From assembly GCF_004634195.1 (NCBI RefSeq), contig NZ_SKBP01000008.1:1-64000 (forward strand): a stretch of DNA of 64,000 nt. The letters run 5' to 3'. This document shows, one piece after another, positions 1 through 64,000 of the stretch. The notes under the pieces were generated by a model, which saw only the letters and a list, made by a program, of their open reading frames with translations, ran no database searches and was not told the DNA's origin. Made by a program: the position numbers and the translations under genes. Every line of letters begins with the position of its first letter. The first letter of the stretch is position 1. The stretch is from Flavobacterium salilacus subsp. salilacus. Its GTDB lineage: Bacteria > Bacteroidota > Bacteroidia > Flavobacteriales > Flavobacteriaceae.

Positions 1-399
1 AGACCAATTATTAAAAGAGATAAAATTTATGAGGTTGATGAGATGAGAACATTCATCCAACGAAAGAGTAAACTTATCTGGATAGTATATGCTTTGGAGC
101 GAACATCCAAGAATGTTATAAGTTTCTGTGTCGGAAAGAGAACAAATAAGACTTTACATGCTGTAATAAAAACGTTGGAATTATCTAAGGCAAAGAAAAT
201 TTATACTGATGGACTGAGGAATTATAAGTCACTTATTCCTATTGACCTCCATGCTGTTAAACCATTCGGTACAAATCGTATTGAGAGAAAGAACCTAACA
301 TTGCGGATTCACCTGAAAAGACTGAATCGCAGGACTATTTGTTTTTCAAGAAGTTTACTTGTTCTAAATGCCGTTTTAAAGATTTATTTCTGGGGTTAA
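1..399 (+). CDS. IS1-family transposase, 3' part (cut by window edge)
   Basis: The reading frame is open from base 1 and ends at 399. It reads as the C-terminal half of an IS1-type DDE transposase. The catalytic segment YEVDEMRTFI sits at the left edge (residues about 10-19 of the visible part). The family's typical end follows, with a basic stretch around LKRLNRRTICFSRS and a closing VLKIYFWG. In IS1 enzymes the VDE aspartate is the first catalytic acid. The N-terminal zinc-finger/HTH half would lie outside the window, so intactness cannot be judged. An ATG at 43 is internal to the domain and is not a likely start. I am confident of the family and have no view on activity. Confidence 0.8.
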   Translation, partial: RPIIKRDKIYEVDEMRTFIQRKSKLIWIVYALERTSKNVISFCVGKRTNKTLHAVIKTLELSKAKKIYTDGLRNYKSLIPIDLHAVKPFGTNRIERKNLTLRIHLKRLNRRTICFSRSLLVLNAVLKIYFWG

Positions 400-430
400 A
401 AAGAAAACTTATTGTATTCATTCTTTTTAG

Positions 431-459
431 CAGTAATACCTAAAATAGTTGACACTATA
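431..459. repeat. Probable right end of the IS1-family element
   Basis: Downstream of the transposase stop the sequence CTAAAATAGTTGACACTAT resembles an IS1-type terminal repeat read outward. A related string in the opposite orientation, TGTCAACTATATTATGAGG, lies at about 510-528. It could be the remnant of another end. The left end is outside the window, so neither the true tip nor a target duplication can be fixed. Confidence 0.4.
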
Positions 460-697
460 GAAATTTATGTCAAAGGAGCGAAAAAAGGTAGAGATAATTT
501 ACATACAACTGTCAACTATATTATGAGGTATATGATAAACTAATACAAATCGACACAACAAATTTTTCTATAAAAAATTTTTCTTAATTATTGATTAAAT
601 TTCTGAAATAAAAAAGGTTTTAATCTTCATTTTTTAACTTTCGTTGACTAAATGTTGACTAAAACCTTTGTAAGATACTGCAAATTGGCAGTTTTTG
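460..697. other. Intergenic stretch between IS1 end and tRNA-Arg
   Basis: No coding frame is convincing here. The stretch is AT-rich and holds the second IS1-end-like string (about 510-528). It also has a short direct repeat, GTTGACTAAA at about 645-654 with its copy at about 656-665. A small stem ACTGC/GCAGT (677-692) lies just 3' of the minus-strand tRNA and could terminate it. Insertion remnants beside a tRNA 3' end are common, but no integrase gene is present. Confidence 0.4.
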
Positions 698-771
698 TGA
701 CCCCGAAGGGATTCGAACCCCCAACCCTCAGAGCCGAAATCTGATATTCTATCCAGTTGAACTACGGAGCC
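698..771 (-). tRNA. tRNA-Arg (anticodon TCG)
   Basis: The minus strand folds as a cloverleaf. The acceptor 5' strand GGCTCCG pairs with CGGGGTC, and the discriminator is A. The anticodon stem TCAGA/TCTGA encloses loop TTTCGGC with anticodon TCG. The T-arm carries GGTTCGAATCC. No CCA is encoded, as is usual in Bacteroidota. The anticodon reads CGA and, by wobble, other CGN arginine codons. Confidence 0.95.
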
Positions 772-837
772 AATTTAAATTTTATGAAGTTAGATGAATC
801 TGATATTAATCGAATTATCCAAAAATCTAATAATCTA

Positions 838-1287
838 TTATACCAACGATTTTTTTACTACTGTAGAAATAGTCTTGCCATCGGCTTTACCGGCAAGCTC
901 TTTAGAGGCTATACCCATTACTCTGCCCATATCTGCCATACCGGAAAAACCGTTATCAGCAATAATTTTTTTCACTATTGCCTCAACTTCCGCTTCAGAC
1001 AACTGCTCCGGCAGGAATTTTTCAATCACGGCAGCCTGTGCCAGTTCCGGTTCGGCAAGATCTTCCCGCCCCTGCTCAACATATATTGCAGCACTGTCTT
1101 TACGCTGTTTAACCAGTTTTTGCAGTAATTTTATTTCTTCTTCTTCAGAAATTTCTTCTTTAGCACCACTCTCAGTCTGTGCAAGTAATATGCCCGACTT
1201 TATGGCTCTTAATGCTTCAAGTGCCACAGTATCTTTTGCTCTCATGGCATCTTTCAGGGCGGTCATAATATCTGTCTGTAAGCTCAT
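838..1287 (-). CDS. yqeY: GatB/YqeY domain protein
   Basis: About 149 residues. The start chosen (1287) gives MSLQTDIMTALKDAMRAKD, the usual YqeY opening. A longer frame to 1344 would begin inside the ftsZ terminator hairpin and is rejected. The family consists of a helical YqeY domain related to the tail of GatB, the amidotransferase subunit that acts on mischarged tRNAs. The free-standing protein has no proven function. An acidic helix with GAKEEISEEEEIKLL and the segment FLPEQLSEAEVEAIV are typical. It follows ftsZ, as in many Bacteroidota, but is separated from it by a terminator, so it probably has its own promoter between 1288 and 1328. Confidence 0.9.
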   Translation of the reverse strand: MSLQTDIMTALKDAMRAKDTVALEALRAIKSGILLAQTESGAKEEISEEEEIKLLQKLVKQRKDSAAIYVEQGREDLAEPELAQAAVIEKFLPEQLSEAEVEAIVKKIIADNGFSGMADMGRVMGIASKELAGKADGKTISTVVKKSLV

Positions 1288-1328
1288 AGGGTACGGTTTT
1301 ATAATTGTGCCAGCGAAGATAAAAAAAT

Positions 1329-1358
1329 AACCCGAAAATAGCATTATATTTTCGGGTT
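1329..1358 (-). terminator. Rho-independent terminator of the dcw cluster (after ftsZ)
   Basis: A perfect 12-bp inverted repeat, AACCCGAAAATA and TATTTTCGGGTT, surrounds a 6-nt loop. On the minus strand a run of T follows (1328 downward). It lies about 20 nt past the ftsZ stop codon, so it closes the long division and cell-wall operon. Confidence 0.9.
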
Positions 1359-1377
1359 AAGAATCAAGTTGAGTTAG

Positions 1378-3333
1378 TTAATCCACATTATCATGAAGGA
1401 ACGAGTTGTTAGATCGTAACTGTAAATCATCGTTACTATCAGTTCCTAAAGAAAAACGTGATTTGCTGTTATCCGCGCGCGATTCATTTAAATCAATCCC
1501 CATTCGCTTATAGGCAGGCTCTTTTTCAATCTCATCAATTTTAGATGAATTGTTATGGAATTTATAATTAAACTCCTTCATTTTCTTCCTGCGCTCTTCG
1601 GCTCTTACACGAAGTGTTTCTTCTATAGTCATCTCCACCGGAGAAATTTCTTCATATCCCGATGAAGTTTTAACCCCCTCCGGTTGCTCTGTCTTTCTGA
1701 GTGTTAAATTCAATTCCTCACTCACAGGCTCTTCTGCTTTAGCCTCAGGTTTGGATTGTAATAACTCTTTTTCTTTTTCCAGATAATCCTCAAGCGAGTA
1801 ACGTATTACTCCTGTTTGGTTTACCTCTGTAACAGGCACTACACGCACAGGCTCGTTTACTTTTATATCACGAGTTTCATCTGTAAGCTCAAAAAAGTGC
1901 TTTTCTTCCTGATTTGCTTTAGCAACTATCGGGGCAAAAGTAAACTGTATTTGTTCTTCTTTCTTTACAATTACAAATTCCGGGTCGTGCACCTCAATAT
2001 CTCTTATATCTTTTACCACCTGTGGTTCAACCTCTGTTTTTGGCGAAACTATTTCAAAAAATACATCAAGTCCGTTGATGAACTCCGAAGACGGTATCTC
2101 ATCCGTTTCCGTCTCCGCTTCAGGCTTTTTTTCGATTACTTCATCTTCAAGAGTGTAAACCACTTTTTCCTGCTCTGCAACAAGCTCTTCTTTAACCTCT
2201 TGCTTAGTATCTTCGGCAGCAGGAGCAGAAAAATCAAATGAGGATAATGATGATTTTTGTGATAAATCAGTTACCAGCTTTTGCTCTTCTTCAAGCGCAT
2301 GGATAATTTTTTTAGGCTCGGTATTCACTATTTCATTTTGCTGCTCTGCATTAAACCCCGTAGCAATAATAGTAACTGCCACAGCTTCGCCTAAAGTTTC
2401 ATCTTCACCCACACCCATAATAATGTTGGCATTAAAGCCTGCTTCTACCTGTATGTAGTCGTTAACTTCGCCTATCTCATCTATTGTAATCTCATTCGTA
2501 CCCGAAACAATGAGCAACAATACATTTTTAGCGCCTGTTATCTTATTATCATTAAGCAGCGGAGAGTCGAGCGCACTTACAATGGCATCTTTTGCCCGGT
2601 TTTCTCCCGTAGCGGTAGCCGACCCCATTATAGCCGTACCACTGTTGGCAAGAACCGTTTTTGCATCTTTAAGGTCAATATTCTGAGTATAATGGTGCGT
2701 AATTACTTCGGCAATACCCCTTGAGGCTGTTGCCAATACTTCATCCGCTTTAGAAAAACCTGCCTTAAAGCCAAGGTTACCATATACCTCTCTTAATTTA
2801 TTATTATTGATAACGATTAAAGAATCTACTTGTTTTCGTAATCTTTCTACTCCTGCTAACGCCTGCTCGGAGCGAACTTTGCCTTCAAACTGAAAGGGTA
2901 TTGTAACGATACCAACGGTAAGGATGTCGCGCTCCTTAGAAAGCTGCGCAATTACCGGGGCAGCACCCGTACCGGTACCACCGCCCATACCTGCCGTGAT
3001 AAATACCATTTTAGTATTCGTATCCAGCATTTTTTCGATATCTTCTATACTCTCCAATGCAGCCTGTTGTCCTACTTCAGGGTTAGCACCCGCACCAAGA
3101 CCTTCGGTAAGGCTCACGCCAAGCTGTATTTTATTTGGCACAGGGCTGTTTTGCAACGCCTGAGAATCGGTATTACATATTATAAAATCAACACCTTTAA
3201 TTCCCTGCTTAAACATGTGGTTTATTGCGTTGCTGCCGCCACCGCCTACACCAATTACTTTGATAACGTTTGACTGATTTTTTGGTAAATCAAACGAAAT
3301 GCTTCCAAAATCTGAATTGCTCATCATATCCAT
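1378..3333 (-). CDS. ftsZ: Cell division protein FtsZ
   Basis: Tubulin-like GTPase that polymerises into the Z-ring and recruits the divisome. The GTP-binding elements are GVGGGGSNAI (residues about 29-38) and the tubulin signature GGGTGTGAAP (about 119-128). The fold runs to about residue 340. A long acidic, Glu/Pro/Val-rich linker of about 300 residues then makes the protein 651 residues, far longer than the ~380-residue E. coli protein but normal for Flavobacteriaceae. Start codons at 3333, 3327 and 3324 are all possible. It is the last gene of the dcw operon, 7 bp after ftsA, and is followed by a strong terminator. Confidence 0.98.
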   Translation of the reverse strand: MDMMSNSDFGSISFDLPKNQSNVIKVIGVGGGGSNAINHMFKQGIKGVDFIICNTDSQALQNSPVPNKIQLGVSLTEGLGAGANPEVGQQAALESIEDIEKMLDTNTKMVFITAGMGGGTGTGAAPVIAQLSKERDILTVGIVTIPFQFEGKVRSEQALAGVERLRKQVDSLIVINNNKLREVYGNLGFKAGFSKADEVLATASRGIAEVITHHYTQNIDLKDAKTVLANSGTAIMGSATATGENRAKDAIVSALDSPLLNDNKITGAKNVLLLIVSGTNEITIDEIGEVNDYIQVEAGFNANIIMGVGEDETLGEAVAVTIIATGFNAEQQNEIVNTEPKKIIHALEEEQKLVTDLSQKSSLSSFDFSAPAAEDTKQEVKEELVAEQEKVVYTLEDEVIEKKPEAETETDEIPSSEFINGLDVFFEIVSPKTEVEPQVVKDIRDIEVHDPEFVIVKKEEQIQFTFAPIVAKANQEEKHFFELTDETRDIKVNEPVRVVPVTEVNQTGVIRYSLEDYLEKEKELLQSKPEAKAEEPVSEELNLTLRKTEQPEGVKTSSGYEEISPVEMTIEETLRVRAEERRKKMKEFNYKFHNNSSKIDEIEKEPAYKRMGIDLNESRADNSKSRFSLGTDSNDDLQLRSNNSFLHDNVD

Positions 3334-3340
3334 CGGGTTT

Positions 3341-4711
3341 TTATTCTGCGTTATCTAAAAAATCTTTAATCTTATCTATATACTTATCGAAAAATGAACG
3401 TTTTACACGTTTTTCTGTCGATTCAGCCTTATTTATATCTCCTGCTGTTACCTCTTCAAGCCTTTCTTCTACCGCCGGCTCGTGCACCACATTCATTGCA
3501 GGCTGTGGAGCGGTTTTTTGTAGCTCTACCAAAGGTGTTGCGCTCTTAGTATTGTTACGAATACTGTTCATTACCAAACCTACTGCTGTAGCATATAACG
3601 GGCTTGATATCTCTTCGTCAGAGTTTCCGGCAAGGTGCTCGTTAGGATAGCCTATACGGGTGTCCATACCTGTAATATACTCTACCAGTTGCTTGATATG
3701 CTTTAACTGCGAGCCGCCACCGGTAAGCACTATGCCTGCTATCAGTTTTTTGCGGGGGTCTTCGTGTCCGTAGGCTTTTATCTCGGCAAACACCTGCTCT
3801 ACAATTTCTACCACACGGGCATGTATTATTTTAGAAAGGTTTTTAAGTGATATTTCTTTTGGCTCACGCCCTCTCAGTCCGGGGATAGAAACAATTTCAT
3901 TATCCTTATTTTCTCCCGGCCATGCCGAACCGAATTTCACTTTAAGCAACTCTGCCTGCTTTTCTATAATAGAGCAGCCTTCTTTAATATCTTCGGTTAT
4001 TACATTACCGCCAAAAGGTATTACTGCCGTATGGCGGATGATACCGTCTTTAAAAATTGCCAAATCGGTAGTACCGCCACCTATATCAATAAGCGCTACA
4101 CCGGCTTCTTTCTCCTCCTGGCTCAATACTGCATCTGCCGAAGCAAGCGGTTCAAGCGTAAGCCCCGAAAGGTCTAACCCTGAACTTTTAATGCACCTGC
4201 CCACGTTGCGTATGGATGACGCCTGCCCTACCACTACATGAAAGCTGGCTTCGAGCCTGCCGCCATACATACCTATGGGTTCTTTTATTTCGGTTTGCCC
4301 GTCTATTTTAAATTCCTGCGGCAATACGTGTATTATTTCTTCACCCGGCAACATTGCCAGTTTATGCACCTGATTGATAAGCAGGTCGATATCCTCCTCG
4401 CCTATTACCTCTTCAGGGTTATTTCTGCTGATGTAATCACTGTGCTGTATGCTGCGGATGTGTTGCCCGGCAATACCCACCACCACATCATTTATTTTAT
4501 AGCCCGAATCGGCCTCGGCATCCTGTACCGCCTCTTGTATGGATTGGATAGTTTGGGTAATATTATTAACAACACCTCTTGCCACACCAAGGCTTTTGGA
4601 TTTACCAACACCCAAAATTTCTAATTTCCCATATTCATTTTTCTTGCCTATCATCGCAACAATCTTAGTTGTCCCGATATCTAAACCTACTGCAATGCTG
4701 TCTTTTTCCAT
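3341..4711 (-). CDS. ftsA: Cell division protein FtsA
   Basis: Actin-like ATPase that tethers FtsZ to the inner membrane. The phosphate-1 motif GLDIGTTKIVAMIG is at residues about 9-22, and the phosphate-2-like segment ALIDIGGGTTDLAIF follows in the second half. The last residues, SFFDKYIDKIKDFLDNAE, can form the amphipathic membrane-targeting helix expected at the FtsA C-terminus. Its 456 residues are slightly longer than the E. coli form (420), owing to a polar segment before that helix. It lies between ftsQ (3 bp away) and ftsZ (7 bp away) in one transcription unit. Confidence 0.97.
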   Translation of the reverse strand: MEKDSIAVGLDIGTTKIVAMIGKKNEYGKLEILGVGKSKSLGVARGVVNNITQTIQSIQEAVQDAEADSGYKINDVVVGIAGQHIRSIQHSDYISRNNPEEVIGEEDIDLLINQVHKLAMLPGEEIIHVLPQEFKIDGQTEIKEPIGMYGGRLEASFHVVVGQASSIRNVGRCIKSSGLDLSGLTLEPLASADAVLSQEEKEAGVALIDIGGGTTDLAIFKDGIIRHTAVIPFGGNVITEDIKEGCSIIEKQAELLKVKFGSAWPGENKDNEIVSIPGLRGREPKEISLKNLSKIIHARVVEIVEQVFAEIKAYGHEDPRKKLIAGIVLTGGGSQLKHIKQLVEYITGMDTRIGYPNEHLAGNSDEEISSPLYATAVGLVMNSIRNNTKSATPLVELQKTAPQPAMNVVHEPAVEERLEEVTAGDINKAESTEKRVKRSFFDKYIDKIKDFLDNAE

Positions 4712-4714
4712 ATC

Positions 4715-5437
4715 CTATTTTTTGGTGCACACAACCTGTTGTGTAAATTTCAGATTTATTGTTTTGTATTGCCCTATCACGCTGTCCTTAGAGGCATCTT
4801 GTACAAATGCCATATAGTTTTTAAGCTTTCTCTCTATATTAAACGGTACTCCAAACTCTATTTCATAGCTATAACTCCTGCTCCTCATTTTCAGGCTTCC
4901 GTTAGGATTCACTTGAATACCGATAATGTTTTTTTTTAAGAAATCATTGTTGTATAAATACAACAGGAGCTCTTGTAGCTTTTCATTTTCTATTTTATCA
5001 AGCTCCCCGGTTACCAGCGGTACGCGCGCTGTATAGCTTTCTGAGAGGGGCATTTGATCTCCATTACGATCTATGTAATATGATTGTGTCCCCCGATACA
5101 CCCGTGCAATCGGCATTTTCTGCCTTATCACTGCCTTTAGTTTTCCGTCTATTGTGGCGTAAACCTCTGCCTTCTCAATCATTGGATTATCGTCAAGAGA
5201 CTTTTCCAGCTTATTCAAATCTAATTTATCTTTCCGTACATCCGTAACGTTAGCATAATTTTGTATCAACAACTTATTAACTTTATCACGCGTGATAAAG
5301 TTCTCGGTTTCTTCAAATGTTATCCCTATTTCTTTTAGCCACCTTGTCTCATTTCGCTTTCCCGAAAAAGAGTAAAGGAATACTACCACAAGCAGTATGA
5401 CTACAAGCCTTACGTTATTCCAATTAATTTTTTTCAT
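4715..5437 (-). CDS. ftsQ: Cell division protein FtsQ/DivIB
   Basis: A bitopic protein of 240 residues. It has a short cytoplasmic N-terminus, one membrane helix (VRLVVILLVVVFLYSFS, about residues 9-25) and a periplasmic POTRA-like region beginning near ITFEETENFITRDKV. FtsQ links early and late divisome proteins through FtsL and FtsB. Sequence conservation in the family is low, so the assignment rests on topology, size and position between murC and ftsA. Its start overlaps the end of murC by 14 bp. Confidence 0.9.
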   Translation of the reverse strand: MKKINWNNVRLVVILLVVVFLYSFSGKRNETRWLKEIGITFEETENFITRDKVNKLLIQNYANVTDVRKDKLDLNKLEKSLDDNPMIEKAEVYATIDGKLKAVIRQKMPIARVYRGTQSYYIDRNGDQMPLSESYTARVPLVTGELDKIENEKLQELLLYLYNNDFLKKNIIGIQVNPNGSLKMRSRSYSYEIEFGVPFNIERKLKNYMAFVQDASKDSVIGQYKTINLKFTQQVVCTKK

Positions 5438-6776
5438 GCAAAACTTTTTTAATTTCAGGTACTAATTCACCTATATCACCCGCGCCTATGGTAACAATTA
5501 CCGAGGCATCGGTTTTTTTCAATAAAGGCAGTAAACCTGCCTTACTCACTAACTTTTTGTCAGGGTTCTCTATCATATCCAGCAACCATTGCGAGGTTAC
5601 TCCTTCAATAGGCAACTCGCGCGCCGGATAAATATCCAAAAGCACTATATTTTCGAATGCCGAAAGGCTCTTGGCAAACCCTTCTGCAAAATCTCTTGTA
5701 CGGCTGAAAAGGTGTGGCTGAAACACTGCCAACACTTTCTCATCGGGGTATAACTCGGTTACTGCCTGATGTACCGCATCTATCTCGGTAGGGTGGTGTG
5801 CATAATCGTCTATATACACCAATCCTTTTTCTTTTATCTGATATGAAAACCTGCGCTTCACTCCTTTAAATGATGCTAATGCTGCTGCTATAGCACTTGT
5901 TTCAACTCCGTAGGTGGCTGCCATAGCAAATGCCAGTAAGGCATTACTAAGGTTATGCCTGCCCGGAAGGGCAAATTTTACTTCTTTTACGGTTTCGGCT
6001 GGGGTTGTTATATCAAACACATACCAACCGTTTTGTATGCTTATATTGTTGGCAACAAATGTTGCATCATCCTCTATTCCTACCTGTACTGCCTGTAACG
6101 GAAGCCCTGTAGGTACAAAAAGGTGTTTTTTATTTTGAACTTTAGCCGCAAACTCCCTGAAAGAGTCTTCTATTGCTGCCGTATCGCCATATATATCCAA
6201 ATGGTCGGCATCCATACTGGTTACACAGGCAATATTAGGGTGCAGGTGTAAAAAGGAACGGTCGAACTCATCTGCCTCTACTACCGTAACGGTTTTACCG
6301 CTACCGATAAGGTTAGAGTTATACCCTTCTACCACGCCGCCTAAAAATGCGGTAACATCTACCCCGCTTTCGTAGAGTATATGCCCCAGTATGCTGGATG
6401 TTGTGGTCTTACCATGTGTACCCGCTACTGCAAAGCAAAAAGTGCCTTTGGTAATAATACCCAGTACTTCGGCACGTTTTTTTATTTCGAAGCCATTATC
6501 AGTAAAATAATTCCACTGCAAGTGGTGCTTAGGCACTGCGGGTGTTACTACTACCAATGTTGCCCCCTTATCCAGAAAAGATGAACCTATAAGCTCTACC
6601 TTATCGTCAAAATGAACAGCGATGCCTTCTGCCTCCAGCGCGTTGGTAAGCTGCGTGGGGGTGCGGTCGTAACCGGCTACATTTTTGCCTATATGTTTAA
6701 AGTAGCGCGCTAAGGCACTCATGCCGATACCGCCAATTCCTATAAAATAGACATTATGTATGTTATCTAACTGCAT
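5424..6776 (-). CDS. murC: UDP-N-acetylmuramate--L-alanine ligase MurC
   Basis: ATP-dependent cytoplasmic ligase that adds L-alanine to UDP-MurNAc, the first stem-peptide residue of peptidoglycan. An N-terminal Rossmann segment with FIGIGGIGMSALA (about residues 11-23) binds the UDP sugar. The Mur-ligase P-loop GTHGKTTT comes next, and YIDDYAHHPTEI marks the C-terminal domain. The length, 450 residues, is normal. It lies upstream of ftsQ with a 14-bp overlap and 74 bp downstream of murG. Confidence 0.98.
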   Translation of the reverse strand: MQLDNIHNVYFIGIGGIGMSALARYFKHIGKNVAGYDRTPTQLTNALEAEGIAVHFDDKVELIGSSFLDKGATLVVVTPAVPKHHLQWNYFTDNGFEIKKRAEVLGIITKGTFCFAVAGTHGKTTTSSILGHILYESGVDVTAFLGGVVEGYNSNLIGSGKTVTVVEADEFDRSFLHLHPNIACVTSMDADHLDIYGDTAAIEDSFREFAAKVQNKKHLFVPTGLPLQAVQVGIEDDATFVANNISIQNGWYVFDITTPAETVKEVKFALPGRHNLSNALLAFAMAATYGVETSAIAAALASFKGVKRRFSYQIKEKGLVYIDDYAHHPTEIDAVHQAVTELYPDEKVLAVFQPHLFSRTRDFAEGFAKSLSAFENIVLLDIYPARELPIEGVTSQWLLDMIENPDKKLVSKAGLLPLLKKTDASVIVTIGAGDIGELVPEIKKVLHEKN

Positions 6777-6833
6777 ATAGCTTTTTATTAGCTTCTTAGT
6801 TTCTAAGCCTCTTTAGTTACTTAGTCCCTCTAA

Positions 6834-6848
6834 CTCCCCAAAGGGGAG
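6834..6848. repeat. Short GC-rich hairpin between murG and murC
   Basis: CTCCCC-AAA-GGGGAG forms a perfect 6-bp stem with a 3-nt loop in the only sizeable gap of the murG-ftsZ part of the operon. There is no T-tract after it on the minus strand, so it is not a good terminator. It could be an RNA stability or processing element, or a copy of a short intergenic repeat. Confidence 0.5.
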
Positions 6849-6850
6849 AA

Positions 6851-7942
6851 TTATTTAATTAATTTTACTATTTCGTCAACAATATCTTTTGTTGCATTGG
6901 GTTTGGCGAGTTTTTTTATATTCTCGCTTAACTTTTGCCTTTTTTCTTCATTTTTGAGTAAGTCTTCAAATACGGGTTGAAATTGTGTGTCTAACTGTGA
7001 CTCTTTCAACAGCAATGCGCCTTCTTTGTCAACTATTGCCTGTGCGTTTTTCGTCTGGTGGTCTTCGGCAACATTGGGAGAGGGTATAAACACTACCGGT
7101 TTACCCACTATGCAAAGCTCTGAAACGGATGATGCTCCTGAACGGGATATTACTATATCGGCTGCTGCATATACCAAATCCATCCTGTCGATATACGAAA
7201 GTACCTGCACTCCTTCTTTTTCGCCGTAAGCTTGATATTCTTCAAAATACAGTTTACCGCATTGCCATAGTATCTGTATATCTTGTGCGAGGAGCCATGT
7301 AAGCTCTTTGGCTATAAGTTGGTTTATGCGTCTTGAACCCAGGCTGCCGCCTAATACTAATAAGGTCTTCTTTTCAGTATTAAGTCCGTAAGCCTGTATT
7401 GCCTCTTTACGTTTTTCTTGTACCGATATGAGGTCTTCCCGCACAGGGTTACCTGTTACTACAATCTTTTCTTTAGGGAAAAACTGTTCAAGCCCCTCAT
7501 AGGCTACACATATCTTTTGTGCCTTTTTAGCCAGCCACCTGTTGGTAATGCCCGGATATGAATTTTGCTCCTGCAGTACCGCCGGTATGTTAAGCGAAGC
7601 TGCTGCCCTGAGCAACGGACCACTGGCAAAGCCTCCGGTACCTATAACCGCATCAGGCTTAAACTGTTTTACTATTTTGCGCGACTTTACAAGGCTGCTC
7701 ATTAATTTCAGGGGAAACATAGCATTATCCAAAGTCAGCTTGCGCTGAATGCCTGCTATCCAAAGCCCTTTAATTTCATATCCTGCCTGTGGTACTTTTT
7801 GCATCTCCATTTTATCTTTTGCGCCTACAAAAAGTATTTCGCAATCAGGAAAACGATGCTTCAATTCATTTGCAATAGCAATAGCAGGATAGATATGCCC
7901 TCCTGTACCGCCACCACTTAATATGAATTTTTTATTGCTCAT
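6851..7942 (-). CDS. murG: UDP-GlcNAc:lipid I GlcNAc transferase MurG
   Basis: GT28 glycosyltransferase that converts lipid I to lipid II at the inner face of the membrane. The glycine-rich loop [13 protein letters not shown] (about residues 8-20) is diagnostic. The C-terminal UDP-GlcNAc-binding half has [11 protein letters not shown], then [11 protein letters not shown] and EDHQTKNAQ. Its 363 residues match the family. It is embedded between ftsW and murC in the dcw unit. Confidence 0.98.
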
Positions 7943-7982
7943 TTTCTACTATCTCTATTATCTTTTATCTCTCGTCTATTAT

Positions 7983-9293
7983 CTATTTCCCCATTACAGC
8001 GTGCATGGGGTTCTTTGCTTTATCCTCTATACTGTAAGAAGGTTCTGCAATACCTGCAGCCTCTGCTTCCTCCTGCTGTCTTTCTCTCAGTATATGTTCG
8101 TCTATTATTTGTTTCAGGGCTGCTTCGCGTTCTTCTTTCTCTGCCAGTTCCTGCGCCACTTCTTCTTCTTTCTTGGTCACGCTTATAATGATTCCTATGG
8201 CTATACAGGTCATCCATACAGAGCTGCCTCCACTGCTTATCAGTGGCAACGTTTGCCCTGTTACAGGCAGTAGCTCTACCGCCACGCCCATATTAATAAG
8301 TGCCTGAAATATTATCGGGAAACCAAGCCCCACTATGAGCAGCTTACCGAACAGGCTCTTGGCTTTGTGTGCCGATACCAAAAACCTGAAGAACAGGATC
8401 AGGTAGAGGAACAGCACACCCAGCCCGCCCACTAATCCGTATTCTTCGACAATAATGGCGAAGATAAAATCGGATGATGATTGCGGGAGGAAGTTTTTTT
8501 GCACACTTTTACCGGGTCCTAAACCGTATATCTGCCCTGTGGCTATGGCTATTTTTGCTTTTTCTATCTGGTAATCATCTTCATTGGGTTCATCGGTAGT
8601 AAAGCGTTCTATACGGCTCATCCAGGTATCTACCCTGTTGGGCATTGCTTTTGGGAATGCCATGGCAAACAGTACAAACAGCGTTAGCCCTGTTACGCCT
8701 ATACCTATTATCATGGCGAGATACCGCATGGGGTACTTGCCTACAAAAACCAGCATGCACACCATTGAAAATATGAGCGCTGCCGTAGAAAAGTTAGCCG
8801 GCAGTATAAGTGCCAGTATGATAAATACAGGTATCCACAGTTCTATAAACGATGACTTGAAGGTTACTTTTTTATCTTCTATCTTGGCAAGGTAGCGGGC
8901 TACATATACCATGAGTACTATCATTGCCAGTGCCGATGTTTGGAATGTAACTCCAATGAACGGGACTTTTATCCATCGGCTGGCATTGGCTCCGCCTATA
9001 ACTGTTCCCTGGAAAAAGGTAAATACTAACAGTAACCCTACTATGGGCATTGCTATTTGCGATAATGCCCTGTAGTAATGATAGGGCACTTTGTGCACAA
9101 AGTAAATAAGTGCAAAACCAATAAATATATGAACAAGGTGTTTAACCAAATACCCAATGGTAGAGCCCTTACCTATTACATACACAAGATTGGTGCTTGC
9201 GCTGAAAACAGGCATGAACGATATAAGGGCCAGTAGTACTACAAACGACCAGATCCCTTTATCTCCCTTTAAGTTTTTGATTAATTCTTTCAT
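7983..9293 (-). CDS. ftsW: SEDS peptidoglycan polymerase FtsW
   Basis: A polytopic membrane protein of the SEDS family (roughly ten hydrophobic segments), 436 residues. Family landmarks are GGANASRWIKV in the first half, YGLVGGLGVLFLY, and the C-terminal VTGQTLPLISSGGSS. FtsW polymerises lipid II into septal glycan together with the transpeptidase FtsI, whose gene is upstream in the same cluster. The Glu-rich cytoplasmic tail of about 60 residues is an extension often seen in Bacteroidota. The gene ends 40 bp before the murG start. Confidence 0.96.
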   Translation of the reverse strand: MKELIKNLKGDKGIWSFVVLLALISFMPVFSASTNLVYVIGKGSTIGYLVKHLVHIFIGFALIYFVHKVPYHYYRALSQIAMPIVGLLLVFTFFQGTVIGGANASRWIKVPFIGVTFQTSALAMIVLMVYVARYLAKIEDKKVTFKSSFIELWIPVFIILALILPANFSTAALIFSMVCMLVFVGKYPMRYLAMIIGIGVTGLTLFVLFAMAFPKAMPNRVDTWMSRIERFTTDEPNEDDYQIEKAKIAIATGQIYGLGPGKSVQKNFLPQSSSDFIFAIIVEEYGLVGGLGVLFLYLILFFRFLVSAHKAKSLFGKLLIVGLGFPIIFQALINMGVAVELLPVTGQTLPLISSGGSSVWMTCIAIGIIISVTKKEEEVAQELAEKEEREAALKQIIDEHILRERQQEEAEAAGIAEPSYSIEDKAKNPMHAVMGK

Positions 9294-9330
9294 TTTAACT
9301 TTAACTTATCTTTACTCCTTCGTTTTTTAG

Positions 9331-9352
9331 ATCCTTCCTTCGTCAGGATGAC
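9331..9352. repeat. Copy of a dispersed GTCATnCTGACGAAGGAAG repeat
   Basis: The gap between murD and ftsW holds CCTTCCTTCGTCAGGATGAC. Read on the minus strand this is GTCATCCTGACGAAGGAAGG, nearly the same as TGTCATTCTGACGAAGGAAG inside the hairpin element at 59034-59175. The two copies in this window indicate a dispersed intergenic repeat, here as a solitary half without its partner arm. Confidence 0.65.
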
Positions 9353-9372
9353 AAAAAACAAAGTGCATAACT

Positions 9373-10707
9373 TTATAAATTTTGTACGGCAGCTTTAAAC
9401 TGTCTGCCTCTGTCTTCATAACTTTCAAACAAATCGAAACTTGCACATGCCGGCGACAGTAATACTGTATCGCCTTTTTCGGCAATTCTCTGGGCTACTT
9501 TTACAGCCTCGCTCATGCTTGTAGTTTCTACCATTACATCTACCACATTGCCAAATGCATTGATGATTTTTTGGTTATCTACCCCAAGGCATATTATTGC
9601 CTTTACTTTTTCATTAACCAACTGCATCAGCTCGTCATAATCGTTGCCTTTATCTACCCCTCCTACAATCCATACGGTAGGTGTTGTCATGCTGTCCAGT
9701 GCAAAAAATGTGGCATTGGTGTTGGTAGCCTTACTATCATTAATATATTGTACATTTTGTATTTTAAGTACTTTTTCAAGGCGGTGTTCTACCCCCTGAA
9801 AGTTGGAAAGACTCTCTCTTATAGTTTGTTTCCTGATACGCATAAGCTGTGCAACCGCTGTTGCTGCCATGGCGTTCTTTACATTGTGCTTTCCTTCTAA
9901 TGATAATTCGTTTATTGGCATTTTAAATTCCTCCTCTATTTTGCTTAAAATTGTGTTGTTTTCTATATATATTCCCTCTTTGTTATTGCCCGAAAGCGAA
10001 AAGGGTATTTTTTTTGCTTTAATTGTATTCTGTTCCAGCCATTTTGCTATTACCTCGTCATCGGCATCATATATCAGGTAATCCTCTTCTGTCTGGTTCA
10101 TTGTTATCCTAAACTTTGCCGCTATATACAATTCATACTTATATTCATATCGGTCAAGATGATCGGGGCTTATATTGGTTATTACTGCGATATGCGGTTT
10201 ATAGCTCTCTATACCGTCAAGCTGAAAACTGCTTAACTCCAGCACATAACTGTCGTGTTTGTTTTCGGCTACCTGCCAGGCAAAGCTTTTACCTATATTA
10301 CCGGCAAGCCCCACGTGCAACCCGCCTTGTTTTAACAGATGATGCGTTAACATGGTAGTGGTTGTTTTACCATTACTGCCTGTAATGCCTATGGTTGTTA
10401 CTGTGATGAGCTGTGATGCAAACTCTATTTCGGAGATTACAGGTACACCTTTTTCTTTCAGTAACTTTACTATGGGCGATTTATCCGGTATGCCCGGGCT
10501 TTTCATGACCACATCTGCATTCAGTATCAAGGCTTCGGTATGCTTCCCTTCTTCCCAATCCAGTTTATTAAGTGCAAGAACTTCTTTATAACTTTCTTTT
10601 ATTTTTCCAAAATCGGATACAAAAACTTCATATCCTTTTTTTTTGCCGAGTATCGCAGTACCTACACCGCTTTCTCCGCCCCCCAGTACTACCAGTCTTT
10701 TTGCCAT
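9373..10707 (-). CDS. murD: UDP-N-acetylmuramoylalanine--D-glutamate ligase MurD
   Basis: ATP-dependent ligase that adds D-glutamate to UDP-MurNAc-L-Ala. The N-terminal VVLGGGESGVGTAILGKK binds the nucleotide sugar. GITGSNGKTTTTMLTHHLL is the P-loop, SPDHLDRY and YINDSKATNTNAT are conserved Mur-ligase segments, and the C-terminus has LLSPACASFDLFESYEDRG. It has 444 residues, as expected. It abuts mraY (1 bp between them), and its stop is followed by the repeat-bearing gap before ftsW. Confidence 0.98.
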   Translation of the reverse strand: MAKRLVVLGGGESGVGTAILGKKKGYEVFVSDFGKIKESYKEVLALNKLDWEEGKHTEALILNADVVMKSPGIPDKSPIVKLLKEKGVPVISEIEFASQLITVTTIGITGSNGKTTTTMLTHHLLKQGGLHVGLAGNIGKSFAWQVAENKHDSYVLELSSFQLDGIESYKPHIAVITNISPDHLDRYEYKYELYIAAKFRITMNQTEEDYLIYDADDEVIAKWLEQNTIKAKKIPFSLSGNNKEGIYIENNTILSKIEEEFKMPINELSLEGKHNVKNAMAATAVAQLMRIRKQTIRESLSNFQGVEHRLEKVLKIQNVQYINDSKATNTNATFFALDSMTTPTVWIVGGVDKGNDYDELMQLVNEKVKAIICLGVDNQKIINAFGNVVDVMVETTSMSEAVKVAQRIAEKGDTVLLSPACASFDLFESYEDRGRQFKAAVQNL

Positions 10708-10708
10708 A

Positions 10709-11941
10709 CTATCTTAGTTTTAATGATACCAACGAGAATATGGCAAGCATTATGGCTACAATCCAAAAACGGGCTACAATTTTACTTTCATGATACCCCT
10801 TTTTTTGGTAGTGATGGTGCAAAGGCGACATCAGGAAAATACGTCGTCCCTCGCCATATTTTTTCTTAGTATATTTAAAATAGCTTACCTGTACTACTAC
10901 CGATAAATTTTCGGCAAGAAAAATACCGCACAATATGGGTATTAGTAACTCTTTGCGTACCGCTATTGCCAGCACTGCTATTATACCGCCTATGGTAAGG
11001 CTACCCGTATCGCCCATAAAAACGGAAGCGGGATAGGTGTTATACCAAAGGAATCCGACCAATGCTCCTACAAAAGCGGAGATGAATACCGTCATTTCTC
11101 CTGAATTGGGGATGTACATTATATTCAAATAATTAGAAAATATAATATTACCCGAAACGAAGGCGAATATACCCAACGTAAGTACTGCTATTGCCGAAGT
11201 TCCCGCAGCAAGCCCATCGATACCATCCGTAAGGTTAGCACCATTAGATACTGCCGTAATGATAAATATCACTATGGGGATAAATATCAGCCATGCAAAG
11301 TCTTTATAATTGTCGCCTGCCCACGAAAGCAAATCGGCATAATCAAATTCATTATTTTTAAAGAACGGAATAGTGGTAGCGGTCGATTTTTCCTCTGTAG
11401 GTATTGCCGAAACCATATCATGCTCCGGAGTGGTTGCATAAATATCTACTTTAGAGGTATCAGTACGCACTGTTACGGCAGGATGAAAATAGAGTACATA
11501 GCCCACTATAAGCCCCAGTCCTACCTGACCGATAACTTTAAACTTGCCTTTAAGCCCTTCTTTATCTTTTTTAAATTTCTTTATATAATCGTCTATAAAA
11601 CCTATTGTTCCCATCCACAGGGTAGTAACTATAAGCAGCATTACATATACATTATCCAGCTTGGCAAGCAACAGTACCGGTATAAGGGTAGCTACTATAA
11701 TAATAAGCCCGCCCATAGTTGGCGTACCTGCTTTTTGCGACTGTCCTTCAAGTCCTAAATCGCGCACTGTTTCGCCTATTTGCTGCCTGCGTAAAAAGTT
11801 GATTATCTTTTTACCAAAAACGGTAGAGATGAATAACGACAGCATAACCGCCATACCCGAACGGAATGTGATGTACTGAAAAACACCTGTGCCCGGGATA
11901 TCTAATTGTTTATCTAAGTATTCAAATAAATAGTACAGCAT
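10709..11941 (-). CDS. mraY: Phospho-N-acetylmuramoyl-pentapeptide transferase MraY
   Basis: Integral membrane enzyme that transfers phospho-MurNAc-pentapeptide to undecaprenyl phosphate, forming lipid I. Visible landmarks are KAGTPTMGG, the Asp-rich [31 protein letters not shown] with the metal-binding aspartates, and the His-rich [15 protein letters not shown]. An insertion of about 50 residues after the third region ([18 protein letters not shown] and following) brings the total to 410. Bacteroidota MraY proteins often carry it. It lies between murE and murD. Confidence 0.98.
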
Positions 11942-11947
11942 ATGCGA

Positions 11948-13408
11948 TTATTTGTTTAGTTGCGCTAATAATTCTCTTACCGTCTCCATATCGTCAAAAT
12001 GGGTACGAACCCCTTTTATTTCCTGATAGGTTTCATGCCCTTTTCCGGCTATGAGTATAATGTCGTTGGGTTTTGCAAGCTGGCAGGCTATTTTTATTGC
12101 CTGCTTTCTGTCCACAACAGCTATTGTTTTTTTATAATTCTGAGGTTCTACTCCTCTCTCCATATCTTCTATAATCAGCTCCGGCTCTTCACTTCTTGGG
12201 TTATCCGATGTAAAAATTGCCTGATCACTCATAGCTGATGCTATGTGTGCCATAATGGGTCGTTTGGTTTTGTCTCTGTCGCCTCCGCAACCTACTACTG
12301 TTATAAGCTGCTCGTTTCTGGTACGGATAGTTTCTATTGTTTTCAATACGTTTTCTAAAGCGTCCGGCGTATGGGCATAATCTACTATCGCTGTTATTTT
12401 GGTTTCAGAGATAATAAATTGAAATCGTCCTGAAACGCTTTCCAACTCACTCATCAGGCGTAATACTTCCTGACTTTCCAATCCTAAGTTTACCGCAGCA
12501 CCATATATTGCCAATAGGTTATAGGCATTAAATGTTCCTATGAGTTTTACCCATACTTCCTGCTCATTTATTTTAAGTAACAACCCCGAAAGTTGATTTT
12601 CTAATATCTGGGCTTTGTAATCGGCATAGGTTCTTAGCGCATACGTCAGCTTTTTAGCCTTGGTATTTTGCAACATTACCAATCCGTTTTTATCATCTAC
12701 ATTTACTAATGCAAAGGCTGTTTTAGGCAATTCGTCAAAAAATATCTTCTTTACATTACGGTACTCTGCAAAGCTGTTATGGTAGTCCAAATGATCATGC
12801 GACAGGTTTGTAAATATACCTCCCGCAAACTCCAGTCCTGCCGTTCTGCTTTGGTGTATGCCATGCGAGCTTACTTCCATAAAGCAGTACTCTACCCCTT
12901 CCTGGGTCATTTCATGCAGGTACTTGTTTATAGTGAGCGAATCGGGTGTGGTGTGTGTTGCCTTATATTCGGTGTCTCCCACCATTACCTTTACGGTAGA
13001 AAGTAAGCCTGTTTTATAACCTGCATTTTTAAACAGTTGATGCAAAAGTGTGGCTATGGTTGTCTTACCATTAGTACCTGTTACGCCTACCAGTTTCAGG
13101 TTTTTAGAGGGTGTTCCGTAAAAATTGGATGCCATGAATGCTAATGCCCTGCCTGAGTTTTTAACCTGTACATAAGTAACGCTTGTACGCTCTGTTTCGG
13201 GCAATGTTTCGCATACTACGGCAACAGCGCCCTGGCTTACTGCTTTTTGTATATAATCGTGCCCGTCAGACTGCGTGCCTCTTACAGCGATAAAAACATC
13301 ATTTTTACTTATAAGTCTGGAATCAAAAGCTATGGTATTTACGGTTATATCGGTTGAGCCTTTTACAGCCTCGATAGCAGTTTTATATAATATGTCTTTT
13401 AATACCAT
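11948..13408 (-). CDS. murE: UDP-MurNAc-tripeptide synthetase MurE
   Basis: Mur ligase that adds the third stem-peptide residue. The P-loop is GVTGTNGKTTIATLL (about residues 107-121). The segment FTSDNPRSEEP contains the DNPR motif, which in this family marks selectivity for meso-diaminopimelate. The preferred start is the ATG at 13408, whose A is shared with the ftsI stop (TGATG on the minus strand). A GTG three bases earlier is the alternative. The 1-nt overlap suggests translational coupling with ftsI. Confidence 0.97.
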   Translation of the reverse strand: MVLKDILYKTAIEAVKGSTDITVNTIAFDSRLISKNDVFIAVRGTQSDGHDYIQKAVSQGAVAVVCETLPETERTSVTYVQVKNSGRALAFMASNFYGTPSKNLKLVGVTGTNGKTTIATLLHQLFKNAGYKTGLLSTVKVMVGDTEYKATHTTPDSLTINKYLHEMTQEGVEYCFMEVSSHGIHQSRTAGLEFAGGIFTNLSHDHLDYHNSFAEYRNVKKIFFDELPKTAFALVNVDDKNGLVMLQNTKAKKLTYALRTYADYKAQILENQLSGLLLKINEQEVWVKLIGTFNAYNLLAIYGAAVNLGLESQEVLRLMSELESVSGRFQFIISETKITAIVDYAHTPDALENVLKTIETIRTRNEQLITVVGCGGDRDKTKRPIMAHIASAMSDQAIFTSDNPRSEEPELIIEDMERGVEPQNYKKTIAVVDRKQAIKIACQLAKPNDIILIAGKGHETYQEIKGVRTHFDDMETVRELLAQLNK

Positions 13409-15408
13409 CACAACAATTCCAATATTATAGTTTGATTTTTTTTAAGGGGTTGCCCCGGCGGTATCGATTGCTTTTTTACTTTGCCGATGCCTGCAACGTG
13501 TACTTTAACCCCCAAATTTCCTAATAGTGCCACGGCATCCATGCCACTCATACCGGCAAGATTGGGCATAACATTTGTTTCTTTTTGAACTTTTTGGTAA
13601 TAGGAGGCATATAATTGTTCCTGACCTTTTATTTCTTTATCCAATTTTTTTATCTGATTGGTAGAGGGTACATCGGTAAATATTTTTTGCGCTATTCTCT
13701 TAAATACCGGTCCTGATACATCGGCTCCGTAATACCCTTTTCGGATACTTGGCTTATGAATAACTACGATACAGGAGTATTGTGGTTCATCTGCCGGAAA
13801 ATAGCCTACAAATGATGATGAATAATACATCTCGTCGCCTTTACCACCACCATAGTTTACCTGTGCCGTACCTGTTTTGCCTGCCATTGAAAAGTTTGGT
13901 GAGTATAATTTTGAGCCTGTTCCGCGCTTTACTACGTTTTCTAATACTCCTCTTACTTTATCTATGGTTTCCTGCGAGCATATCTGAGGTTTTATTACCT
14001 CTTTATCAAAATGTTTTATGGTTTTATTCCATTCTTTAATATCTTTTACAAACAGGGGCCTTACCATTTCGCCATCGTTTGCTATAGCATTATAAAATGC
14101 AAGTGTTTGTAATGGTGTCATTGAAACGCCATATCCAAAACCCATCCATGGCAGTGATAGTCTTGACCATTTTTTATCATCCGGATTTGGTATATAGGGC
14201 TTCCCTTCTCCTATGATGGAAACACCTAAAGGTTTATCCAGACCGAAGTTGCTAATGTGATTTACAAATGCTCTCGGATCGTCTTTATAATTATCATATA
14301 CTGCCTGTACCAATACGGTATTGGATGAAACTTCAAAACCGCGCGCCAGTGATATCTTACCGTATCCTCCTTTTTTAGAGTCGCGCACTTTACGGTTAAA
14401 ATACATTATCTCACCGCCATGCGAATCATATACCTGGCTGGTATCTACTTTTTTATCTTCCAGTAATGCAATAAGCCCTGCCAATTTGAAGGTTGAACCC
14501 GGCTCTTGCGACTCGCCTACGGCATAGTTTACGGTTTCGTAGTATGAACTGTCTTTGGCACGACCTAAGTTGGATATTGCTTTTACATAGCCTGTTTTGG
14601 TTTCCATAACTACTACACAACCATGATCGGCTTCATAGTATTCCAGTTGTTTCAGCAGGGCATGGTGTGCAATATCCTGTATATATACATCTATAGTCGA
14701 TATTATATCATAACCATCTACGGGCTCTATTTCGTTATCATCGCTTATGGGTTTCCACTGGTTTTTGGCTATCTTTTGCATCATGCGTTTACCGTTTGTA
14801 CCATTAAGATACTTGGCAAATGCTCCCTCTATACCTACTTCCAAATTTTCTCCTGAGTAGCTTAGCCTTTCATACCCTATGGTACGCTCGGCAATTTTGC
14901 CTATAGGATGCTCTCTTACTGTTTTCTGCTCGGTAATGATACCTCCTTTAAATGCACCCAACTCAAATAATGGGAAGTTCTTTATACGTATGTATTCCGT
15001 ATAGCTTAATCCTTTTGTGATAAGTTGATACCTGTTTTTAATATTGCGGGCTTTGGTTAATTTATCGTAATAATAGGATGAGGGTTTGCCCAGCATTACC
15101 GATAGTGAATCGGCAAGAGCAGGAAGGTATTCATCAAAATCTTCTTTTTTTGGTGCAAGGGCGTCAAAGCGAATTGTATAATTGGGTATGGAAGTTGCCA
15201 GCAGGCTACCATCTGCCGAATATACATTGCCTCTGTTGGCAGGAATGGTAAAGTTGCGCACTGTGCGCTCGCGGGCAAGCTGACGATAATAGTCGCCCTC
15301 TACCCACTGAATATTGGTGAGTTTTACGGCAATAAGTATAGCCATCACAAAAATTGCGAAGGCTACCAGATATATTCTGTAAGATATTTTTTTATCTTCT
15401 ACTGCCAT
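13408..15408 (-). CDS. ftsI: Penicillin-binding protein 3 / FtsI (class B transpeptidase with PASTA domain)
   Basis: Septal transpeptidase of 666 residues. It has an N-terminal membrane anchor (YLVAFAIFVMAILIAVKLT, about residues 13-31) and a dimerisation region. The transpeptidase domain has the catalytic SxxK in EPGSTFKLAG, the SxN motif in FEVSSNTVLV and KTG in MAGKTGTAQVNYG. A single C-terminal PASTA domain (VMPNLAGMSGMDAVALL onward) resembles that of SpoVD/PBP2x. It overlaps ftsL by 10 bp upstream and murE by 1 bp downstream. Confidence 0.97.
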   Translation of the reverse strand: MAVEDKKISYRIYLVAFAIFVMAILIAVKLTNIQWVEGDYYRQLARERTVRNFTIPANRGNVYSADGSLLATSIPNYTIRFDALAPKKEDFDEYLPALADSLSVMLGKPSSYYYDKLTKARNIKNRYQLITKGLSYTEYIRIKNFPLFELGAFKGGIITEQKTVREHPIGKIAERTIGYERLSYSGENLEVGIEGAFAKYLNGTNGKRMMQKIAKNQWKPISDDNEIEPVDGYDIISTIDVYIQDIAHHALLKQLEYYEADHGCVVVMETKTGYVKAISNLGRAKDSSYYETVNYAVGESQEPGSTFKLAGLIALLEDKKVDTSQVYDSHGGEIMYFNRKVRDSKKGGYGKISLARGFEVSSNTVLVQAVYDNYKDDPRAFVNHISNFGLDKPLGVSIIGEGKPYIPNPDDKKWSRLSLPWMGFGYGVSMTPLQTLAFYNAIANDGEMVRPLFVKDIKEWNKTIKHFDKEVIKPQICSQETIDKVRGVLENVVKRGTGSKLYSPNFSMAGKTGTAQVNYGGGKGDEMYYSSSFVGYFPADEPQYSCIVVIHKPSIRKGYYGADVSGPVFKRIAQKIFTDVPSTNQIKKLDKEIKGQEQLYASYYQKVQKETNVMPNLAGMSGMDAVALLGNLGVKVHVAGIGKVKKQSIPPGQPLKKNQTIILELL

Positions 15409-15746
15409 AATTTACTAAATGTGCTTTTCTCTTCCTCTTTTATTACTTTTATCTTTTTAGGTGGTACCGATGAAGGGTATATCTCTCTTTGCTCCATCTT
15501 GCGCGCCACAGTCGATTCCATTTTAAGCTCCATCAGTTCAGAACGTCTGTCAACAAATTCAGAACGAAGTACTTTTACTTCATTTTTAAGTGCTTCAATG
15601 CGGTGTATCTTTTGTTCATAATTATGAGCGTTGGCTATCATGAGCATGGCTATTACTACCAAAAAAATGATGAAGCTCCAGTTTTTCATAGAACCTTCAT
15701 CTACTAAATATTTTGCTTTTAACAGACCGTAAACCCCGCCTTTCAT
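15399..15746 (-). CDS. ftsL: FtsL-like cell division protein
   Basis: A small bitopic protein of 115 residues. One membrane helix (WSFIIFLVVIAMLMIANA, about residues 23-40) is followed by a Glu/Lys/Arg-rich segment likely to form a coiled coil (about 45-85), and the tail is basic. This is the topology of FtsL, which links FtsQ/FtsB to FtsW/FtsI. Sequence similarity within FtsL is weak, so the call relies on topology and position between rsmH and ftsI. A later start at 15689 (MKNWSF) is possible. It ends with a 10-bp overlap into ftsI. Confidence 0.85.
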   Translation of the reverse strand: MKGGVYGLLKAKYLVDEGSMKNWSFIIFLVVIAMLMIANAHNYEQKIHRIEALKNEVKVLRSEFVDRRSELMELKMESTVARKMEQREIYPSSVPPKKIKVIKEEEKSTFSKLWQ

Positions 15747-15748
15747 AA

Positions 15749-16645
15749 TTATTTTTTTTCTGCTACTCGCAGCTTTGCACTTCTTGCTCTGTTATTTACA
15801 GCTATCTCATCATCTGTCGGAACTATCAGTTTTTCTATACTTTTAAAAGGCACTTCAAAATTTCCAAACATATCGCGCTCAGGCTCTCCTTCAAACATTC
15901 CGTTGCGCATATAGCGTTTTACTAATCTATCTTCAAGGGAATGATAAGATATTACACTAAGCCTGCCTCCGGGTTTGAGCACCTCCAACGATTGTAATAA
16001 AAATTCTTTAAGTGCTTCTATTTCCTGATTTACCTCTATACGGATAGCCTGGTACATTTGCGCCAATATCTTATTGCTCCTGTGTGCCGGAAGAAATCGG
16101 TTAAGGACTGTTTTAAACTCTTCAGAGTTTTTAATCTCTTTTTCTTTTCTTGCTGCAACAATAGTATTTGCTATTCCTCTTGCATTTTTAAGCTCTCCAT
16201 AATCAAAGAACATTTTTTTCAACTGCTCTTCTTCATATCCGTTAATTACACTATAGGCGCTCACATCGTTTTTCTTACTCATGCGCATATCCAGCTCTGC
16301 TTCAAACCGGGTAGAAAAGCCTCGCTCGGCAACATCAAACTGGTGCGATGATACACCTAAATCTGCCAGTATGCCATCAACCTCGGTTACTCCGTGAAAA
16401 CGCAGATACCTTTTTAAAAATCTGAAATTTTCAGGAATCAACACAAAACGTTCATCGTCTATTACATTAGCCTGCGCATCTTCATCCTGATCAAAAGCAA
16501 ACAGCTTTCCGTTGGGTCCGAGCCTTTTTATAATCTCTCTTGAGTGACCGCCACCGCCAAAGGTTACATCCACATAAACACCATCGGGTTTTATAGCAAG
16601 CCCATCTACAGTTTCTTTCAACAAAACAGGGTTATGATATTCCAT
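15749..16645 (-). CDS. rsmH: 16S rRNA m4C1402 methyltransferase RsmH (MraW)
   Basis: SAM-dependent methyltransferase that modifies C1402 of 16S rRNA. The SAM-binding segment VDVTFGGGGHSREI is at residues about 24-37. GILADLGVSSHQFD and VISYHSLEDRLVK are conserved further on. The start MEYHNPVLLKETV at 16645 is the family's usual N-terminus. An earlier in-frame ATG at 16660 would add MMMIV. With the preferred start the gene overlaps the end of mraZ by 14 bp. Confidence 0.97.
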   Translation of the reverse strand: MEYHNPVLLKETVDGLAIKPDGVYVDVTFGGGGHSREIIKRLGPNGKLFAFDQDEDAQANVIDDERFVLIPENFRFLKRYLRFHGVTEVDGILADLGVSSHQFDVAERGFSTRFEAELDMRMSKKNDVSAYSVINGYEEEQLKKMFFDYGELKNARGIANTIVAARKEKEIKNSEEFKTVLNRFLPAHRSNKILAQMYQAIRIEVNQEIEALKEFLLQSLEVLKPGGRLSVISYHSLEDRLVKRYMRNGMFEGEPERDMFGNFEVPFKSIEKLIVPTDDEIAVNNRARSAKLRVAEKK

Positions 16646-17108
16646 CACTATCATCATCATTTAAATTTCCCATCACTTCTTCAGCCAGATCTGCAAAATC
16701 AACAACTGAATCATCAATAGACTGTTCGTATTTTTCTTTATCCCATACCTCCACAATATTCACTGCGGAAGAAAGCACAATATCCTTATCAATAGCTGCA
16801 AAAGCGACAAGGTCTTTCGGTATCAACAGCCTACCGGCGGCATCTACCTCTATCATCTTTACACCGGCAGTAAACCGCCTGATGAAATCGTTGTTCTTTT
16901 TAACAAACCGATTCAGTTTGTTTATTTTTTGCATCATTTTTTCCCACTCTGCCATAGGGTATAATTCCAAACATGGCTGAAACACGGAACGCTTTAAAAC
17001 AAACCCATTATCAATACCCGCAGACAATTGCTTCTTCAAGGGTGCAGGCATCATGAGCCTTCCCTTTGCATCTACCTTACATTCATATGTTCCTACAATG
17101 GTATTCAA
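16632..17108 (-). CDS. mraZ: Transcriptional regulator MraZ
   Basis: First gene of the dcw operon, 158 residues with two SpoVT/AbrB-like swapped-hairpin halves. The first has GTYECKVDAKGRLMMPAPLK (residues about 6-25) and the second has VEVDAAGRLLIPKDL. Family members bind short direct repeats in their own promoter and repress the dcw operon as ring-shaped oligomers. The upstream region (17154-17210) holds such repeats with about 10-bp spacing. Confidence 0.95.
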   Translation of the reverse strand: MNTIVGTYECKVDAKGRLMMPAPLKKQLSAGIDNGFVLKRSVFQPCLELYPMAEWEKMMQKINKLNRFVKKNNDFIRRFTAGVKMIEVDAAGRLLIPKDLVAFAAIDKDIVLSSAVNIVEVWDKEKYEQSIDDSVVDFADLAEEVMGNLNDDDSDGIS

Positions 17109-17135
17109 GCAGTTAGATTTATTTTAACAACAAAG

Positions 17136-17210
17136 CAAATATATACATTATTTACCACTTTATTCCACTTTCTACCACATTGTTAATAAGTTTTACCACA
17201 CTATTCCCAC
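17136..17210 (-). promoter_or_regulatory. mraZ promoter with phased GTGG boxes (predicted MraZ operator)
   Basis: On the minus strand a -7 element TATATTTG lies at 17143-17136, 28 nt before the mraZ start. Upstream, the core GTGG (CCAC on the plus strand) occurs at plus positions 17155, 17165 and 17175, exactly 10 bp apart. It recurs at 17196 and 17207, about two turns and one turn further. Two of the first three boxes have the extended form AAAGTGG. MraZ is known to bind short G-rich repeats at 10-bp periodicity (TGGG-type in E. coli, AAAGTG-type in Mycoplasma). The first boxes would cover the -33 region, consistent with repression. Confidence 0.75.
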
Positions 17211-17515
17211 ATTGTCTTGCATAGAGGTTACAGCGTTAATGTACAGGCTTTAAAAAATATTCAGGCTACCTGAAAAAGTGTTGAAAAATCACTACATTTT
17301 TGTATTAAAACCTGTTATAAAATGCATAATATTTAAAAGTTGTGCAAAAACAGTTAAACACGGCTTTGAAAACCTACTCAAAAAACTTATAAGCATCTAT
17401 ATACAAGACTTTTACAACCCAAATAGAACAAAAAAAGGATGCAAGCATACAAAACACGGTTTGTTAAACATTAAAATCATATATTTGTGCTTCCTGATAT
17501 AGTTTACAAATCAAG
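17211..17515. other. Divergent intergenic region between mraZ and the hydrolase gene
   Basis: AT-rich, with no convincing gene. A 74-codon frame at 17278-17502 has no recognisable domain and runs through the promoter of the next gene, so I do not call it. On the plus strand TTTG at 17460 and TATATTTG at 17480-17487 form a plausible Bacteroidota-type promoter (16-nt spacing) for the hydrolase gene starting at 17516. Confidence 0.5.
17460..17487 (+). promoter_or_regulatory. Predicted promoter of the alpha/beta hydrolase gene
   Basis: TTTG (17460-17463) and TATATTTG (17480-17487) match the -33/-7 pattern (TTTG and TAnnTTTG) of Bacteroidota sigma factors, with a spacer of 16. The ATG follows 28 nt after the -7 element. 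Confidence 0.55.
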
Positions 17516-18313
17516 ATGCAAAGCACAAAAAAAGAGGGTAAGTACAGTTACTACGAAGCCGGAGAAGGTACACCCATAATAATTTTACATGGTTTGATGG
17601 GAGGACTTAGCAACTTTGACGGTGTTGCTGAATATTTCCCCAAATACGGCTACAAAGTAGTTATTCCTGAATTACCTATATATACTCAAAGCCTGTTGAA
17701 AACGAATGTGAAAGCATTTGCCAAATGGGTTAAAGATTTTATTACATACAAAGGTTTTGACAGAGTAATTCTGCTGGGTAACTCACTGGGTGGGCACATA
17801 GCGTTGTACCATACCAAAATGTATCCTGAAAAAATGCTGGGACTGATTATTACCGGAAGTTCCGGTTTGTATGAAAGTGCTATGGGCGACAGCTACCCGA
17901 GAAGGGGCGATTATGACTACATACAAAAAAAGGCGGAAGCTGTATTTTATGACCCTGCCATAGCTACAAAAGAAATTGTGGACGAGGTATATGCAATGGC
18001 TAATGACAGGCTGAAGCTGGTTAAAACGCTTACTATTGCCAAAAGCGCAATACGCCATAATATGGCTAAAGATTTGCCGAAAATGCATGTTCCTACCTGT
18101 ATAATATGGGGCAAAAACGATACCGTTACCCCGCCTGACGTTGCTGAGGAATTTCATAAATTATTGCCCAACTCCAGCCTGTACTGGATAGATAAGTGCG
18201 GGCATGCCGCAATGATGGAGAACCCGGAGGAATTTAACATCCTGATGCATGAATGGTTAAAAAAAATGAATCTTACAGGAAGCACTGCCATACAAGAGAG
18301 CAAAAGAATGTAA
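17516..18313 (+). CDS. Alpha/beta-fold hydrolase
   Basis: A 265-residue cytoplasmic hydrolase. The oxyanion-hole segment is IILHGLMGGLSNF (about residues 24-36). The nucleophile elbow LLGNSLGGHIAL carries Ser in GNSLG (about residue 90). The acid lies in IWGKNDTVTPP, and the catalytic His is in DKCGHAAMMENPEEF near the end. The triad is complete, but the substrate cannot be inferred. The gene is followed 62 bp later by engB on the same strand. Confidence 0.92.
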   Translation: MQSTKKEGKYSYYEAGEGTPIIILHGLMGGLSNFDGVAEYFPKYGYKVVIPELPIYTQSLLKTNVKAFAKWVKDFITYKGFDRVILLGNSLGGHIALYHTKMYPEKMLGLIITGSSGLYESAMGDSYPRRGDYDYIQKKAEAVFYDPAIATKEIVDEVYAMANDRLKLVKTLTIAKSAIRHNMAKDLPKMHVPTCIIWGKNDTVTPPDVAEEFHKLLPNSSLYWIDKCGHAAMMENPEEFNILMHEWLKKMNLTGSTAIQESKRM

Positions 18314-18375
18314 TGTGAATAAAACGGTGTACCAAAACACTGTTATTCCTGTATTACAACTATAAACATTTTATA

Positions 18376-18996
18376 ATGAAAGTTAATACCGCTGATTTTA
18401 TAATAAGCAATTCTGATGTTAGCAAATGTCCGAAAGAGCCATTGCCGGAGTATGCTTTTATAGGGCGGTCTAACGTGGGTAAATCATCCCTCATTAATAT
18501 GCTTACGGGGCGTAACAGCCTTGCCAAAACATCTGCCAGACCCGGAAAAACTCAACTGATAAACCATTTTAAGATAAATGGCAATTGGTTCTTGGTCGAT
18601 TTGCCGGGTTATGGTTATGCAAGAGTATCTAAAAAAACCAAAGAAACGTTCCAGAAATTCATTACCAATTATTTTGAAAAAAGAGAACAGTTAGTTTGCG
18701 CTTTTGTATTGATAGACATACGCCACGATGCCCAAAAGATAGACTTGGAGTTTATAAATTATTTAGGTGAGCAGGAAGTTCCGTTTTGTGTTGTATTTAC
18801 AAAAGCCGACAAAATAAGCCCTCGAAAAATAGAAGAGCATGTGAGCGCCTATAGACAACAACTGCTTGAAAACAACTGGGAAGAAATGCCTCCTTATTTT
18901 GTAACCTCATCTACACATGGTACAGGGCGCGAGGAAGTTTTACAATATATTGACGATATAAATCAGGGTATATTTAAAAATCAAGGACTTATATAG
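18376..18996 (+). CDS. engB: Ribosome biogenesis GTPase EngB/YsxC (YihA)
   Basis: TRAFAC-class GTPase needed for assembly of the large ribosomal subunit. The G1 loop is GRSNVGKSSLINML, G3 is DLPGYG (with FLVDLPGYGYARVSK) and G4 is FTKADK. Its 206 residues are normal for the family. It ends head-to-tail with the restored reading of the minus-strand GNAT gene, with an 8-bp overlap. Confidence 0.96.
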   Translation: MKVNTADFIISNSDVSKCPKEPLPEYAFIGRSNVGKSSLINMLTGRNSLAKTSARPGKTQLINHFKINGNWFLVDLPGYGYARVSKKTKETFQKFITNYFEKREQLVCAFVLIDIRHDAQKIDLEFINYLGEQEVPFCVVFTKADKISPRKIEEHVSAYRQQLLENNWEEMPPYFVTSSTHGTGREEVLQYIDDINQGIFKNQGLI

Positions 18997-19461
18997 CCAA
19001 TTCTTTTTCCATAAAAAAGTTAGTAAATGTTTGCCCGTTATATACTACCTGCTGTTGCCTAACTATAGTATAGCCCCGCTTTAAAAAAAGGGTTGTGCAG
19101 TAATGGATGCCGCTACGGTTATTACAGCAAAATCTTTTTCTTTCGCATACTTTTCTATTGCAACAGCAATTTTTGTAGCTATACCCTGCCCCTGATGGTC
19201 TTTATGTACAAACAGATGGTCAAAATAACCAGTATCATCTATATCACCAAAACCACAAACTACACCATCGCACTCTGCTATAAGCGTATAATGCTGCGAT
19301 AGCTTTATATCCCATTTTTCGACATCAATATACTCGGGAGCCCAAGCGTTAAGCTGCTCTTTAGTATAGTCTTTGGCATTAACAGTATGTATTGTTTCTC
19401 TAAATAGTGCTACAATATGGTGTATATCTTCGCTTTTGTAATTACGTAGTGTGATATTCAT
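18989..19461 (-). pseudogene. GNAT N-acetyltransferase broken by a homopolymer frameshift
   Basis: The frame from 19461 encodes a GNAT domain, with acetyl-CoA loop HKDHQGQGIATKIAVA. It stops after residue 126 at AASITAQPFF, just inside a run of seven T (plus-strand A at 19083-19089). If one T is added, translation continues as LKRGYTIVRQQQVVYNGQ and onward, ending in MEKELAI at 18989, about 157 residues in all. That is the usual length and closing strand of this acetyltransferase family. The lesion could be a sequencing error, a slippage-prone (phase-variable) site or a fixed mutation. Without the tail the last beta strands of the fold are missing. Confidence 0.85.
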
Positions 19462-19556
19462 TATAAAAAATATTTTAAAAAAATTAACACTTCATTAACA
19501 TTTTGTTTTTTAAAAAAGATATATTTTCGAATTAACTATAAAAATATATTAAACAA

Positions 19557-19643
19557 ATGAAAAATTGGTCTGAAAATACATGGAGTTGTTTCTTCTGTTG
19601 TATTATGGTAATCGCATTTCTCATTTTTGTATCCCTAAACTAA
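19557..19643 (+). CDS. Possible 28-residue membrane peptide
   Basis: A short frame begins MKNWSENTWSCFFCC and continues into a hydrophobic segment, IMVIAFLIFVSLN, before the stop. It has a Cys-rich centre (FFCC) and one likely membrane-spanning stretch. A TATATTTTCG element 25-35 nt upstream could be a promoter, and a 17-bp inverted repeat follows. I do not recognise it. It could equally be chance coding in an intergenic region. Confidence 0.35.
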   Translation: MKNWSENTWSCFFCCIMVIAFLIFVSLN

Positions 19644-19654
19644 GTTTTTGTTTC

Positions 19655-19697
19655 TATTCATCGTAAAATTTATTAAGTCTAAATTTTACGATGAATA
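19655..19697. terminator. Perfect 17-bp inverted repeat
   Basis: TATTCATCGTAAAATTT (19655-19671) and its exact complement (19681-19697) flank a 9-nt loop. The stem is long and AT-rich and is not followed by a clean T-tract. It may be a bidirectional terminator after the 28-residue frame, or an RNA structure ahead of the Cys-rich lipoprotein gene. Confidence 0.5.
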
Positions 19698-19810
19698 TAG
19701 TATTTTAATTAGTTATCCAATTAATGGATGATTCATTGATGATTATATATTTCTGTTATAATTTTATTCTTATTTATATAAATTAATTTTTTAACTAAAA
19801 ATTCCATTCA

Positions 19811-20542
19811 ATGAAAATTTTACCTTACTTCAGAAAATCTTTGTTCAGTGTACCCTTAGCTTTATTATTTCTGATTTTCTCATGCTCGAGTCCAAGTACC
19901 GACGAAACTGTTAATTATCAAACTGACAATAGTCTTAAACCGAAAACTTCTTCAAATCACTTTATTGGGTTTAGTCTATTAGACTATAAAGACTATCATT
20001 CTTTGGGATATATGAAACTCCAAAATGAAATTGTCTTATTCAACATTAACATTCAAGATGGTGTAACTCATGATGGAATTACCAAAATTGATGATATGAA
20101 TGCAAAAGTGTCTAATATTAATGGAGGTAATTTTGATGCATATGTAAATCTGAAACAAGATTTAAATAAGAATACGACAATTGTTAGTACAACTATTGAT
20201 GATTATTACAACAATGAACAGTTCACACATGAAATTGAGATTGATGGTCTTGCTGATATAAATACTTTTGTGAGAGATGGCTTTGATAATATTCAGCCTG
20301 ACTATCAAACATTAGGAGTTCCATGTGTGGCATGCATTGCTATTAGCGCAATTGTAACAATAGCCACAGCTGCATATTGTGTTATACGACATGATACTGC
20401 TGCTGAAAACTGTTTGCAAGCCTATAATCTTTGTGTTAATTCAGGAGCTTCCTGCTCATATTCTTTTAATTCGAGTGTATGTGGAGGCACATGTACAATA
20501 TTAGTAGTTGAAGAGTTAGACCTTTCATATGTGATGCCCTAA
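19811..20542 (+). CDS. Lipoprotein with a cysteine-rich C-terminal domain
   Basis: 243 residues. A type II signal peptide ends in LLFLIFSC, with lipidated Cys25. The middle (about 45-165) is polar and probably beta-rich. The last 75 residues are different: eight cysteines at 172, 175, 190, 201, 208, 215, 224 and 228, plus a hydrophobic helix (about 173-192, CVACIAISAIVTIATAAYC). The Cys-rich tail is loosely like halocin C8-type or other disulfide-bonded antimicrobial domains. That is a resemblance in pattern only, and I do not assign a function. The gene is alone and closed by a terminator at 20563-20588. Confidence 0.75.
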   Translation: MKILPYFRKSLFSVPLALLFLIFSCSSPSTDETVNYQTDNSLKPKTSSNHFIGFSLLDYKDYHSLGYMKLQNEIVLFNINIQDGVTHDGITKIDDMNAKVSNINGGNFDAYVNLKQDLNKNTTIVSTTIDDYYNNEQFTHEIEIDGLADINTFVRDGFDNIQPDYQTLGVPCVACIAISAIVTIATAAYCVIRHDTAAENCLQAYNLCVNSGASCSYSFNSSVCGGTCTILVVEELDLSYVMP

Positions 20543-20562
20543 TTAAATAATCTACTAAAAAT

Positions 20563-20588
20563 AAAAAAGCGGCAGTTGCCGCTTTTTT
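20563..20588. terminator. Bidirectional terminator between the lipoprotein gene and gldC
   Basis: AAAAAAGCGGCA-GT-TGCCGCTTTTTT is a perfect 12-bp stem with A- and T-runs on both sides. It suits the convergent genes ending at 20542 (plus) and 20593 (minus). Confidence 0.9.
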
Positions 20589-20592
20589 ATTT

Positions 20593-20937
20593 TTACTTCT
20601 CTTTTAGCTCAAGCTTCTCGGCAAAGTAATCGCAAAAATCTTTCATCGTGTCAGTCATTTTTTTGTCTCCTGTAGCCCGCTCAAAAGTATCAGCCATAGA
20701 AACCAGAGTTTGGTGAAAAAATATTTTCATTTCATCCACAGGCATATCCTTCGTCCATAAGTCTATACGCATACTCTCTTTCGCTTTACTGTCCCATACG
20801 GACAGCATTACAGCTTTGGACTCCTCATTTTCCACACCCCCGTCGCGAGCTGTCCAGTGCAGTTTTTCAGGCACTCTGTTTTCGTCAAGGGTTATATCAA
20901 GTTTTATTTCTGATGTTAGTTTCTTAGTATCCGGCAT
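20593..20937 (-). CDS. gldC: Gliding motility protein GldC
   Basis: A 114-residue cytoplasmic protein matching flavobacterial GldC, for example SEIKLDITLDENRVPEKLHW followed by ARDGG and MSVWD-type segments. In Flavobacterium johnsoniae gldC lies next to gldB and improves but is not essential for gliding. The same pairing is seen here: its start codon overlaps the gldB stop by 1 nt. A strong terminator follows. Confidence 0.93.
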   Translation of the reverse strand: MPDTKKLTSEIKLDITLDENRVPEKLHWTARDGGVENEESKAVMLSVWDSKAKESMRIDLWTKDMPVDEMKIFFHQTLVSMADTFERATGDKKMTDTMKDFCDYFAEKLELKEK

Positions 20938-21899
20938 TATTTCTTGGGTTTGTATTTAGATTTTTCAAAAATGGTTTTAGCATCCGTTGCCAAAAGCTCC
21001 TGCAAAGTTACATTTTTATTATTTTCCGCATAGGCACGCACTATTTGCCAGCCGAGCCAACGTCCTAACCTTCCGGGTGACTCATTATCAAGCTCTAAAT
21101 AAAATTTAGAAAAGGGCGCAGGGTTTATAAACCTTGCGGGTAGCTTCGGGTCAGTATCATACAGCATATTTTTTTCTACAAAATAACGCCACATTTCCGA
21201 TTCGTTTTCTTGTGCCCATTGTAACTGTTTGGGCGTGTAGCCTATTTTATCGGCATCCGGTACATCGGGCAATAGCAAATCTTGCATATACAGTTCTTTA
21301 CCAAAATATATCATTAGCGACAACAATGTTCTGTCACTTGGTGGTGCTACTTTGCCCGCAGCAAATGATGTTGTAACATCGGGCAGTATTTGCGAAGATG
21401 TAAACTGCTGTACCTGATATTTTGGCAAACCTTCATACAGGTAGTTGTCTTTACCCAAATACAGGCTAAGTGGTATCAATAAAAGACCATCTGCATATAC
21501 TGCTTTGGTTTCTATATCATCAGATACTAATGTTACCACTTTAGACGTTTGAAAATCAGGATAATAATACTTTATATGCTTAAATAATTCTTCCAAATCT
21601 TTTTCAATCCCATCAACAGAGGGAAACTTTTTTTGTACCTCTTCATATAATTTTAACTGAAAAGGGTCGCGCATTTTGTTTATCCAAACTTCATCCTCAT
21701 TTCCCTCAGGAAAAAGATATGGGTAGTCTTCTTTAAGCTGCGGAAGGTCATCCGGTGTACCGCCAAAAAACTTTTTATCAAAACGCTCCGCTGTAACTTT
21801 CTCAACAGGCACTTCGGCTATTTCGCTTTCCTTCTTGTCTTCATTTTTACAGGAAACAACAATTACCAAAGCGGTAATTACTAACACAAACTTCTTCAT
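20937..21899 (-). CDS. gldB: Gliding motility lipoprotein GldB
   Basis: 320 residues with a lipoprotein signal (TALVIVVSCKNEDKK, lipidated Cys17). The body carries features of GldB such as AGKVAPPSDRTLLSLMIYFGK and GRWLGWQIVRAYAE. GldB is required for gliding and for the associated type IX secretion machinery in F. johnsoniae. The pair gldB-gldC is transcribed away from nadE. A TATATTTG element at 21981-21974 is a likely promoter. Confidence 0.93.
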   Translation of the reverse strand: MKKFVLVITALVIVVSCKNEDKKESEIAEVPVEKVTAERFDKKFFGGTPDDLPQLKEDYPYLFPEGNEDEVWINKMRDPFQLKLYEEVQKKFPSVDGIEKDLEELFKHIKYYYPDFQTSKVVTLVSDDIETKAVYADGLLLIPLSLYLGKDNYLYEGLPKYQVQQFTSSQILPDVTTSFAAGKVAPPSDRTLLSLMIYFGKELYMQDLLLPDVPDADKIGYTPKQLQWAQENESEMWRYFVEKNMLYDTDPKLPARFINPAPFSKFYLELDNESPGRLGRWLGWQIVRAYAENNKNVTLQELLATDAKTIFEKSKYKPKK

Positions 21900-21973
21900 T
21901 TTTTGTACTATTATTTGTAATCTTATCAGGGTTGACTCCCTTTAATTTTTGTAATTTTATCACATTAATCGCG

Positions 21974-21981
21974 CAAATATA
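21974..21981 (-). promoter_or_regulatory. Predicted -7 element for gldB-gldC
   Basis: Minus-strand TATATTTG matches TAnnTTTG and lies 75 nt upstream of the gldB start, in the 112-bp divergent gap shared with nadE. Confidence 0.5.
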
Positions 21982-22011
21982 CATCTCCTAATTTATAAAT
22001 ATATACATAAT

Positions 22012-22818
22012 ATGCATACCGATAACGGATTTAAAGCTGAGGCAATAAGCAATTATATTACAAACTGGTTACGCGACTACGCTTCTAACGCAAAAGTAAA
22101 AGGTTTTGTTGTAGGAATATCGGGGGGTATCGACTCTGCCGTTACCTCTACCCTTTGTGCCCAAACGGGTTTACCTACGCTTTGTATAGAAATGCCCATT
22201 CATCAGGTGCACAGCCATGTACAGCGCGCCAAAGAACATATAGCACAGCTTAAAAAGAAATACAGTAACGTATCGGAAACAGAGGCTGATCTTACCCCTG
22301 TTTTCGGAGCATTTTGCAAACAAGTACCGGAATCGGAAAATGAACACCTGAGCAATCTTACCCTTGCCAATACCCGCGCCAGGCTGAGAATGACAACTTT
22401 ATATTATTTTGCAGGCATAAACAGTGCCTTAGTAGCGGGTACGGGTAATAAAGTTGAAGATTTTGGAGTTGGCTTTTTTACTAAGTATGGCGATGGCGGT
22501 GTAGATATAAGCCCGATTGCCGACCTGATGAAAAGCGAAGTAAGGGAGTTGGCAAAACATCTTGGTGTACCGCAAAGTATTATTGATGCGAAACCTACCG
22601 ATGGGCTATTTGGCGACGACCGTACTGATGAAGACCAGCTTGGGGCGGGTTATGACGAGCTGGAGTGGGCGATGAAGGAAGTTGAAAAAGGTGCTAAAGC
22701 CGATGACTTTACAGGCAGGCAAAAAGAGGTTTTTATTATTTATAAAAGATTGAATACGATAAACCAGCATAAAATGAATCCTATACCGGTTTGCGAGATA
22801 CCTGCTGATTTGAAATAA
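22012..22818 (+). CDS. nadE: NH3-dependent NAD+ synthetase
   Basis: Catalyses the last step of NAD biosynthesis: amidation of nicotinic acid adenine dinucleotide through an adenylated intermediate. The P-loop of the N-type ATP-pyrophosphatase family, GISGGIDSAVTSTL, is at residues about 38-51. VAGTGNKVEDFGVGFFTKYGDGGVDI contains the second nucleotide-binding region. At 268 residues it lacks the glutaminase domain, so it is the ammonia-dependent form. Confidence 0.97.
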   Translation: MHTDNGFKAEAISNYITNWLRDYASNAKVKGFVVGISGGIDSAVTSTLCAQTGLPTLCIEMPIHQVHSHVQRAKEHIAQLKKKYSNVSETEADLTPVFGAFCKQVPESENEHLSNLTLANTRARLRMTTLYYFAGINSALVAGTGNKVEDFGVGFFTKYGDGGVDISPIADLMKSEVRELAKHLGVPQSIIDAKPTDGLFGDDRTDEDQLGAGYDELEWAMKEVEKGAKADDFTGRQKEVFIIYKRLNTINQHKMNPIPVCEIPADLK

Positions 22819-22907
22819 AATTCTTTCATTCACAATACTTTAAGATTTAATACAATTTTAATTACTAACTTTACTATTAAGTTTTTAACCAAAAAAATTG
22901 TAAGGAT

Positions 22908-23537
22908 ATGATTAAGATTTGCTTAGCAGATAACCATCCTGTTGTGCATCATGGGATGAAGTCCTATTTTAAAGAAAATTCAGATTTCAGTTTTGTTGGT
23001 ATAGTAAACAATCTGGACAGCTTACTGGATATGCTCTCTAAAAAAATGATAGACACAGCTATTATAGACCTTGAGTTGGAGGGGCTTACCAGTATTAGTG
23101 CTTTAAAATCGCTCGTTGATGAATTTCCTGACACAAAAATAATACTGTTTACAAATCTTGCCGAGCAAATTTATGCTCCTAATGCTCTAAAAACAGGTGT
23201 ATCGGGATACGTGCATAAAAGTGCAAAAATGGAGGTGTTGGAAAATGCCATCCGTAAGGTAAATGAAGGTGGTGTGGTGTATAGCGATGCCGTTAAAAAA
23301 AATATTGCATTGCTGAACAAAGGTAAAAAATCGGAAAGACTGTACCGCAAACTTTCATCGCGTGAAATTGAAGTACTGCGCTACCTGAGCGAAGGAAAGA
23401 AAAACAAAGAAATTGCCAAACTGCTGGACCTGAACGAAAAAACCATAAGTACTTATAAACTAAGATTACTCACTAAACTTCACGTTACCAACTTAGTAGA
23501 TTTGGTTAACAAAGCAAAAACATTGGAAATAGTGTAA
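22908..23537 (+). CDS. NarL/FixJ-type response regulator
   Basis: 209 residues. The receiver domain begins with ADNHPVVHHG (acidic residue Asp8) and has the expected phospho-acceptor Asp54 in DTAIIDLELEG and Lys in GYVHKSA. A LuxR-type HTH occupies about 145-205 (LSSREIEVLRYLSEGKKNKE, then NEKTISTYKLRLLTKL). No histidine kinase gene is adjacent, so it is an orphan here. Its position between nadE and dnaG is typical of flavobacteria. Target genes are unknown. Confidence 0.92.
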   Translation: MIKICLADNHPVVHHGMKSYFKENSDFSFVGIVNNLDSLLDMLSKKMIDTAIIDLELEGLTSISALKSLVDEFPDTKIILFTNLAEQIYAPNALKTGVSGYVHKSAKMEVLENAIRKVNEGGVVYSDAVKKNIALLNKGKKSERLYRKLSSREIEVLRYLSEGKKNKEIAKLLDLNEKTISTYKLRLLTKLHVTNLVDLVNKAKTLEIV

Positions 23538-23584
23538 CTTGCAATTACAACATATCGAGAAAATACTACTCTCGCCTTATAAGG

Positions 23585-25567
23585 CTAATAAAAAGAACTC
23601 CTTATCCTGCTTATCTTTCGGGACAGGTAGTTAATCAGCATATTATAATCTTTTACCGCCATTAATATTTCCATATTATCGGCTTCGGGGCTTACCTGTA
23701 GTTTAAGGTCTTGTATCAACTTGCCCAGCAGTAGCCAGCGCAGGTCTATAATATGCTCTGTGGCATAGGTGGCTACTGCCATCGATTTTTCTTTTACAGG
23801 TATCTGTTTCTTTTCTTCCCATTCATGCAAATGGTATTTTTCGTCCTGCATATAAATATCCGCTGCTACAGACTGCAATTCGGGCAACAAGGTATTCAGA
23901 AAAGCATCCACGCTAAACTCCTCATGTGACAGGTAATAATCTATTACAGCTTTATATAAATCCTTAAAAACGGGGTTGGTAAATTCTATTTCATCTTCCT
24001 GTAAGTTCAGGTAAATACGCTCATATACTTTAAAGGTTTTATGCTCCGTTTCTTCATACTCTTTGCCAAACTCATCATACTTAATATATACATCTTCAAA
24101 ATCCTGTTCGGTACTGCCATATAGGAGCAATATCTCTATAATCTTGCGCTCCAGTACATCTTGTATGTTTATATTTTCGCGGGTTTGTTGCGCTCCTTCA
24201 TCAACAGGCTGCATGGTTTGCGCCTTCTGTTGTTCCTTGAGCTTCTTACCTGCATCGGTTATATCCTTTTGTACCAACTGTGCCAGCGTACTTGCCAGCA
24301 CCTGCTCGGATATATCCATAATACGGGCGCACTCCTGTATATATACCTCGCGTTGTATCCTGTCGGGTATCTTGGCAATACTGGTAACCATATCCCGAAT
24401 AAGTCCTGCTTTTTTTACAGGGTCATTTTTAGCCTCATCTACCAGTAACGATGCTTTAAACTGTATGAAATCTTTAGCATTAGTAGCAAGATATGCCACT
24501 AACTCATCATGAGTGCTTTTTTTCGCAAAACTATCCGGGTCTTCCCCTTCGGGAAAGGTGCATACTTTTACATTCATACCCTCTTCCAATATCAGATCGA
24601 TACCCCTGATGGAGGCACGCAAGCCCGCAGCATCGCCATCAAAAAGAACGGTTATATTTTTGGTAAGCCTGTTGATAAGGCGAATCTGGTCGGGTGTTAA
24701 TGCCGTACCTGAAGATGCCACTACATTCTCTATCCCTGCCTGATGCATTTGTATTACGTCGGTATAACCTTCTACCAGGTAGCAATTATCTTGCTTGGCT
24801 ATAGCCTGCTTGGCGTGGTATATACCATATAATACTTTACTCTTGTGGTAAATATCGCTTTCGGGCGAGTTGAGGTATTTCGCTGCTTTCTTATCATTGC
24901 CTAATATACGCCCCCCGAAACCAAGCACACGCCCCGACATGCTCTGGATTGGGAACATTACCCTACCCCGAAACCTGTCGATATGCCTGCCGTCTTCTTT
25001 TATAATAGTAAGTCCTGTTTTATCTAAAAATTCCTGTTTGTAACCTTTGCCCAACGCTTCTTTGGTAAAAGCATCCCACACTTCGGGGGAATATCCCAAT
25101 CCGAATTTTTTAATCGTATCTCCTGTAAAGCCACGCTCTTTAAAGTAAGAATATCCTACTGCCTGCCCTTCATCGGTATTAAGCATGGTATTATGAAAAT
25201 ATTTCTGCGCAAATTCCGATACCAAGTACATACTTTCTTTCTCGTTCGCCTGTTCTTTGTCTTGGTCGGTCTGTTCCGTTTCCTCTATTTCTATATTGTA
25301 TTTATTGGCAAGGTAACGGATGGCTTCGGGGTACGAAAAATGCTCATGCTCCATAAGAAAAGCCACAGCGTTGCCGCCTTTGCCCGAGCTAAAATCTTTC
25401 CATATTTGTTTTACGGGCGATACCATAAACGATGGCGACTTTTCGTTACTAAAGGGGCTTAACCCTTTTAGGTTACTGCCTGCCCGTTTGAGTTGTACAA
25501 AATCGCCGATAACCTCCTCTACACGGGCGGTTTCAAATACAGTATCTATAGTGTTTTTAGAAATCAA
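23585..25567 (-). CDS. dnaG: DNA primase DnaG with a zinc-less N-terminal domain
   Basis: 660 residues. The primase core and TOPRIM domain are intact: YLVEGYTDVIQMHQ carries the catalytic Glu, and LFDGDAAGLRA the metal-binding DxD. A DnaB-interacting C-terminal region follows. The N-terminal CHC2 domain has the right fold pattern (LKGLSPFSNEKSPSF, then WKDFSSGKGGNAV). All four usual zinc ligands are replaced: Ser37, Ser40, Asp58 and Ser61 occupy the Cys-His-Cys-Cys positions. I recall the same loss in other flavobacterial DnaG proteins, so it is probably a lineage trait. Confidence 0.95.
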   Translation of the reverse strand: MISKNTIDTVFETARVEEVIGDFVQLKRAGSNLKGLSPFSNEKSPSFMVSPVKQIWKDFSSGKGGNAVAFLMEHEHFSYPEAIRYLANKYNIEIEETEQTDQDKEQANEKESMYLVSEFAQKYFHNTMLNTDEGQAVGYSYFKERGFTGDTIKKFGLGYSPEVWDAFTKEALGKGYKQEFLDKTGLTIIKEDGRHIDRFRGRVMFPIQSMSGRVLGFGGRILGNDKKAAKYLNSPESDIYHKSKVLYGIYHAKQAIAKQDNCYLVEGYTDVIQMHQAGIENVVASSGTALTPDQIRLINRLTKNITVLFDGDAAGLRASIRGIDLILEEGMNVKVCTFPEGEDPDSFAKKSTHDELVAYLATNAKDFIQFKASLLVDEAKNDPVKKAGLIRDMVTSIAKIPDRIQREVYIQECARIMDISEQVLASTLAQLVQKDITDAGKKLKEQQKAQTMQPVDEGAQQTRENINIQDVLERKIIEILLLYGSTEQDFEDVYIKYDEFGKEYEETEHKTFKVYERIYLNLQEDEIEFTNPVFKDLYKAVIDYYLSHEEFSVDAFLNTLLPELQSVAADIYMQDEKYHLHEWEEKKQIPVKEKSMAVATYATEHIIDLRWLLLGKLIQDLKLQVSPEADNMEILMAVKDYNMLINYLSRKISRIRSSFY

Positions 25568-25629
25568 GACTTTCGGGATTTTGCCAACAGGATTAGCAAA
25601 GATACGTAGTTTGCGGGAAAAAAAATGAT

Positions 25630-27072
25630 TTAATCGCCCCTCAAACCTTTGTTAGGATTACCCGCCAGATTATCAATAAGTCCGTTAAAAACAAAGTAAT
25701 GAAATGGCAACACAGAGTACCAATACAACCTGCCCCAAAGTCCTTTGGGGCGAAACACGGCGCGTTGCTGTAGCCTGCCGTCTTCTATTTTAAACTCCAG
25801 CCAGGCTTCGCCCGGCAATTTCATTTCGGCATACAGCAGTAATCGTTTCTGTTCGCGGTCGGCAAGCAGCACACGCCAAAAATCGAGTGCATCGCCTGCC
25901 TGTATTTTAGATAAATGGGTGCGCCCCCTGCGAATGCCTGTGCCACCGAACATTTTATCGAGAAAGCCTCTTATGCGCCATAAAAAATTACCGTAATACC
26001 ACCCTGTATTACCCCCCAGTGCCCAAATGCGGTTAAGTACCGCTTCGTCATCATCAATAATGCGGTGCTTTACGTCTTCTAAACAGCCATATTCGGGAAT
26101 ACTTACATAATTGGATAACTTGCCTTTAAAATGGCTGCTCACCATTGCATCTTTCCAACTGGAGGTAATACTGTCGTCTTCTATTTTGGTAAAGGCTTTT
26201 TCTACCGCTTCGCGATAGCTTATGGGTTTTACGTCTAAAAGTTCAGGTAGGTCGTTGGGTCTGCCCACAATTTCTATCTTCATACTATCTACAAGTGATA
26301 CGGCAAGCTTGTAGGAAGTAGAGGTTACAAAATACAGCCAGTAGGATGACAAGCGCGGTGTCATTATAGGGAGTGTGCATATAAAACGCTTTAGCCTGCG
26401 AACACTGGCAAAAATGAGCAGCATTTGCTTATATGTGAGTATATCCGGACCGTATATATCATAATTTTTATTGTATAGCTCTTTTCTGCCTGCTGCTTTG
26501 GAGAGGTATGCCAATACATCGCGTATGGCTATGGGCTGCGACTTGGTATTGAGCCATCGGGGGGTTATCATTATGGGTAATTTTTCTACTAAATCACGAA
26601 TGATTTCGAAAGATGCGCTACCGCTGCCTACAATGATACCGGCACGCAGGGTGGTAAGGGCATATTGCCCTGCCTCGAGTGTTTCTTCTACTTGTTTTCT
26701 GGATTGGAGGTGCTTGGAGAGCAAATCTTCGTTAACAATACCACTCAGATAAATTACCTGCTGAACCTGAGTAGCGCTGATGTATTTTTTAAAATTGGCG
26801 GCACAGGTAAGCTCCAGTTTTTCAAAATCTTCAGAGGCGGACATGGAGTGCATGAGGTAGTAGGCAACGTTAATATCCTGGGGGATGTTTACACTATCAT
26901 CATACACTAAAAAATCAATTTCTATAAAACTGATAGCAGGGTGGTTTTTAAACTGATCGGGGATACGGCTAAGGTCGCGCACACAACACACAAGCTCATA
27001 ATCTAATTCCAGCAAAAACGGTATGAGCCGTTTGCCTATATAACCTGTAGTACCTGTAACCAATACCTTCAT
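25630..27072 (-). CDS. NAD(P)-binding SDR-like protein with DUF2867 domain
   Basis: 480 residues. The N-terminal half is an extended-SDR/NmrA-like Rossmann domain with nucleotide loop VTGTTGYIGKRLIPF (residues about 5-19). The C-terminal half is a DUF2867-type domain (from about 320: GGNTGWYYGNFLWRIRGFLD, and later PFHYFVFNGLI near the end). The catalytic activity of this two-domain family is not established. It probably reduces or binds a small hydrophobic substrate. It lies between dnaG and a metal exporter without evident operon partners. Confidence 0.88.
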   Translation of the reverse strand: MKVLVTGTTGYIGKRLIPFLLELDYELVCCVRDLSRIPDQFKNHPAISFIEIDFLVYDDSVNIPQDINVAYYLMHSMSASEDFEKLELTCAANFKKYISATQVQQVIYLSGIVNEDLLSKHLQSRKQVEETLEAGQYALTTLRAGIIVGSGSASFEIIRDLVEKLPIMITPRWLNTKSQPIAIRDVLAYLSKAAGRKELYNKNYDIYGPDILTYKQMLLIFASVRRLKRFICTLPIMTPRLSSYWLYFVTSTSYKLAVSLVDSMKIEIVGRPNDLPELLDVKPISYREAVEKAFTKIEDDSITSSWKDAMVSSHFKGKLSNYVSIPEYGCLEDVKHRIIDDDEAVLNRIWALGGNTGWYYGNFLWRIRGFLDKMFGGTGIRRGRTHLSKIQAGDALDFWRVLLADREQKRLLLYAEMKLPGEAWLEFKIEDGRLQQRAVFRPKGLWGRLYWYSVLPFHYFVFNGLIDNLAGNPNKGLRGD

Positions 27073-27149
27073 TTACTGAATTTTAATTTAAATTTAAGAA
27101 CAAAACAGTAAACAAATTGTTGAACATTTGTTATAAAAATTACAAATTG

Positions 27150-28040
27150 TTAACTGTTTTCTAACTCGCAGGGTTCTTCTTCCAGCTCTACCTCTATGGT
27201 ATAATGCGAGAAAGGATATTGTTTAAGTATGGCTTTAATAGCATTTTTTATTTGTATTACCTGATTAAAGGATGTTGTGTTATTTACCCTGACGTGTGCT
27301 GCAAAAACGTGATGTTCTCCCTCCAGCGACCAGATGTGTACATGGTGTAATGAGAGTACGTTTTGCACCTGTAATATTTCACTTTTCAACTTTTCGGGGT
27401 CTATATCATAGGGGGTGCCCTGCAACATTATTACCAGTGTTTCTTTCATTCGTTTTATCACATTATACAAAATATATACGGTAATGCCCAGCGACAGTAA
27501 AGGGTCGAGATAGGGTGCATCTACAAACATCATTACTACAGAGGCTATCAGTACGGCAACCCAGCCCAATACATCTTCTATTAAATGTAAACTTACCACA
27601 CGTTCGTTAAGCGTTTTACCATCGCTTAGCCTAAAGGCTGCATAACCGTTTACGGCAATGCCCACAATAGCAAACAGGAACATCCCCTCGGCATTAGGCT
27701 CTTCGGTACTCATTAATCGCTTTATGGCTTCGATAATAATATATACAGAACCGCCAATAAGTATTATACTATTGATAAACGCACCCATGAGGGAGAAACG
27801 GCTGTAGCCGAAAGTAAACTTGTTGTTGGGTTTCTTTTTGGAATGCTCGTTGAGATACCAAGACAACCCGAGCGAAAAACTGTCGCCCAAATCGTGCAAA
27901 GCATCTGAGAGTATTGCAACGCTGTTTACATACAGCCCGCCTACAATTTCCAATACGGTAAAACTAAGGTTCAGGAAAAAAGCAACTTTTAGGTTGTTTC
28001 CCGACTTGTTAGCATGATCATGAGAGTGGCTGTGCGACAT
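27150..28040 (-). CDS. Cation diffusion facilitator family metal exporter
   Basis: 296 residues with six predicted membrane helices and a C-terminal cytoplasmic domain. The His-rich N-terminus MSHSHSHDHANKSG is typical of CzcD/ZitB. Metal-site residues appear in AILSDALHDLGDSFSLGL (D..HD..D pattern). The C-terminal HVHIWSLEGEHHVFAAHV belongs to the ferredoxin-like metal-sensing domain. Exchange of Zn2+ (or Co2+/Cd2+) for protons is the expected activity. No metalloregulator is next to it. Confidence 0.93.
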   Translation of the reverse strand: MSHSHSHDHANKSGNNLKVAFFLNLSFTVLEIVGGLYVNSVAILSDALHDLGDSFSLGLSWYLNEHSKKKPNNKFTFGYSRFSLMGAFINSIILIGGSVYIIIEAIKRLMSTEEPNAEGMFLFAIVGIAVNGYAAFRLSDGKTLNERVVSLHLIEDVLGWVAVLIASVVMMFVDAPYLDPLLSLGITVYILYNVIKRMKETLVIMLQGTPYDIDPEKLKSEILQVQNVLSLHHVHIWSLEGEHHVFAAHVRVNNTTSFNQVIQIKNAIKAILKQYPFSHYTIEVELEEEPCELENS

Positions 28041-28069
28041 AGTAATTTTTACTGTAAAAATAAGCAGAA

Positions 28070-29140
28070 TTAGTCCTGATATACCTCCAATACAGGCAAT
28101 GCTGTGTTATTAAAATCCCAAAAGGCAAGGTTTTCGGTAGCCGAACCATCTGTTGCTGTAGATCCGTTAAAAGCAATTAGCTCTGCGCCCCAATAACAAA
28201 AACCAATACCTTTGGGCACTTGTGTAGCTATTTGTTTTATTTGCTGCAAATATGCCTTTTGACCGGCAGTTGTGGGGGTATATTGTGGCAACAGTTGGTC
28301 TTCGCTGCCTATAATGTTGTTGGTATGGTCGTTCCATTCCAAAGTAAACGGATAGGCTGTTTCGGCAATAACCACATCCTTATTATATTGAGTAGTAAGC
28401 TGTGTCATGGTATTTTGAAATGCTGTAAGGTCTTTTCCGTGCCATATAGGATAATAGGACAGCCCTATTATATCATAATCCAGACTTGTTAAAGCGGAAT
28501 AAAAGTTTTGTGCCCCCTCATATCCCGCATAGTGCAGTATTATTTTACAGTGGGCACTATTATCTCTCACTGCGCTAATACCTTTAGATAATAGGGTTGT
28601 AAACTGTGCTGTATTGGTAATACTACCTTCCGAGAAAAGAAAGCCACTATTAATTTCGTTTCCTATTTGTATATAATCGGGTTGTATTGCGGTTACTATT
28701 TGTGTGGTATAGTTATATACTTCTTGTTGTAATGTGGTAAAATCTGCATCCTGCCAAGCCATAGGCTTTGTCTGATTGCCCGGGTCTGCCCAAGTATCGG
28801 AATAGTGTACTGTGAGCCATACTTTCATTCCTTTACTTTTTACTTCATCGGCAAACGCTTTTACTTCTTCAAATCCTGAATGAGTGTTTTCGGGGTCTTT
28901 CCAAAGTCGTATTCTTATGGTGTTTACTCCTGCGTTTTTTAATGTAGTCAACATATCCTCAGGTTGCCCTGCGGCATTAAGAGTTACCGTGCCCGATTGC
29001 CGCACTTGCGGTGTTGAAGATGCATCGACACCCTTAATGAAAAAAGATTTATTAACCGTATCAGGTTGCTTTGCGTCATCTGATGAATTACAGGAAACAA
29101 ATAATAAAAGTGTGAGTATAGGGCACAAATATTTTTTCAT
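28070..29140 (-). CDS. Arabinogalactan endo-beta-1,4-galactanase (GH53) lipoprotein
   Basis: 356 residues. A lipoprotein signal ends in LLLFVSC (lipidated Cys17), so the enzyme is surface- or periplasm-anchored. The TIM barrel shows GVNTIRIRLWKDPE, WLTVHYSDTWADPGNQTKP, the acid/base Glu in IQIGNEINSG, and the nucleophile Glu in VVIAETAYPF. GH53 enzymes cleave beta-1,4-galactan side chains of pectin. No SusC/SusD pair or other glycoside hydrolase is nearby, so it is an orphan rather than part of a polysaccharide utilisation locus. The cargo transposon begins 14 bp upstream of the ATG, and its target duplication begins 6 bp upstream, so the native promoter is probably displaced. Confidence 0.94.
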   Translation of the reverse strand: MKKYLCPILTLLLFVSCNSSDDAKQPDTVNKSFFIKGVDASSTPQVRQSGTVTLNAAGQPEDMLTTLKNAGVNTIRIRLWKDPENTHSGFEEVKAFADEVKSKGMKVWLTVHYSDTWADPGNQTKPMAWQDADFTTLQQEVYNYTTQIVTAIQPDYIQIGNEINSGFLFSEGSITNTAQFTTLLSKGISAVRDNSAHCKIILHYAGYEGAQNFYSALTSLDYDIIGLSYYPIWHGKDLTAFQNTMTQLTTQYNKDVVIAETAYPFTLEWNDHTNNIIGSEDQLLPQYTPTTAGQKAYLQQIKQIATQVPKGIGFCYWGAELIAFNGSTATDGSATENLAFWDFNNTALPVLEVYQD

Positions 29141-29145
29141 GATAA

Positions 29146-29153
29146 AAAAAGAT
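29146..29153. repeat. Target-site duplication, left copy (AAAAAGAT)
   Basis: Eight bases immediately outside the left tip of the transposon. They are identical to the eight bases immediately outside the right tip (34113-34120). IS1595-family elements are known to make 8-bp duplications. Confidence 0.8.
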
Positions 29154-29176
29154 GGTAACTATACTCTTTTTACACT
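29154..29176 (+). repeat. Left terminal inverted repeat of the transposon
   Basis: It begins GGTAACTATACTC and continues TTTTTACACT. It differs from the internal copy at 29721 at one base. It also contains, on the minus strand, the stop codon (GTG TAA) of the gene at 29170. Confidence 0.8.
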
Positions 29177-29397
29177 CCCCAAGATTCAAGACCATAATTC
29201 TTAATCTTTAAGCGGCATTTTCTGCTATTAAATCTTTCAATGTCAAAACTCTCTAAGAAGTCAAATAATTCTTTTAGTTCTTCGAAGCTACAAAATTCTA
29301 ATGCTTTTTTTAATATTCCTTTTTTCCCGCCGTAACAGGGACAAATATAATCGTAGTATTTTTTTGTATCTTGGTAATCAATAATTCTTATTTCCAT
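29170..29397 (-). CDS. Hypothetical protein (transposon cargo)
   Basis: 75 residues, no recognised domain. A CPCYGG motif (residues 19-24) is followed by a helical, charged segment (KKALEFCSFEELKELFDFLE). The last two codons and the stop are supplied by the transposon end (GTG TAA). There is no terminator between its stop and the GH53 start 30 bp further on, so a transcript of this gene could read into GH53. Its start codon is only 3 bp from that of the divergent gene at 29401, so at least one of the two may not be expressed as drawn. Confidence 0.5.
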   Translation of the reverse strand: MEIRIIDYQDTKKYYDYICPCYGGKKGILKKALEFCSFEELKELFDFLESFDIERFNSRKCRLKIKNYGLESWGV

Positions 29398-29400
29398 ATT

Positions 29401-29649
29401 ATGAATGAATTTAGTGGTTATAAAAGACTAAAGGGTAAAATAATAACTGTTAGTCGTATTTTAATACTTCAAGATAGAAGTACTATCACAGAGTATATTC
29501 AAGGTAAGTTGATGAGCGTTGATGACGAAGGTATTGAGATTGAGCAATGTTTAAATATGTTGGATTATCTTAATAACGTTGAAACCCCAACTTCTATCAG
29601 AAAATTTGATTTTAGAGATGTTGATTTTGAAGGTAATTTTCCCGCATAA
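29401..29649 (+). CDS. Hypothetical protein (transposon cargo)
   Basis: 82 residues from the ATG at 29401 (MNEFSGYKRLKGKIITVSRI). An earlier in-frame start at 29371 would overlap the divergent gene and is less likely. It looks like a small beta-rich protein with an acidic middle (GKLMSVDDEGIEIEQC) and has no recognised domain. It is divergent from the 75-residue gene, with 3 bp between the start codons. Confidence 0.5.
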   Translation: MNEFSGYKRLKGKIITVSRILILQDRSTITEYIQGKLMSVDDEGIEIEQCLNMLDYLNNVETPTSIRKFDFRDVDFEGNFPA

Positions 29650-29720
29650 AAAACCTCAAAGTGTGGAACGCAGATTTAAAGTAAGTGAGGTAACGGTAAA
29701 AAGTAAATTCAGAGTTTAAA

Positions 29721-29743
29721 GGTAACTATAGTCTTTTTACACT
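29721..29743 (+). repeat. Internal copy of the transposon left end
   Basis: GGTAACTATAGTC followed by TTTTTACACT matches the terminal copy at 29154 in 22 of 23 positions. As there, its minus strand supplies the stop codon (GTG TAA) of the gene that ends beside it (29737-30504). Confidence 0.8.
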
Positions 29744-30504
29744 AAACTCCTTATTAATTCGGCATTATAGAAACCATTTTCTTTTTTGTCAATATTTTTA
29801 AGTCTGAAATATCTTGTTTTGCGGGTTTTTATAAGAATGTTATCTATGTTTTTTATTTTTATTTTTTCGCCTGCCGTAAACATATATTTTATTCTCTCTA
29901 AATCGTAGAGATATTGTGATTGTGAATAACAATCTATCAAAATTTGGAAATTAATTACTTTACCCTTAAATGTGTTTGATTCTTTATTATAGGTGTAAAC
30001 TCCGAACTTAGCTTCATTTGTCTTAGGGATAATATTATTTGTACTTGAAGGGTCAATTATTATTTCTGAGTTATTGCCTGTAAAAGATAAAGTTGTTTCG
30101 TTATTCTTAGAATACATAGAGCCTAAAACATCTATGTTTTTTAAGATGTTATATATATTTTCATTCAACGCATAATTTTCTCTTGCTTGCGAAGAGATAT
30201 TAAACAACGATTCTGAGAAAAAGCCTGTTACAGGCAGATTGTCAACCGTTTTTATATCCCCAGCGTGCATATATGTTTTTGCATACACTTTTTCTAAAAT
30301 AGTTTTAGTTGTTAAATCGTCAAAACTAAACTCAATGTCAAAATCTATTAACATCACATCAGGGATAGGATGTTGATGTTTAATCTCATCATCTTTACCT
30401 AAAAGCTGTGATAATTTATATGTCCCCCAAAAACCCCCTACTGCACATATACCAATCACTAAAAAGTAAAATACTGTCATCTTTAAATTTTTTCTGTTTA
30501 TCAT
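29737..30504 (-). CDS. Membrane-anchored hypothetical protein (transposon cargo)
   Basis: 255 residues. One N-terminal membrane helix (MTVFYFLVIGICAVGGFWGTY, about residues 9-29) precedes a large polar domain, probably facing the periplasm. No known domain is recognised. The gene has a TATATTTG -7 element at 30530-30523, 18 nt before the ATG, so it is probably transcribed on its own. Its stop codon lies within the internal left-end copy. AT-rich codon use fits with foreign origin. Confidence 0.65.
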   Translation of the reverse strand: MINRKNLKMTVFYFLVIGICAVGGFWGTYKLSQLLGKDDEIKHQHPIPDVMLIDFDIEFSFDDLTTKTILEKVYAKTYMHAGDIKTVDNLPVTGFFSESLFNISSQARENYALNENIYNILKNIDVLGSMYSKNNETTLSFTGNNSEIIIDPSSTNNIIPKTNEAKFGVYTYNKESNTFKGKVINFQILIDCYSQSQYLYDLERIKYMFTAGEKIKIKNIDNILIKTRKTRYFRLKNIDKKENGFYNAELIRSLV

Positions 30505-30522
30505 AATAAGCTATATTATAGG

Positions 30523-30530
30523 CAAATATA
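30523..30530 (-). promoter_or_regulatory. Predicted -7 element for the membrane-anchored cargo gene
   Basis: Minus-strand TATATTTG, 18 nt before the start at 30504, lies just downstream of the hairpin that terminates the transposase unit. Confidence 0.5.
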
Positions 30531-30541
30531 GCCAAATAAAA

Positions 30542-30565
30542 ATCCCAACCGTTTATGATTGGGAT
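30542..30565 (-). terminator. Terminator of the transposase operon
   Basis: ATCCCAA and TTGGGAT (7 bp) enclose a 10-nt loop. On the minus strand TTTTTATTT follows. It lies about 60 nt past the stop of the gene at 30628. Confidence 0.75.
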
Positions 30566-30589
30566 GAGTAACTTATTATGGATTACACC
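30566..30589 (+). repeat. Second internal end-like sequence
   Basis: GAGTAACTTATTATGG followed by ATTACACC. Compared with the reverse complement of the right end it shares GTAACT at the tip and ATTACACC at the inner edge, with a one-base gap. It is the closest partner of the right end in the window and would bound a 3.5-kb version of the element. Confidence 0.6.
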
Positions 30590-30627
30590 AAATAGCTATA
30601 TATGTATGTTAGTGCAATCTTTTTTAA

Positions 30628-30915
30628 TTATCTATCTTTAAAATTCTTTGCCTTCAATAAAGCCTTATTAAACTCTGATAAAGGTTCTTGCTTTCTTCCT
30701 TTTTCAATATTTTCTATTGTCGCGGCTTTTTTATAGGACACTCCGTTGGAAACTTCGCTATCACTTCCAAACGGTAAAGTAATACTTTCTACTTCTGATA
30801 AATCTTCTTTTAAGTGAGAAGCAACACTATCTACATCGAAATACCATTCGTTGTTAAACTGTACTTTATTTACAGTCTGTTCATTTAGTAGTTTTTCTTT
30901 ATCTATTTTCAGCAT
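30628..30915 (-). CDS. Hypothetical protein coupled to the transposase
   Basis: 95 residues. It starts 17 nt inside the end of the transposase gene, so the two are co-transcribed and probably translationally coupled. The segment NNEWYFDVDSVASHL faintly resembles the N-terminal part of BRO/DinD-type antirepressor domains. The rest (VSYKKAATIENIEKGRKQ) is charged and helical. An accessory role in transposition or its control is possible but is inference from position only. A terminator follows at 30542-30565. Confidence 0.65.
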   Translation of the reverse strand: MLKIDKEKLLNEQTVNKVQFNNEWYFDVDSVASHLKEDLSEVESITLPFGSDSEVSNGVSYKKAATIENIEKGRKQEPLSEFNKALLKAKNFKDR

Positions 30916-31873
30916 TCATTAAATCTTTGTACTTGGTTCTTTTATTTGAATTCAAAAGTAAGTAATTAAATCTTTCCCCTCCTTTATAATTTCGAGTGTT
31001 GTATCTGAATACAAACTCATCCACGTAACTTTGTAGGTGTTTCCTTTTTACACTATTATACATATCCCTTAAACTGTTCTTCATTATTTTCCACGAATTT
31101 TCGATTGTATTAGTATGGATTATAGAGCTGTCATAATCATGTTTATAGCCTTTATCCGAATGTTTTATTGTGTACTGATGATAATGTGTGCTTAACCCAT
31201 TGTAACCTCTCCAATCGTCAGAAACTAATATACTTCCTCTTACAACATACTTTTTAATTACTGGTTGCATTACTTCGGCTGCTGTGTTTACAGTTACTAT
31301 TGCGGTTAATTTTCCACCTCTCTCAATCATACCTGTTACCGCCGTTTTGTCTTTCCAGCTTCGTCCTTGACTGTTTTTTACCTTCTTATTGGCGTGTCTG
31401 AACTTATTTTTACCACCGTAAAAACTCTCATCACTTTCCACAATTAAGCCTTCCCCACCAATCTCATTATAGTTTTCTATGCCTAAACATTTTCTAATTC
31501 TCATTAAAAGATGCCATGCTGATTTTTGACTTATACCTCCTAAATCTTTGGGTAATTGTACAGATGAAATCCCTTTTTTATGGGAGATAACAAGATAAAT
31601 TGCAGCAAACCATTTTGTTAGCGGTACTTTTGTATTATCAAACATTGTACCTGTCTTTACAGTAAAGTATTTACCTGTGTTTTTACACTTGTATTTACCT
31701 CCTTTACACTTATAAACCTTTGAAGTTTCATCAAAAGGGGAAACGGGAACACCTTGCCAGTACAGTTCCTCTAAATGAGTTATACATTTTTCTTCTGTTG
31801 AAAATTCCTGTATTACTTCTAAGAGGGAGTTAAAGTCTTTGTTAAACATCGCTTGGTAATTTTTCTTTCTCAA
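30899..31873 (-). CDS. IS1595-family transposase (ISXO2-like domain)
   Basis: About 324 residues. The N-terminal part corresponds to the zinc-ribbon region (KCKNTGKYFTVKTGTMFDN), but several of the usual cysteines are missing. The DDE-type core shows ESDESFYGGKNKF (Asp148), SDDWRGYNGL (Asp219) and HTNTIENSWKIMKNSLRDM (Asn255/Glu258 region), the order expected for this family. The longest frame starts with TTG at 31873. An ATG 24 nt further in (MFNKDFNSL) is the alternative. A TATTTTTG element overlaps the TTG, which favours the later ATG. The gene overlaps the downstream 95-residue gene. Confidence 0.9.
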   Translation of the reverse strand: MRKKNYQAMFNKDFNSLLEVIQEFSTEEKCITHLEELYWQGVPVSPFDETSKVYKCKGGKYKCKNTGKYFTVKTGTMFDNTKVPLTKWFAAIYLVISHKKGISSVQLPKDLGGISQKSAWHLLMRIRKCLGIENYNEIGGEGLIVESDESFYGGKNKFRHANKKVKNSQGRSWKDKTAVTGMIERGGKLTAIVTVNTAAEVMQPVIKKYVVRGSILVSDDWRGYNGLSTHYHQYTIKHSDKGYKHDYDSSIIHTNTIENSWKIMKNSLRDMYNSVKRKHLQSYVDEFVFRYNTRNYKGGERFNYLLLNSNKRTKYKDLMNAENR

Positions 31874-31999
31874 AAATAGAATATTTTTACACTTATTAAT
31901 AAAATTTAGTGTTAAATAATTCTAATCTTTAGCGACTAACTTCAACAAATGTAAAGCATATAAGCGATGTTGTAAAAAGTATAAATTCTATTATTATCT
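31874..31999. other. Gap between transposase and XRE regulator genes
   Basis: AT-rich, both neighbours on the minus strand. It holds the likely transposase promoter (TATTTTTG near 31873-31880) and a TTTTTACACTTA string similar to the inner part of the left ends, which may be an additional transposase-binding site. No gene is seen. Confidence 0.4.
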
Positions 32000-32224
32000 T
32001 TAGAAATCTATTAGGTCTTTTACTTGGATATTTAAGGCTTTTGCCAGCTTGTAAAGGTTGGATATTGAGGTGCTTATTTCTCCGCGTTCAATCCTGCCAA
32101 CTTGGTTTCTCGGTATGTTAGCATCGTAGGATAATGTAGCCTGTGATAATCCTTTTTCTTCTCGCAGCTTCTTTAACTTATCCCCTAAAAGTCTGAGTAT
32201 CTCTGTGTTTTCTTCTTTCATCAT
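32000..32224 (-). CDS. XRE-family helix-turn-helix regulator
   Basis: 74 residues, essentially one HTH_3 domain: KKLREEKGLSQATLSYDAN, then PRNQVGRIERGEISTSISNL. Such short proteins are typical control genes of mobile elements and toxin or restriction modules. A start at 32221 is equally possible. A 6-bp inverted repeat, GACACA-TATT-TGTGTC, lies in the 103-bp gap to the divergent lipoprotein gene and is a candidate operator. Confidence 0.9.
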   Translation of the reverse strand: MMKEENTEILRLLGDKLKKLREEKGLSQATLSYDANIPRNQVGRIERGEISTSISNLYKLAKALNIQVKDLIDF

Positions 32225-32257
32225 GGGTAAAGTTGCACCCGTCTTGTAAAATAATTA

Positions 32258-32273
32258 GACACATATTTGTGTC
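32258..32273. promoter_or_regulatory. Candidate operator of the XRE regulator
   Basis: Perfect inverted repeat GACACATATTTGTGTC in the divergent promoter region between the regulator and the lipoprotein pair. The half-site size fits a dimeric XRE repressor. A second ATATTTG at 32292-32299 could be the -7 element of the lipoprotein transcript. Confidence 0.5.
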
Positions 32274-32327
32274 ATGTAAAGAATTTTTACAGATATTTGC
32301 TCTTATTAATTGTAAAATCAATCCATT

Positions 32328-32735
32328 ATGAGAAAATTACTTTTGTTACCTCTTTTATTTTTAGTGTTTGCCTGCTCTGATGATGACAGTAATTCAACTG
32401 ACGGCGGTTCATCTGCAACAGAAATAAACCCGCCTGAATGGGCGCAGGGTACATGGCTGTTTGTAAATAACATCAATAACATGGGTTTAAAATTTACAGT
32501 CGATGATGTATGTAATGTAAATTATTCTATTGCTACTTGTCACAAAGAAAATCTTGTTGCCTTTCAAAATGCAGGGGGTTTTACTAAGGTTGAAGAAACG
32601 GTTTTATCAACAGAATATATTGCTCACATCACTACGCAAGGTTCTGTCGTTACCTACCATGTAAAGAAAATATCTTCAACTCAAATTGAGTGGGTTTTAA
32701 GTGGTTCACAAACTCTGATTTTAACTAAGCAATAA
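32328..32735 (+). CDS. Small lipoprotein (transposon cargo)
   Basis: 135 residues. The signal MRKLLLLPLLFLVFAC with lipidated Cys16 is followed by an acidic linker (SDDDSNSTDGG), which in Bacteroidota favours export to the cell surface. The rest resembles a small lipocalin-like beta barrel (PEWAQGTWLF near the start of the mature domain). It is followed 2 bp later by a second lipoprotein gene, so the two form an operon under the possible control of the XRE regulator. Confidence 0.75.
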   Translation: MRKLLLLPLLFLVFACSDDDSNSTDGGSSATEINPPEWAQGTWLFVNNINNMGLKFTVDDVCNVNYSIATCHKENLVAFQNAGGFTKVEETVLSTEYIAHITTQGSVVTYHVKKISSTQIEWVLSGSQTLILTKQ

Positions 32736-32737
32736 TT

Positions 32738-33190
32738 ATGAAAACTTCTATTCTTTTATTTTTGCTATTATTGTGCGGACTGTTATCTTGTGAGCAGCGT
32801 TCAAAATCTACATATCCAATAAGTGAATCTAACGCTTATAGTATCTCCAAAAAGCAGTCATTGAATCCAATTCATTATTTTGCAGTGATAGCCAGTGATT
32901 TACCAAAGCGTGATAATATTCCAAGCGATATTTATATTTCCGATATTTCGACTACTAATGAAAAAATAACAAACGATTTTGAATATAAGTACTTGGATAT
33001 TTATGAAAACTCGGTAAGGAAGGATGTAAATTTTATACTTAAAGGTGAAAAACCAAAATTTCTTTACAGAAGGCTTTTTACCTATAACAGCTATAAAACT
33101 GCAAGTCTGAGAAGGCAAGAAATTTTAAACGGTGATTATTTGTATTTGGAAATGCAAGAACCTCCAGCAAGAACAACATTAAATCATTAA
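32738..33190 (+). CDS. Second lipoprotein (transposon cargo)
   Basis: 150 residues. The signal LLFLLLLCGLLSCEQ has a lipidated Cys18. The mature part has no recognised domain and contains many Tyr, Asn and Lys residues. It is tightly linked to the preceding lipoprotein gene (2 bp). Confidence 0.7.
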   Translation: MKTSILLFLLLLCGLLSCEQRSKSTYPISESNAYSISKKQSLNPIHYFAVIASDLPKRDNIPSDIYISDISTTNEKITNDFEYKYLDIYENSVRKDVNFILKGEKPKFLYRRLFTYNSYKTASLRRQEILNGDYLYLEMQEPPARTTLNH

Positions 33191-33217
33191 CATAAAGGGA
33201 TACCTAAAAATAACGTG

Positions 33218-33322
33218 ATGCAAGATTTACCTCTTTGGTTACAGATTATAATCGTTATTCCTCTTATATTTATAGGAGCGTATATAAGAAACTACATTTA
33301 TAAAAACAAACATAAATTTTAA
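33218..33322 (+). CDS. Possible 34-residue membrane peptide (cargo)
   Basis: Starts MQDLPLWLQIIIVIPLIFIG and ends in a short basic tail (YIYKNKHKF). One membrane helix is likely. Its position 27 bp after a lipoprotein gene and 12 bp before the next gene fits an operon member. Confidence 0.55.
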   Translation: MQDLPLWLQIIIVIPLIFIGAYIRNYIYKNKHKF

Positions 33323-33334
33323 AACCAATATATT

Positions 33335-33673
33335 ATGACTGAAGAAACAGATAGACTAATCCATTTAGGGGGAACGCAAAAATTACCTTTTGTATTACCC
33401 CCTCTTATAAAGGTTGAAAATACTAACATTAGTACCCACCTAAATGATATATTTAAACAATACAAGAAGGAGATACAAGAGGTATTCCCCAAAATTATAT
33501 CTAACTTAGAATATCTATTATCAAGTGATGCGGTTATAAGTCAATTTAAAAAAGATTTATACGTGTTTTTTACCTCTCACCCTCAGATTGGAGAAAATAA
33601 CTACGTCGATACTTACTTAAAAAATTCAAAAGAACTTGCACTTCTAATTTATCAAATTCGAGTGAAAGAATAG
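33335..33673 (+). CDS. Hypothetical protein (cargo)
   Basis: 112 residues, mostly helical by composition, no recognised domain, no signal peptide. It is the last clear gene of the plus-strand run that starts at 32328. A hairpin with a T-tract lies at 33809-33840. Confidence 0.6.
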   Translation: MTEETDRLIHLGGTQKLPFVLPPLIKVENTNISTHLNDIFKQYKKEIQEVFPKIISNLEYLLSSDAVISQFKKDLYVFFTSHPQIGENNYVDTYLKNSKELALLIYQIRVKE

Positions 33674-33791
33674 ATTTATCGCTATATTTAAATTCGATTT
33701 CTACTCCTAATCTTTTTAGTTCTCTTACCATAAATTCCAACTCTAAACAAGTATCTATAACTACGGTTGCATTATATTCTCTTTTTTTCAT
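33570..33791 (-). CDS. Doubtful hypothetical gene overlapping the previous one
   Basis: 73 residues (MKKREYNATVVIDTCLELEF...). It overlaps the 3' end of the plus-strand gene by about 100 bp. Composition is protein-like, but its start is only 18 bp from the terminator hairpin and no promoter is visible. Either this frame or the overlap is likely wrong. Confidence 0.3.
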   Translation of the reverse strand: MKKREYNATVVIDTCLELEFMVRELKRLGVEIEFKYSDKSILSLEFDKLEVQVLLNFLSKYRRSYFLQSEGER

Positions 33792-33808
33792 ATTTTCTAT
33801 AAATTAAT

Positions 33809-33840
33809 AAACCCTCTCTTTATTGAAAGGGTTTGGTTTT
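33809..33840 (+). terminator. Terminator of the cargo operon
   Basis: AAACCCT and AGGGTTT (7 bp) enclose a 12-nt loop and are followed by TGGTTTTT on the plus strand. Confidence 0.7.
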
Positions 33841-33856
33841 TAAATTAGTTTTTTGT

Positions 33857-33864
33857 TATATTTG
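33857..33864 (+). promoter_or_regulatory. Predicted -7 element
   Basis: TATATTTG right after the cargo terminator, 96 nt upstream of the 31-residue frame at 33960. TTTTTTG about 6 nt upstream is too close to be its -33 element, so support is partial. Confidence 0.4.
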
Positions 33865-33959
33865 GGAATGTAGTTTTATTCCGTACAAAGTATATTAAGC
33901 GAAAAAGTAAAAAAGACAAATGAACTATTTTTTCAAGTAACTTAATAAACGCCATATAG

Positions 33960-34055
33960 ATGAAATTTACATTCAAGACCAAAGAGTTTAAATTTACTAT
34001 TGAGGGCAAGCTGATTGTCATCTTAGTACTTCTTAAATCTCTTGGGTTTATTTAA
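33960..34055 (+). CDS. Possible 31-residue peptide at the right end of the transposon
   Basis: MKFTFKTKEFKFTIEGKL followed by IVILVLLKSLGFI. A basic N-terminal half and a hydrophobic C-terminal half. A hairpin terminator 6 nt after the stop and a promoter-like element upstream support expression. I do not recognise it. Confidence 0.4.
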   Translation: MKFTFKTKEFKFTIEGKLIVILVLLKSLGFI

Positions 34056-34061
34056 AAAACA

Positions 34062-34086
34062 AGCGGGTGAAAGTCCCGCTATTTTG
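34062..34086 (+). terminator. Terminator near the right transposon end
   Basis: AGCGGG-TGAAAGT-CCCGCT with ATTTTGTT after it. It would stop cargo transcription before the element's edge. Confidence 0.65.
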
Positions 34087-34088
34087 TT

Positions 34089-34112
34089 GGTGTAATTTAG
34101 TATATAGTTACC
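34089..34112 (-). repeat. Right terminal inverted repeat of the transposon
   Basis: On the minus strand it begins GGTAACTATATACTAAATTA and ends in CACC. The first ten bases equal those of the left tip. Confidence 0.8.
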
Positions 34113-34120
34113 AAAAAGAT
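34113..34120. repeat. Target-site duplication, right copy (AAAAAGAT)
   Basis: Identical to 29146-29153 on the other side of the element. Confidence 0.8.
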
Positions 34121-34171
34121 ATTGTAATAAAAATAGTGATTATATCTATTATATCTGAAACATTGTAAAAA

Positions 34172-34200
34172 TAAAAAAAGTGCCCTCTTGCGAAAGCACT
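34172..34200 (-). terminator. Terminator of the sigma/anti-sigma/OMP operon
   Basis: A stem AGTGC/GCACT with a 12-nt loop, followed on the minus strand by a long T-rich run (CTTTTTTTATTTTT). It lies about 35 nt past the stop codon at 34235. Confidence 0.65.
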
Positions 34201-34234
34201 CTTTTCTTCAAAGTACAAAACTAACCCTTAATTT

Positions 34235-35269
34235 TTAATTGATATCAAATCGTATGCCAAGTGACAAATTATTTTGATCAATATCATTATTTTGGAAAAT
34301 AGGCTGTAAATCATATTTTGCATACAAACTTATTTCTCCGTAGCCCACATAAGCGCTAACGCCATATACAAAATCGCTCACATTAAAATCACCTTTTTCT
34401 TTATCTTTTTGCCTGTTTCCGTTTTCTCTATATTTCAATATTTGTTTTTCTTTTACATTTACTCCGGCATAGCCCCCAAAACCTACCCTGAAACTATCGT
34501 GGGTGGGGTAATATACTTTATCATCAGTTGTACGTTTTTTAGTAAAATCAAGTTCGAGGTGTACAGGCACTACAAGATTTACATAACGCAGTCGAGACAC
34601 TTTAAGATCAAGTCCTGAATCGGTAAGGTAAGTTTTGCCTCCCTCGGTCACAAATTTCTTATCATCATCGGGGCGAAGGTTGTTATATTGTAATGAAAGT
34701 CCGTACTTGGCATGAAGCAGGTTATTTTCTTTTAACAGCCTTGTGTTCCATGACACACCCCACTCATAAAAATCAGAACGCCATTTATAATTATCTGTAT
34801 CTACCTCTCCGTCAACCACCACTCGGTTAACTCCAAGAGCGAATACAAATTGTGATGTAGTTCGTTTTGGTTCATATTTTTTTACAATGGTATCAGATTT
34901 AACACTCCTGTTATAGGTGAAAAGTCCGAAAGTATGACTAACGGATGATGATTCTACTTTACCATCTACTTTATCTTTTACCAGTTGTGTAAGTTTTTCT
35001 TCCTCTGCTGTTACTTTAATCTCAATGTTTTTTGCTCGTTTAGCGGCATACTCTCTTTTACGGGTATCAGCCTCCTCTTCGGATATTTCATTACTCTCAA
35101 GCATTTTGTTTACTTGCTCTACCTCCATTTTTAGAGAGTCTTTTTGCTGCTTGGTTATTTCCTCTATGTTTTTAGATATTTGATGTGCCCTTTCTTCAAA
35201 AGTTTGAGCATTTAATTTGGCTACGAGCAGGCATAGCGATGCCACTACATAAAAAATAATTGTTTTCAT
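34235..35269 (-). CDS. Outer-membrane beta-barrel-like protein
   Basis: 344 residues. A Sec signal (VVASLCLLVAKLNAQ) is cleaved near residue 21. A charged, probably coiled-coil segment (about 25-100) is followed by a C-terminal half with alternating amphipathic strands and aromatic residues, ending in LSLGIRFDIN. This end fits an outer-membrane barrel. The function is unknown. It follows the anti-sigma gene by 24 bp, so it may be the sensor or main output of the sigma system. Confidence 0.75.
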   Translation of the reverse strand: MKTIIFYVVASLCLLVAKLNAQTFEERAHQISKNIEEITKQQKDSLKMEVEQVNKMLESNEISEEEADTRKREYAAKRAKNIEIKVTAEEEKLTQLVKDKVDGKVESSSVSHTFGLFTYNRSVKSDTIVKKYEPKRTTSQFVFALGVNRVVVDGEVDTDNYKWRSDFYEWGVSWNTRLLKENNLLHAKYGLSLQYNNLRPDDDKKFVTEGGKTYLTDSGLDLKVSRLRYVNLVVPVHLELDFTKKRTTDDKVYYPTHDSFRVGFGGYAGVNVKEKQILKYRENGNRQKDKEKGDFNVSDFVYGVSAYVGYGEISLYAKYDLQPIFQNNDIDQNNLSLGIRFDIN

Positions 35270-35293
35270 GTTTTAAGTATTTAATGTTTTTGA

Positions 35294-36067
35294 TTAATGA
35301 TTCTGCTGATAATTTCTATTGGCTACTGAAGTTTTTACCGCGTTGTAATTTTTAACGGCAGATTTTAGCACCCTGGTTCTGAAACTTTCATTAAGCTCCC
35401 CTTCTACAGACGAAAGCAGAGTGTTAGAATTTACTTTTATTTTAGACTTATTATTTTTTGATGCCGTTATACTTTTAGTTTCAGGTTGTTCTACTGATGC
35501 AAGCAATGCGTCAGGGTCTATAGTAATGCCTTGCTTCATTTTCTTTGTTATTACTTTCTCAGTAGTTGGCGTTACGGCAACTGCAATTTCTTCATATCCT
35601 GTCGAAGATGGTTTAAACTCCTCCTTGTTATTTGCTTCATTTTGAATAGTATGATAATCAGAGCTTTTTTCTTTTTTCGAGGGGGGCTGTGTTACTGTAG
35701 CTATAGCTTTTTGCTGTACTATGGGGCTATTTGTTACTGTACTTTCAACTCCAATAGTTAGTGCTTCTTTTGCTACAGGCTGCTGTTGTACTTCGGTTTC
35801 AACCGTGGTAGTAACCACAGGATCGTTGGTAATTATAGTATTGCCATTAGTATTTTTTTCCTGTTGTAACAAGAATGCCCCTACCGTAATAAAAGCTATA
35901 AATGAAGCTGCTATATACAACCACGCCCTTTTCTTTCGCGGTTTTTTCTCTTCGGCAACAGTAAGCATGGCATCCAACCTGTCCCATGCCTGCGCTGACG
36001 GCTGTATGGTTCGCCCCTCCAGTTTGCTTTTAAATTCCTGTTCTGTTTTATTCGGTTCCATTTTCAT
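35294..36067 (-). CDS. Probable anti-sigma factor (membrane protein)
   Basis: 257 residues. The N-terminal cytoplasmic part (about 1-45, with SAQAWDRLDAMLTVAEEK) is followed by a basic patch (KKPRKKRAW) and one membrane helix (LYIAASFIAFITVGAFLL, about 49-66). A long Thr/Val/Lys-rich periplasmic region follows. This is the layout of Bacteroidota anti-sigma factors. It overlaps the sigma gene by 20 bp, which suggests coupled translation and stoichiometric control. Starts at 36067 and 36061 are both possible. Confidence 0.75.
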   Translation of the reverse strand: MKMEPNKTEQEFKSKLEGRTIQPSAQAWDRLDAMLTVAEEKKPRKKRAWLYIAASFIAFITVGAFLLQQEKNTNGNTIITNDPVVTTTVETEVQQQPVAKEALTIGVESTVTNSPIVQQKAIATVTQPPSKKEKSSDYHTIQNEANNKEEFKPSSTGYEEIAVAVTPTTEKVITKKMKQGITIDPDALLASVEQPETKSITASKNNKSKIKVNSNTLLSSVEGELNESFRTRVLKSAVKNYNAVKTSVANRNYQQNH

Positions 36068-36608
36068 AATTCTTTAATTTGTTAACCTGCTCCCTGAGCA
36101 TTTTTCTGGCATGCGACAGTTGCGATTTCGAAGTTCCCTCGCTAATGTCCAGCATTTTTGCAATTTCCTGATGTTTATATCCTTCTATTGCATAGAGGTT
36201 AAATATCATTTTATAGCCATCCGGCAGGCTGTCTATCAGGCTTTGGATATCTTCTACCGAAAAATGACTTTCTATATTGTTAAATCGGTCTTCCGTAAAA
36301 AACTCATCTTCCAGAAAGCTGACTTTTTTTTGTACCCGTAGGTAAGATATGCATTCATTAACCATTATCCGCCTTATCCAGCCTTCAAAACTGCCTTTGT
36401 GCTCAAACCTGGCAAGGTTGGTAAACACTTTCATAAAAGCCGTTATCATAATATCCTCTGCCTGATGCAAATCTTTTATATACTGCCTGCACACCCCAAG
36501 CATCTTGGGTGCATGTTGCGAATATAGCTGGTGCTGTGCATGCCTGTTGTTGGCAATGGCTTGCTTTATGATATCGCGTTCCTGTTGATGTAATTTTATT
36601 ACTTTCAA
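36048..36608 (-). CDS. ECF-type RNA polymerase sigma factor
   Basis: 186 residues with sigma region 2 (QLYSQHAPKMLGVCRQYI, then HQAEDIMITAFMKVFTNL) and region 4 (LPDGYKMIFNLYAIEGYKHQ, then EGTSKSQLSHARKMLR). Regions 1 and 3 are missing, as in ECF factors. It is the first gene of a three-gene unit with the anti-sigma factor and a barrel protein. Confidence 0.93.
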   Translation of the reverse strand: MKVIKLHQQERDIIKQAIANNRHAQHQLYSQHAPKMLGVCRQYIKDLHQAEDIMITAFMKVFTNLARFEHKGSFEGWIRRIMVNECISYLRVQKKVSFLEDEFFTEDRFNNIESHFSVEDIQSLIDSLPDGYKMIFNLYAIEGYKHQEIAKMLDISEGTSKSQLSHARKMLREQVNKLKNYENGTE

Positions 36609-36766
36609 AACTCACTTGTTAGTTGGTGTCGAAGTGTTTTGTACCGACTTCTATTAACATAGACGAAACTAAGTTAAAAATAGTTGCATCATTGGCAAAA
36701 AAATAGTTTAAATATATAAAACCAAATCATAACCTACTGAATAACAAAATAAAAACAGTCATAAAA

Positions 36767-36792
36767 AAAGCTGCTCCGTTAAGAGCAGCTTT
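36767..36792 (-). terminator. Terminator of the T9SS repeat protein gene
   Basis: AAAGCTGCTC-CGTTAA-GAGCAGCTTT forms a 10-bp stem, with TTTTTTAT following on the minus strand. It lies 24 nt past the stop at 36816. Confidence 0.85.
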
Positions 36793-36815
36793 AATCACAC
36801 TATGATTATAACTAT

Positions 36816-39152
36816 TTAATTTTTAATAAACTTCTGTGTTGCTACTTTACCTTCTATAACCGCATTTATTACATAAATACCGTTTTGAAGCTGTGCTACA
36901 TTTACAGTAGTAGTATTAGCATTTGGAGTAACCTTCATTACTTCCTGACCTAACAGGTTGTGTATGGTAACTGTTTCTATAGTACCTGCGCTGCTAAGGT
37001 TTACTGCCTGTGTAGCAGGGTTAGGATACATAGTAAAGTTATTAAAAGCAAAAGTAGCTGCTGATGCTGTAGATGTAGTGTGGAAAAACACATTATCTAT
37101 ATACACCGTAGAGGTACCATTGCTTGAAAATATAAGCTGCGATATACGATCTGTGTTTACCAATCCTGTAAAATCGGATAACGGAATACTGTAGCTTAAC
37201 CACTCGCCTTGTGCAGGAGCTTCATAAGTTATTTCATGCTCGGTATCATCACCTCCGCCAAAGGCAGCATCGGCACCAAAATCTACTAACTTAATTCTGA
37301 GTTGTGTAAAATCTGCCGACCATACATTAACATTAAAGAATTCCATGTTTGTTGCATCTATCTGTTCAGCTATAGTTTCTATACCTATAAAATTAAGGTT
37401 GGTATATTTCTTAGTATCATTACCTTGTATTTGTATATCTTCTAATCCTCCTGACGACCACTCGGTAAGCCAAGTATCAACAGTAACATCAGTATATACA
37501 CCGCTAAACATTGATATTACCTGAGCTTCGGGTACAGTAGGATCGGGTGCGGCAACCATAGGTTCATCTATCACTACAACACTTTCATCACTAAAATACA
37601 CGTTATCTATAAATACGGTAGAAGTACCGTTGCTCGAAATGATTAGCTGTGCCATATGATCTCTGTTTACTAATCCTGTAAAATCAGATAACGGTATGTT
37701 ATACGTCAACCATTCTCCTTGTGCAGGAGCTGCATACGTAATTTCATGCTCGGTATCATCACCACCGCCAAAGGCAGCATCAGCTCCGAAATCTACCAGT
37801 TTAATTCTTAACTCTGTAAAGTCAGACGACCATGCATTGAAGTTAAAATGTGTCATATCAGTAGCATCTATCATTTGAGCTATAGTTTCGATACCTGCAA
37901 AGTTCAGGTTAGTATATTTCTTGGTATCGTTACCTTGTATCTGCACTTCTTCTAAAGCCGCTTGCGACCAAGATGTTAACCAGGTATCAACAGGAACATT
38001 TGTATATACACCGCTAAACATGGATATTACCTGTTCTTGCGGTAATGTTGGGTCAGGCGCGGCAACCATAGGCTCATCTATCACTACAACATCTCCATTA
38101 CTAAAATAAACGTTATCTATATATATAGTAGAAGTACCGTTACTCGAAATGATTAGCTGTGCTATATGATCTCTGTTTACTAATCCTGTAAAATCAGACA
38201 GGGGAATATTATACGTCAACCACTCTCCTTGCGCAGGAGTTGCATACGTAATTTCATGCTCGGTATCATCACCACCGCCAAAAGCAGCATCGGCACCAAA
38301 ATCTACCAGTTTAACTCGTAACTGAGTAAAGTCTGCTGACCATGCATTGAAGTTAAAATGTGTCATATCAGTAGCGTCTATCATTTGAGCTATAGTTTCG
38401 ATACCTGCAAAGTTTACATTCACGTATTTCTTAGTATCATTACCTTGTATTTGCACTTCTTGCAGGCTTGCTGCCGACCAAGGTGTTAACCAGGTATCAA
38501 CAGGAACATTTGTATAAACACCACTAAACATGGATATTACTTGCTCTTGCGGTAATGTCGGGTCGGGTGCGGCAACCATAGGCTCATCATCCATAACCTC
38601 CGCAATACCAAATGTGATATTATCAAAATAAGCTATTGTACCATAGGTTCTCGGGTTTCCTGAAAAATCAGGAAAAACAACAACCTGATCAAACGGCTCT
38701 GCAAAAAAACCAATTTGCGAAGAAAAGTCGAAGGTTAACTCTTCCCATTGATTAATAACGGTATTCGGTATTTTAATTTCCGGAAGCGCAGCTCCTGTAG
38801 GCGTTACCAGTTTAAGCCCTACATCGCTGATAACCGATTTATATACCATAATTTTTACCGTAGCATTATCGGCTGTCAAAACAAAATCTGCCATGCCCAC
38901 ATCATGTGATGTTTCGCATCCTGCCCAAGGCATACCTGTTTCGAGCACTGTATATTTTGCAACAGTTGGCGATGTGTTAATCCCTGACATATTAGGGTTT
39001 GCCACATATTCCAATGCAGGATTGGTGTCATTTTCAAAAATGTTCCAGGTGTAATCAAGACCGGCGCCACCGGTTTCAAAATTAATGTTATCCTGTGCAT
39101 GAGTAATTACAGCAGCAAAAAGCAACGGTAATATGGAGTAAATTTTTTTCAT
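36816..39152 (-). CDS. T9SS-secreted protein with three tandem 170-residue repeats
   Basis: 778 residues. A Sec signal (LLFAAVITHAQ) is cleaved near residue 20. An N-terminal domain of about 165 residues is of the galactose-binding/CBM type (YFDNITFGI near its end). Three repeats at residues 189-358, 359-528 and 529-690 each begin DEPMVAAPDPT and end near IDNVYFS, with FGADAAFGGGDDTEHEITY inside. The spacing is exactly 170 residues. A type A T9SS sorting domain (about 705-778, MYPNPATQAVNLSS to ATQKFIKN) targets it to the surface. No catalytic domain is evident. A glycan-binding or adhesive role is the natural guess. Confidence 0.85.
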   Translation of the reverse strand: MKKIYSILPLLFAAVITHAQDNINFETGGAGLDYTWNIFENDTNPALEYVANPNMSGINTSPTVAKYTVLETGMPWAGCETSHDVGMADFVLTADNATVKIMVYKSVISDVGLKLVTPTGAALPEIKIPNTVINQWEELTFDFSSQIGFFAEPFDQVVVFPDFSGNPRTYGTIAYFDNITFGIAEVMDDEPMVAAPDPTLPQEQVISMFSGVYTNVPVDTWLTPWSAASLQEVQIQGNDTKKYVNVNFAGIETIAQMIDATDMTHFNFNAWSADFTQLRVKLVDFGADAAFGGGDDTEHEITYATPAQGEWLTYNIPLSDFTGLVNRDHIAQLIISSNGTSTIYIDNVYFSNGDVVVIDEPMVAAPDPTLPQEQVISMFSGVYTNVPVDTWLTSWSQAALEEVQIQGNDTKKYTNLNFAGIETIAQMIDATDMTHFNFNAWSSDFTELRIKLVDFGADAAFGGGDDTEHEITYAAPAQGEWLTYNIPLSDFTGLVNRDHMAQLIISSNGTSTVFIDNVYFSDESVVVIDEPMVAAPDPTVPEAQVISMFSGVYTDVTVDTWLTEWSSGGLEDIQIQGNDTKKYTNLNFIGIETIAEQIDATNMEFFNVNVWSADFTQLRIKLVDFGADAAFGGGDDTEHEITYEAPAQGEWLSYSIPLSDFTGLVNTDRISQLIFSSNGTSTVYIDNVFFHTTSTASAATFAFNNFTMYPNPATQAVNLSSAGTIETVTIHNLLGQEVMKVTPNANTTTVNVAQLQNGIYVINAVIEGKVATQKFIKN
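37083..38588 (-). repeat. Three tandem 510-bp coding repeats
   Basis: Units at about 38588-38079, 38078-37569 and 37568-37083 are in-frame copies within the gene above. The first two are almost identical in protein and close in DNA. The third is more diverged. Such arrays can expand or contract by recombination. Confidence 0.85.
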
Positions 39153-39399
39153 ATTTGTGATTTTAGGTTTACGAATGTTAAACTACAAATAAAAAAACAC
39201 CCTTAATAAAAAGTACACAATACAAATACCATACAATAATGAAATATATAATTTTTAGACTAAAAAATTATCAAATAACCAATAAACACAAGAGTTTAAG
39301 ATATACTTAACAACGTTTTAAAAAGTACCTACAACGTTGTTGTTGAGTTAATGTATAGGTAAAAAAAGGATATGTACAGTTGTATGAGAGGTAAAAAAA
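39153..39399. other. Intergenic region upstream of the T9SS repeat protein
   Basis: 247 bp, AT-rich. It should carry the promoter of the minus-strand gene at 39152. A short inverted motif, AACGTT(T) at about 39312 and CAACGTTGTTG at about 39331-39341, is visible. No gene is seen. Confidence 0.4.
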
Positions 39400-40377
39400 T
39401 TATTTTTTACGTTCTATAACATAGTTAACCATCAACACCAGCGAATCTTTGTAGGGAGATGAAGGATAATCGGCTAAAAGCAGTAATGCTTCTTCACGAA
39501 ATTGAGCCATTTTTTCTTCGGCATAAGTGAGCCCTCCGGCTTCCTTTACAAAAGCAATAACCTCTTTTACGCGCTTTTTATCTTTATTATGGTTTTTTAC
39601 TGAATTGATAATCCACCTTTTTTTCTCCTTTGTGCAGTTATTAAGTGTATAAATAAGCGGAAGCGTCATTTTTTGCTCTTTAATATCAATACCGGTAGGC
39701 TTGCCAATGGCATCATCAGTATAATCAAAAAGATCATCTTTAATTTGGAATGCCATACCTATAAGTTCGCCAAAGCGGCGCATCTTCTCAGTATGTTCTC
39801 CTTCAGGAGCTACAGAGCAAGCCCCCAGTGCACAACAAGCCGCTATAAGCGTTGCAGTTTTCTGTCGGATTATTTCATAATAAATATCCTCAGTAATATC
39901 AAGCCTGCGTGCTTTTTCTATTTGCAAAAGTTCGCCTTCGCTCATTTCGCGCACTGCTACTGATATGATTCTCAACAAATCGAAATCGCCGTTATCTATA
40001 GAAAGTAATAACCCTTTAGATAAAAGATAGTCGCCTACCAATACCGCAATTTTATTTTTCCACAATGCATTTATAGAAAAAAATCCACGTCGCCGGTTAC
40101 TGTCGTCCACAACATCGTCGTGCACCAGTGTTGCGGTATGTATCAGCTCTATTACCGAAGCTCCTCTGTAAGTACGCTCGTTTACCGTACCGTTGCTAAT
40201 CATTTTGGCAGTAAGGAATACAAACATAGGGCGCATTTGCTTGCCCTTACGATTTACTATATAATAAGTAATACGGTTGAGCAACGCAACTTTGGAAGAC
40301 ATGGATTCGTGAAACTTTTTCTCGAAAAGTTCCATTTCACGAACTATAGGGTGTTTTATTTGTTCAACGATTTTCAT
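39400..40377 (-). CDS. Polyprenyl diphosphate synthase
   Basis: Trans-prenyltransferase of about 325 residues that makes the long-chain isoprenoid tail of menaquinone or a related lipid. The first Asp-rich motif is VHDDVVDDSNRRRG and the second is QIKDDLFDYTDD, both needed for Mg2+-pyrophosphate binding. I chose the start at 40377 (MKIVEQIKHPIVREM). The earlier ATG at 40386 lies within the TACATTTG promoter element (40391-40384), so it cannot be on the transcript. IspB-type, but chain length cannot be read from the sequence. Confidence 0.92.
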   Translation of the reverse strand: MKIVEQIKHPIVREMELFEKKFHESMSSKVALLNRITYYIVNRKGKQMRPMFVFLTAKMISNGTVNERTYRGASVIELIHTATLVHDDVVDDSNRRRGFFSINALWKNKIAVLVGDYLLSKGLLLSIDNGDFDLLRIISVAVREMSEGELLQIEKARRLDITEDIYYEIIRQKTATLIAACCALGACSVAPEGEHTEKMRRFGELIGMAFQIKDDLFDYTDDAIGKPTGIDIKEQKMTLPLIYTLNNCTKEKKRWIINSVKNHNKDKKRVKEVIAFVKEAGGLTYAEEKMAQFREEALLLLADYPSSPYKDSLVLMVNYVIERKK

Positions 40378-40383
40378 GCGCCT

Positions 40384-40391
40384 CAAATGTA
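40384..40391 (-). promoter_or_regulatory. -7 element giving a probably leaderless polyprenyl synthase mRNA
   Basis: TACATTTG on the minus strand ends 6 nt before the ATG at 40377. Transcription would begin at or beside the start codon. Confidence 0.55.
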
Positions 40392-40452
40392 CGGAAAATG
40401 GCTCATTGAGATAAGCGATGTTTAAATTTTATATATCAATTATGATATTAAA

Positions 40453-40477
40453 AAGCCACCCTATTGTGGGGCGGCTT
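40453..40477 (-). terminator. Terminator overlapping the end of rlmN
   Basis: On the minus strand AAGCCGCC pairs with GGTGGCTT (one G-T pair) and TTTTT follows. The stem includes the last codons and the stop of rlmN. Confidence 0.65.
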
Positions 40478-41516
40478 CGTTTTTATTGGCAAGCTGCCCG
40501 CAGGCAGCATCTATATCTTTACCACGGCTGTGACGCACTTTTACTACAATATCATTGCGCTCTAATGCTTTTATATAATTATTTATCGCTTCGGTATCTG
40601 CCTGCTGAAATTCACCATCATCAATAGGGTTATACTCTATGAGGTTTACTTTACAGGGTACATATTTGCAAAACTTTACCAGTGCATCAATATCTTCCTT
40701 TCTGTCGTTAATGTCCTTCCAAACCACATATTCATAGGTAATACGGCTTTTGGTTTTACTGTACCAATATTCCAGCGACTCCCTTAAATCTTTTAAAGGA
40801 AAGTTTTCACTAAAAGGCATAATATGCGACCGTACCTCATCTATAGCCGAGTGCAGTGAAACGGCAAGTTTAAACTTAACCTCGTCATCAGCCAGTTTTT
40901 TTATCATTTTGGGTACTCCCGATGTAGAAACCGTAATACGCTTGGGCGACATACCCAAACCTTCGGGCGAGGTTATTTTGTCTATGGCTTTAATAACATT
41001 ATTATAGTTCATAAGCGGTTCGCCCATACCCATAAAAACAATATTAGACAACGGTCTGTCGTGATACAAACGGCTTTCATTATCTATCGCAACGACCTGG
41101 TCGTATATCTCATCAGGGTTCAGGTTACGCATCCTTTTCAATCGTGCCGTAGCACAAAAGTTACAATCAAGACTGCACCCTACCTGGCTGGATACACAGG
41201 CGGTTGTTCTTGTTTCGGTAGGTATCAATACTGATTCTACAACAAGACCATCATGAAGGCGCACTGCATTTTTAACGGTGCCGTCGCTGCTCCTCTGCAT
41301 CTGATCTACCCGTATATGGTTGATAACAAAGTTATCTTCCAGTAATTGACGGGTGGCTTTGGCTACATTGGTCATATCTGCAAAGCTATGTGCCCCTTTG
41401 TTCCAAAGCCACTCATAAACCTGATTGCCCCTAAATGCTTTATCGCCCTGAGCAACAAAAAAATCACGCAGTTGTTCTTTTGTAAGTGCCCTAATATCTT
41501 TCTTCTCCGTTTGCAT
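40461..41516 (-). CDS. rlmN: 23S rRNA/tRNA A2503/A37 C2-methyltransferase RlmN
   Basis: Radical-SAM methyltransferase that modifies A2503 of 23S rRNA and A37 of some tRNAs. The iron-sulfur cluster motif CNFCATA lies in GCSLDCNFCATARLKRM. The upstream VSSQVGCS and the downstream FMGMGEPLMNYNN and SLHSAIDEVRSHIMP are typical. A C-terminal Cys in AACGQLA is the expected second catalytic residue. 351 residues. A TACCTTTG element at 41528-41521 lies 5 nt from the ATG, suggesting a near-leaderless transcript. Confidence 0.96.
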   Translation of the reverse strand: MQTEKKDIRALTKEQLRDFFVAQGDKAFRGNQVYEWLWNKGAHSFADMTNVAKATRQLLEDNFVINHIRVDQMQRSSDGTVKNAVRLHDGLVVESVLIPTETRTTACVSSQVGCSLDCNFCATARLKRMRNLNPDEIYDQVVAIDNESRLYHDRPLSNIVFMGMGEPLMNYNNVIKAIDKITSPEGLGMSPKRITVSTSGVPKMIKKLADDEVKFKLAVSLHSAIDEVRSHIMPFSENFPLKDLRESLEYWYSKTKSRITYEYVVWKDINDRKEDIDALVKFCKYVPCKVNLIEYNPIDDGEFQQADTEAINNYIKALERNDIVVKVRHSRGKDIDAACGQLANKNEAAPQ

Positions 41517-41520
41517 GGCG

Positions 41521-41528
41521 CAAAGGTA
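41521..41528 (-). promoter_or_regulatory. -7 element of rlmN
   Basis: Minus-strand TACCTTTG fits TAnnTTTG and ends 5 nt before the start codon at 41516. Confidence 0.5.
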
Positions 41529-41561
41529 GTAACTATTTACTAATTAATGCTGAGCGTGCTT

Positions 41562-43808
41562 TTACTCCTTAACAAGTTTAAAGTTAGCAGTCTTGCCATT
41601 AACATCTGTAACTTGAAGCATATAAATGCCATCGGCTGCCGATGATATGTCAAGTTTGCTTTCTCCTGCTGCAAACTTACCACCTGCTACTACCTGACCA
41701 AGCATGTTGTATAGCTGATAGTTTACAGCCAAAGTATCATCAACAATAACATTAAATATACCTGATGATGGGTTTGGATATACTTTAAAGGCATTTTTAA
41801 ACGCCTGTTGTGTTACGGTAAGGTTGGAATCTAAAATAAAGGTAACCGATTCTGATGCTCCAAAATCCCCACCTTGTATTATAGTAATACCACCCACGGT
41901 AAGCGAGTAACTACCGTTACCTTCTGTACAACAAATACCATCACCAATAGTATCGGTTATGGTAAAGGTATAGCATCCACCGTCAAGGTTAAACAATTCG
42001 GTGTATGACTGGCTATCGTCATAACCTGAACCGCTGTACAGCACACTTCCGTTTTGGTTAGTAAGCTCCCATGAAGTTTCTTCGCCATACTCATCTGTCA
42101 ATAAGGCAAACTCTACAACATCTTCCGGGTATGCATTTACACTAAATGTTTCAGTAGCAACATCATTGCCCGTGTTTTGGTCTGCCACTCCATTAGGCTG
42201 GCTTAGTGTAACGGTAAATGTATTTCCGCCATTTACAGGTGTCATAACAGGCAAGGTTATATCCTCACTTTGTCCTGTGGTCAAAGAGCCGATCCAGTTA
42301 TATACTACAGGCTCATTATCATTTAATTGATAGGTTACCTCTACTGTATTAAGTTGGTTAGTTCCTTCATTGGTTATCTTTATCACAGGCGATATTACAG
42401 CGTTACAAGCATCATCTCCAAGACTTACAATAGTTACTTCTGCATCTGTAGTTACTGCTTGCGGATAATAATCTAATGTTACCGCATTTGTATTACCCGG
42501 GTCAAGCCATTCTTTAAGTCGTTGTATTGACGAAAAGCCCTGATCCCATGAAATAGCAAACCTTCCGTAAATATCTTCTCCTCCATTATCATTAGTACCG
42601 GCACAAGCAGCAGTACCCGCAAATAATTGTCCTATAATCCTTCCGTTATTATCAAATAAAGGCGAACCGGAAGATCCTCCCTCTGTCACACCCAAATCCC
42701 AATCATTAACTCGCCACATTTCTTTATCTTCAACAATAGTTTGTGCAGGCGGATTGTAATCTCTGCATGTCTTCATAATATCGCCTGACGGATGATGTAT
42801 GCCAAAGGTTGAAGCTGGAGCTATATCACTCCTGTCCCATCCTGCCCATACAAGATCCCAACTATCCGGTAAGTTGGCGGTTATTTCAACAAGACAAAAA
42901 TCAGATGCTTCACGTCTTGCCCTTAATGTGGCTCCACTTGCCGTTTGAAGAAAAGCTGTACTGTTAGCACTATTAGCATTACTGGCACAAACAGGGTTAG
43001 GGCTTATCCAGTTAAAACGGAATGCCCATTGTGAAGGGTTGGAATAACAGTGATTTGCCGTTAAAAAATAAGGTGTGCCATCGTTATTTGTATTATTTAC
43101 CAAAGCACCGGAACAAAAGCCCGAACCGCCCACAACTATCATGGCTACAGCTTTTTTATTTATATCTTTTAGCGCCTGTATATCAGGAATAACACAATCT
43201 ACATCATAATTACAAGCTCCCGAATCATTAAGGTCTTGTGTCGATTTTGCATAACTCTCACCGGTACGGTAGCCATGTATGAGTTTAAATATTTCCAGTT
43301 TACCCTGCCCGGCAACATCGGCAGGCTCGTAATACTCCAGCCATATATCTTCGCCTTCTACAAGCCAAGTTCCTAATACACGTTCTTCATTATTTTGTTT
43401 GGAATCGTAAGCTCCCAATAGATTTTTATGGTCGTTACTATACAAATAAAGTGTAGCACCTTTGGGCATATAGAAATCGCTGAATAAAAAGTTCATGGTT
43501 TTTGCCCCTTCAGAGTAAAAACGTATTCTCCATATTCTGCTTCCGTCAGGCAAGGTATGCCAGCTACCGCTGTTATCAAGGTTATAATCTACTATAAACT
43601 CATGCCCAAACCTCCATGGCATATCTTTTCTTCCTTCATTTGCTTTATCTTCTTCCTGTAATGCTTTCAAGTCAAAATCAGGCATATTTATAGGTTCAAC
43701 CTGCTCTATATTCCGCAATTTCCAACTCTTTGGCTTACCCTCATTGGTAACCTGTGCCTGTGCTAAAATCCCAATTAAGAGAAAGTATAAAGTAATTTTA
43801 AATTTCAT
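41562..43808 (-). CDS. T9SS-secreted trypsin-like serine protease (lysyl endopeptidase type)
   Basis: 748 residues. Sec signal (FLLIGILAQAQ). A prodomain region (about 20-190) precedes the S1-fold protease with catalytic His253 (FLTANHCYS), likely Asp303 (ASDFCLVEI) and Ser380 (EGGSSGSPLFD). Cysteine pairs resemble those of Achromobacter lysyl endopeptidase. CARDB-like and other beta domains follow, then a type A sorting domain (YPNPSSGIFNV ... NGKTANFKLVKE) for type IX secretion. The triad is complete, so it should be an active extracellular protease. Confidence 0.93.
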   Translation of the reverse strand: MKFKITLYFLLIGILAQAQVTNEGKPKSWKLRNIEQVEPINMPDFDLKALQEEDKANEGRKDMPWRFGHEFIVDYNLDNSGSWHTLPDGSRIWRIRFYSEGAKTMNFLFSDFYMPKGATLYLYSNDHKNLLGAYDSKQNNEERVLGTWLVEGEDIWLEYYEPADVAGQGKLEIFKLIHGYRTGESYAKSTQDLNDSGACNYDVDCVIPDIQALKDINKKAVAMIVVGGSGFCSGALVNNTNNDGTPYFLTANHCYSNPSQWAFRFNWISPNPVCASNANSANSTAFLQTASGATLRARREASDFCLVEITANLPDSWDLVWAGWDRSDIAPASTFGIHHPSGDIMKTCRDYNPPAQTIVEDKEMWRVNDWDLGVTEGGSSGSPLFDNNGRIIGQLFAGTAACAGTNDNGGEDIYGRFAISWDQGFSSIQRLKEWLDPGNTNAVTLDYYPQAVTTDAEVTIVSLGDDACNAVISPVIKITNEGTNQLNTVEVTYQLNDNEPVVYNWIGSLTTGQSEDITLPVMTPVNGGNTFTVTLSQPNGVADQNTGNDVATETFSVNAYPEDVVEFALLTDEYGEETSWELTNQNGSVLYSGSGYDDSQSYTELFNLDGGCYTFTITDTIGDGICCTEGNGSYSLTVGGITIIQGGDFGASESVTFILDSNLTVTQQAFKNAFKVYPNPSSGIFNVIVDDTLAVNYQLYNMLGQVVAGGKFAAGESKLDISSAADGIYMLQVTDVNGKTANFKLVKE

Positions 43809-43921
43809 GATAATAATTTATAAAGGGGTAAATTTAATATTTTTTATAAAGAATACAGGTTGTAACATCAAATTATTACATTTATTGTATGAATTATTAA
43901 CTTTACCTAAAAATTTACGAT

Positions 43922-44563
43922 ATGCACTTTATTTCAGAAGATATAGAAAACTACTCTGAACAACATAGCGAAAACGAACCGGAACTTTTAATGGAGCTCA
44001 ATCGTGAAACGCATCAAAAGATATTACAGCCACGAATGCTGAGCGGGCATTTTCAGGGAAGGGTACTGAGCCTGCTGTCTAAGCTGGTAAACCCACTACA
44101 CATACTGGAAATTGGCACCTACACGGGCTATGCCACCCTTTGCCTTGCCGAAGGGTTAAAAGAAAAAGGTACTATTGATACTATTGATATTAATGAGGAG
44201 TTATATGATTTTCAGAGAAAGTATTTTGACCGCTCGGCTTGGGGTGCACAAATAACCCAGCATTTAGGCGATGCTTTGGAAATTATACCGAAGCTCAATA
44301 AAAAATTCGATTTGGTTTTTATCGATGCAGATAAGGAAAATTATGTAAACTATTTTCATATGATTATACCGCTTATGAATAAAGGGGGTATTATACTAAG
44401 CGACAACGTGCTGTGGAGTGGGAAAGTACTTGAGCCTGCAAAAGCAAAAGACCTTAGTACTGAGGTATTAATTGAATATAATAAGCTCCTGAAAGATGAC
44501 CCAAGGATAGAAACCGTATTACTACCCATTAGGGACGGGCTTACCGTAAGCAGGGTTGTTTAA
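43922..44563 (+). CDS. O-methyltransferase (SAM-dependent, COMT-like class I)
   Basis: 213 residues. The SAM-binding motif LEIGTYTGYATLCLAEGL is at about residues 62-79, and the metal-binding Asp lies in DLVFIDADKENYVNYF. It matches the bacterial family 3 catechol O-methyltransferases. The substrate is unknown. Its 3' end overlaps the convergent PAP2 gene by 4 bp. Confidence 0.93.
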   Translation: MHFISEDIENYSEQHSENEPELLMELNRETHQKILQPRMLSGHFQGRVLSLLSKLVNPLHILEIGTYTGYATLCLAEGLKEKGTIDTIDINEELYDFQRKYFDRSAWGAQITQHLGDALEIIPKLNKKFDLVFIDADKENYVNYFHMIIPLMNKGGIILSDNVLWSGKVLEPAKAKDLSTEVLIEYNKLLKDDPRIETVLLPIRDGLTVSRVV

Positions 44564-45141
44564 CCCTGTTTTGCCTGCGGAAAGTATTTGTTTCTTAAAT
44601 AGCGATAAAGCTGTAATACTAAAGAAGCTGTAAGGATACCCCATATATAGCCCGAAAGAATATCTAATGGGTAGTGTAAGCCCAAGTAAATACGGGTGTA
44701 AGCAAACACCAAAGGCCATAAAAATATGCTGTATAGCCATTTGGACTGAATGTAAGGTTTTAATATTTTATACAGAAAAAATGCCGATGCCATAGTGTTG
44801 GAGGCGTGCCCTGAAAAGAAGCTAAACGAGCTTCTGCTTTGTACCACTCTTATTATACCTTCAAAATCCGGAGTTTTGCATGGTCTTAGCCTTTGAAAGT
44901 AATTTTTAAACAAGTTAGTGGTCTGGTCAGTCAGCGTTATTAATAACGCTATCATTATAATAGCGAGTAAGGCATGACGCCACCCCAGCTTTTTAAAAAC
45001 AATATAAAATATAACTGCAAATAAGGGAATCCAGTTAAATTGCTTGGTTAGAAACAACCATACTCCATCCCAACGTTCCGAACCAAGACCGTTTAGGTAA
45101 ACAAATACATCCTTATCAAGTTGCAGTAGCCAGTCCAGCAT
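44560..45141 (-). CDS. PAP2-family phosphatase (membrane)
   Basis: 193 residues with several membrane helices. The three motifs of the acid-phosphatase/PAP2 family are present: KNYFQRLRPCKTP, SFFSGHASNTMASAF (active-site His) and RIYLGLHYPLDILSGY. The likely substrates are lipid phosphates, such as undecaprenyl diphosphate or phosphatidylglycerol phosphate. It follows tatA with a 1-bp overlap of stop and start. Confidence 0.93.
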   Translation of the reverse strand: MLDWLLQLDKDVFVYLNGLGSERWDGVWLFLTKQFNWIPLFAVIFYIVFKKLGWRHALLAIIMIALLITLTDQTTNLFKNYFQRLRPCKTPDFEGIIRVVQSRSSFSFFSGHASNTMASAFFLYKILKPYIQSKWLYSIFLWPLVFAYTRIYLGLHYPLDILSGYIWGILTASLVLQLYRYLRNKYFPQAKQG

Positions 45142-45434
45142 TATTTCATTCTTTTTACAGGTCCGGATACACTTTCAACGTCTTCCTTTATTTTATTAAC
45201 CTCATCGGTCATTTCTTTGGAAACGTTATCGGCTCCTATATCATTAATGGTTTTTTTAATATCCTGTACTTCGGCACTTTTATGTATTTCGCTCTTAATA
45301 TCATTGGTAGCGTTTTTAAGCTGCTGCATTCCTTTACCCAGCGTACGCGCCATTTCGGGCACTTTATCAGAACCGAAAAGCATGAGTACTACCAGTATAA
45401 TGAAGAAAAGCTCTCCTCCTCCTATTCCAAACAT
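45141..45434 (-). CDS. tatA: Sec-independent translocase protein TatA/TatB
   Basis: 97 residues. One N-terminal membrane helix (ELFFIILVVLMLFGSDKVPEM, about 8-28) with the conserved FG pair is followed by an amphipathic helix (ARTLGKGMQQLKNATNDIK) and a charged tail. This is the TatA/B/E layout, and A and B are not distinguishable here. A TACATTTG -7 element is at 45460-45453, 19 nt upstream. No tatC is in the window. Confidence 0.93.
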   Translation of the reverse strand: MFGIGGGELFFIILVVLMLFGSDKVPEMARTLGKGMQQLKNATNDIKSEIHKSAEVQDIKKTINDIGADNVSKEMTDEVNKIKEDVESVSGPVKRMK

Positions 45435-45452
45435 AACTTAAAAATTTTAATA

Positions 45453-45460
45453 CAAATGTA
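45453..45460 (-). promoter_or_regulatory. -7 element of tatA-PAP2
   Basis: Minus-strand TACATTTG, 19 nt upstream of the tatA start. Confidence 0.5.
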
Positions 45461-45540
45461 TATATATTTACGGTGTTTTTCTGTTCCCGGACTTTAAGTT
45501 TTATCTGTATTTTAATTTTATTTAACGCTTAGCGCGCTAT

Positions 45541-47796
45541 TTACCCTCCAAACTGATCAAATTTAGATTGTACCGCTTCGGCAGGCCATACATTATTGGT
45601 TACATCAATATCGGCTGTTTTTAGCTCAGGATCAACTATTATTTTTTTTATCGGTTTTTCGGTTGCAAACACACGTGTGGCGGTTTGGTTATTTTTTCGC
45701 CATATCTGTACAGGAAAATGGTGCATTTCGGATGTACCATCCTCAAACTGAAGCTCTACCAGTATGGGCATAAACATTCCGCCCGGCTTGTTGAATGTTA
45801 CTTCATAAAAATACTTAGGCGTTTTTAGCTTGGCTCTTTCGGCAGGTGTAAATTTTTCCTTTACATAATCTTCCAGAACCTTACTATCATTTGTTTCAAA
45901 AGGCTTTTTTGTTTTTTTGCTTACGTCTGCCCCATCAGGAATCATATATACGTACTTCGCGTTTGCATCGGGCATAGTGCGGCGGCGTCTTCCTGTTTCC
46001 TGCGGAGTTTTATCCATTTCTTTGGGCTTTTCATCCGATACATAATACTGCTTTACATCGGCTATGCCTATATCTACATAGTCGGTACTGTAAAACCATC
46101 CGCGCCAAAACCAGTCTAAATCTACTGCCGAAGCATCTTCCATCGTTCTGAAAAAATCTTCAGGTGTAGGATGCTTAAACTTCCAACGGTTGGCGTAGGT
46201 TTTAAAAGCATAGTCGAACAGTTCTTTTCCCATTATGGTTTCCCTGAGAATGTTAAGCCCTGTGGCAGGCTTGGCATACGCGTTAGCACCAAACTCATGT
46301 ATCGCTTCGGAGTTGGTCATTATAGGTTCTAAAAAATTCTGATCGCCACTCATATAAGGTACTATCTTGGCGGCAGGACCTCTGCGTGAGGGATAATTTT
46401 CCTGAAATTCCTGCTCGGTTAAATATTGCAGAAAAGTATTCAAGCCTTCATCCATCCATGTCCATTGGCGTTCGTCAGAATTTACAATCATGGGGAAAAA
46501 GTTATGCCCCACTTCGTGGATTATAACGCTCATCATGCCATACTTTAACTGCTCGCTGGTAAAACCATCTTTATCAGGACGACCATAGTTCCAGCATATC
46601 ATGGGGTACTCCATACCTTGTGACTCGGCAGATACCGAAACGGCTTTAGGGTAAGGGTAATCAAATGTATATTTCGAATAGGTTTTTAATGTATGTGCCA
46701 CTACCCTTGTAGAGTTCTCGCCCCACAACGGGTTACTCTCTTTAGGATAAATGGATATTGCCATTGCGGTTTTGCCTGAGAGCTGCACCGCCATAGCATC
46801 GTATATAAATTTTCTTGAGGTAGAGAAACCGAAATCGCGCACATTTTCTGCCTTAAATTTCCATGTTTTCTTTTTGGTGCTGTGGCTCTTTTCGGCTTGC
46901 ACAGCCTCTTCCTGTGTTACTACCACAACAGGCTTGTCAAAACTTTTAGTTGCCTGCTCATATCGCTTTAGCTGTGCAGGTGTAAATACTTCCGCACGAT
47001 TTGTCAACTCTCCCGTAGCTTCCATAATATGGTCGGCAGGAACAGTAATATTTACTTCAAAATTCCCGAATGGCAGGGCAAACTCACCTGAACCCCAAAA
47101 CTGCATATTCTGCCAACCCTCAACATCATTATACACCGCCATACGGGGGTAAAACTGTGCTATAACATACAGGTTGTTGTTTTCTTCTTCAAAACGTTCG
47201 TAGCCGGAACGCCCGCCTACTACAAAGTAGTTATTAATGTTGTACCACCATTTTATGGAAAATATTATTTTTTCGCCGGGCTTTAGGGGCTGGGGCAAAT
47301 TGATGCGCATCATGGTTTGATTGATGATGTAATCCATTGGTTTACCGGCAGCATCTTTTACATATTCTATTTTAAAACCTCCGTCAAATGCTTCCTCAAG
47401 ATAGGTACGGCTAAAACCTTGTGCGCTATAGGTTGTACCCATATTTTCGCTATTGGCAAGCGGCGATTTGGAATCGGATGCTCTGCGGTTTTGGTCGAGT
47501 TGTACCCAAAGGTATTCTAATGCCTCAGGGGCATTATTATGATAGGTAATGGTTTCTGTACCATATAGCTTTGTGTTTTCGTCATCAAGCTCCACATCTA
47601 TCTTATAATCCGCTTGCTGCTGGTAGTATGCGGGTCCGGGTGCACCCGATGCGGTACGGAACATATTGGGTGTTGCCATCTGGTGGTACATTTGACTAAA
47701 CTTGTTATTATCGGTATGTCCGGGTTCGCGTGGGGTTTCCTGTGCCGTTACCTGTATTGTTGCCAGTAGCGATATGAAGTATCCTATTTTTCTCAT
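45541..47796 (-). CDS. M1-family metallopeptidase
   Basis: 751 residues. A Sec signal (ISLLATIQVTAQ) is present. The substrate-binding GMEN-type motif is SQGMEYPM (about 393-400). The zinc site is HEVGHNFFP (His427, Glu428, His431) with Glu450 in WMDEGLN. An N-terminal beta domain precedes the thermolysin-like catalytic part. It is exported to the periplasm or surface, acting as an aminopeptidase-like enzyme. The DUF6702 gene lies 8 bp upstream on the same strand, a pairing often seen in Bacteroidota. Confidence 0.94.
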   Translation of the reverse strand: MRKIGYFISLLATIQVTAQETPREPGHTDNNKFSQMYHQMATPNMFRTASGAPGPAYYQQQADYKIDVELDDENTKLYGTETITYHNNAPEALEYLWVQLDQNRRASDSKSPLANSENMGTTYSAQGFSRTYLEEAFDGGFKIEYVKDAAGKPMDYIINQTMMRINLPQPLKPGEKIIFSIKWWYNINNYFVVGGRSGYERFEEENNNLYVIAQFYPRMAVYNDVEGWQNMQFWGSGEFALPFGNFEVNITVPADHIMEATGELTNRAEVFTPAQLKRYEQATKSFDKPVVVVTQEEAVQAEKSHSTKKKTWKFKAENVRDFGFSTSRKFIYDAMAVQLSGKTAMAISIYPKESNPLWGENSTRVVAHTLKTYSKYTFDYPYPKAVSVSAESQGMEYPMICWNYGRPDKDGFTSEQLKYGMMSVIIHEVGHNFFPMIVNSDERQWTWMDEGLNTFLQYLTEQEFQENYPSRRGPAAKIVPYMSGDQNFLEPIMTNSEAIHEFGANAYAKPATGLNILRETIMGKELFDYAFKTYANRWKFKHPTPEDFFRTMEDASAVDLDWFWRGWFYSTDYVDIGIADVKQYYVSDEKPKEMDKTPQETGRRRRTMPDANAKYVYMIPDGADVSKKTKKPFETNDSKVLEDYVKEKFTPAERAKLKTPKYFYEVTFNKPGGMFMPILVELQFEDGTSEMHHFPVQIWRKNNQTATRVFATEKPIKKIIVDPELKTADIDVTNNVWPAEAVQSKFDQFGG

Positions 47797-47804
47797 TGTC
47801 AGTT

Positions 47805-48308
47805 TTAATATTCTAATATGCCTTCGGGCTTATCAAGCGTAAGCAAAAGGCTTTTTTTGTTATCGTTTATGTTAGTGTGTATCATGTTTTGCTGCTCTGC
47901 ATACATATCAAACAGCGTGGTATTTTTTATATTTATTGTTGTTACGCCATCGGGCGTGGGTATGGTATAGTAGCATACCAACACATCATCTTCAATTTCT
48001 TTACCTAAGTATTTTATGGGTTGTACAGTGCCGTTTACTGTTACAGTTATTTTTTCGGCAAAATACATCTCGAGGTATTGTTTGGTTTCGGAAATTTCAC
48101 GCGAAGTAGCGAGGTAAAACTTTTTATTGTACTTTTTCTCAAAAGCAAGTTCTAAATCATCTGTAAAAACACGGGAAGTCATTTGGATAACATTCTTTTC
48201 GGGAATATAATCCATTTGAAATATTGCTACATAAAATTTATGTACATCGGCAGCCGAAAGGCTGAATAGTATAAGTGTCAAGAAAATGAATCTGGCAATC
48301 TGCTTCAT
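47805..48308 (-). CDS. DUF6702 family protein
   Basis: 167 residues with a Sec signal (FIFLTLILFSLSAADVHKF). KFYVAIFQMDYIPEKNVIQM and TSRVFTDDLELAFEKKYNK are typical of this Bacteroidota family, usually found upstream of an M1 peptidase as here. No activity is known. Confidence 0.85.
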   Translation of the reverse strand: MKQIARFIFLTLILFSLSAADVHKFYVAIFQMDYIPEKNVIQMTSRVFTDDLELAFEKKYNKKFYLATSREISETKQYLEMYFAEKITVTVNGTVQPIKYLGKEIEDDVLVCYYTIPTPDGVTTINIKNTTLFDMYAEQQNMIHTNINDNKKSLLLTLDKPEGILEY

Positions 48309-48446
48309 TTTCCAAAAATAGTAAAAGTTATTATTTTATACCTTTTTTTGTAAGGATTAGATGTTTATTAAAAAATATATGGATTAAAAGCTATTTTTAG
48401 CTGATTAATTTAAATTTATCACAAGATAGAAATAAGGTTTAGCATA
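48309..48446. other. AT-rich gap without a gene
   Basis: Separates the M1/DUF6702 pair from the CarboxypepD_reg-like pair and presumably carries the promoter of the former. Nothing else is recognised. Confidence 0.4.
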
Positions 48447-49202
48447 CTACTCTTTTGTGTCCATCATTTTATGATATTTTTCAGCCAATACATGCATTAA
48501 AAACTTTGCTTGCTTATCATTCTTAGCTTTAAGTGCTTCCGAAAATTCTGAATTCTCAACACAGTAATACAAAAAACCTTTTATGTACTCTTCGGGTATT
48601 TTATACTCAGCAGCAATTTGTGTTTCGCTTTCATACAGGTTGTTTGTCATTTCCAGCACCCGCTCTTTTCGTTCTGTTTCCAGTTCTTTTTTAAGCATCT
48701 TGGTACGCCCTGTTATGGCATTTATAATAGGGTCTAAAGGCAAAGCGCCACCCAAAGCCCCAAGAAAAAAAATAGGTTTAAACTCTCCTGCTGTTTTAAG
48801 CCTGCGTTCGGCAGGGGTATATTGCTTTTGGTCTTTAGGCACTAACCCTAACGACTCTTCATCAATAGCACCATATTTGTTAAGAACTACTTCATCTAAC
48901 TGATAGGCTTGTAGGGTAACTGTAACCACAAAAGGCTTTTGTTTAAAAGCTTCTTGTTTTAGCACAAATTCGCGAGTTATTATACTCGGGCTGTAAAAAA
49001 TAAGTTTATCACCCGCCTGCGCATCAATGCTAAAACTACCATCAACATTTGTTCGCGTTTCGGCACCTGCCGTAGCATTAATGACATATATATTGCTGAT
49101 GGGGTTTTCGCCAACCATAACCTCGCCCTGCAATATATTTCTATCTTGCGATAGTAACGCAAAAGGTAAAAAGAGTACATAAAGTAACAGCCATTTATTC
49201 AT
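48447..49202 (-). CDS. CarboxypepD_reg-like domain protein (paralogue 2)
   Basis: 251 residues. Sec signal (LLLYVLFLPFALLSQ). A beta-sandwich domain like the regulatory domain of carboxypeptidase D spans about 25-110 (GEVMVGENPISNIYVINATA, then TRTNVDGSFSIDAQAGD). A C-terminal helical region includes TEWKE-like charged stretches and TEIAAEYKIPEEYIKGF-type sequence. Its upstream neighbour is a paralogue of the same layout, and the two overlap by 8 bp. Confidence 0.8.
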   Translation of the reverse strand: MNKWLLLYVLFLPFALLSQDRNILQGEVMVGENPISNIYVINATAGAETRTNVDGSFSIDAQAGDKLIFYSPSIITREFVLKQEAFKQKPFVVTVTLQAYQLDEVVLNKYGAIDEESLGLVPKDQKQYTPAERRLKTAGEFKPIFFLGALGGALPLDPIINAITGRTKMLKKELETERKERVLEMTNNLYESETQIAAEYKIPEEYIKGFLYYCVENSEFSEALKAKNDKQAKFLMHVLAEKYHKMMDTKE

Positions 49203-49908
49203 CTTTCAATACTTTTAAATACTGTTCGGCAATACCATTCATAAGAAAACGCGCCTTACTTTTATTGTTATTTTTCAAGGCTTGAGAAAATTCAGGATTT
49301 TCAATGGCATAGTATAAAAACCCTTCTACATATTCTTTAGGTATTTTCATTTCCTCAATTATTTGTTCTTCCGTACATATATAGCGCAAATCGTCCAGCA
49401 TTTGTTGCTTTCCCTCTGTTTCCATTTCTTTTTTAAGCATTTTGGTACGACCGCTTATAGCGTTTAACAATGGGTCGAGTAAACCGGTTGTTGCAGCAAA
49501 CACTCTTCTTTCGGCAACGGTATATTGTTTTTGGTCTTTAGGCACAATACCGAGCGAAACCTCGTCTATAGACCTGTCTTTATCCATTACTACCTCATCC
49601 AATTCATAGGCTTGCATATTCACGGTTATCATCAGAGGCTGATTCTCAAACGATGCTTCTTTAAGTACAAATTCGCGATTTGTAATGTTCGGGCTGTATA
49701 TTACCAGTGCATCGCCGGGCTGTGCCGAAATAGTAAAGTTTCCGGCAGCATCGGTTTTAGTTTCGATGCTTGCCGTAGTATTAATTACAAAAATATTGTT
49801 TAAGCCGGCATCGCCTACCATAACCCTGCCTTTGAGGGGGGAACGTTCCTGCGCGTTTATAATAAACGTACAAGTGATAAGGAGTACTATAAAGAAGAAC
49901 TTTTTCAA
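49195..49908 (-). CDS. CarboxypepD_reg-like domain protein (paralogue 1)
   Basis: 237 residues, same architecture as the neighbouring gene: signal peptide (FIVLLITCTFIINAQ), beta-sandwich with GRVMVGDAGLNNIFVINTTA, YELDEVVMDKDRSIDEVSLG, and the helical tail with KIPKEYVEGFLYYAIENPEF. The two clearly arose by tandem duplication. The role is unknown. The beta-sandwich is the same fold found at the N-terminus of SusC-type proteins, but no barrel follows here. Confidence 0.8.
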   Translation of the reverse strand: MKKFFFIVLLITCTFIINAQERSPLKGRVMVGDAGLNNIFVINTTASIETKTDAAGNFTISAQPGDALVIYSPNITNREFVLKEASFENQPLMITVNMQAYELDEVVMDKDRSIDEVSLGIVPKDQKQYTVAERRVFAATTGLLDPLLNAISGRTKMLKKEMETEGKQQMLDDLRYICTEEQIIEEMKIPKEYVEGFLYYAIENPEFSQALKNNNKSKARFLMNGIAEQYLKVLKDE

Positions 49909-50047
49909 GAAAGTATGTTTTTAATTGATTGATGATACAATATAAGACAAAGGATTAAAATTTAGTGTTAATTACTCCCTAAAAAACATATAGCCTGCCG
50001 CATCAAATCTTTGTAACTTTACCTTTTCTTATCCATACAACAAACGA

Positions 50048-50755
50048 ATGAAGAAATTAATTATTGCAAGTACATCCACATTACACGGCGGCAGTTACTT
50101 AGATTATTTATTGCCTGTACTAAAAAAACATTTCGGAAATTGCTCTACATTACTGTTTGTGCCCTATGCCCGCCCCGGTGGGATAACCCATGAGGCATAT
50201 ACGGCAAAGGCTGTCGAAGTTTTTGCTAAGATAAACATTACTGTGAAAGGCATACACGAATATGAAAACCCTGTAATGGCAGTACAACAAGCCGAAGGTA
50301 TTTTTACAGGGGGCGGCAATACTTTCCTGCTGGTAACGCAATTGTATAAAACAGGCACAATGGATGCCATTGAAAAAGCGGTGCAACATGGCACACCTTA
50401 TTTGGGTACAAGTGCGGGAAGCAACATTTGCGGTCTTACCATGAATACTACTAATGATATGCCTATCGTTTATCCGCCCAGTTTCCGAACACTGGGGTTG
50501 ATTCCTTTTAATATTAATCCGCATTACCTTGACCCGTTGCCGGACTCTACCCACATGGGCGAAACGCGCGAAACGCGTATTAAAGAGTTTCATCAGTTTA
50601 ACACGCAGCCTGTATTGGGGCTGCGCGAAGGGAGCTGGCTGGAGGTACAAGGCAAGGCTATAACCCTGAAAGGTGAACTACAGGCAAGGCTTTTCCGACA
50701 AGGGCAGGAACCTGAAGAAATTGAAACTGGTACTGACTTATCTTGGTTGAAGTAA
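50048..50755 (+). CDS. pepE: Dipeptidase E (peptidase family S51)
   Basis: 235 residues. A cytoplasmic serine peptidase that splits dipeptides with N-terminal Asp. The glutamine-amidotransferase-like fold shows FTGGGNTFLLVTQLY. The nucleophile Ser lies in LGTSAGSNICG and the His is probably in NPHYLDP. The length matches the E. coli enzyme (229). Confidence 0.94.
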   Translation: MKKLIIASTSTLHGGSYLDYLLPVLKKHFGNCSTLLFVPYARPGGITHEAYTAKAVEVFAKINITVKGIHEYENPVMAVQQAEGIFTGGGNTFLLVTQLYKTGTMDAIEKAVQHGTPYLGTSAGSNICGLTMNTTNDMPIVYPPSFRTLGLIPFNINPHYLDPLPDSTHMGETRETRIKEFHQFNTQPVLGLREGSWLEVQGKAITLKGELQARLFRQGQEPEEIETGTDLSWLK

Positions 50756-50844
50756 TATAAGTGGAAATATTTTATATATTTAAGAAGTAAATCTTAATAA
50801 AGATAGTGATTATTGACAAGTCACTAACAATATTTTACAAAAAA

Positions 50845-51894
50845 ATGGAAGATATTTATAAAATTATTGTTTCAGAAGATAAACTGAATGAAAGATTTAA
50901 ATTATTAACTGAAAATGCATTATTTGACCCTGCGAAAAATATTATTAAAAACATATGCGACCTTATCGATGATAAAGATGGTAATTTTATAAAAGATTTT
51001 CAAAGTACAGGATTCGATGCAAGACTTTGGGAAATTTATTTATTTATATTTCTATACGAGAATCTATTTGAACTAATTAATGATTTCAACAGACCAGATT
51101 TTCACGTAAAAAAGAAAGAATATGATTTCTTCATAAAAGCAAGTTTATCGTCTGAAAAAAATGATGATAAATATTCAGAACAATATATAAAAAAAGCCGT
51201 TGAAAAAAATGATTTAGTTATACAAAAAAAACTAACAGACTACTACTCAATAAGATTAGGTAGCGTTCTATTTTCAAAACTAAATAAAAAATATTGGGAA
51301 TTAGATTGGGTAAAAGGAAAACCCATAGTTTTAGCTATAACTCCATCACATAATTATATAGCAAAATTCTTACCTGATGCAAAAATAATGGAATATTTAT
51401 ATGGTGTAAATATAATATCCAAAGAAATAGGAGGAGAATTAATACATATTAAAAATGAGGTTGTTGAAGAGCATACACACGGAGAAAAAACAATCCCATC
51501 AAATTTCTTTTCACATCCAAACACCGAAAATATTAGTGCAATAATTTTCTCAAATAACTGCGACTTACATAAGTTTAATAGGATGGGATACGAACATAAA
51601 TTATCCGAAAAGAATCTAATAATGATTCGCTCTGGATATAAATATGACGACAGTAAACCAAATGCAAAAGCAAAAGATTTTACATATCAGGTAGAAAAAG
51701 GAAAATCTACTGAAAATTGGAATGAAAGTTTAACAATTTTTCATAATCCAAATGCAAAAATACCATTAGATAAAGATCTATTTCATAACGTTCGACAATT
51801 ATGGGTTAATGATAAAGGAGAGTTTGACGGTATAATGATGAAACATTTTGTGTATAATTCAATAACGGGAGTAAGCGAAATACTAGATAGATAG
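50845..51894 (+). CDS. Hypothetical protein, possible nuclease-like core, AT-rich
   Basis: 349 residues from MEDIYKIIVSEDKL. A start at 50806 would add 13 residues. A segment with FQSTGFDARLWEIYLF, then RPDFHVKKKEYDFFIKASLS, has the order E...PD...xK of PD-(D/E)XK nucleases, although the usual acidic residue before the Lys seems replaced by a hydrophobic one. Later AIIFSNNCDLHKFNRMG is a hallmark I recall from a widespread uncharacterised family. The gene is far more AT-rich than its neighbours, which suggests lateral acquisition. No partner gene is adjacent. Confidence 0.7.
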   Translation: MEDIYKIIVSEDKLNERFKLLTENALFDPAKNIIKNICDLIDDKDGNFIKDFQSTGFDARLWEIYLFIFLYENLFELINDFNRPDFHVKKKEYDFFIKASLSSEKNDDKYSEQYIKKAVEKNDLVIQKKLTDYYSIRLGSVLFSKLNKKYWELDWVKGKPIVLAITPSHNYIAKFLPDAKIMEYLYGVNIISKEIGGELIHIKNEVVEEHTHGEKTIPSNFFSHPNTENISAIIFSNNCDLHKFNRMGYEHKLSEKNLIMIRSGYKYDDSKPNAKAKDFTYQVEKGKSTENWNESLTIFHNPNAKIPLDKDLFHNVRQLWVNDKGEFDGIMMKHFVYNSITGVSEILDR

Positions 51895-52150
51895 TATTGA
51901 GGTAGAATCAAAAATTCATCTCTAAACGAAGTAAAATATCTTCCATGACAATATTATTTTTTTCTTAAATAGGAGTGAAAATCTTTTATACATTTGGTGT
52001 AAAATATAAACAGCAACCGAACCAACATATACCTGATAAAGAGGGTTGTATTCGTGGAACTTAGTAGTGGTTATATTCAAGTTAGCCTACCCTTTTAAGC
52101 GGTGCGCAACAGATGGGAAACTGAATAGGAATATTTATTTTTAAAAGAAT
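51895..52150. other. 256-bp gap after the AT-rich gene
   Basis: No gene is called. The middle (about 51990-52100) is less AT-rich and may hold decayed coding sequence from an earlier insertion. No hairpin terminator is seen. The promoter of the antiporter gene should lie near its right end. Confidence 0.3.
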
Positions 52151-53368
52151 ATGCACCAACCACAATTTGAACTTCCGTTTTTCACCAACCTGCTGATTCT
52201 GTTGGTGACAGCAAGAATTTTCGGAGAAATTTTTGAACGTTTTAAACAGCCTGCCATGATTGGGGAGATTACCGCAGGTATTGTTTTAGGACCAAGCGTG
52301 TTTAACCTGATACACAGAACTGAAGACCTTGAGGTAATTTCGGAGTTGGGGATTTTTCTGTTGGTAATTATTGCAGGACTGGAAATAAACATTGACGACA
52401 TCCTGAAATCCTTAAAAGGCAAAAATATCCTCATTTCTCTAATGGCATTTTTCGTGCCTATATTTGGCGGTATCGCGGTTGGCTACCTATTTGAGCAGGA
52501 TATTATGACAAGTGTATTTATAGGTTTGTGTATTGCTATTACCGCGCTTCCGGTAAGCATCAGGATATTAATGGACTTGGGTAAAATAAACTCCGAAGTG
52601 GGACAAAAAATCATTTCAATAGCAATATTTGATGATGTACTGGCACTTTCTATTTTAGGAGTTTTACTAAACATTCAGGACACCGATATGTCGCTTACAT
52701 CTATAGTTAAAGCAAGTGCCGTTTCAATCCTCAAATTAATTATTTTTATCTCGCTTTTGAGTGTTGCTTATTTACTGATCAAAAAGGTTTTACGAAAAGG
52801 TAATTACATTCAGGAATCGCTTGATAAGCTTGTTTCATTATTAAAAAGCAAAGAGTCGTTATTTGCCTTGTTCTTTGCATTTGTCCTTTTGTTCTCGACC
52901 GTTACAGAGAACCTCGGGCTGCATTTTATTGTTGGGGCATTTTTTGCCGCTTTGCTCATAAGCGACTCCCTAATTGGTAAAAACAATTTGAAGGCTATTG
53001 AAACTACAACAAGCAGTATAGCCATGGGATTTTTAGCCCCGATATTTTTTGCAGGCATAGGGCTCGAGTTTAATGTTTTTTCAATCAGTAATATAGGGCT
53101 TTTAGTAACGGTAATTGCGGTTTCCTATTTATCAAAAATTGCAGGAGGGTACTTTGGCGGAACACTTGCCGGGCTCAGCAGGCAAGTTTCATTTACACTG
53201 GGCATAGGACTAAATGCACGGGGGATTATGGAACTTGTAATAGCAAACATTGCCTATCGAAATGGGCTTATAAGTACCGAAATTTTTTCAGTTTTAGTAA
53301 TTATGGGTGTATTAACAACCTTAACTACTCCTTTATTATTGAAGCGTGCGTTTGGACGAATGGAATAA
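52151..53368 (+). CDS. Cation:proton antiporter (CPA2/KefB-like membrane domain)
   Basis: 405 residues, about 12 membrane helices, without TrkA-N domains. GEITAGIVLGPSVFN (first helices), AIFDDVLALSILGVLL (the Asp-Asp-containing ion-binding segment) and GLNARGIMELVIANIAY are family features. It should exchange Na+ or K+ for H+. It is a single gene, with no regulator beside it. Confidence 0.92.
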   Translation: MHQPQFELPFFTNLLILLVTARIFGEIFERFKQPAMIGEITAGIVLGPSVFNLIHRTEDLEVISELGIFLLVIIAGLEINIDDILKSLKGKNILISLMAFFVPIFGGIAVGYLFEQDIMTSVFIGLCIAITALPVSIRILMDLGKINSEVGQKIISIAIFDDVLALSILGVLLNIQDTDMSLTSIVKASAVSILKLIIFISLLSVAYLLIKKVLRKGNYIQESLDKLVSLLKSKESLFALFFAFVLLFSTVTENLGLHFIVGAFFAALLISDSLIGKNNLKAIETTTSSIAMGFLAPIFFAGIGLEFNVFSISNIGLLVTVIAVSYLSKIAGGYFGGTLAGLSRQVSFTLGIGLNARGIMELVIANIAYRNGLISTEIFSVLVIMGVLTTLTTPLLLKRAFGRME

Positions 53369-53468
53369 TTTCTTTTGTAAATTTGCCAATTCCCACAGCT
53401 ATGCCGGGTTCTTTCCGTCAACAAATAATTAAGCTATGATGCTAAAAAATAAAATCAATAGAAAACAA

Positions 53469-53497
53469 AAAACCCGAATCTTAATGATTCGGGTTTT
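53469..53497. terminator. Bidirectional terminator between antiporter and tRNA-Gly
   Basis: AAAACCCGAATC-TTAAT-GATTCGGGTTTT is a perfect 12-bp stem with A/T runs on both sides. It lies 5 nt past the 3' end of the minus-strand tRNA. Confidence 0.9.
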
Positions 53498-53502
53498 AGC
53501 AG

Positions 53503-53575
<73 letters not shown>

Positions 53576-53586
53576 TTTTGTGGGTG

Positions 53587-53619
53587 CAAATATACATAAT
53601 AACTTATTTTATTTGCAAA
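53587..53619 (-). promoter_or_regulatory. Predicted promoter of tRNA-Gly
   Basis: On the minus strand TTTG (53619-53616) and TATATTTG (53594-53587) are separated by 21 nt, close to the Bacteroidota -33/-7 consensus. The tRNA begins 12 nt after the -7 element. Confidence 0.65.
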
Positions 53620-53702
53620 CTTTTTATCGAAAATATTTACGCACGAAACAAAGAAGTTTCTTAAACTATTTATTACTAATTTCTTATCCCTTAAAAACAA
53701 CA

Positions 53703-54140
53703 ATGCAAACCATAAAAACAATACAATCAACCGAAACATACGCCGTAAGACAACCTGTTTTACGACCCGGACTGCCCGTAACATCGTGTGTTTTTCCGGG
53801 AGATGATGATAGTACCACAATACATTTCGGTATTTATGAAAAGGACAGCCTAATGGGAATAGTATCAGTATTCGAAAATCCGAATATACTATTCTCAGAA
53901 GAAAAACAATTTCAGATACGCGGTATGGCTATACTGCCCGAACATCAAAAAAAAGGATTGGGCGAAAAGCTTGTAAAAAAAGCGGAAGAATATGTAAATA
54001 ACAAAGGCGGAGAACTACTATGGTTTAACGCCAGAGAAGTTGCCGTAGGTTTTTATAAAAAATCGGGCTACCGTACTATTGGTAACCCGTTTGATATTGA
54101 AGGTGTAGGCATACACTATGTGATGTACAAACAACTCTAA
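53703..54140 (+). CDS. GNAT family N-acetyltransferase
   Basis: 145 residues from MQTIKTIQSTETYA at 53703. An upstream in-frame ATG at 53580 would run through the tRNA promoter and is rejected. The acetyl-CoA loop is RGMAILPEHQKKGLGEKL, and the C-terminal strands (GGELLWFNAREVAVGFYKKS) are intact. It resembles the ElaA/YkwB-type branch. The substrate is unknown. Confidence 0.9.
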   Translation: MQTIKTIQSTETYAVRQPVLRPGLPVTSCVFPGDDDSTTIHFGIYEKDSLMGIVSVFENPNILFSEEKQFQIRGMAILPEHQKKGLGEKLVKKAEEYVNNKGGELLWFNAREVAVGFYKKSGYRTIGNPFDIEGVGIHYVMYKQL

Positions 54141-54146
54141 GTTATA

Positions 54147-54851
54147 TTACGAAAGCAGTTTTGATGCCTGCAAGTATTTTTTTGTAGGGTGGTATATAAA
54201 CAGGCACGATTTACCTGTAATAAGGTTTATAATTTCCTTATTTAAATGGTTAGGCAGCGCAGGGCAACCTAAACTCCTGCCCAGTCTTTTATAGTTAGTA
54301 ATAAAATTTTCACTAACATAATCGGCAGCATGCATTACTATGGCACGGTCACGAGCATTATTATTAATACCCGCCTCAAGCCCGTCAAGACGAAGCGACT
54401 CACCATGCTTACCCTGATATATTTCGCCGGTAGCATAAAAACCAAGACTGCTTTTATTAGAGCTCGATTCGTTAGAAAATGCGGTGGCAAATTCGTTTCC
54501 GCTATTCCTGCCGTGTGCCACATAAGTGTTATATAACACCGTTTGTGTTGCCATATCAATTATCCATAAACGTTTATTATTAGACGATTTACTGAAATCG
54601 ATAACGGTAAGTAAGTCCTTTTTTATTTTCCCCTGTTCTTTTAGTTTATTAAAACCATTCAACGCTTTGGCAAAGCAATTAAATTCAGGCAGGGTAAGCG
54701 AATTAACATTAAGATTATTATATACGTCCTTAGCCCGCACTACTTCATTTTCTACTGTTTTTACTTTTGCATCTAAAGCGGTAGGAGTAGCCGTTGGGGT
54801 AGTAACGGAAAACAATAAAAAGAAAATCGATGTAAAAAAGTTATTAATCAT
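54147..54851 (-). CDS. Murein L,D-transpeptidase catalytic domain family protein
   Basis: 234 residues. A Sec signal (FFTSIFFLLFSVTTPTA) is followed by a domain with RLWIIDMATQTVLYNTYVAH, YATGEIYQGKHGESLRL, AIVMHAADYVSENF (candidate catalytic His) and RLGRSLGCPALP, whose Cys is the likely nucleophile. The sequence fits the periplasmic family related to YkuD-type L,D-transpeptidases, which crosslink peptidoglycan or attach proteins to it. Convergent with the GNAT gene, with 6 bp between. Confidence 0.88.
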   Translation of the reverse strand: MINNFFTSIFFLLFSVTTPTATPTALDAKVKTVENEVVRAKDVYNNLNVNSLTLPEFNCFAKALNGFNKLKEQGKIKKDLLTVIDFSKSSNNKRLWIIDMATQTVLYNTYVAHGRNSGNEFATAFSNESSSNKSSLGFYATGEIYQGKHGESLRLDGLEAGINNNARDRAIVMHAADYVSENFITNYKRLGRSLGCPALPNHLNKEIINLITGKSCLFIYHPTKKYLQASKLLS

Positions 54852-55088
54852 AGTTGTGTAATTGTCTGTATGATTTTAAAGGGCACTAAAATAGTAAAGG
54901 AAAACTTAACTCAAAACTATAATACTATTAAAATCAAATATTTAACATTTTCATATGTAACGGAAAAAAAATTTCGTTACTCACTCTCATTCAGAAACGT
55001 ATAAAATTTACTACTATTGTATTCACTTAATAAAAAGTTAATTTTACACTTTCAGCCTATATAGTACAAACACCATACCAAAAAATTA
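54852..55088. other. Divergent promoter region
   Basis: 237 bp, AT-rich, between the L,D-transpeptidase-like gene (minus) and the DUF5916 gene (plus). An imperfect palindrome, TAACGGAAA ... TTTCGTTA (about 54958-54979), lies near the middle and could be a regulator site. No gene is seen. Confidence 0.35.
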
Positions 55089-57479
55089 ATGAACTATTTA
55101 AAAATCAGTATATTAACTATTTTTTTATTGATTTCTTTCTACGCTTTAGCACAAAAAAAGACTACTACAGCCACAAGAATAAACGAAAAAATAACTGTTG
55201 ATGGCAGGCTCGATGAAGAGGTATGGAAAACCGCACAAGAGGCTGCCGGATTTGTAATGTATGAACCCGATAACGGTAAAGCGGAAGAGCCCGAAAAAGG
55301 CACCATAGTAAAAGTACTATATGATGACGAAGCGGTATATTTTGGAGCAATACTGCACGATAATCCTGATAATATACTTCGTGAAATAGCTTTGCGTGAT
55401 GACTTTAAAACCGCCGATCATTTTGGCGTATATATCAACGGTTATAACGACGGACAACAGGATTTCCGTTTTTTTGTGAGTGCTGCCGGTACGCAAATGG
55501 ATTGCATTGCTACCCAAAACTACGAAGATTATTCGTGGGACGGTATATGGTACAGCAATGTAAAAATAACCGATGAAGGCTGGCTGGTAGAAATGAAAAT
55601 ACCCTATGCCGCCATTCGTTTTTCTGAGGAAGAGAAGCAATCATGGGGGCTTAACTTTTACAGAGAGGTACGCCAGCACCGCCAACTTTTTTTTTGGAAC
55701 CCTGTAGATCGTAACATCGGTTCGGCTATTGTGCAAACAGGATTGCTTACAGGTATCGAAAATATTAAACCGCCTACCCGATTATTTTTTATCCCCTACT
55801 CATCCGTATATGTTTCTCAAAATGAAGATAATACCGAAACTACTTTTAAAGCGGGTATGGATATAAAATATGGTATTAATGACTCCTTTACGCTGGATGC
55901 TATTTTAGTACCTGATTTTGGGCAAACCGCTTTTGATGAAGTGGTGCTCAACCTGGGTCCTTTTGAACAACAATTTAACGAGAACAGACCTTTTTTTACC
56001 GAAGGCACTGATATATTTAATAAAGGTGATTTATTATACACCCGAAGGATAGGCGGACCGCCCTCTGAAAGTGCAACCCTTGCCGAGGACGAAGAAGTTA
56101 TAGAAACACCCAGCACCGTAAACCTTATTAATGCGCTAAAAGTTTCGGGGCGTACCTCCAAAGGGCTGGGTATAGGGATAATGAATGCCGTAACCGAAAA
56201 AACCTATGCCACCGTGCGGAATACCACTACTGGCACTACCCGAAGGGAACTGGTAGAACCGCTTACTAACTATAGTGTAATAGTGCTCGACCAGCGTTTT
56301 CGTAAAAACTCATCCGTATCATTTGTAAATACCAATGTTACCCGAAATGAAAACTTCAGGGATGCCAATGTAAGCGCATTAGTATATAACCTAAACACAA
56401 GGGCTAATACCTATAACCTTTCGGGCGATTTTAAATACAGCACCATAAATGATGTGACTGATAATGAAGGATTCAGTTCCTATATCAACTTCGGTAAAAC
56501 GAGTGGCAAATACCGTTACAGCGCATCGAGCTACTACGTGTCAAAAGATTTTGATATTAATGATATGGGTATCATTTTTACCACTAATTATTACAACTTC
56601 AATGGTAATGCAAGCTACCGTATCCTAAACCCAACAAAACACTACAACACATTTCAGGTAAATGGCAACCTGTATTCAGAATTTCATAACACTACCGGTA
56701 AACTACAAAGTGGTTATACAGAGATAAACGTAAATTCAACCACACGTAAAAACGACTATATAGGCTATGGCATACAAGTAAGCCCTTTAGATACCTACGA
56801 TTTTTATGAACCCCGTGTATCCGGACGTTTTGTAAAAATCCCAAAAAGCATTTATACTTATGTTTACTTTTCATCAAACTATAACCGTAAATTTGCTATA
56901 GATGTACAGCCCGAAGTTTGGCTTAGTGACGAGGAGAACCGAAATTATTACGGCTTTTTGTTTAGTCCGCGCTACCGCTTTAACAACAGGCTGCAAATGA
57001 TATACAGCTTTAATTACGGGCTGGACACCAACAATAAAGGGTGGGTGGTATTTGAGGAGGACGATATTATATTTACCCGCCGCGACAGAACCGTTATTAC
57101 CAACAGCCTTTCGGGGAAATATTCCATAACCAATCAAATGACGGTAAATTTAACAGCACGGCACTACTGGACGTATGGAAAAAATCATGAATTTTTGACA
57201 TTGCAAAATAATGGCATACTAACTGAAAATAGTACCTTTAGCGAAAATAGAGATTTTACATACAACAACTGGAATTTAGACCTTTCGTACACATGGTGGT
57301 TTGCTCCCGGCAGCCAAATATCATTTTTGTACCGAAACAATGCCGTAGGTAATTTTGAGTATGTAAACCGTAATTATACCAAGAATATTGAGCATCTGTT
57401 TACAAATAACCTTAACAGTATTTTTTCGATAAGCCTGCGCTATTATATCGATTTTAATACTGCTAAAAACTGGATTTAA
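55089..57479 (+). CDS. DUF5916 protein with N-terminal CBM9-like domain
   Basis: 796 residues. A Sec signal (LLISFYALAQ) is present. The first domain (about 25-220) is of the carbohydrate-binding family 9 type (ITVDGRLDEEVWKTAQEA, then PDNILREIALRDDFKTADHF). The rest is the DUF5916 region, rich in aromatic, alternating strands and ending in SIFSISLRYYIDFNTAKNWI, which suggests an outer-membrane barrel. Function is not known. It is followed 12 bp later by gpmI on the same strand. Confidence 0.88.
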   Translation: MNYLKISILTIFLLISFYALAQKKTTTATRINEKITVDGRLDEEVWKTAQEAAGFVMYEPDNGKAEEPEKGTIVKVLYDDEAVYFGAILHDNPDNILREIALRDDFKTADHFGVYINGYNDGQQDFRFFVSAAGTQMDCIATQNYEDYSWDGIWYSNVKITDEGWLVEMKIPYAAIRFSEEEKQSWGLNFYREVRQHRQLFFWNPVDRNIGSAIVQTGLLTGIENIKPPTRLFFIPYSSVYVSQNEDNTETTFKAGMDIKYGINDSFTLDAILVPDFGQTAFDEVVLNLGPFEQQFNENRPFFTEGTDIFNKGDLLYTRRIGGPPSESATLAEDEEVIETPSTVNLINALKVSGRTSKGLGIGIMNAVTEKTYATVRNTTTGTTRRELVEPLTNYSVIVLDQRFRKNSSVSFVNTNVTRNENFRDANVSALVYNLNTRANTYNLSGDFKYSTINDVTDNEGFSSYINFGKTSGKYRYSASSYYVSKDFDINDMGIIFTTNYYNFNGNASYRILNPTKHYNTFQVNGNLYSEFHNTTGKLQSGYTEINVNSTTRKNDYIGYGIQVSPLDTYDFYEPRVSGRFVKIPKSIYTYVYFSSNYNRKFAIDVQPEVWLSDEENRNYYGFLFSPRYRFNNRLQMIYSFNYGLDTNNKGWVVFEEDDIIFTRRDRTVITNSLSGKYSITNQMTVNLTARHYWTYGKNHEFLTLQNNGILTENSTFSENRDFTYNNWNLDLSYTWWFAPGSQISFLYRNNAVGNFEYVNRNYTKNIEHLFTNNLNSIFSISLRYYIDFNTAKNWI

Positions 57480-57491
57480 CACACTAAAATC

Positions 57492-59009
57492 ATGAACAAA
57501 AAAGTAATTTTAATGATACTGGACGGCTGGGGAAAATCGCCCGACCCAAAAGTATCGGCAATAGACAATGCCAACACACCTTTTATCGACAGTCTTTACC
57601 AAAACTATCCCAGTGCATCACTACGGACGGATGGTCTTAACGTAGGGCTGCCCGAAGGACAAATGGGCAACAGCGAGGTGGGACACATGAACCTTGGAGC
57701 AGGGCGCATAGTATATCAGGATTTGGTAAAAATAAACCTTGCCGTACAGGAAAAAACACTTGCCAAAGAAAAAACACTTGCCGAGGCATTAGCCTACGCT
57801 AAAGTGAATAACAAAAAAGTACACTTGCTGGGCTTAGTTTCCGATGGCGGGGTACACTCGCACATTAACCACCTGAAAGGATTGGTAGATGCAACGCAGG
57901 AGTACATGCTGGACAAAGTATATATACATGCCTTTACCGATGGGCGTGATGTTGACCCGAAATCAGGAATAAACTTTATTGCCGATTTGGAAAATTATAT
58001 AAAAGATACCAAAGTACAGCTTGCCTCTATAATAGGGCGTTACTATGCTATGGATCGCGACAAGCGTTGGGAACGCGTTAAACTTGCTTATGACCTTTTG
58101 GTTAACGGGCTGGGCATACCCTCTGTCAATGCCGTAAACAGCATACAGGAAAGCTATAATGAAGATGTTACCGATGAGTTCATCAAACCCATAGTAATGA
58201 CTAATGACGGTACTAACCCAATAGCGATTATTGAGCCTGATGATGTGGTTATCTTTTTTAACTTCAGGACAGACAGGGGCAGACAGCTTACTGAGGTATT
58301 AACCCAGTTTGACGTACATGAGCAGAATATGCACAAAATGAATCTGTACTATGTTACCATGACTAACTATGACGACAGTTTTACAGGAATGCACGTTATT
58401 TATGACAAAGACAACCTTACCGAAACACTGGGCGAAATTGTGGCAAGGCATGGTAAAAAACAAATACGCATAGCCGAAACAGAGAAATACCCGCATGTTA
58501 CGTTTTTCTTCTCAGGGGGTCGCGAAGAGCCTTTTGAGGGCGAAAAGCGTTTGTTATGCCCATCGCCAAAAGTAGCTACTTATGACCTGCAACCCGAAAT
58601 GAGTGCTTATGAATTGAAAGATGCGCTGATACCGGAACTGCAAAAAGGCGAGGCAGACTTTGTATGCCTTAACTTTGCCAATGGCGACATGGTAGGACAC
58701 ACAGGAATAATGGAAGCCGCTATTAAAGCCTGCGAAGCAGTAGATGACTGTGCCAAACAAGTGATAGAAGCTGCGCTTGCCAATAACTATACCACTATAG
58801 TAATTGCCGACCATGGTAACTGCGAAACCATGATAAACCCCGATGGCAGCCCCAACACCGCACACACTACCAACCCCGTGCCGATTATACTGGTAGATAA
58901 AGAGCTAAAAACAATACATGATGGTGTACTGGGTGACATTGCGCCAACGATACTGCAACTTATGGGACTACCGCAACCCGAAGCCATGACAAGGCATTCG
59001 CTGTTGTAA
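57492..59009 (+). CDS. gpmI: 2,3-bisphosphoglycerate-independent phosphoglycerate mutase
   Basis: 505 residues. Interconverts 3- and 2-phosphoglycerate using two Mn2+ ions. The N-terminal metal site is MILDGWGKSP. The phospho-serine motif is GQMGNSEVGHMNLGAGR (about 54-70). FTDGRDVDPKSG lies in the transferase domain, and the C-terminal VIADHGNCETM completes the second metal site. The gene order DUF5916-gpmI (12-bp gap) suggests co-transcription. Confidence 0.97.
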   Translation: MNKKVILMILDGWGKSPDPKVSAIDNANTPFIDSLYQNYPSASLRTDGLNVGLPEGQMGNSEVGHMNLGAGRIVYQDLVKINLAVQEKTLAKEKTLAEALAYAKVNNKKVHLLGLVSDGGVHSHINHLKGLVDATQEYMLDKVYIHAFTDGRDVDPKSGINFIADLENYIKDTKVQLASIIGRYYAMDRDKRWERVKLAYDLLVNGLGIPSVNAVNSIQESYNEDVTDEFIKPIVMTNDGTNPIAIIEPDDVVIFFNFRTDRGRQLTEVLTQFDVHEQNMHKMNLYYVTMTNYDDSFTGMHVIYDKDNLTETLGEIVARHGKKQIRIAETEKYPHVTFFFSGGREEPFEGEKRLLCPSPKVATYDLQPEMSAYELKDALIPELQKGEADFVCLNFANGDMVGHTGIMEAAIKACEAVDDCAKQVIEAALANNYTTIVIADHGNCETMINPDGSPNTAHTTNPVPIILVDKELKTIHDGVLGDIAPTILQLMGLPQPEAMTRHSLL

Positions 59010-59033
59010 TAGCTAAAACCATACATAAAACAA

Positions 59034-59175
59034 AAAGGGACTGTCTCAAAAGTACTTAAACAAGCATTTTTGTCATTCTGACGAAGGAAGAATCTCTTAT
59101 TTATCAAATGATTGAGATTCTTCACTCCATTACATTTCGTTCAGAATGACACTTTTAAGACAGCCCCTTTTTTCA
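59034..59175. mobile_element. MITE-like long hairpin repeat
   Basis: About 140 bp of imperfect inverted symmetry. The outer arms are AAAAAGGGACTGTCTCAAAA and (reverse complement) AAAAAAGGGGCTGTCTTAAA. Inner arms are TGTCATTCTGA with TCAGAATGACA, and AGAATCTC with GAGATTCTT. The inner GTCATTCTGACGAAGGAAG is repeated, with one mismatch, at 9331-9352. The outer ends resemble transposon terminal repeats. No gene is inside and no clear target duplication is seen. Confidence 0.65.
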
Positions 59176-59205
59176 AACAACCACTATTTAACAAATCTAA
59201 AAAAC

Positions 59206-60477
59206 TCAACTTTTAAAAGCATTAAAATAATCGCGTGCTATAGCTTCCCTATGGTCAGGGTGCGCTATATGTATAAGTGCTTCGGCACGCTGCTTTAATG
59301 TTTTGCCATACAAATCGGCAATACCATATTCAGTAACAATATATTGCACATGAGAACGTGTGGTAACCACGCCGGCACCTTGTTTAAGGAAAGGCACAAT
59401 ACGGTTGTCGCCCCGTTTTGTTACCGATGGCAGTGCAATAATTGCCTTACCCCCGTCGCTAAGCGAAGCCCCGCGAATAAAATCCATTTGTCCGCCCACA
59501 CCGGAGTACATCCTGCATCCTATAGAGTCGGCACAAACCTGCCCGGTCAAATCAACCTCGATAGCTGAATTGATAGCCACCATTTTTTTATTTTTTCGAA
59601 TGTTCACGGTATCATTTACGAATGATGATTCGCGCATTTCGATAAACGGGTTATCATCCACAAAATCATACAGGCGTTTAGAGCCTATTAAAAATGTGGC
59701 AAGTGCCCTACCCCTAACCGTGCCTTTGTAATTGCAATTAATTACACCGCTCTCTATCAGGTCTATCACACCATCCGAAAACATCTCGGTATGCAAACCC
59801 AGATTTTTATGGTTTTTTAAGTTTGATAAAGCAGCATTGGGTATAGAGCCTATTCCCATTTGCAGCGTGCTTTCATCTTCTATTAACGATGCTACATGAG
59901 TGCCTATTTTGGCTTCCTGCTCGGTTATGGCATCAGGTGCATGCCCATAAACAGGCTCATCAACCTCAACCAGATAATTAATTTCCGATACATGTATAAC
60001 GCCGTCGCCAAAGGTTCTTGGCATTTGCGGGTTTACCTGTGCCACTACATATTTAGAGTTTTCTATAGCGGCAACTGTTGCCTCTACCGATACCCCCAGC
60101 GAACAATATCCATGACTGTCGGGTGGCGAAACGTGTATAAAAGCCACATCAAGCGGTAGTACATTTTTACGGAATAGCCTTGGCAATTCACTCAAAAAAA
60201 CGGGGGTGTACGAGCCGTTTCCGGCTGCCAGTGTATGCCTTACATTTTTTCCTATAAAAAAGGAGTTTACATGAAAACTCTCACTGAATTCAGGGTTCGC
60301 ATAGGGTGCTTCGCCCTCTGTATGCAAATGGCAGACCTCTACATTTCTAAGCTCGGCAGCCCGCTCTGCCAAAGCTTTTGTTAAAACTGTTGGGGTTGCA
60401 GCAGCAGCCTGCACATACACCCTGTTGCCCGAATTAACTACTTGTACAGCTTGCGCCGCAGTAACATATTTACTCAT
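59206..60477 (-). CDS. Acetyl-CoA hydrolase/transferase family protein
   Basis: 423 residues, two-domain CoA-transferase of class I. TLQMGIGSIPNAALSNL lies in the first domain. LGLHTEMFSDGVIDLIESG contains the likely catalytic Glu. FIRGASLSDGGKAIIALPS lies in the second domain. It resembles 4-hydroxybutyrate CoA-transferase and acetate-CoA transferases, so it probably moves CoA between acetyl-CoA and a carboxylic acid. The exact substrate is unknown. Confidence 0.9.
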   Translation of the reverse strand: MSKYVTAAQAVQVVNSGNRVYVQAAAATPTVLTKALAERAAELRNVEVCHLHTEGEAPYANPEFSESFHVNSFFIGKNVRHTLAAGNGSYTPVFLSELPRLFRKNVLPLDVAFIHVSPPDSHGYCSLGVSVEATVAAIENSKYVVAQVNPQMPRTFGDGVIHVSEINYLVEVDEPVYGHAPDAITEQEAKIGTHVASLIEDESTLQMGIGSIPNAALSNLKNHKNLGLHTEMFSDGVIDLIESGVINCNYKGTVRGRALATFLIGSKRLYDFVDDNPFIEMRESSFVNDTVNIRKNKKMVAINSAIEVDLTGQVCADSIGCRMYSGVGGQMDFIRGASLSDGGKAIIALPSVTKRGDNRIVPFLKQGAGVVTTRSHVQYIVTEYGIADLYGKTLKQRAEALIHIAHPDHREAIARDYFNAFKS

Positions 60478-60600
60478 ACCTAAAAAATTTAATACAAAAT
60501 TACAGCTTCTTACAAATACAAAACATGATATTTCTCAGGTAAAAGAGGTTGAACAGGTTATAATTAAAAGTTAAAATTTCAAAATTAATAGTTTTACTAT

Positions 60601-60608
60601 TATATTTG
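60601..60608 (+). promoter_or_regulatory. -7 element of the tetR-ABC-hlyD operon
   Basis: TATATTTG, 18 nt upstream of the regulator start at 60627. Confidence 0.55.
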
Positions 60609-60626
60609 CAGTAAATAATTTTAATT

Positions 60627-61301
60627 ATGAAAACACTTCTTTCAAGTATTAAAATTCAGGTTAATGACAAAATTTATGTAAAAGACCCTGAAACTTCTAT
60701 ATTAGGCAGGAAAATCATTAAAGAGAGTATCTTGCTTATTGATGAGCTGGGTTTTGACAATTTTACTTTTAAAAAACTGGGAGAGCGAATCGGGTCAAAC
60801 GAAAGCTCTCTATATCGCTATTTTGAGAACAAACATAAGCTTTTACTATATTTATCCTCTTGGTACTGGAGCTGGATGGAGTACAAACTTATTTTGGCAA
60901 CCGCCAATGTAACTGACCCTTATGAAAAACTAATGAGGGCTATAACTATAGTAACCGAAAAAATTGAGGACGATGACAGCACGGATCATATAAACGAATC
61001 GATACTGAACAAAATAATTATTGCAGAGTTTACCAAAACCTTTCTTACCAAGGAGGTTGATGAGGAAAACCGTGAAGGTTTTTTTCTTATTTATAAAAGA
61101 GTAATAGGGCGTATTGTAAATATTGTAAAAGAGGTAAACCCCGATTACCCGTATGCCGAGAGCCTCGTTAGTACAACTATAGAGGGCGCATTGCATCAGC
61201 ATTTTTTAAAAGATCATTTTAAAAGTATAACGAATTGTAACGAGCAAACCCGCCCTTGCGAATTTTTTATGCATTTGGTTAGCAACATTATAAAACAATA
61301 A
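60627..61301 (+). CDS. TetR/AcrR-family regulator
   Basis: 224 residues. An N-terminal HTH domain (about 28-75) has LGFDNFTFKKLGERIGSNES then SLYRYFENKHKLLLYL. The C-terminal ligand domain is helical and not classifiable. It is the first gene of an operon with an ABC transporter (5 bp downstream) and a membrane-fusion protein, so it probably senses a substrate of that exporter and autoregulates. Confidence 0.92.
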   Translation: MKTLLSSIKIQVNDKIYVKDPETSILGRKIIKESILLIDELGFDNFTFKKLGERIGSNESSLYRYFENKHKLLLYLSSWYWSWMEYKLILATANVTDPYEKLMRAITIVTEKIEDDDSTDHINESILNKIIIAEFTKTFLTKEVDEENREGFFLIYKRVIGRIVNIVKEVNPDYPYAESLVSTTIEGALHQHFLKDHFKSITNCNEQTRPCEFFMHLVSNIIKQ

Positions 61302-61306
61302 ACATC

Positions 61307-62965
61307 ATGACACCATTACAACGATTTTACAACTTGCTGAAATTAGATAAAAAAGATGTTTATCAAATACTTTTTTATGCTGCCTTTGCAGGACTTATAA
61401 GTCTTTCTTTACCACTTGGCATTCAGGCTATTATCAACTTTATACAAAGCGGGCAGGTGAGTATATCATGGATAGTGCTTATTGTTGTAGTAACTGTAGG
61501 GGTAGCCTTTGGCGGTATCCTGTCGCTCATGCAGCTAAGGATTACGGAAAACTTACAACAAAAAATATTTGTGCGTTCCTCTTTTGAGTTTGCATGGCGT
61601 TTTCCCAAAATAAAACCTGATGAGTTGTACAACAGCTACCCGCCGGAGCTTGCCAATCGCTTTTTTGATACACTGTCCATTCAAAAAGGAGTATCAAAGC
61701 TCCTGCTCGATTTTTCTTCGGCGCTGCTGCAAATCAGCTTTGGTATTATCCTGCTTTCATTATACCATCCGTTTTTCATACTGTTTGGGTTAATGCTGTT
61801 GATATTATTATATTTTATCTTCAAATTCTCGTTTGCCACCGGACTGGATACCAGTATGAAAGAATCGAAGTTTAAATACAAAGTTGCCTACTGGATACAG
61901 GAAATAGCCCGAAACAGCAGTAGTTTTAAAAGGCAGCTTAATTTTGATTATGCTCTTACTAAAAATGATAATTTGGTGAGCGATTACATAAATTACAGAG
62001 AAAAACACTTCAATGTTATAAAAAAGCAGTTCTCCCAGCTAATCATCTTTAAGGTTATTATTACCGCAACATTACTATCCGTAGGGGGGTATCTGGTACT
62101 AAACCAGCAAATGAATATAGGGCAGTTTGTAGCTGCCGAAATTATCATCCTTTTGGTAATCAACTCTGTAGAAAAGATTATCATCGGGCTGGAAACATTT
62201 TATGATGTACTTACATCTATAGAAAAAATAGGAGGAGTAACTGATTTGGGAATAGAAGAACCTTCAAAAGTTAAAAATACCACTCCGCAAAAAAACATCA
62301 CGCTGGAAATGGATAACATAAGGTATCGCTTTCCTGATTCGGATAAAGATGCGCTTAACAACATTTCGCTTTGCATAAACCCCGGCGAAAAAATATACAT
62401 TAGCGGAAATAACGGTTCAGGGAAATCTACCTTGGTGCGTATGCTGGCAGGATATTTAAAACCGGATTATGGTTCACTTTATATTAACGATGGCAGGCTT
62501 AATAGAATAGATAAAGACCTTTATCGTTCGCAAACAGGGGTTATAATACAGGGCGAAAGTCCGTTTGAAGGAACAATACTGGAAAACATCACGTTTAACG
62601 ACCCTACTATAACTCCCGAAACACTGCGTTGGGCCTTAGACAGTGTTCGGCTATCCTCTTTTATAAAAACATTACCGCAAGGGCTTGATACCCCCATATA
62701 TCCTGACGGCAGGCAGTTATCAACATCCAATGCCCAAAAAATATTATTGGCAAGAAGCATTATTCATAAACCAAAAATATTATTTTTAGAAGACCCTACC
62801 GACAAGATGGACGAGCCTACGGCAAAAGCAATAATTGATTTCCTTTTTGCCGAAGAGCATGAATGGACTGTAATTGTATCGTCTGTAAACCATTATTGGA
62901 AATCGAGATGCAGCAGGCAGATAATAATGAATAACGGAGAAATTGTAGAAGACTTTAAACTATAA
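61307..62965 (+). CDS. ABC exporter, fused permease/ATPase with a degenerate ATPase site
   Basis: 552 residues. The N-terminal membrane domain (about 20-300, six helices) is of the type I exporter kind without a peptidase domain. The ATPase domain has an intact Walker A (GNNGSGKST, 367-375) and Q-loop (GVIIQGES). Other parts are altered: the signature is LSTSN (471-475), Walker B reads LFLED (Glu495-Asp496, the reverse of the usual Asp-Glu), and the H-loop His is absent from its usual place (SSVNHYW). It lies between tetR and hlyD and is probably the pump of a type I-like export system. Confidence 0.9.
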   Translation: MTPLQRFYNLLKLDKKDVYQILFYAAFAGLISLSLPLGIQAIINFIQSGQVSISWIVLIVVVTVGVAFGGILSLMQLRITENLQQKIFVRSSFEFAWRFPKIKPDELYNSYPPELANRFFDTLSIQKGVSKLLLDFSSALLQISFGIILLSLYHPFFILFGLMLLILLYFIFKFSFATGLDTSMKESKFKYKVAYWIQEIARNSSSFKRQLNFDYALTKNDNLVSDYINYREKHFNVIKKQFSQLIIFKVIITATLLSVGGYLVLNQQMNIGQFVAAEIIILLVINSVEKIIIGLETFYDVLTSIEKIGGVTDLGIEEPSKVKNTTPQKNITLEMDNIRYRFPDSDKDALNNISLCINPGEKIYISGNNGSGKSTLVRMLAGYLKPDYGSLYINDGRLNRIDKDLYRSQTGVIIQGESPFEGTILENITFNDPTITPETLRWALDSVRLSSFIKTLPQGLDTPIYPDGRQLSTSNAQKILLARSIIHKPKILFLEDPTDKMDEPTAKAIIDFLFAEEHEWTVIVSSVNHYWKSRCSRQIIMNNGEIVEDFKL

Positions 62966-62971
62966 AATACT

Positions 62972-64000
62972 ATGCTGAATATATCCGATAACAATCAAAT
63001 ACATATAAGTAGCGGAAAGTATACAACCGTAAACAACCTTGTAAACCGACCTCATTACAAGGTGTTGAACAAACTTATAGTTGTCGCATCCATCATAGGG
63101 GGCATAGCACTCTTCCTGCCCTGGACACAAAACATATCAGGCACAGGATCTGTAACAACCTTAAAGCCCGACCAACGTCCGCAAACCGTGCATAGTGTTA
63201 TTGCAGGACGGATAGAAAAATGGTATGTACAGGAAGGCGATTTTGTAGAAAAAGGCGATACAATCATGTTTATATCGGAGATAAAAGACGAGTATTTCGA
63301 TCCCAACCTTGTAGAAAACACAAAGCAGCAGGTAGATGCTAAAAAACTGGCTGTAAACTCATATGGCAGCAAAGTTGGCGCGCTGGAAATGCAGATGGGC
63401 TCGTTAGAGCGAGAAAAACAATTAAAATTAGAACAGGCGCAAAACAAAATAAGGCAGTCTGAACTAAAAGTAAAGAGCGACAGTATGGATCTCGAGGCGG
63501 TAAAAACACAGCTTCGCATAGCCGAAACACAATTTAAGCGAGCGCAACAACTTAACAAAGAAGGACTGAAACCGCTTACGGATGTGGAGGAAAAACGGTT
63601 GAAACTACAAGAATCGGAAGCAAAAATAATTACACAGGAAAATAAGTTACTTACTGCAAAAAACGAGCTTATTAATGCCAAAGTAGAAATTAACCGGCTG
63701 ATAGCAGAATATGCCGAAAAAATATCCAAAGCCGATAGTGATAAATTTACCGCACTTAGTAACCAGTATGATACTGAAGCACAGGTAAACAAACTGGAAA
63801 ACCAGTATGCAAACTACAGTATTCGTAACGGAATGTATTATATAAAAGCACCGCAATCCGGCTATGTAAACCGTGCGCTACAGGCAGGACTTGGAGAAAA
63901 CCTAAAAGAAGGCACACCTATAGTGAGCATAATGCCCTCGGGCTATGATATTGCCGTAGAAAGCTATGTAGATCCTATGGATTTACCCCTCATCAGCAGA
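62972..64000 (+). CDS. HlyD-family membrane fusion protein (3' cut by window end)
   Basis: 343 residues visible, open at the window edge. A cytoplasmic N-terminus precedes a membrane anchor (KLIVVASIIGGIALFLPW, about 35-52). A biotinyl-lipoyl-like domain follows (VIAGRIEKWYVQEGDFVEKG), then a long coiled-coil hairpin (about 110-270), then the second lipoyl half (YIKAPQSGYVNRALQAGLGE). It starts 6 bp after the ABC gene. A TolC-like outer-membrane gene is likely to follow beyond the window. Confidence 0.93.
   Translation, partial: MLNISDNNQIHISSGKYTTVNNLVNRPHYKVLNKLIVVASIIGGIALFLPWTQNISGTGSVTTLKPDQRPQTVHSVIAGRIEKWYVQEGDFVEKGDTIMFISEIKDEYFDPNLVENTKQQVDAKKLAVNSYGSKVGALEMQMGSLEREKQLKLEQAQNKIRQSELKVKSDSMDLEAVKTQLRIAETQFKRAQQLNKEGLKPLTDVEEKRLKLQESEAKIITQENKLLTAKNELINAKVEINRLIAEYAEKISKADSDKFTALSNQYDTEAQVNKLENQYANYSIRNGMYYIKAPQSGYVNRALQAGLGENLKEGTPIVSIMPSGYDIAVESYVDPMDLPLISR

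Follow-up and report, generated by a model that had tools for sequence, protein, structure and literature searches.

Elements with an IS1595-family transposase and passenger genes are designated tIS (Siguier, Gagnevin and Chandler 2009, as cited in PMC5704250 and PMC8101967). Features of the IS1595 family are described in PMC8101967, and PMC5704250 describes MTnSag1 and tISCpe8 as IS1595-transposase elements of 1.7–2.0 kb with one lincosamide-resistance gene each. The window analysed in this study is a 64,000-nucleotide stretch of the genome of Flavobacterium salilacus subsp. salilacus (3.01 Mb), in which it is carried on contig C16. A mobile element of 4,959 bp with an IS1595-family transposase and passenger genes occupies positions 29154–34112 of the window. 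Like tIS, this element combines a transposase of the same family with an 8-bp target duplication, inverted terminal repeats and passengers between the ends, and it shares with MTnSag1 and tISCpe8 the association of an IS1595 transposase with a passenger. Unlike MTnSag1 and tISCpe8, it has several passengers, which are mostly small proteins without a known family in Pfam or NCBIfam. A search of openly accessible papers found no account of internal, chimeric, hybrid, alternative or mixed IS1595 ends.

Sample of related elements

Relatives of the transposase were gathered from genome contigs (80 loci, i.e. the best 80 of at least 468 confirmed), from viral contigs (14 loci) and from genus genomes (20 stretches, of which 19 contained a transposase and one was a relic on contig C13). 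With the window included, this amounted to 115 loci, 114 of them with a transposase. Distinct elements were delimited by an exact 8-bp duplication together with matching GG-starting ends at a length of up to 10 kb, yielding 74 elements; duplicates, contigs ending within the element and loci without a qualifying duplication or end pair were left out. As the GG start of the ends was imposed by the end finder, it is not a result of the analysis. Internal copies of ends were sought at GG-starting sites only, with 40 dinucleotide shuffles per element.

The delimited elements ranged from 2,014 to 8,997 bp, with 24/74 exceeding 4 kb. The largest is a single 8,997-bp element represented by two loci (L105 and L080); it has an exact TTAATTTA duplication and 7.7 kb upstream of the transposase. 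A further element (L088, 8137–13895) contains, at element positions 4444–5189, an ORF that resembles an HNH endonuclease by eye; the full transposase is on one side of it and a second C-terminal transposase segment, 68% identical to the transposase of another element, is on the other. This second segment was considered as a fossil of arm capture and set aside, since the intervening HNH-endonuclease-like ORF explains it at least as well; the ORF may be a homing endonuclease that brought in a replacement 3′ end.

Boundaries and gene content of the element

The octamer AAAAAGAT is present in identical copies at 29146–29153 and 34113–34120. As this exact target duplication flanks the interval from the outer left end (LE1, 29154–29176, plus strand) to the right end (RE, 34089–34112, minus strand), the last transposition used LE1 and RE. 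Both ends start with GGTAACTATA and form terminal inverted repeats that agree at 13/23 positions without gaps and score 17 with gaps. The transposase (30899–31873, minus strand) matched both Pfam DDE_Tnp_IS1595 (PF12762, 111.5 bits; cut-off 27) and NCBIfam transpos_IS1595 (NF033547, 176.9 bits; cut-off 75), and the N-terminal zinc ribbon (PF12760) scored 16.3 bits, under the cut-off of 25.4. By its 8-bp duplication, inverted repeats and DDE domain, with a sub-cut-off zinc ribbon, the element belongs to the IS1595 family.

On the RE side of the transposase are a passenger regulator (32000–32224, minus strand; Pfam HTH_3, 5.6e-14), passengers of 135 aa (32328–32735, plus strand) and 150 aa (32738–33190, plus strand) that appear lipoprotein-like by eye, and two further passenger ORFs, o112 (112 aa; 33335–33673, plus strand) and o73 (73 aa; 33570–33791, minus strand). 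Relatives of the 135-aa protein were found in genome G055 and, more weakly, in elements L099 and L104. A terminator-like hairpin detected on both strands lies just inside RE (34062–34080). Towards the left end, orf95 (30628–30915, minus strand) overlaps the 3′ end of the transposase and is followed by p255 (29737–30504, minus strand), a 255-aa protein of unassigned function, and by the small genes o92 and o75. The predicted content between the ends (i.e. the HTH gene, two lipoprotein-like ORFs, p255, o92, o75, o112 and o73) would thus make the element a tIS. At E 1e-7 or better, relatives of orf95 were present in eight other distinct loci, and L121 held a further one at 3.7e-5; no Pfam or NCBIfam family scored above cut-off. 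The orf95 product may be accessory to transposition. When positions 28900–34300 of the window were used as a DNA query against the same genome, the sole other match was the relic on contig C13, which is 245 bp in length.

An internal copy of the left end

A second left end (LE2, 29721–29743, plus strand) is found inside the element. Alignment confirmed the claim of the preliminary description that the sequences at 29154 and 29721 agree at 22/23 bases in the same orientation; both start with GG. When each element was scanned for internal copies of its own end, the top match was 22/24 in the window as compared to 17/24 or less in the other 73 delimited elements, and the highest value in shuffled sequences was 19 over all elements and 17 for the window's own shuffles. 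LE2 is therefore real and exceptional among the 74 delimited elements. In two other elements (L157 and L169) the internal match was 17 and their own 40 shuffles gave at most 16, an excess of about the chance expectation (approximately two) over 73 such tests.

The likeness of LE1 and LE2 ends with the repeat. Both the 150 bp inside the two ends and the flanks outside them resembled each other at chance level only (361/500 and 424/500 shuffles as good, respectively). The idea that more of the left side had been duplicated in tandem was rejected on this ground. LE1 and RE, at 14/24 ungapped, are the second least alike end pair of the 74 delimited elements. The terminal genes at LE1 and LE2 (by coordinates), as at both ends of L099, have their stop codons within the end repeat. 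As a general rule for terminal cargo genes this arrangement was rejected, with 6/148 ends and 135/2960 control positions exhibiting it, i.e. no enrichment.

The outer module and its counterpart in Flavobacterium cerinum

The outer module between LE1 and LE2 consists of o75 (29170–29397, minus strand), a small outward-reading ORF with its stop codon within LE1, and o92 (29401–29649, plus strand), an 82-aa small protein divergent from o75. L099 is an element of Flavobacterium cerinum 1E403 (NZ_SBII01000004.1) whose transposase, at 75% identity, is the closest to that of the window among the matches listed. In a transposase tree of the matches listed, the window grouped with L099 (95/94) and then with L100 of Epilithonimonas (96/93). 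A terminal arm of L099 carries, in the same arrangement, a relative of o92 (52% identity), a relative of o75 and the end. The 81-aa relative of o75 was equalled by 0/2000 shuffles, and the DNA alignment of the window to this arm beat all 500 shuffles across o92 and the start of o75. The L099 end adjoins that element's own target duplication, TTAATTTT. No match to p255 was found in this F. cerinum genome at E 0.001. Matches to o92 were detected in 5/398 genus genomes at E 0.01 (own included), two of them near the limit. Besides F. cerinum, weaker matches were present in four other genus genomes, in two of which no IS was seen by eye around the o92 relative; viral contigs gave no match to o92.

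The inner module and its relatives

The C13 relic, in the same genome as the window, has an end followed, at the distance found in the window, by degenerate p255 3′ sequence, which aligned to p255 with a score of 116 (shuffle maximum 37). As the relic has no right end, its boundary is unprovable by a duplication. No o92 was found outside the relic's end, the window's o92 being the only match in its own genome, and comparison of the outer module to the 700 bp upstream of the relic gave a raw score of 24. The 22 bp outside LE2 resemble the 22 bp outside the relic's end with a score of 24. This likeness was reached by 4/500 and 1/500 shuffles for two flank lengths and, at the same score, by 99/10,369 flank pairs of different elements, and is probably due to chance; if it is not, the relic may once have reached further, which would speak against a clean boundary. 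No empty site was read near the relic: one neighbour gene was present in 39/80 relatives (own included), and the others, at 64–71% DNA identity, were too distant for the intergenic junction to be readable. The left flank of the window likewise gave patchy matches in 12/80 relatives (own included), from which no empty site was read.

Apart from the relic, p255 has a relative in G055 (36–38% identity), whose contig ends inside p255; a pattern search for the far end of that element found none. At E 0.001, p255 matched 5/398 genus genomes (own included), three of these weakly with 22–29% identity (G129, G254 and G263). It also matched 2/397 family genomes (own included), the other match being weak (G430, 27%), and 1/21 genomes reached via 22 loci, in this case weakly and with stops. 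No match was found in viral contigs and plasmids.

Spacing of the terminal blocks

In ends of this family, the GGTAACTATA and TTACAC blocks are separated by either 6 or 7 bases. Among the 62 scoreable elements of the 74, 55 had 7/7 spacing, six had 6/6 spacing and one, the element in the window, was mixed with 7 bases in RE and 6 in LE1; LE2 also has 6. The remaining 12/74 elements were unscored by the spacing rule, and in one of these (L087) the ends are alike except for a two-base difference in spacing. Unequal end spacing is thus rare but not unique. Both L099 and L100 exhibited 6/6 spacing and the p255 end of the C13 relic has a 7-base spacing. Without gaps, RE agreed at 20/23 positions with the end of the relic and likewise with that of G055, as compared to 13/23 for LE1 and LE2, and LE1 and LE2 were nearest to the L099 end (17–18/23). 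With gaps, LE1 had the same score (18) against each of the L099, relic and G055 ends, and the assignment of ends to lineages therefore rests on spacing. By spacing, RE would belong to the p255 relatives, and the left ends and transposase would be of the F. cerinum kind.

The sequence at position 30566

The preliminary description had placed a third left end at 30566 (LE3, 30566–30589), so that three left ends sharing one right end would define elements of about 5.0, 4.4 and 3.5 kb, lengths that follow from the coordinates, and had regarded this innermost copy as the best match to RE. Its local score against RE was indeed the highest (14, as compared to 13 for LE2 and 12 for LE1), but this score was equalled by 10/200 shuffles of the element interior and 5/500 shuffles of the arm. 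Against the ends of six relatives LE3 was unremarkable, and it lacks the terminal GG. Identical order of orf95, hairpin, terminator and p255 was found in G055, and no end was seen within the orf95-p255 spacer of that genome. The spacer up to the terminator aligned between the window and G055 with a local score of 41 (shuffle mean 14.3; 0/1000 mononucleotide shuffles as good), and the terminator-like hairpin in the orf95-p255 interval (30542–30565, minus strand in the window) and the stretch beyond it were almost unchanged. As the orf95-p255 junction is homologous in G055, it is not peculiar to the element in the window. A hairpin conserved with G055 (about 30581–30619 in the window) is predicted in both spacers, and the part of LE3 that resembles ATTACACC forms its 3′ arm. 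The outer AGTTAC block has a counterpart in the G055 alignment for TAC only. LE3 was accordingly judged unlikely to be a third end, given the homologous spacer, the missing GG and the marginal shuffle test. It would most simply be one arm of a hairpin with a likeness to the right end, and an ancient end decayed in the window and G055 alike is a less likely possibility.

A stretch comprising the terminator and a promoter-like sequence recognised by eye (TATATTTG; 30505–30565 in the window) is nearly identical in the spacer of L069 (about 15540–15600). Proteins of the two elements sharing this stretch are about 34–55% identical.

Origin of the element

The explanation that fits best, to which we assign about an even chance of being correct, is that of a hybrid IS1595-family element, assembled from parts of two element lineages, to which an outer terminal module was added; the sequence of steps is probable and not proven. 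Two IS1595-type lineages would have met in one genome. A p255-type core (i.e. RE, the passenger and HTH genes, the transposase, orf95 and p255 up to LE2) would then have come to adjoin o92-o75-LE1, the terminal arm of another element, presumably because one copy inserted next to or within another. By pairing RE with the outer LE1, the transposase would have mobilised the longer unit of 4,959 bp, with LE2 trapped in its interior and perhaps homogenised towards LE1. This reading is drawn from the duplication that brackets LE1 and RE, the unequal spacing of these two ends, the nearly identical sequences of LE1 and LE2, the F. cerinum element that has the outer arm but no p255, and the relic in the window's genome with an end beside p255. 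Elements do land in each other's cargo, as a complete IS1595 element is nested in the cargo of L145 (element 9915–16745) at element positions 3535–6536, with ends that are 24/24 identical, its own AAAAATAT duplication and a transposase in the same orientation as that of its host. Against the proposed order, F. cerinum, the nearest by transposase, has the outer module without p255, and the outer module could therefore be the older one.

Growth on the left side with the outer end now in use, as put forward in the preliminary description, is retained in this hybrid reading; the three-step nesting is not. The extra DNA had been viewed as captured flanking segments and appears instead to be a module with another element's kind of end rather than random flank. 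With regard to shorter versions that would begin at 29721 or 30566, the LE1 arm is terminal elsewhere (F. cerinum) and the p255 relic starts at the LE2-equivalent end, but the searches made recovered no complete element, bounded by a duplication, whose left boundary is LE2 or 30566.

A nested insertion followed by collapse is a genuine though less likely alternative for the origin of the element. An F. cerinum-type element would have received, within its o92-o75 arm and in the same orientation, an insertion of a p255-type element, and the two transposase genes would then have recombined and removed the duplicate part, with p255-LE2 left inside and LE1 as the older left end. The outer module of L099, whose transposase groups with that of the window (95/94), the complete element in L145 in the same orientation as its host and the mixed end spacings are all in keeping with such a course, but p255-LE2 resembled the orf95-o92 stretch of L099 only at shuffle level (245/500 as good), no clean empty site was seen in that stretch, and the spacing of LE2 is 6 bases, as in LE1, whereas that of the relic's p255 end is 7. 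Stepwise growth from a 3.5-kb ancestor, with left ends shifting from 30566 to 29721 and then to 29154, is considered improbable. L100, the next nearest by transposase among the matches listed, ends 58 bp past the orf95 stop, close to the 62 bp of LE3 (from coordinates), L073, L083 and L105 end 30, 64 and 103 bp past an ORF in the same place with putative kinship to orf95, and LE3 matches RE by local score; these points are set against the hairpin arm shared with G055, in which only TAC of the AGTTAC block aligns, the absence of a terminal GG and the marginal shuffle test. That the 23 bp of LE2 arose by chance or by local duplication and never were an end is scarcely credible, as the lack of a complete LE2-ended element in the searches made is outweighed by a 22/24 match that no shuffle approached beyond 19, by the end of the relic at the same place relative to p255 and by the confinement of the identity to the terminal repeat.

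Passenger gain by small IS is usually inferred without intermediates. The element in the window holds a used end and a stranded end together, each with its own module and each module with a counterpart elsewhere, and the unequal spacing of LE1 and RE offers an easy way to gauge how far an IS1595 transposase depends on matched ends. It is conceivable, though doubtful, that both left ends work and that one transposase moves either a 4,392-bp unit (LE2 to RE) or the 4,959-bp unit (LE1 to RE). If so, cargo could be gained or shed as whole 'gene plus end' terminal modules swapped between lineages, and mismatched ends would be tolerated.

Comparison with known systems

The element of F. cerinum shares with that of the window a transposase of 75% identity, orf95 and the o92-o75-end terminal arm. 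It differs in having neither p255 nor an inner end, in the 6-base spacing of both ends and in the presence of another ORF, coiled-coil-like by eye, between orf95 and o92. In contrast to tIS, the element in the window carries an additional left end in its interior and combines ends of two spacings. One-sided capture via alternative ends is known for ISEcp1, and the likeness to that system is that an outer end-like sequence together with a fixed end enlarges the mobile unit. With ISEcp1 the outer sequence in the flanking DNA matches poorly, whereas the outer end of the element in the window is an almost exact copy and comes with a gene module of its own.
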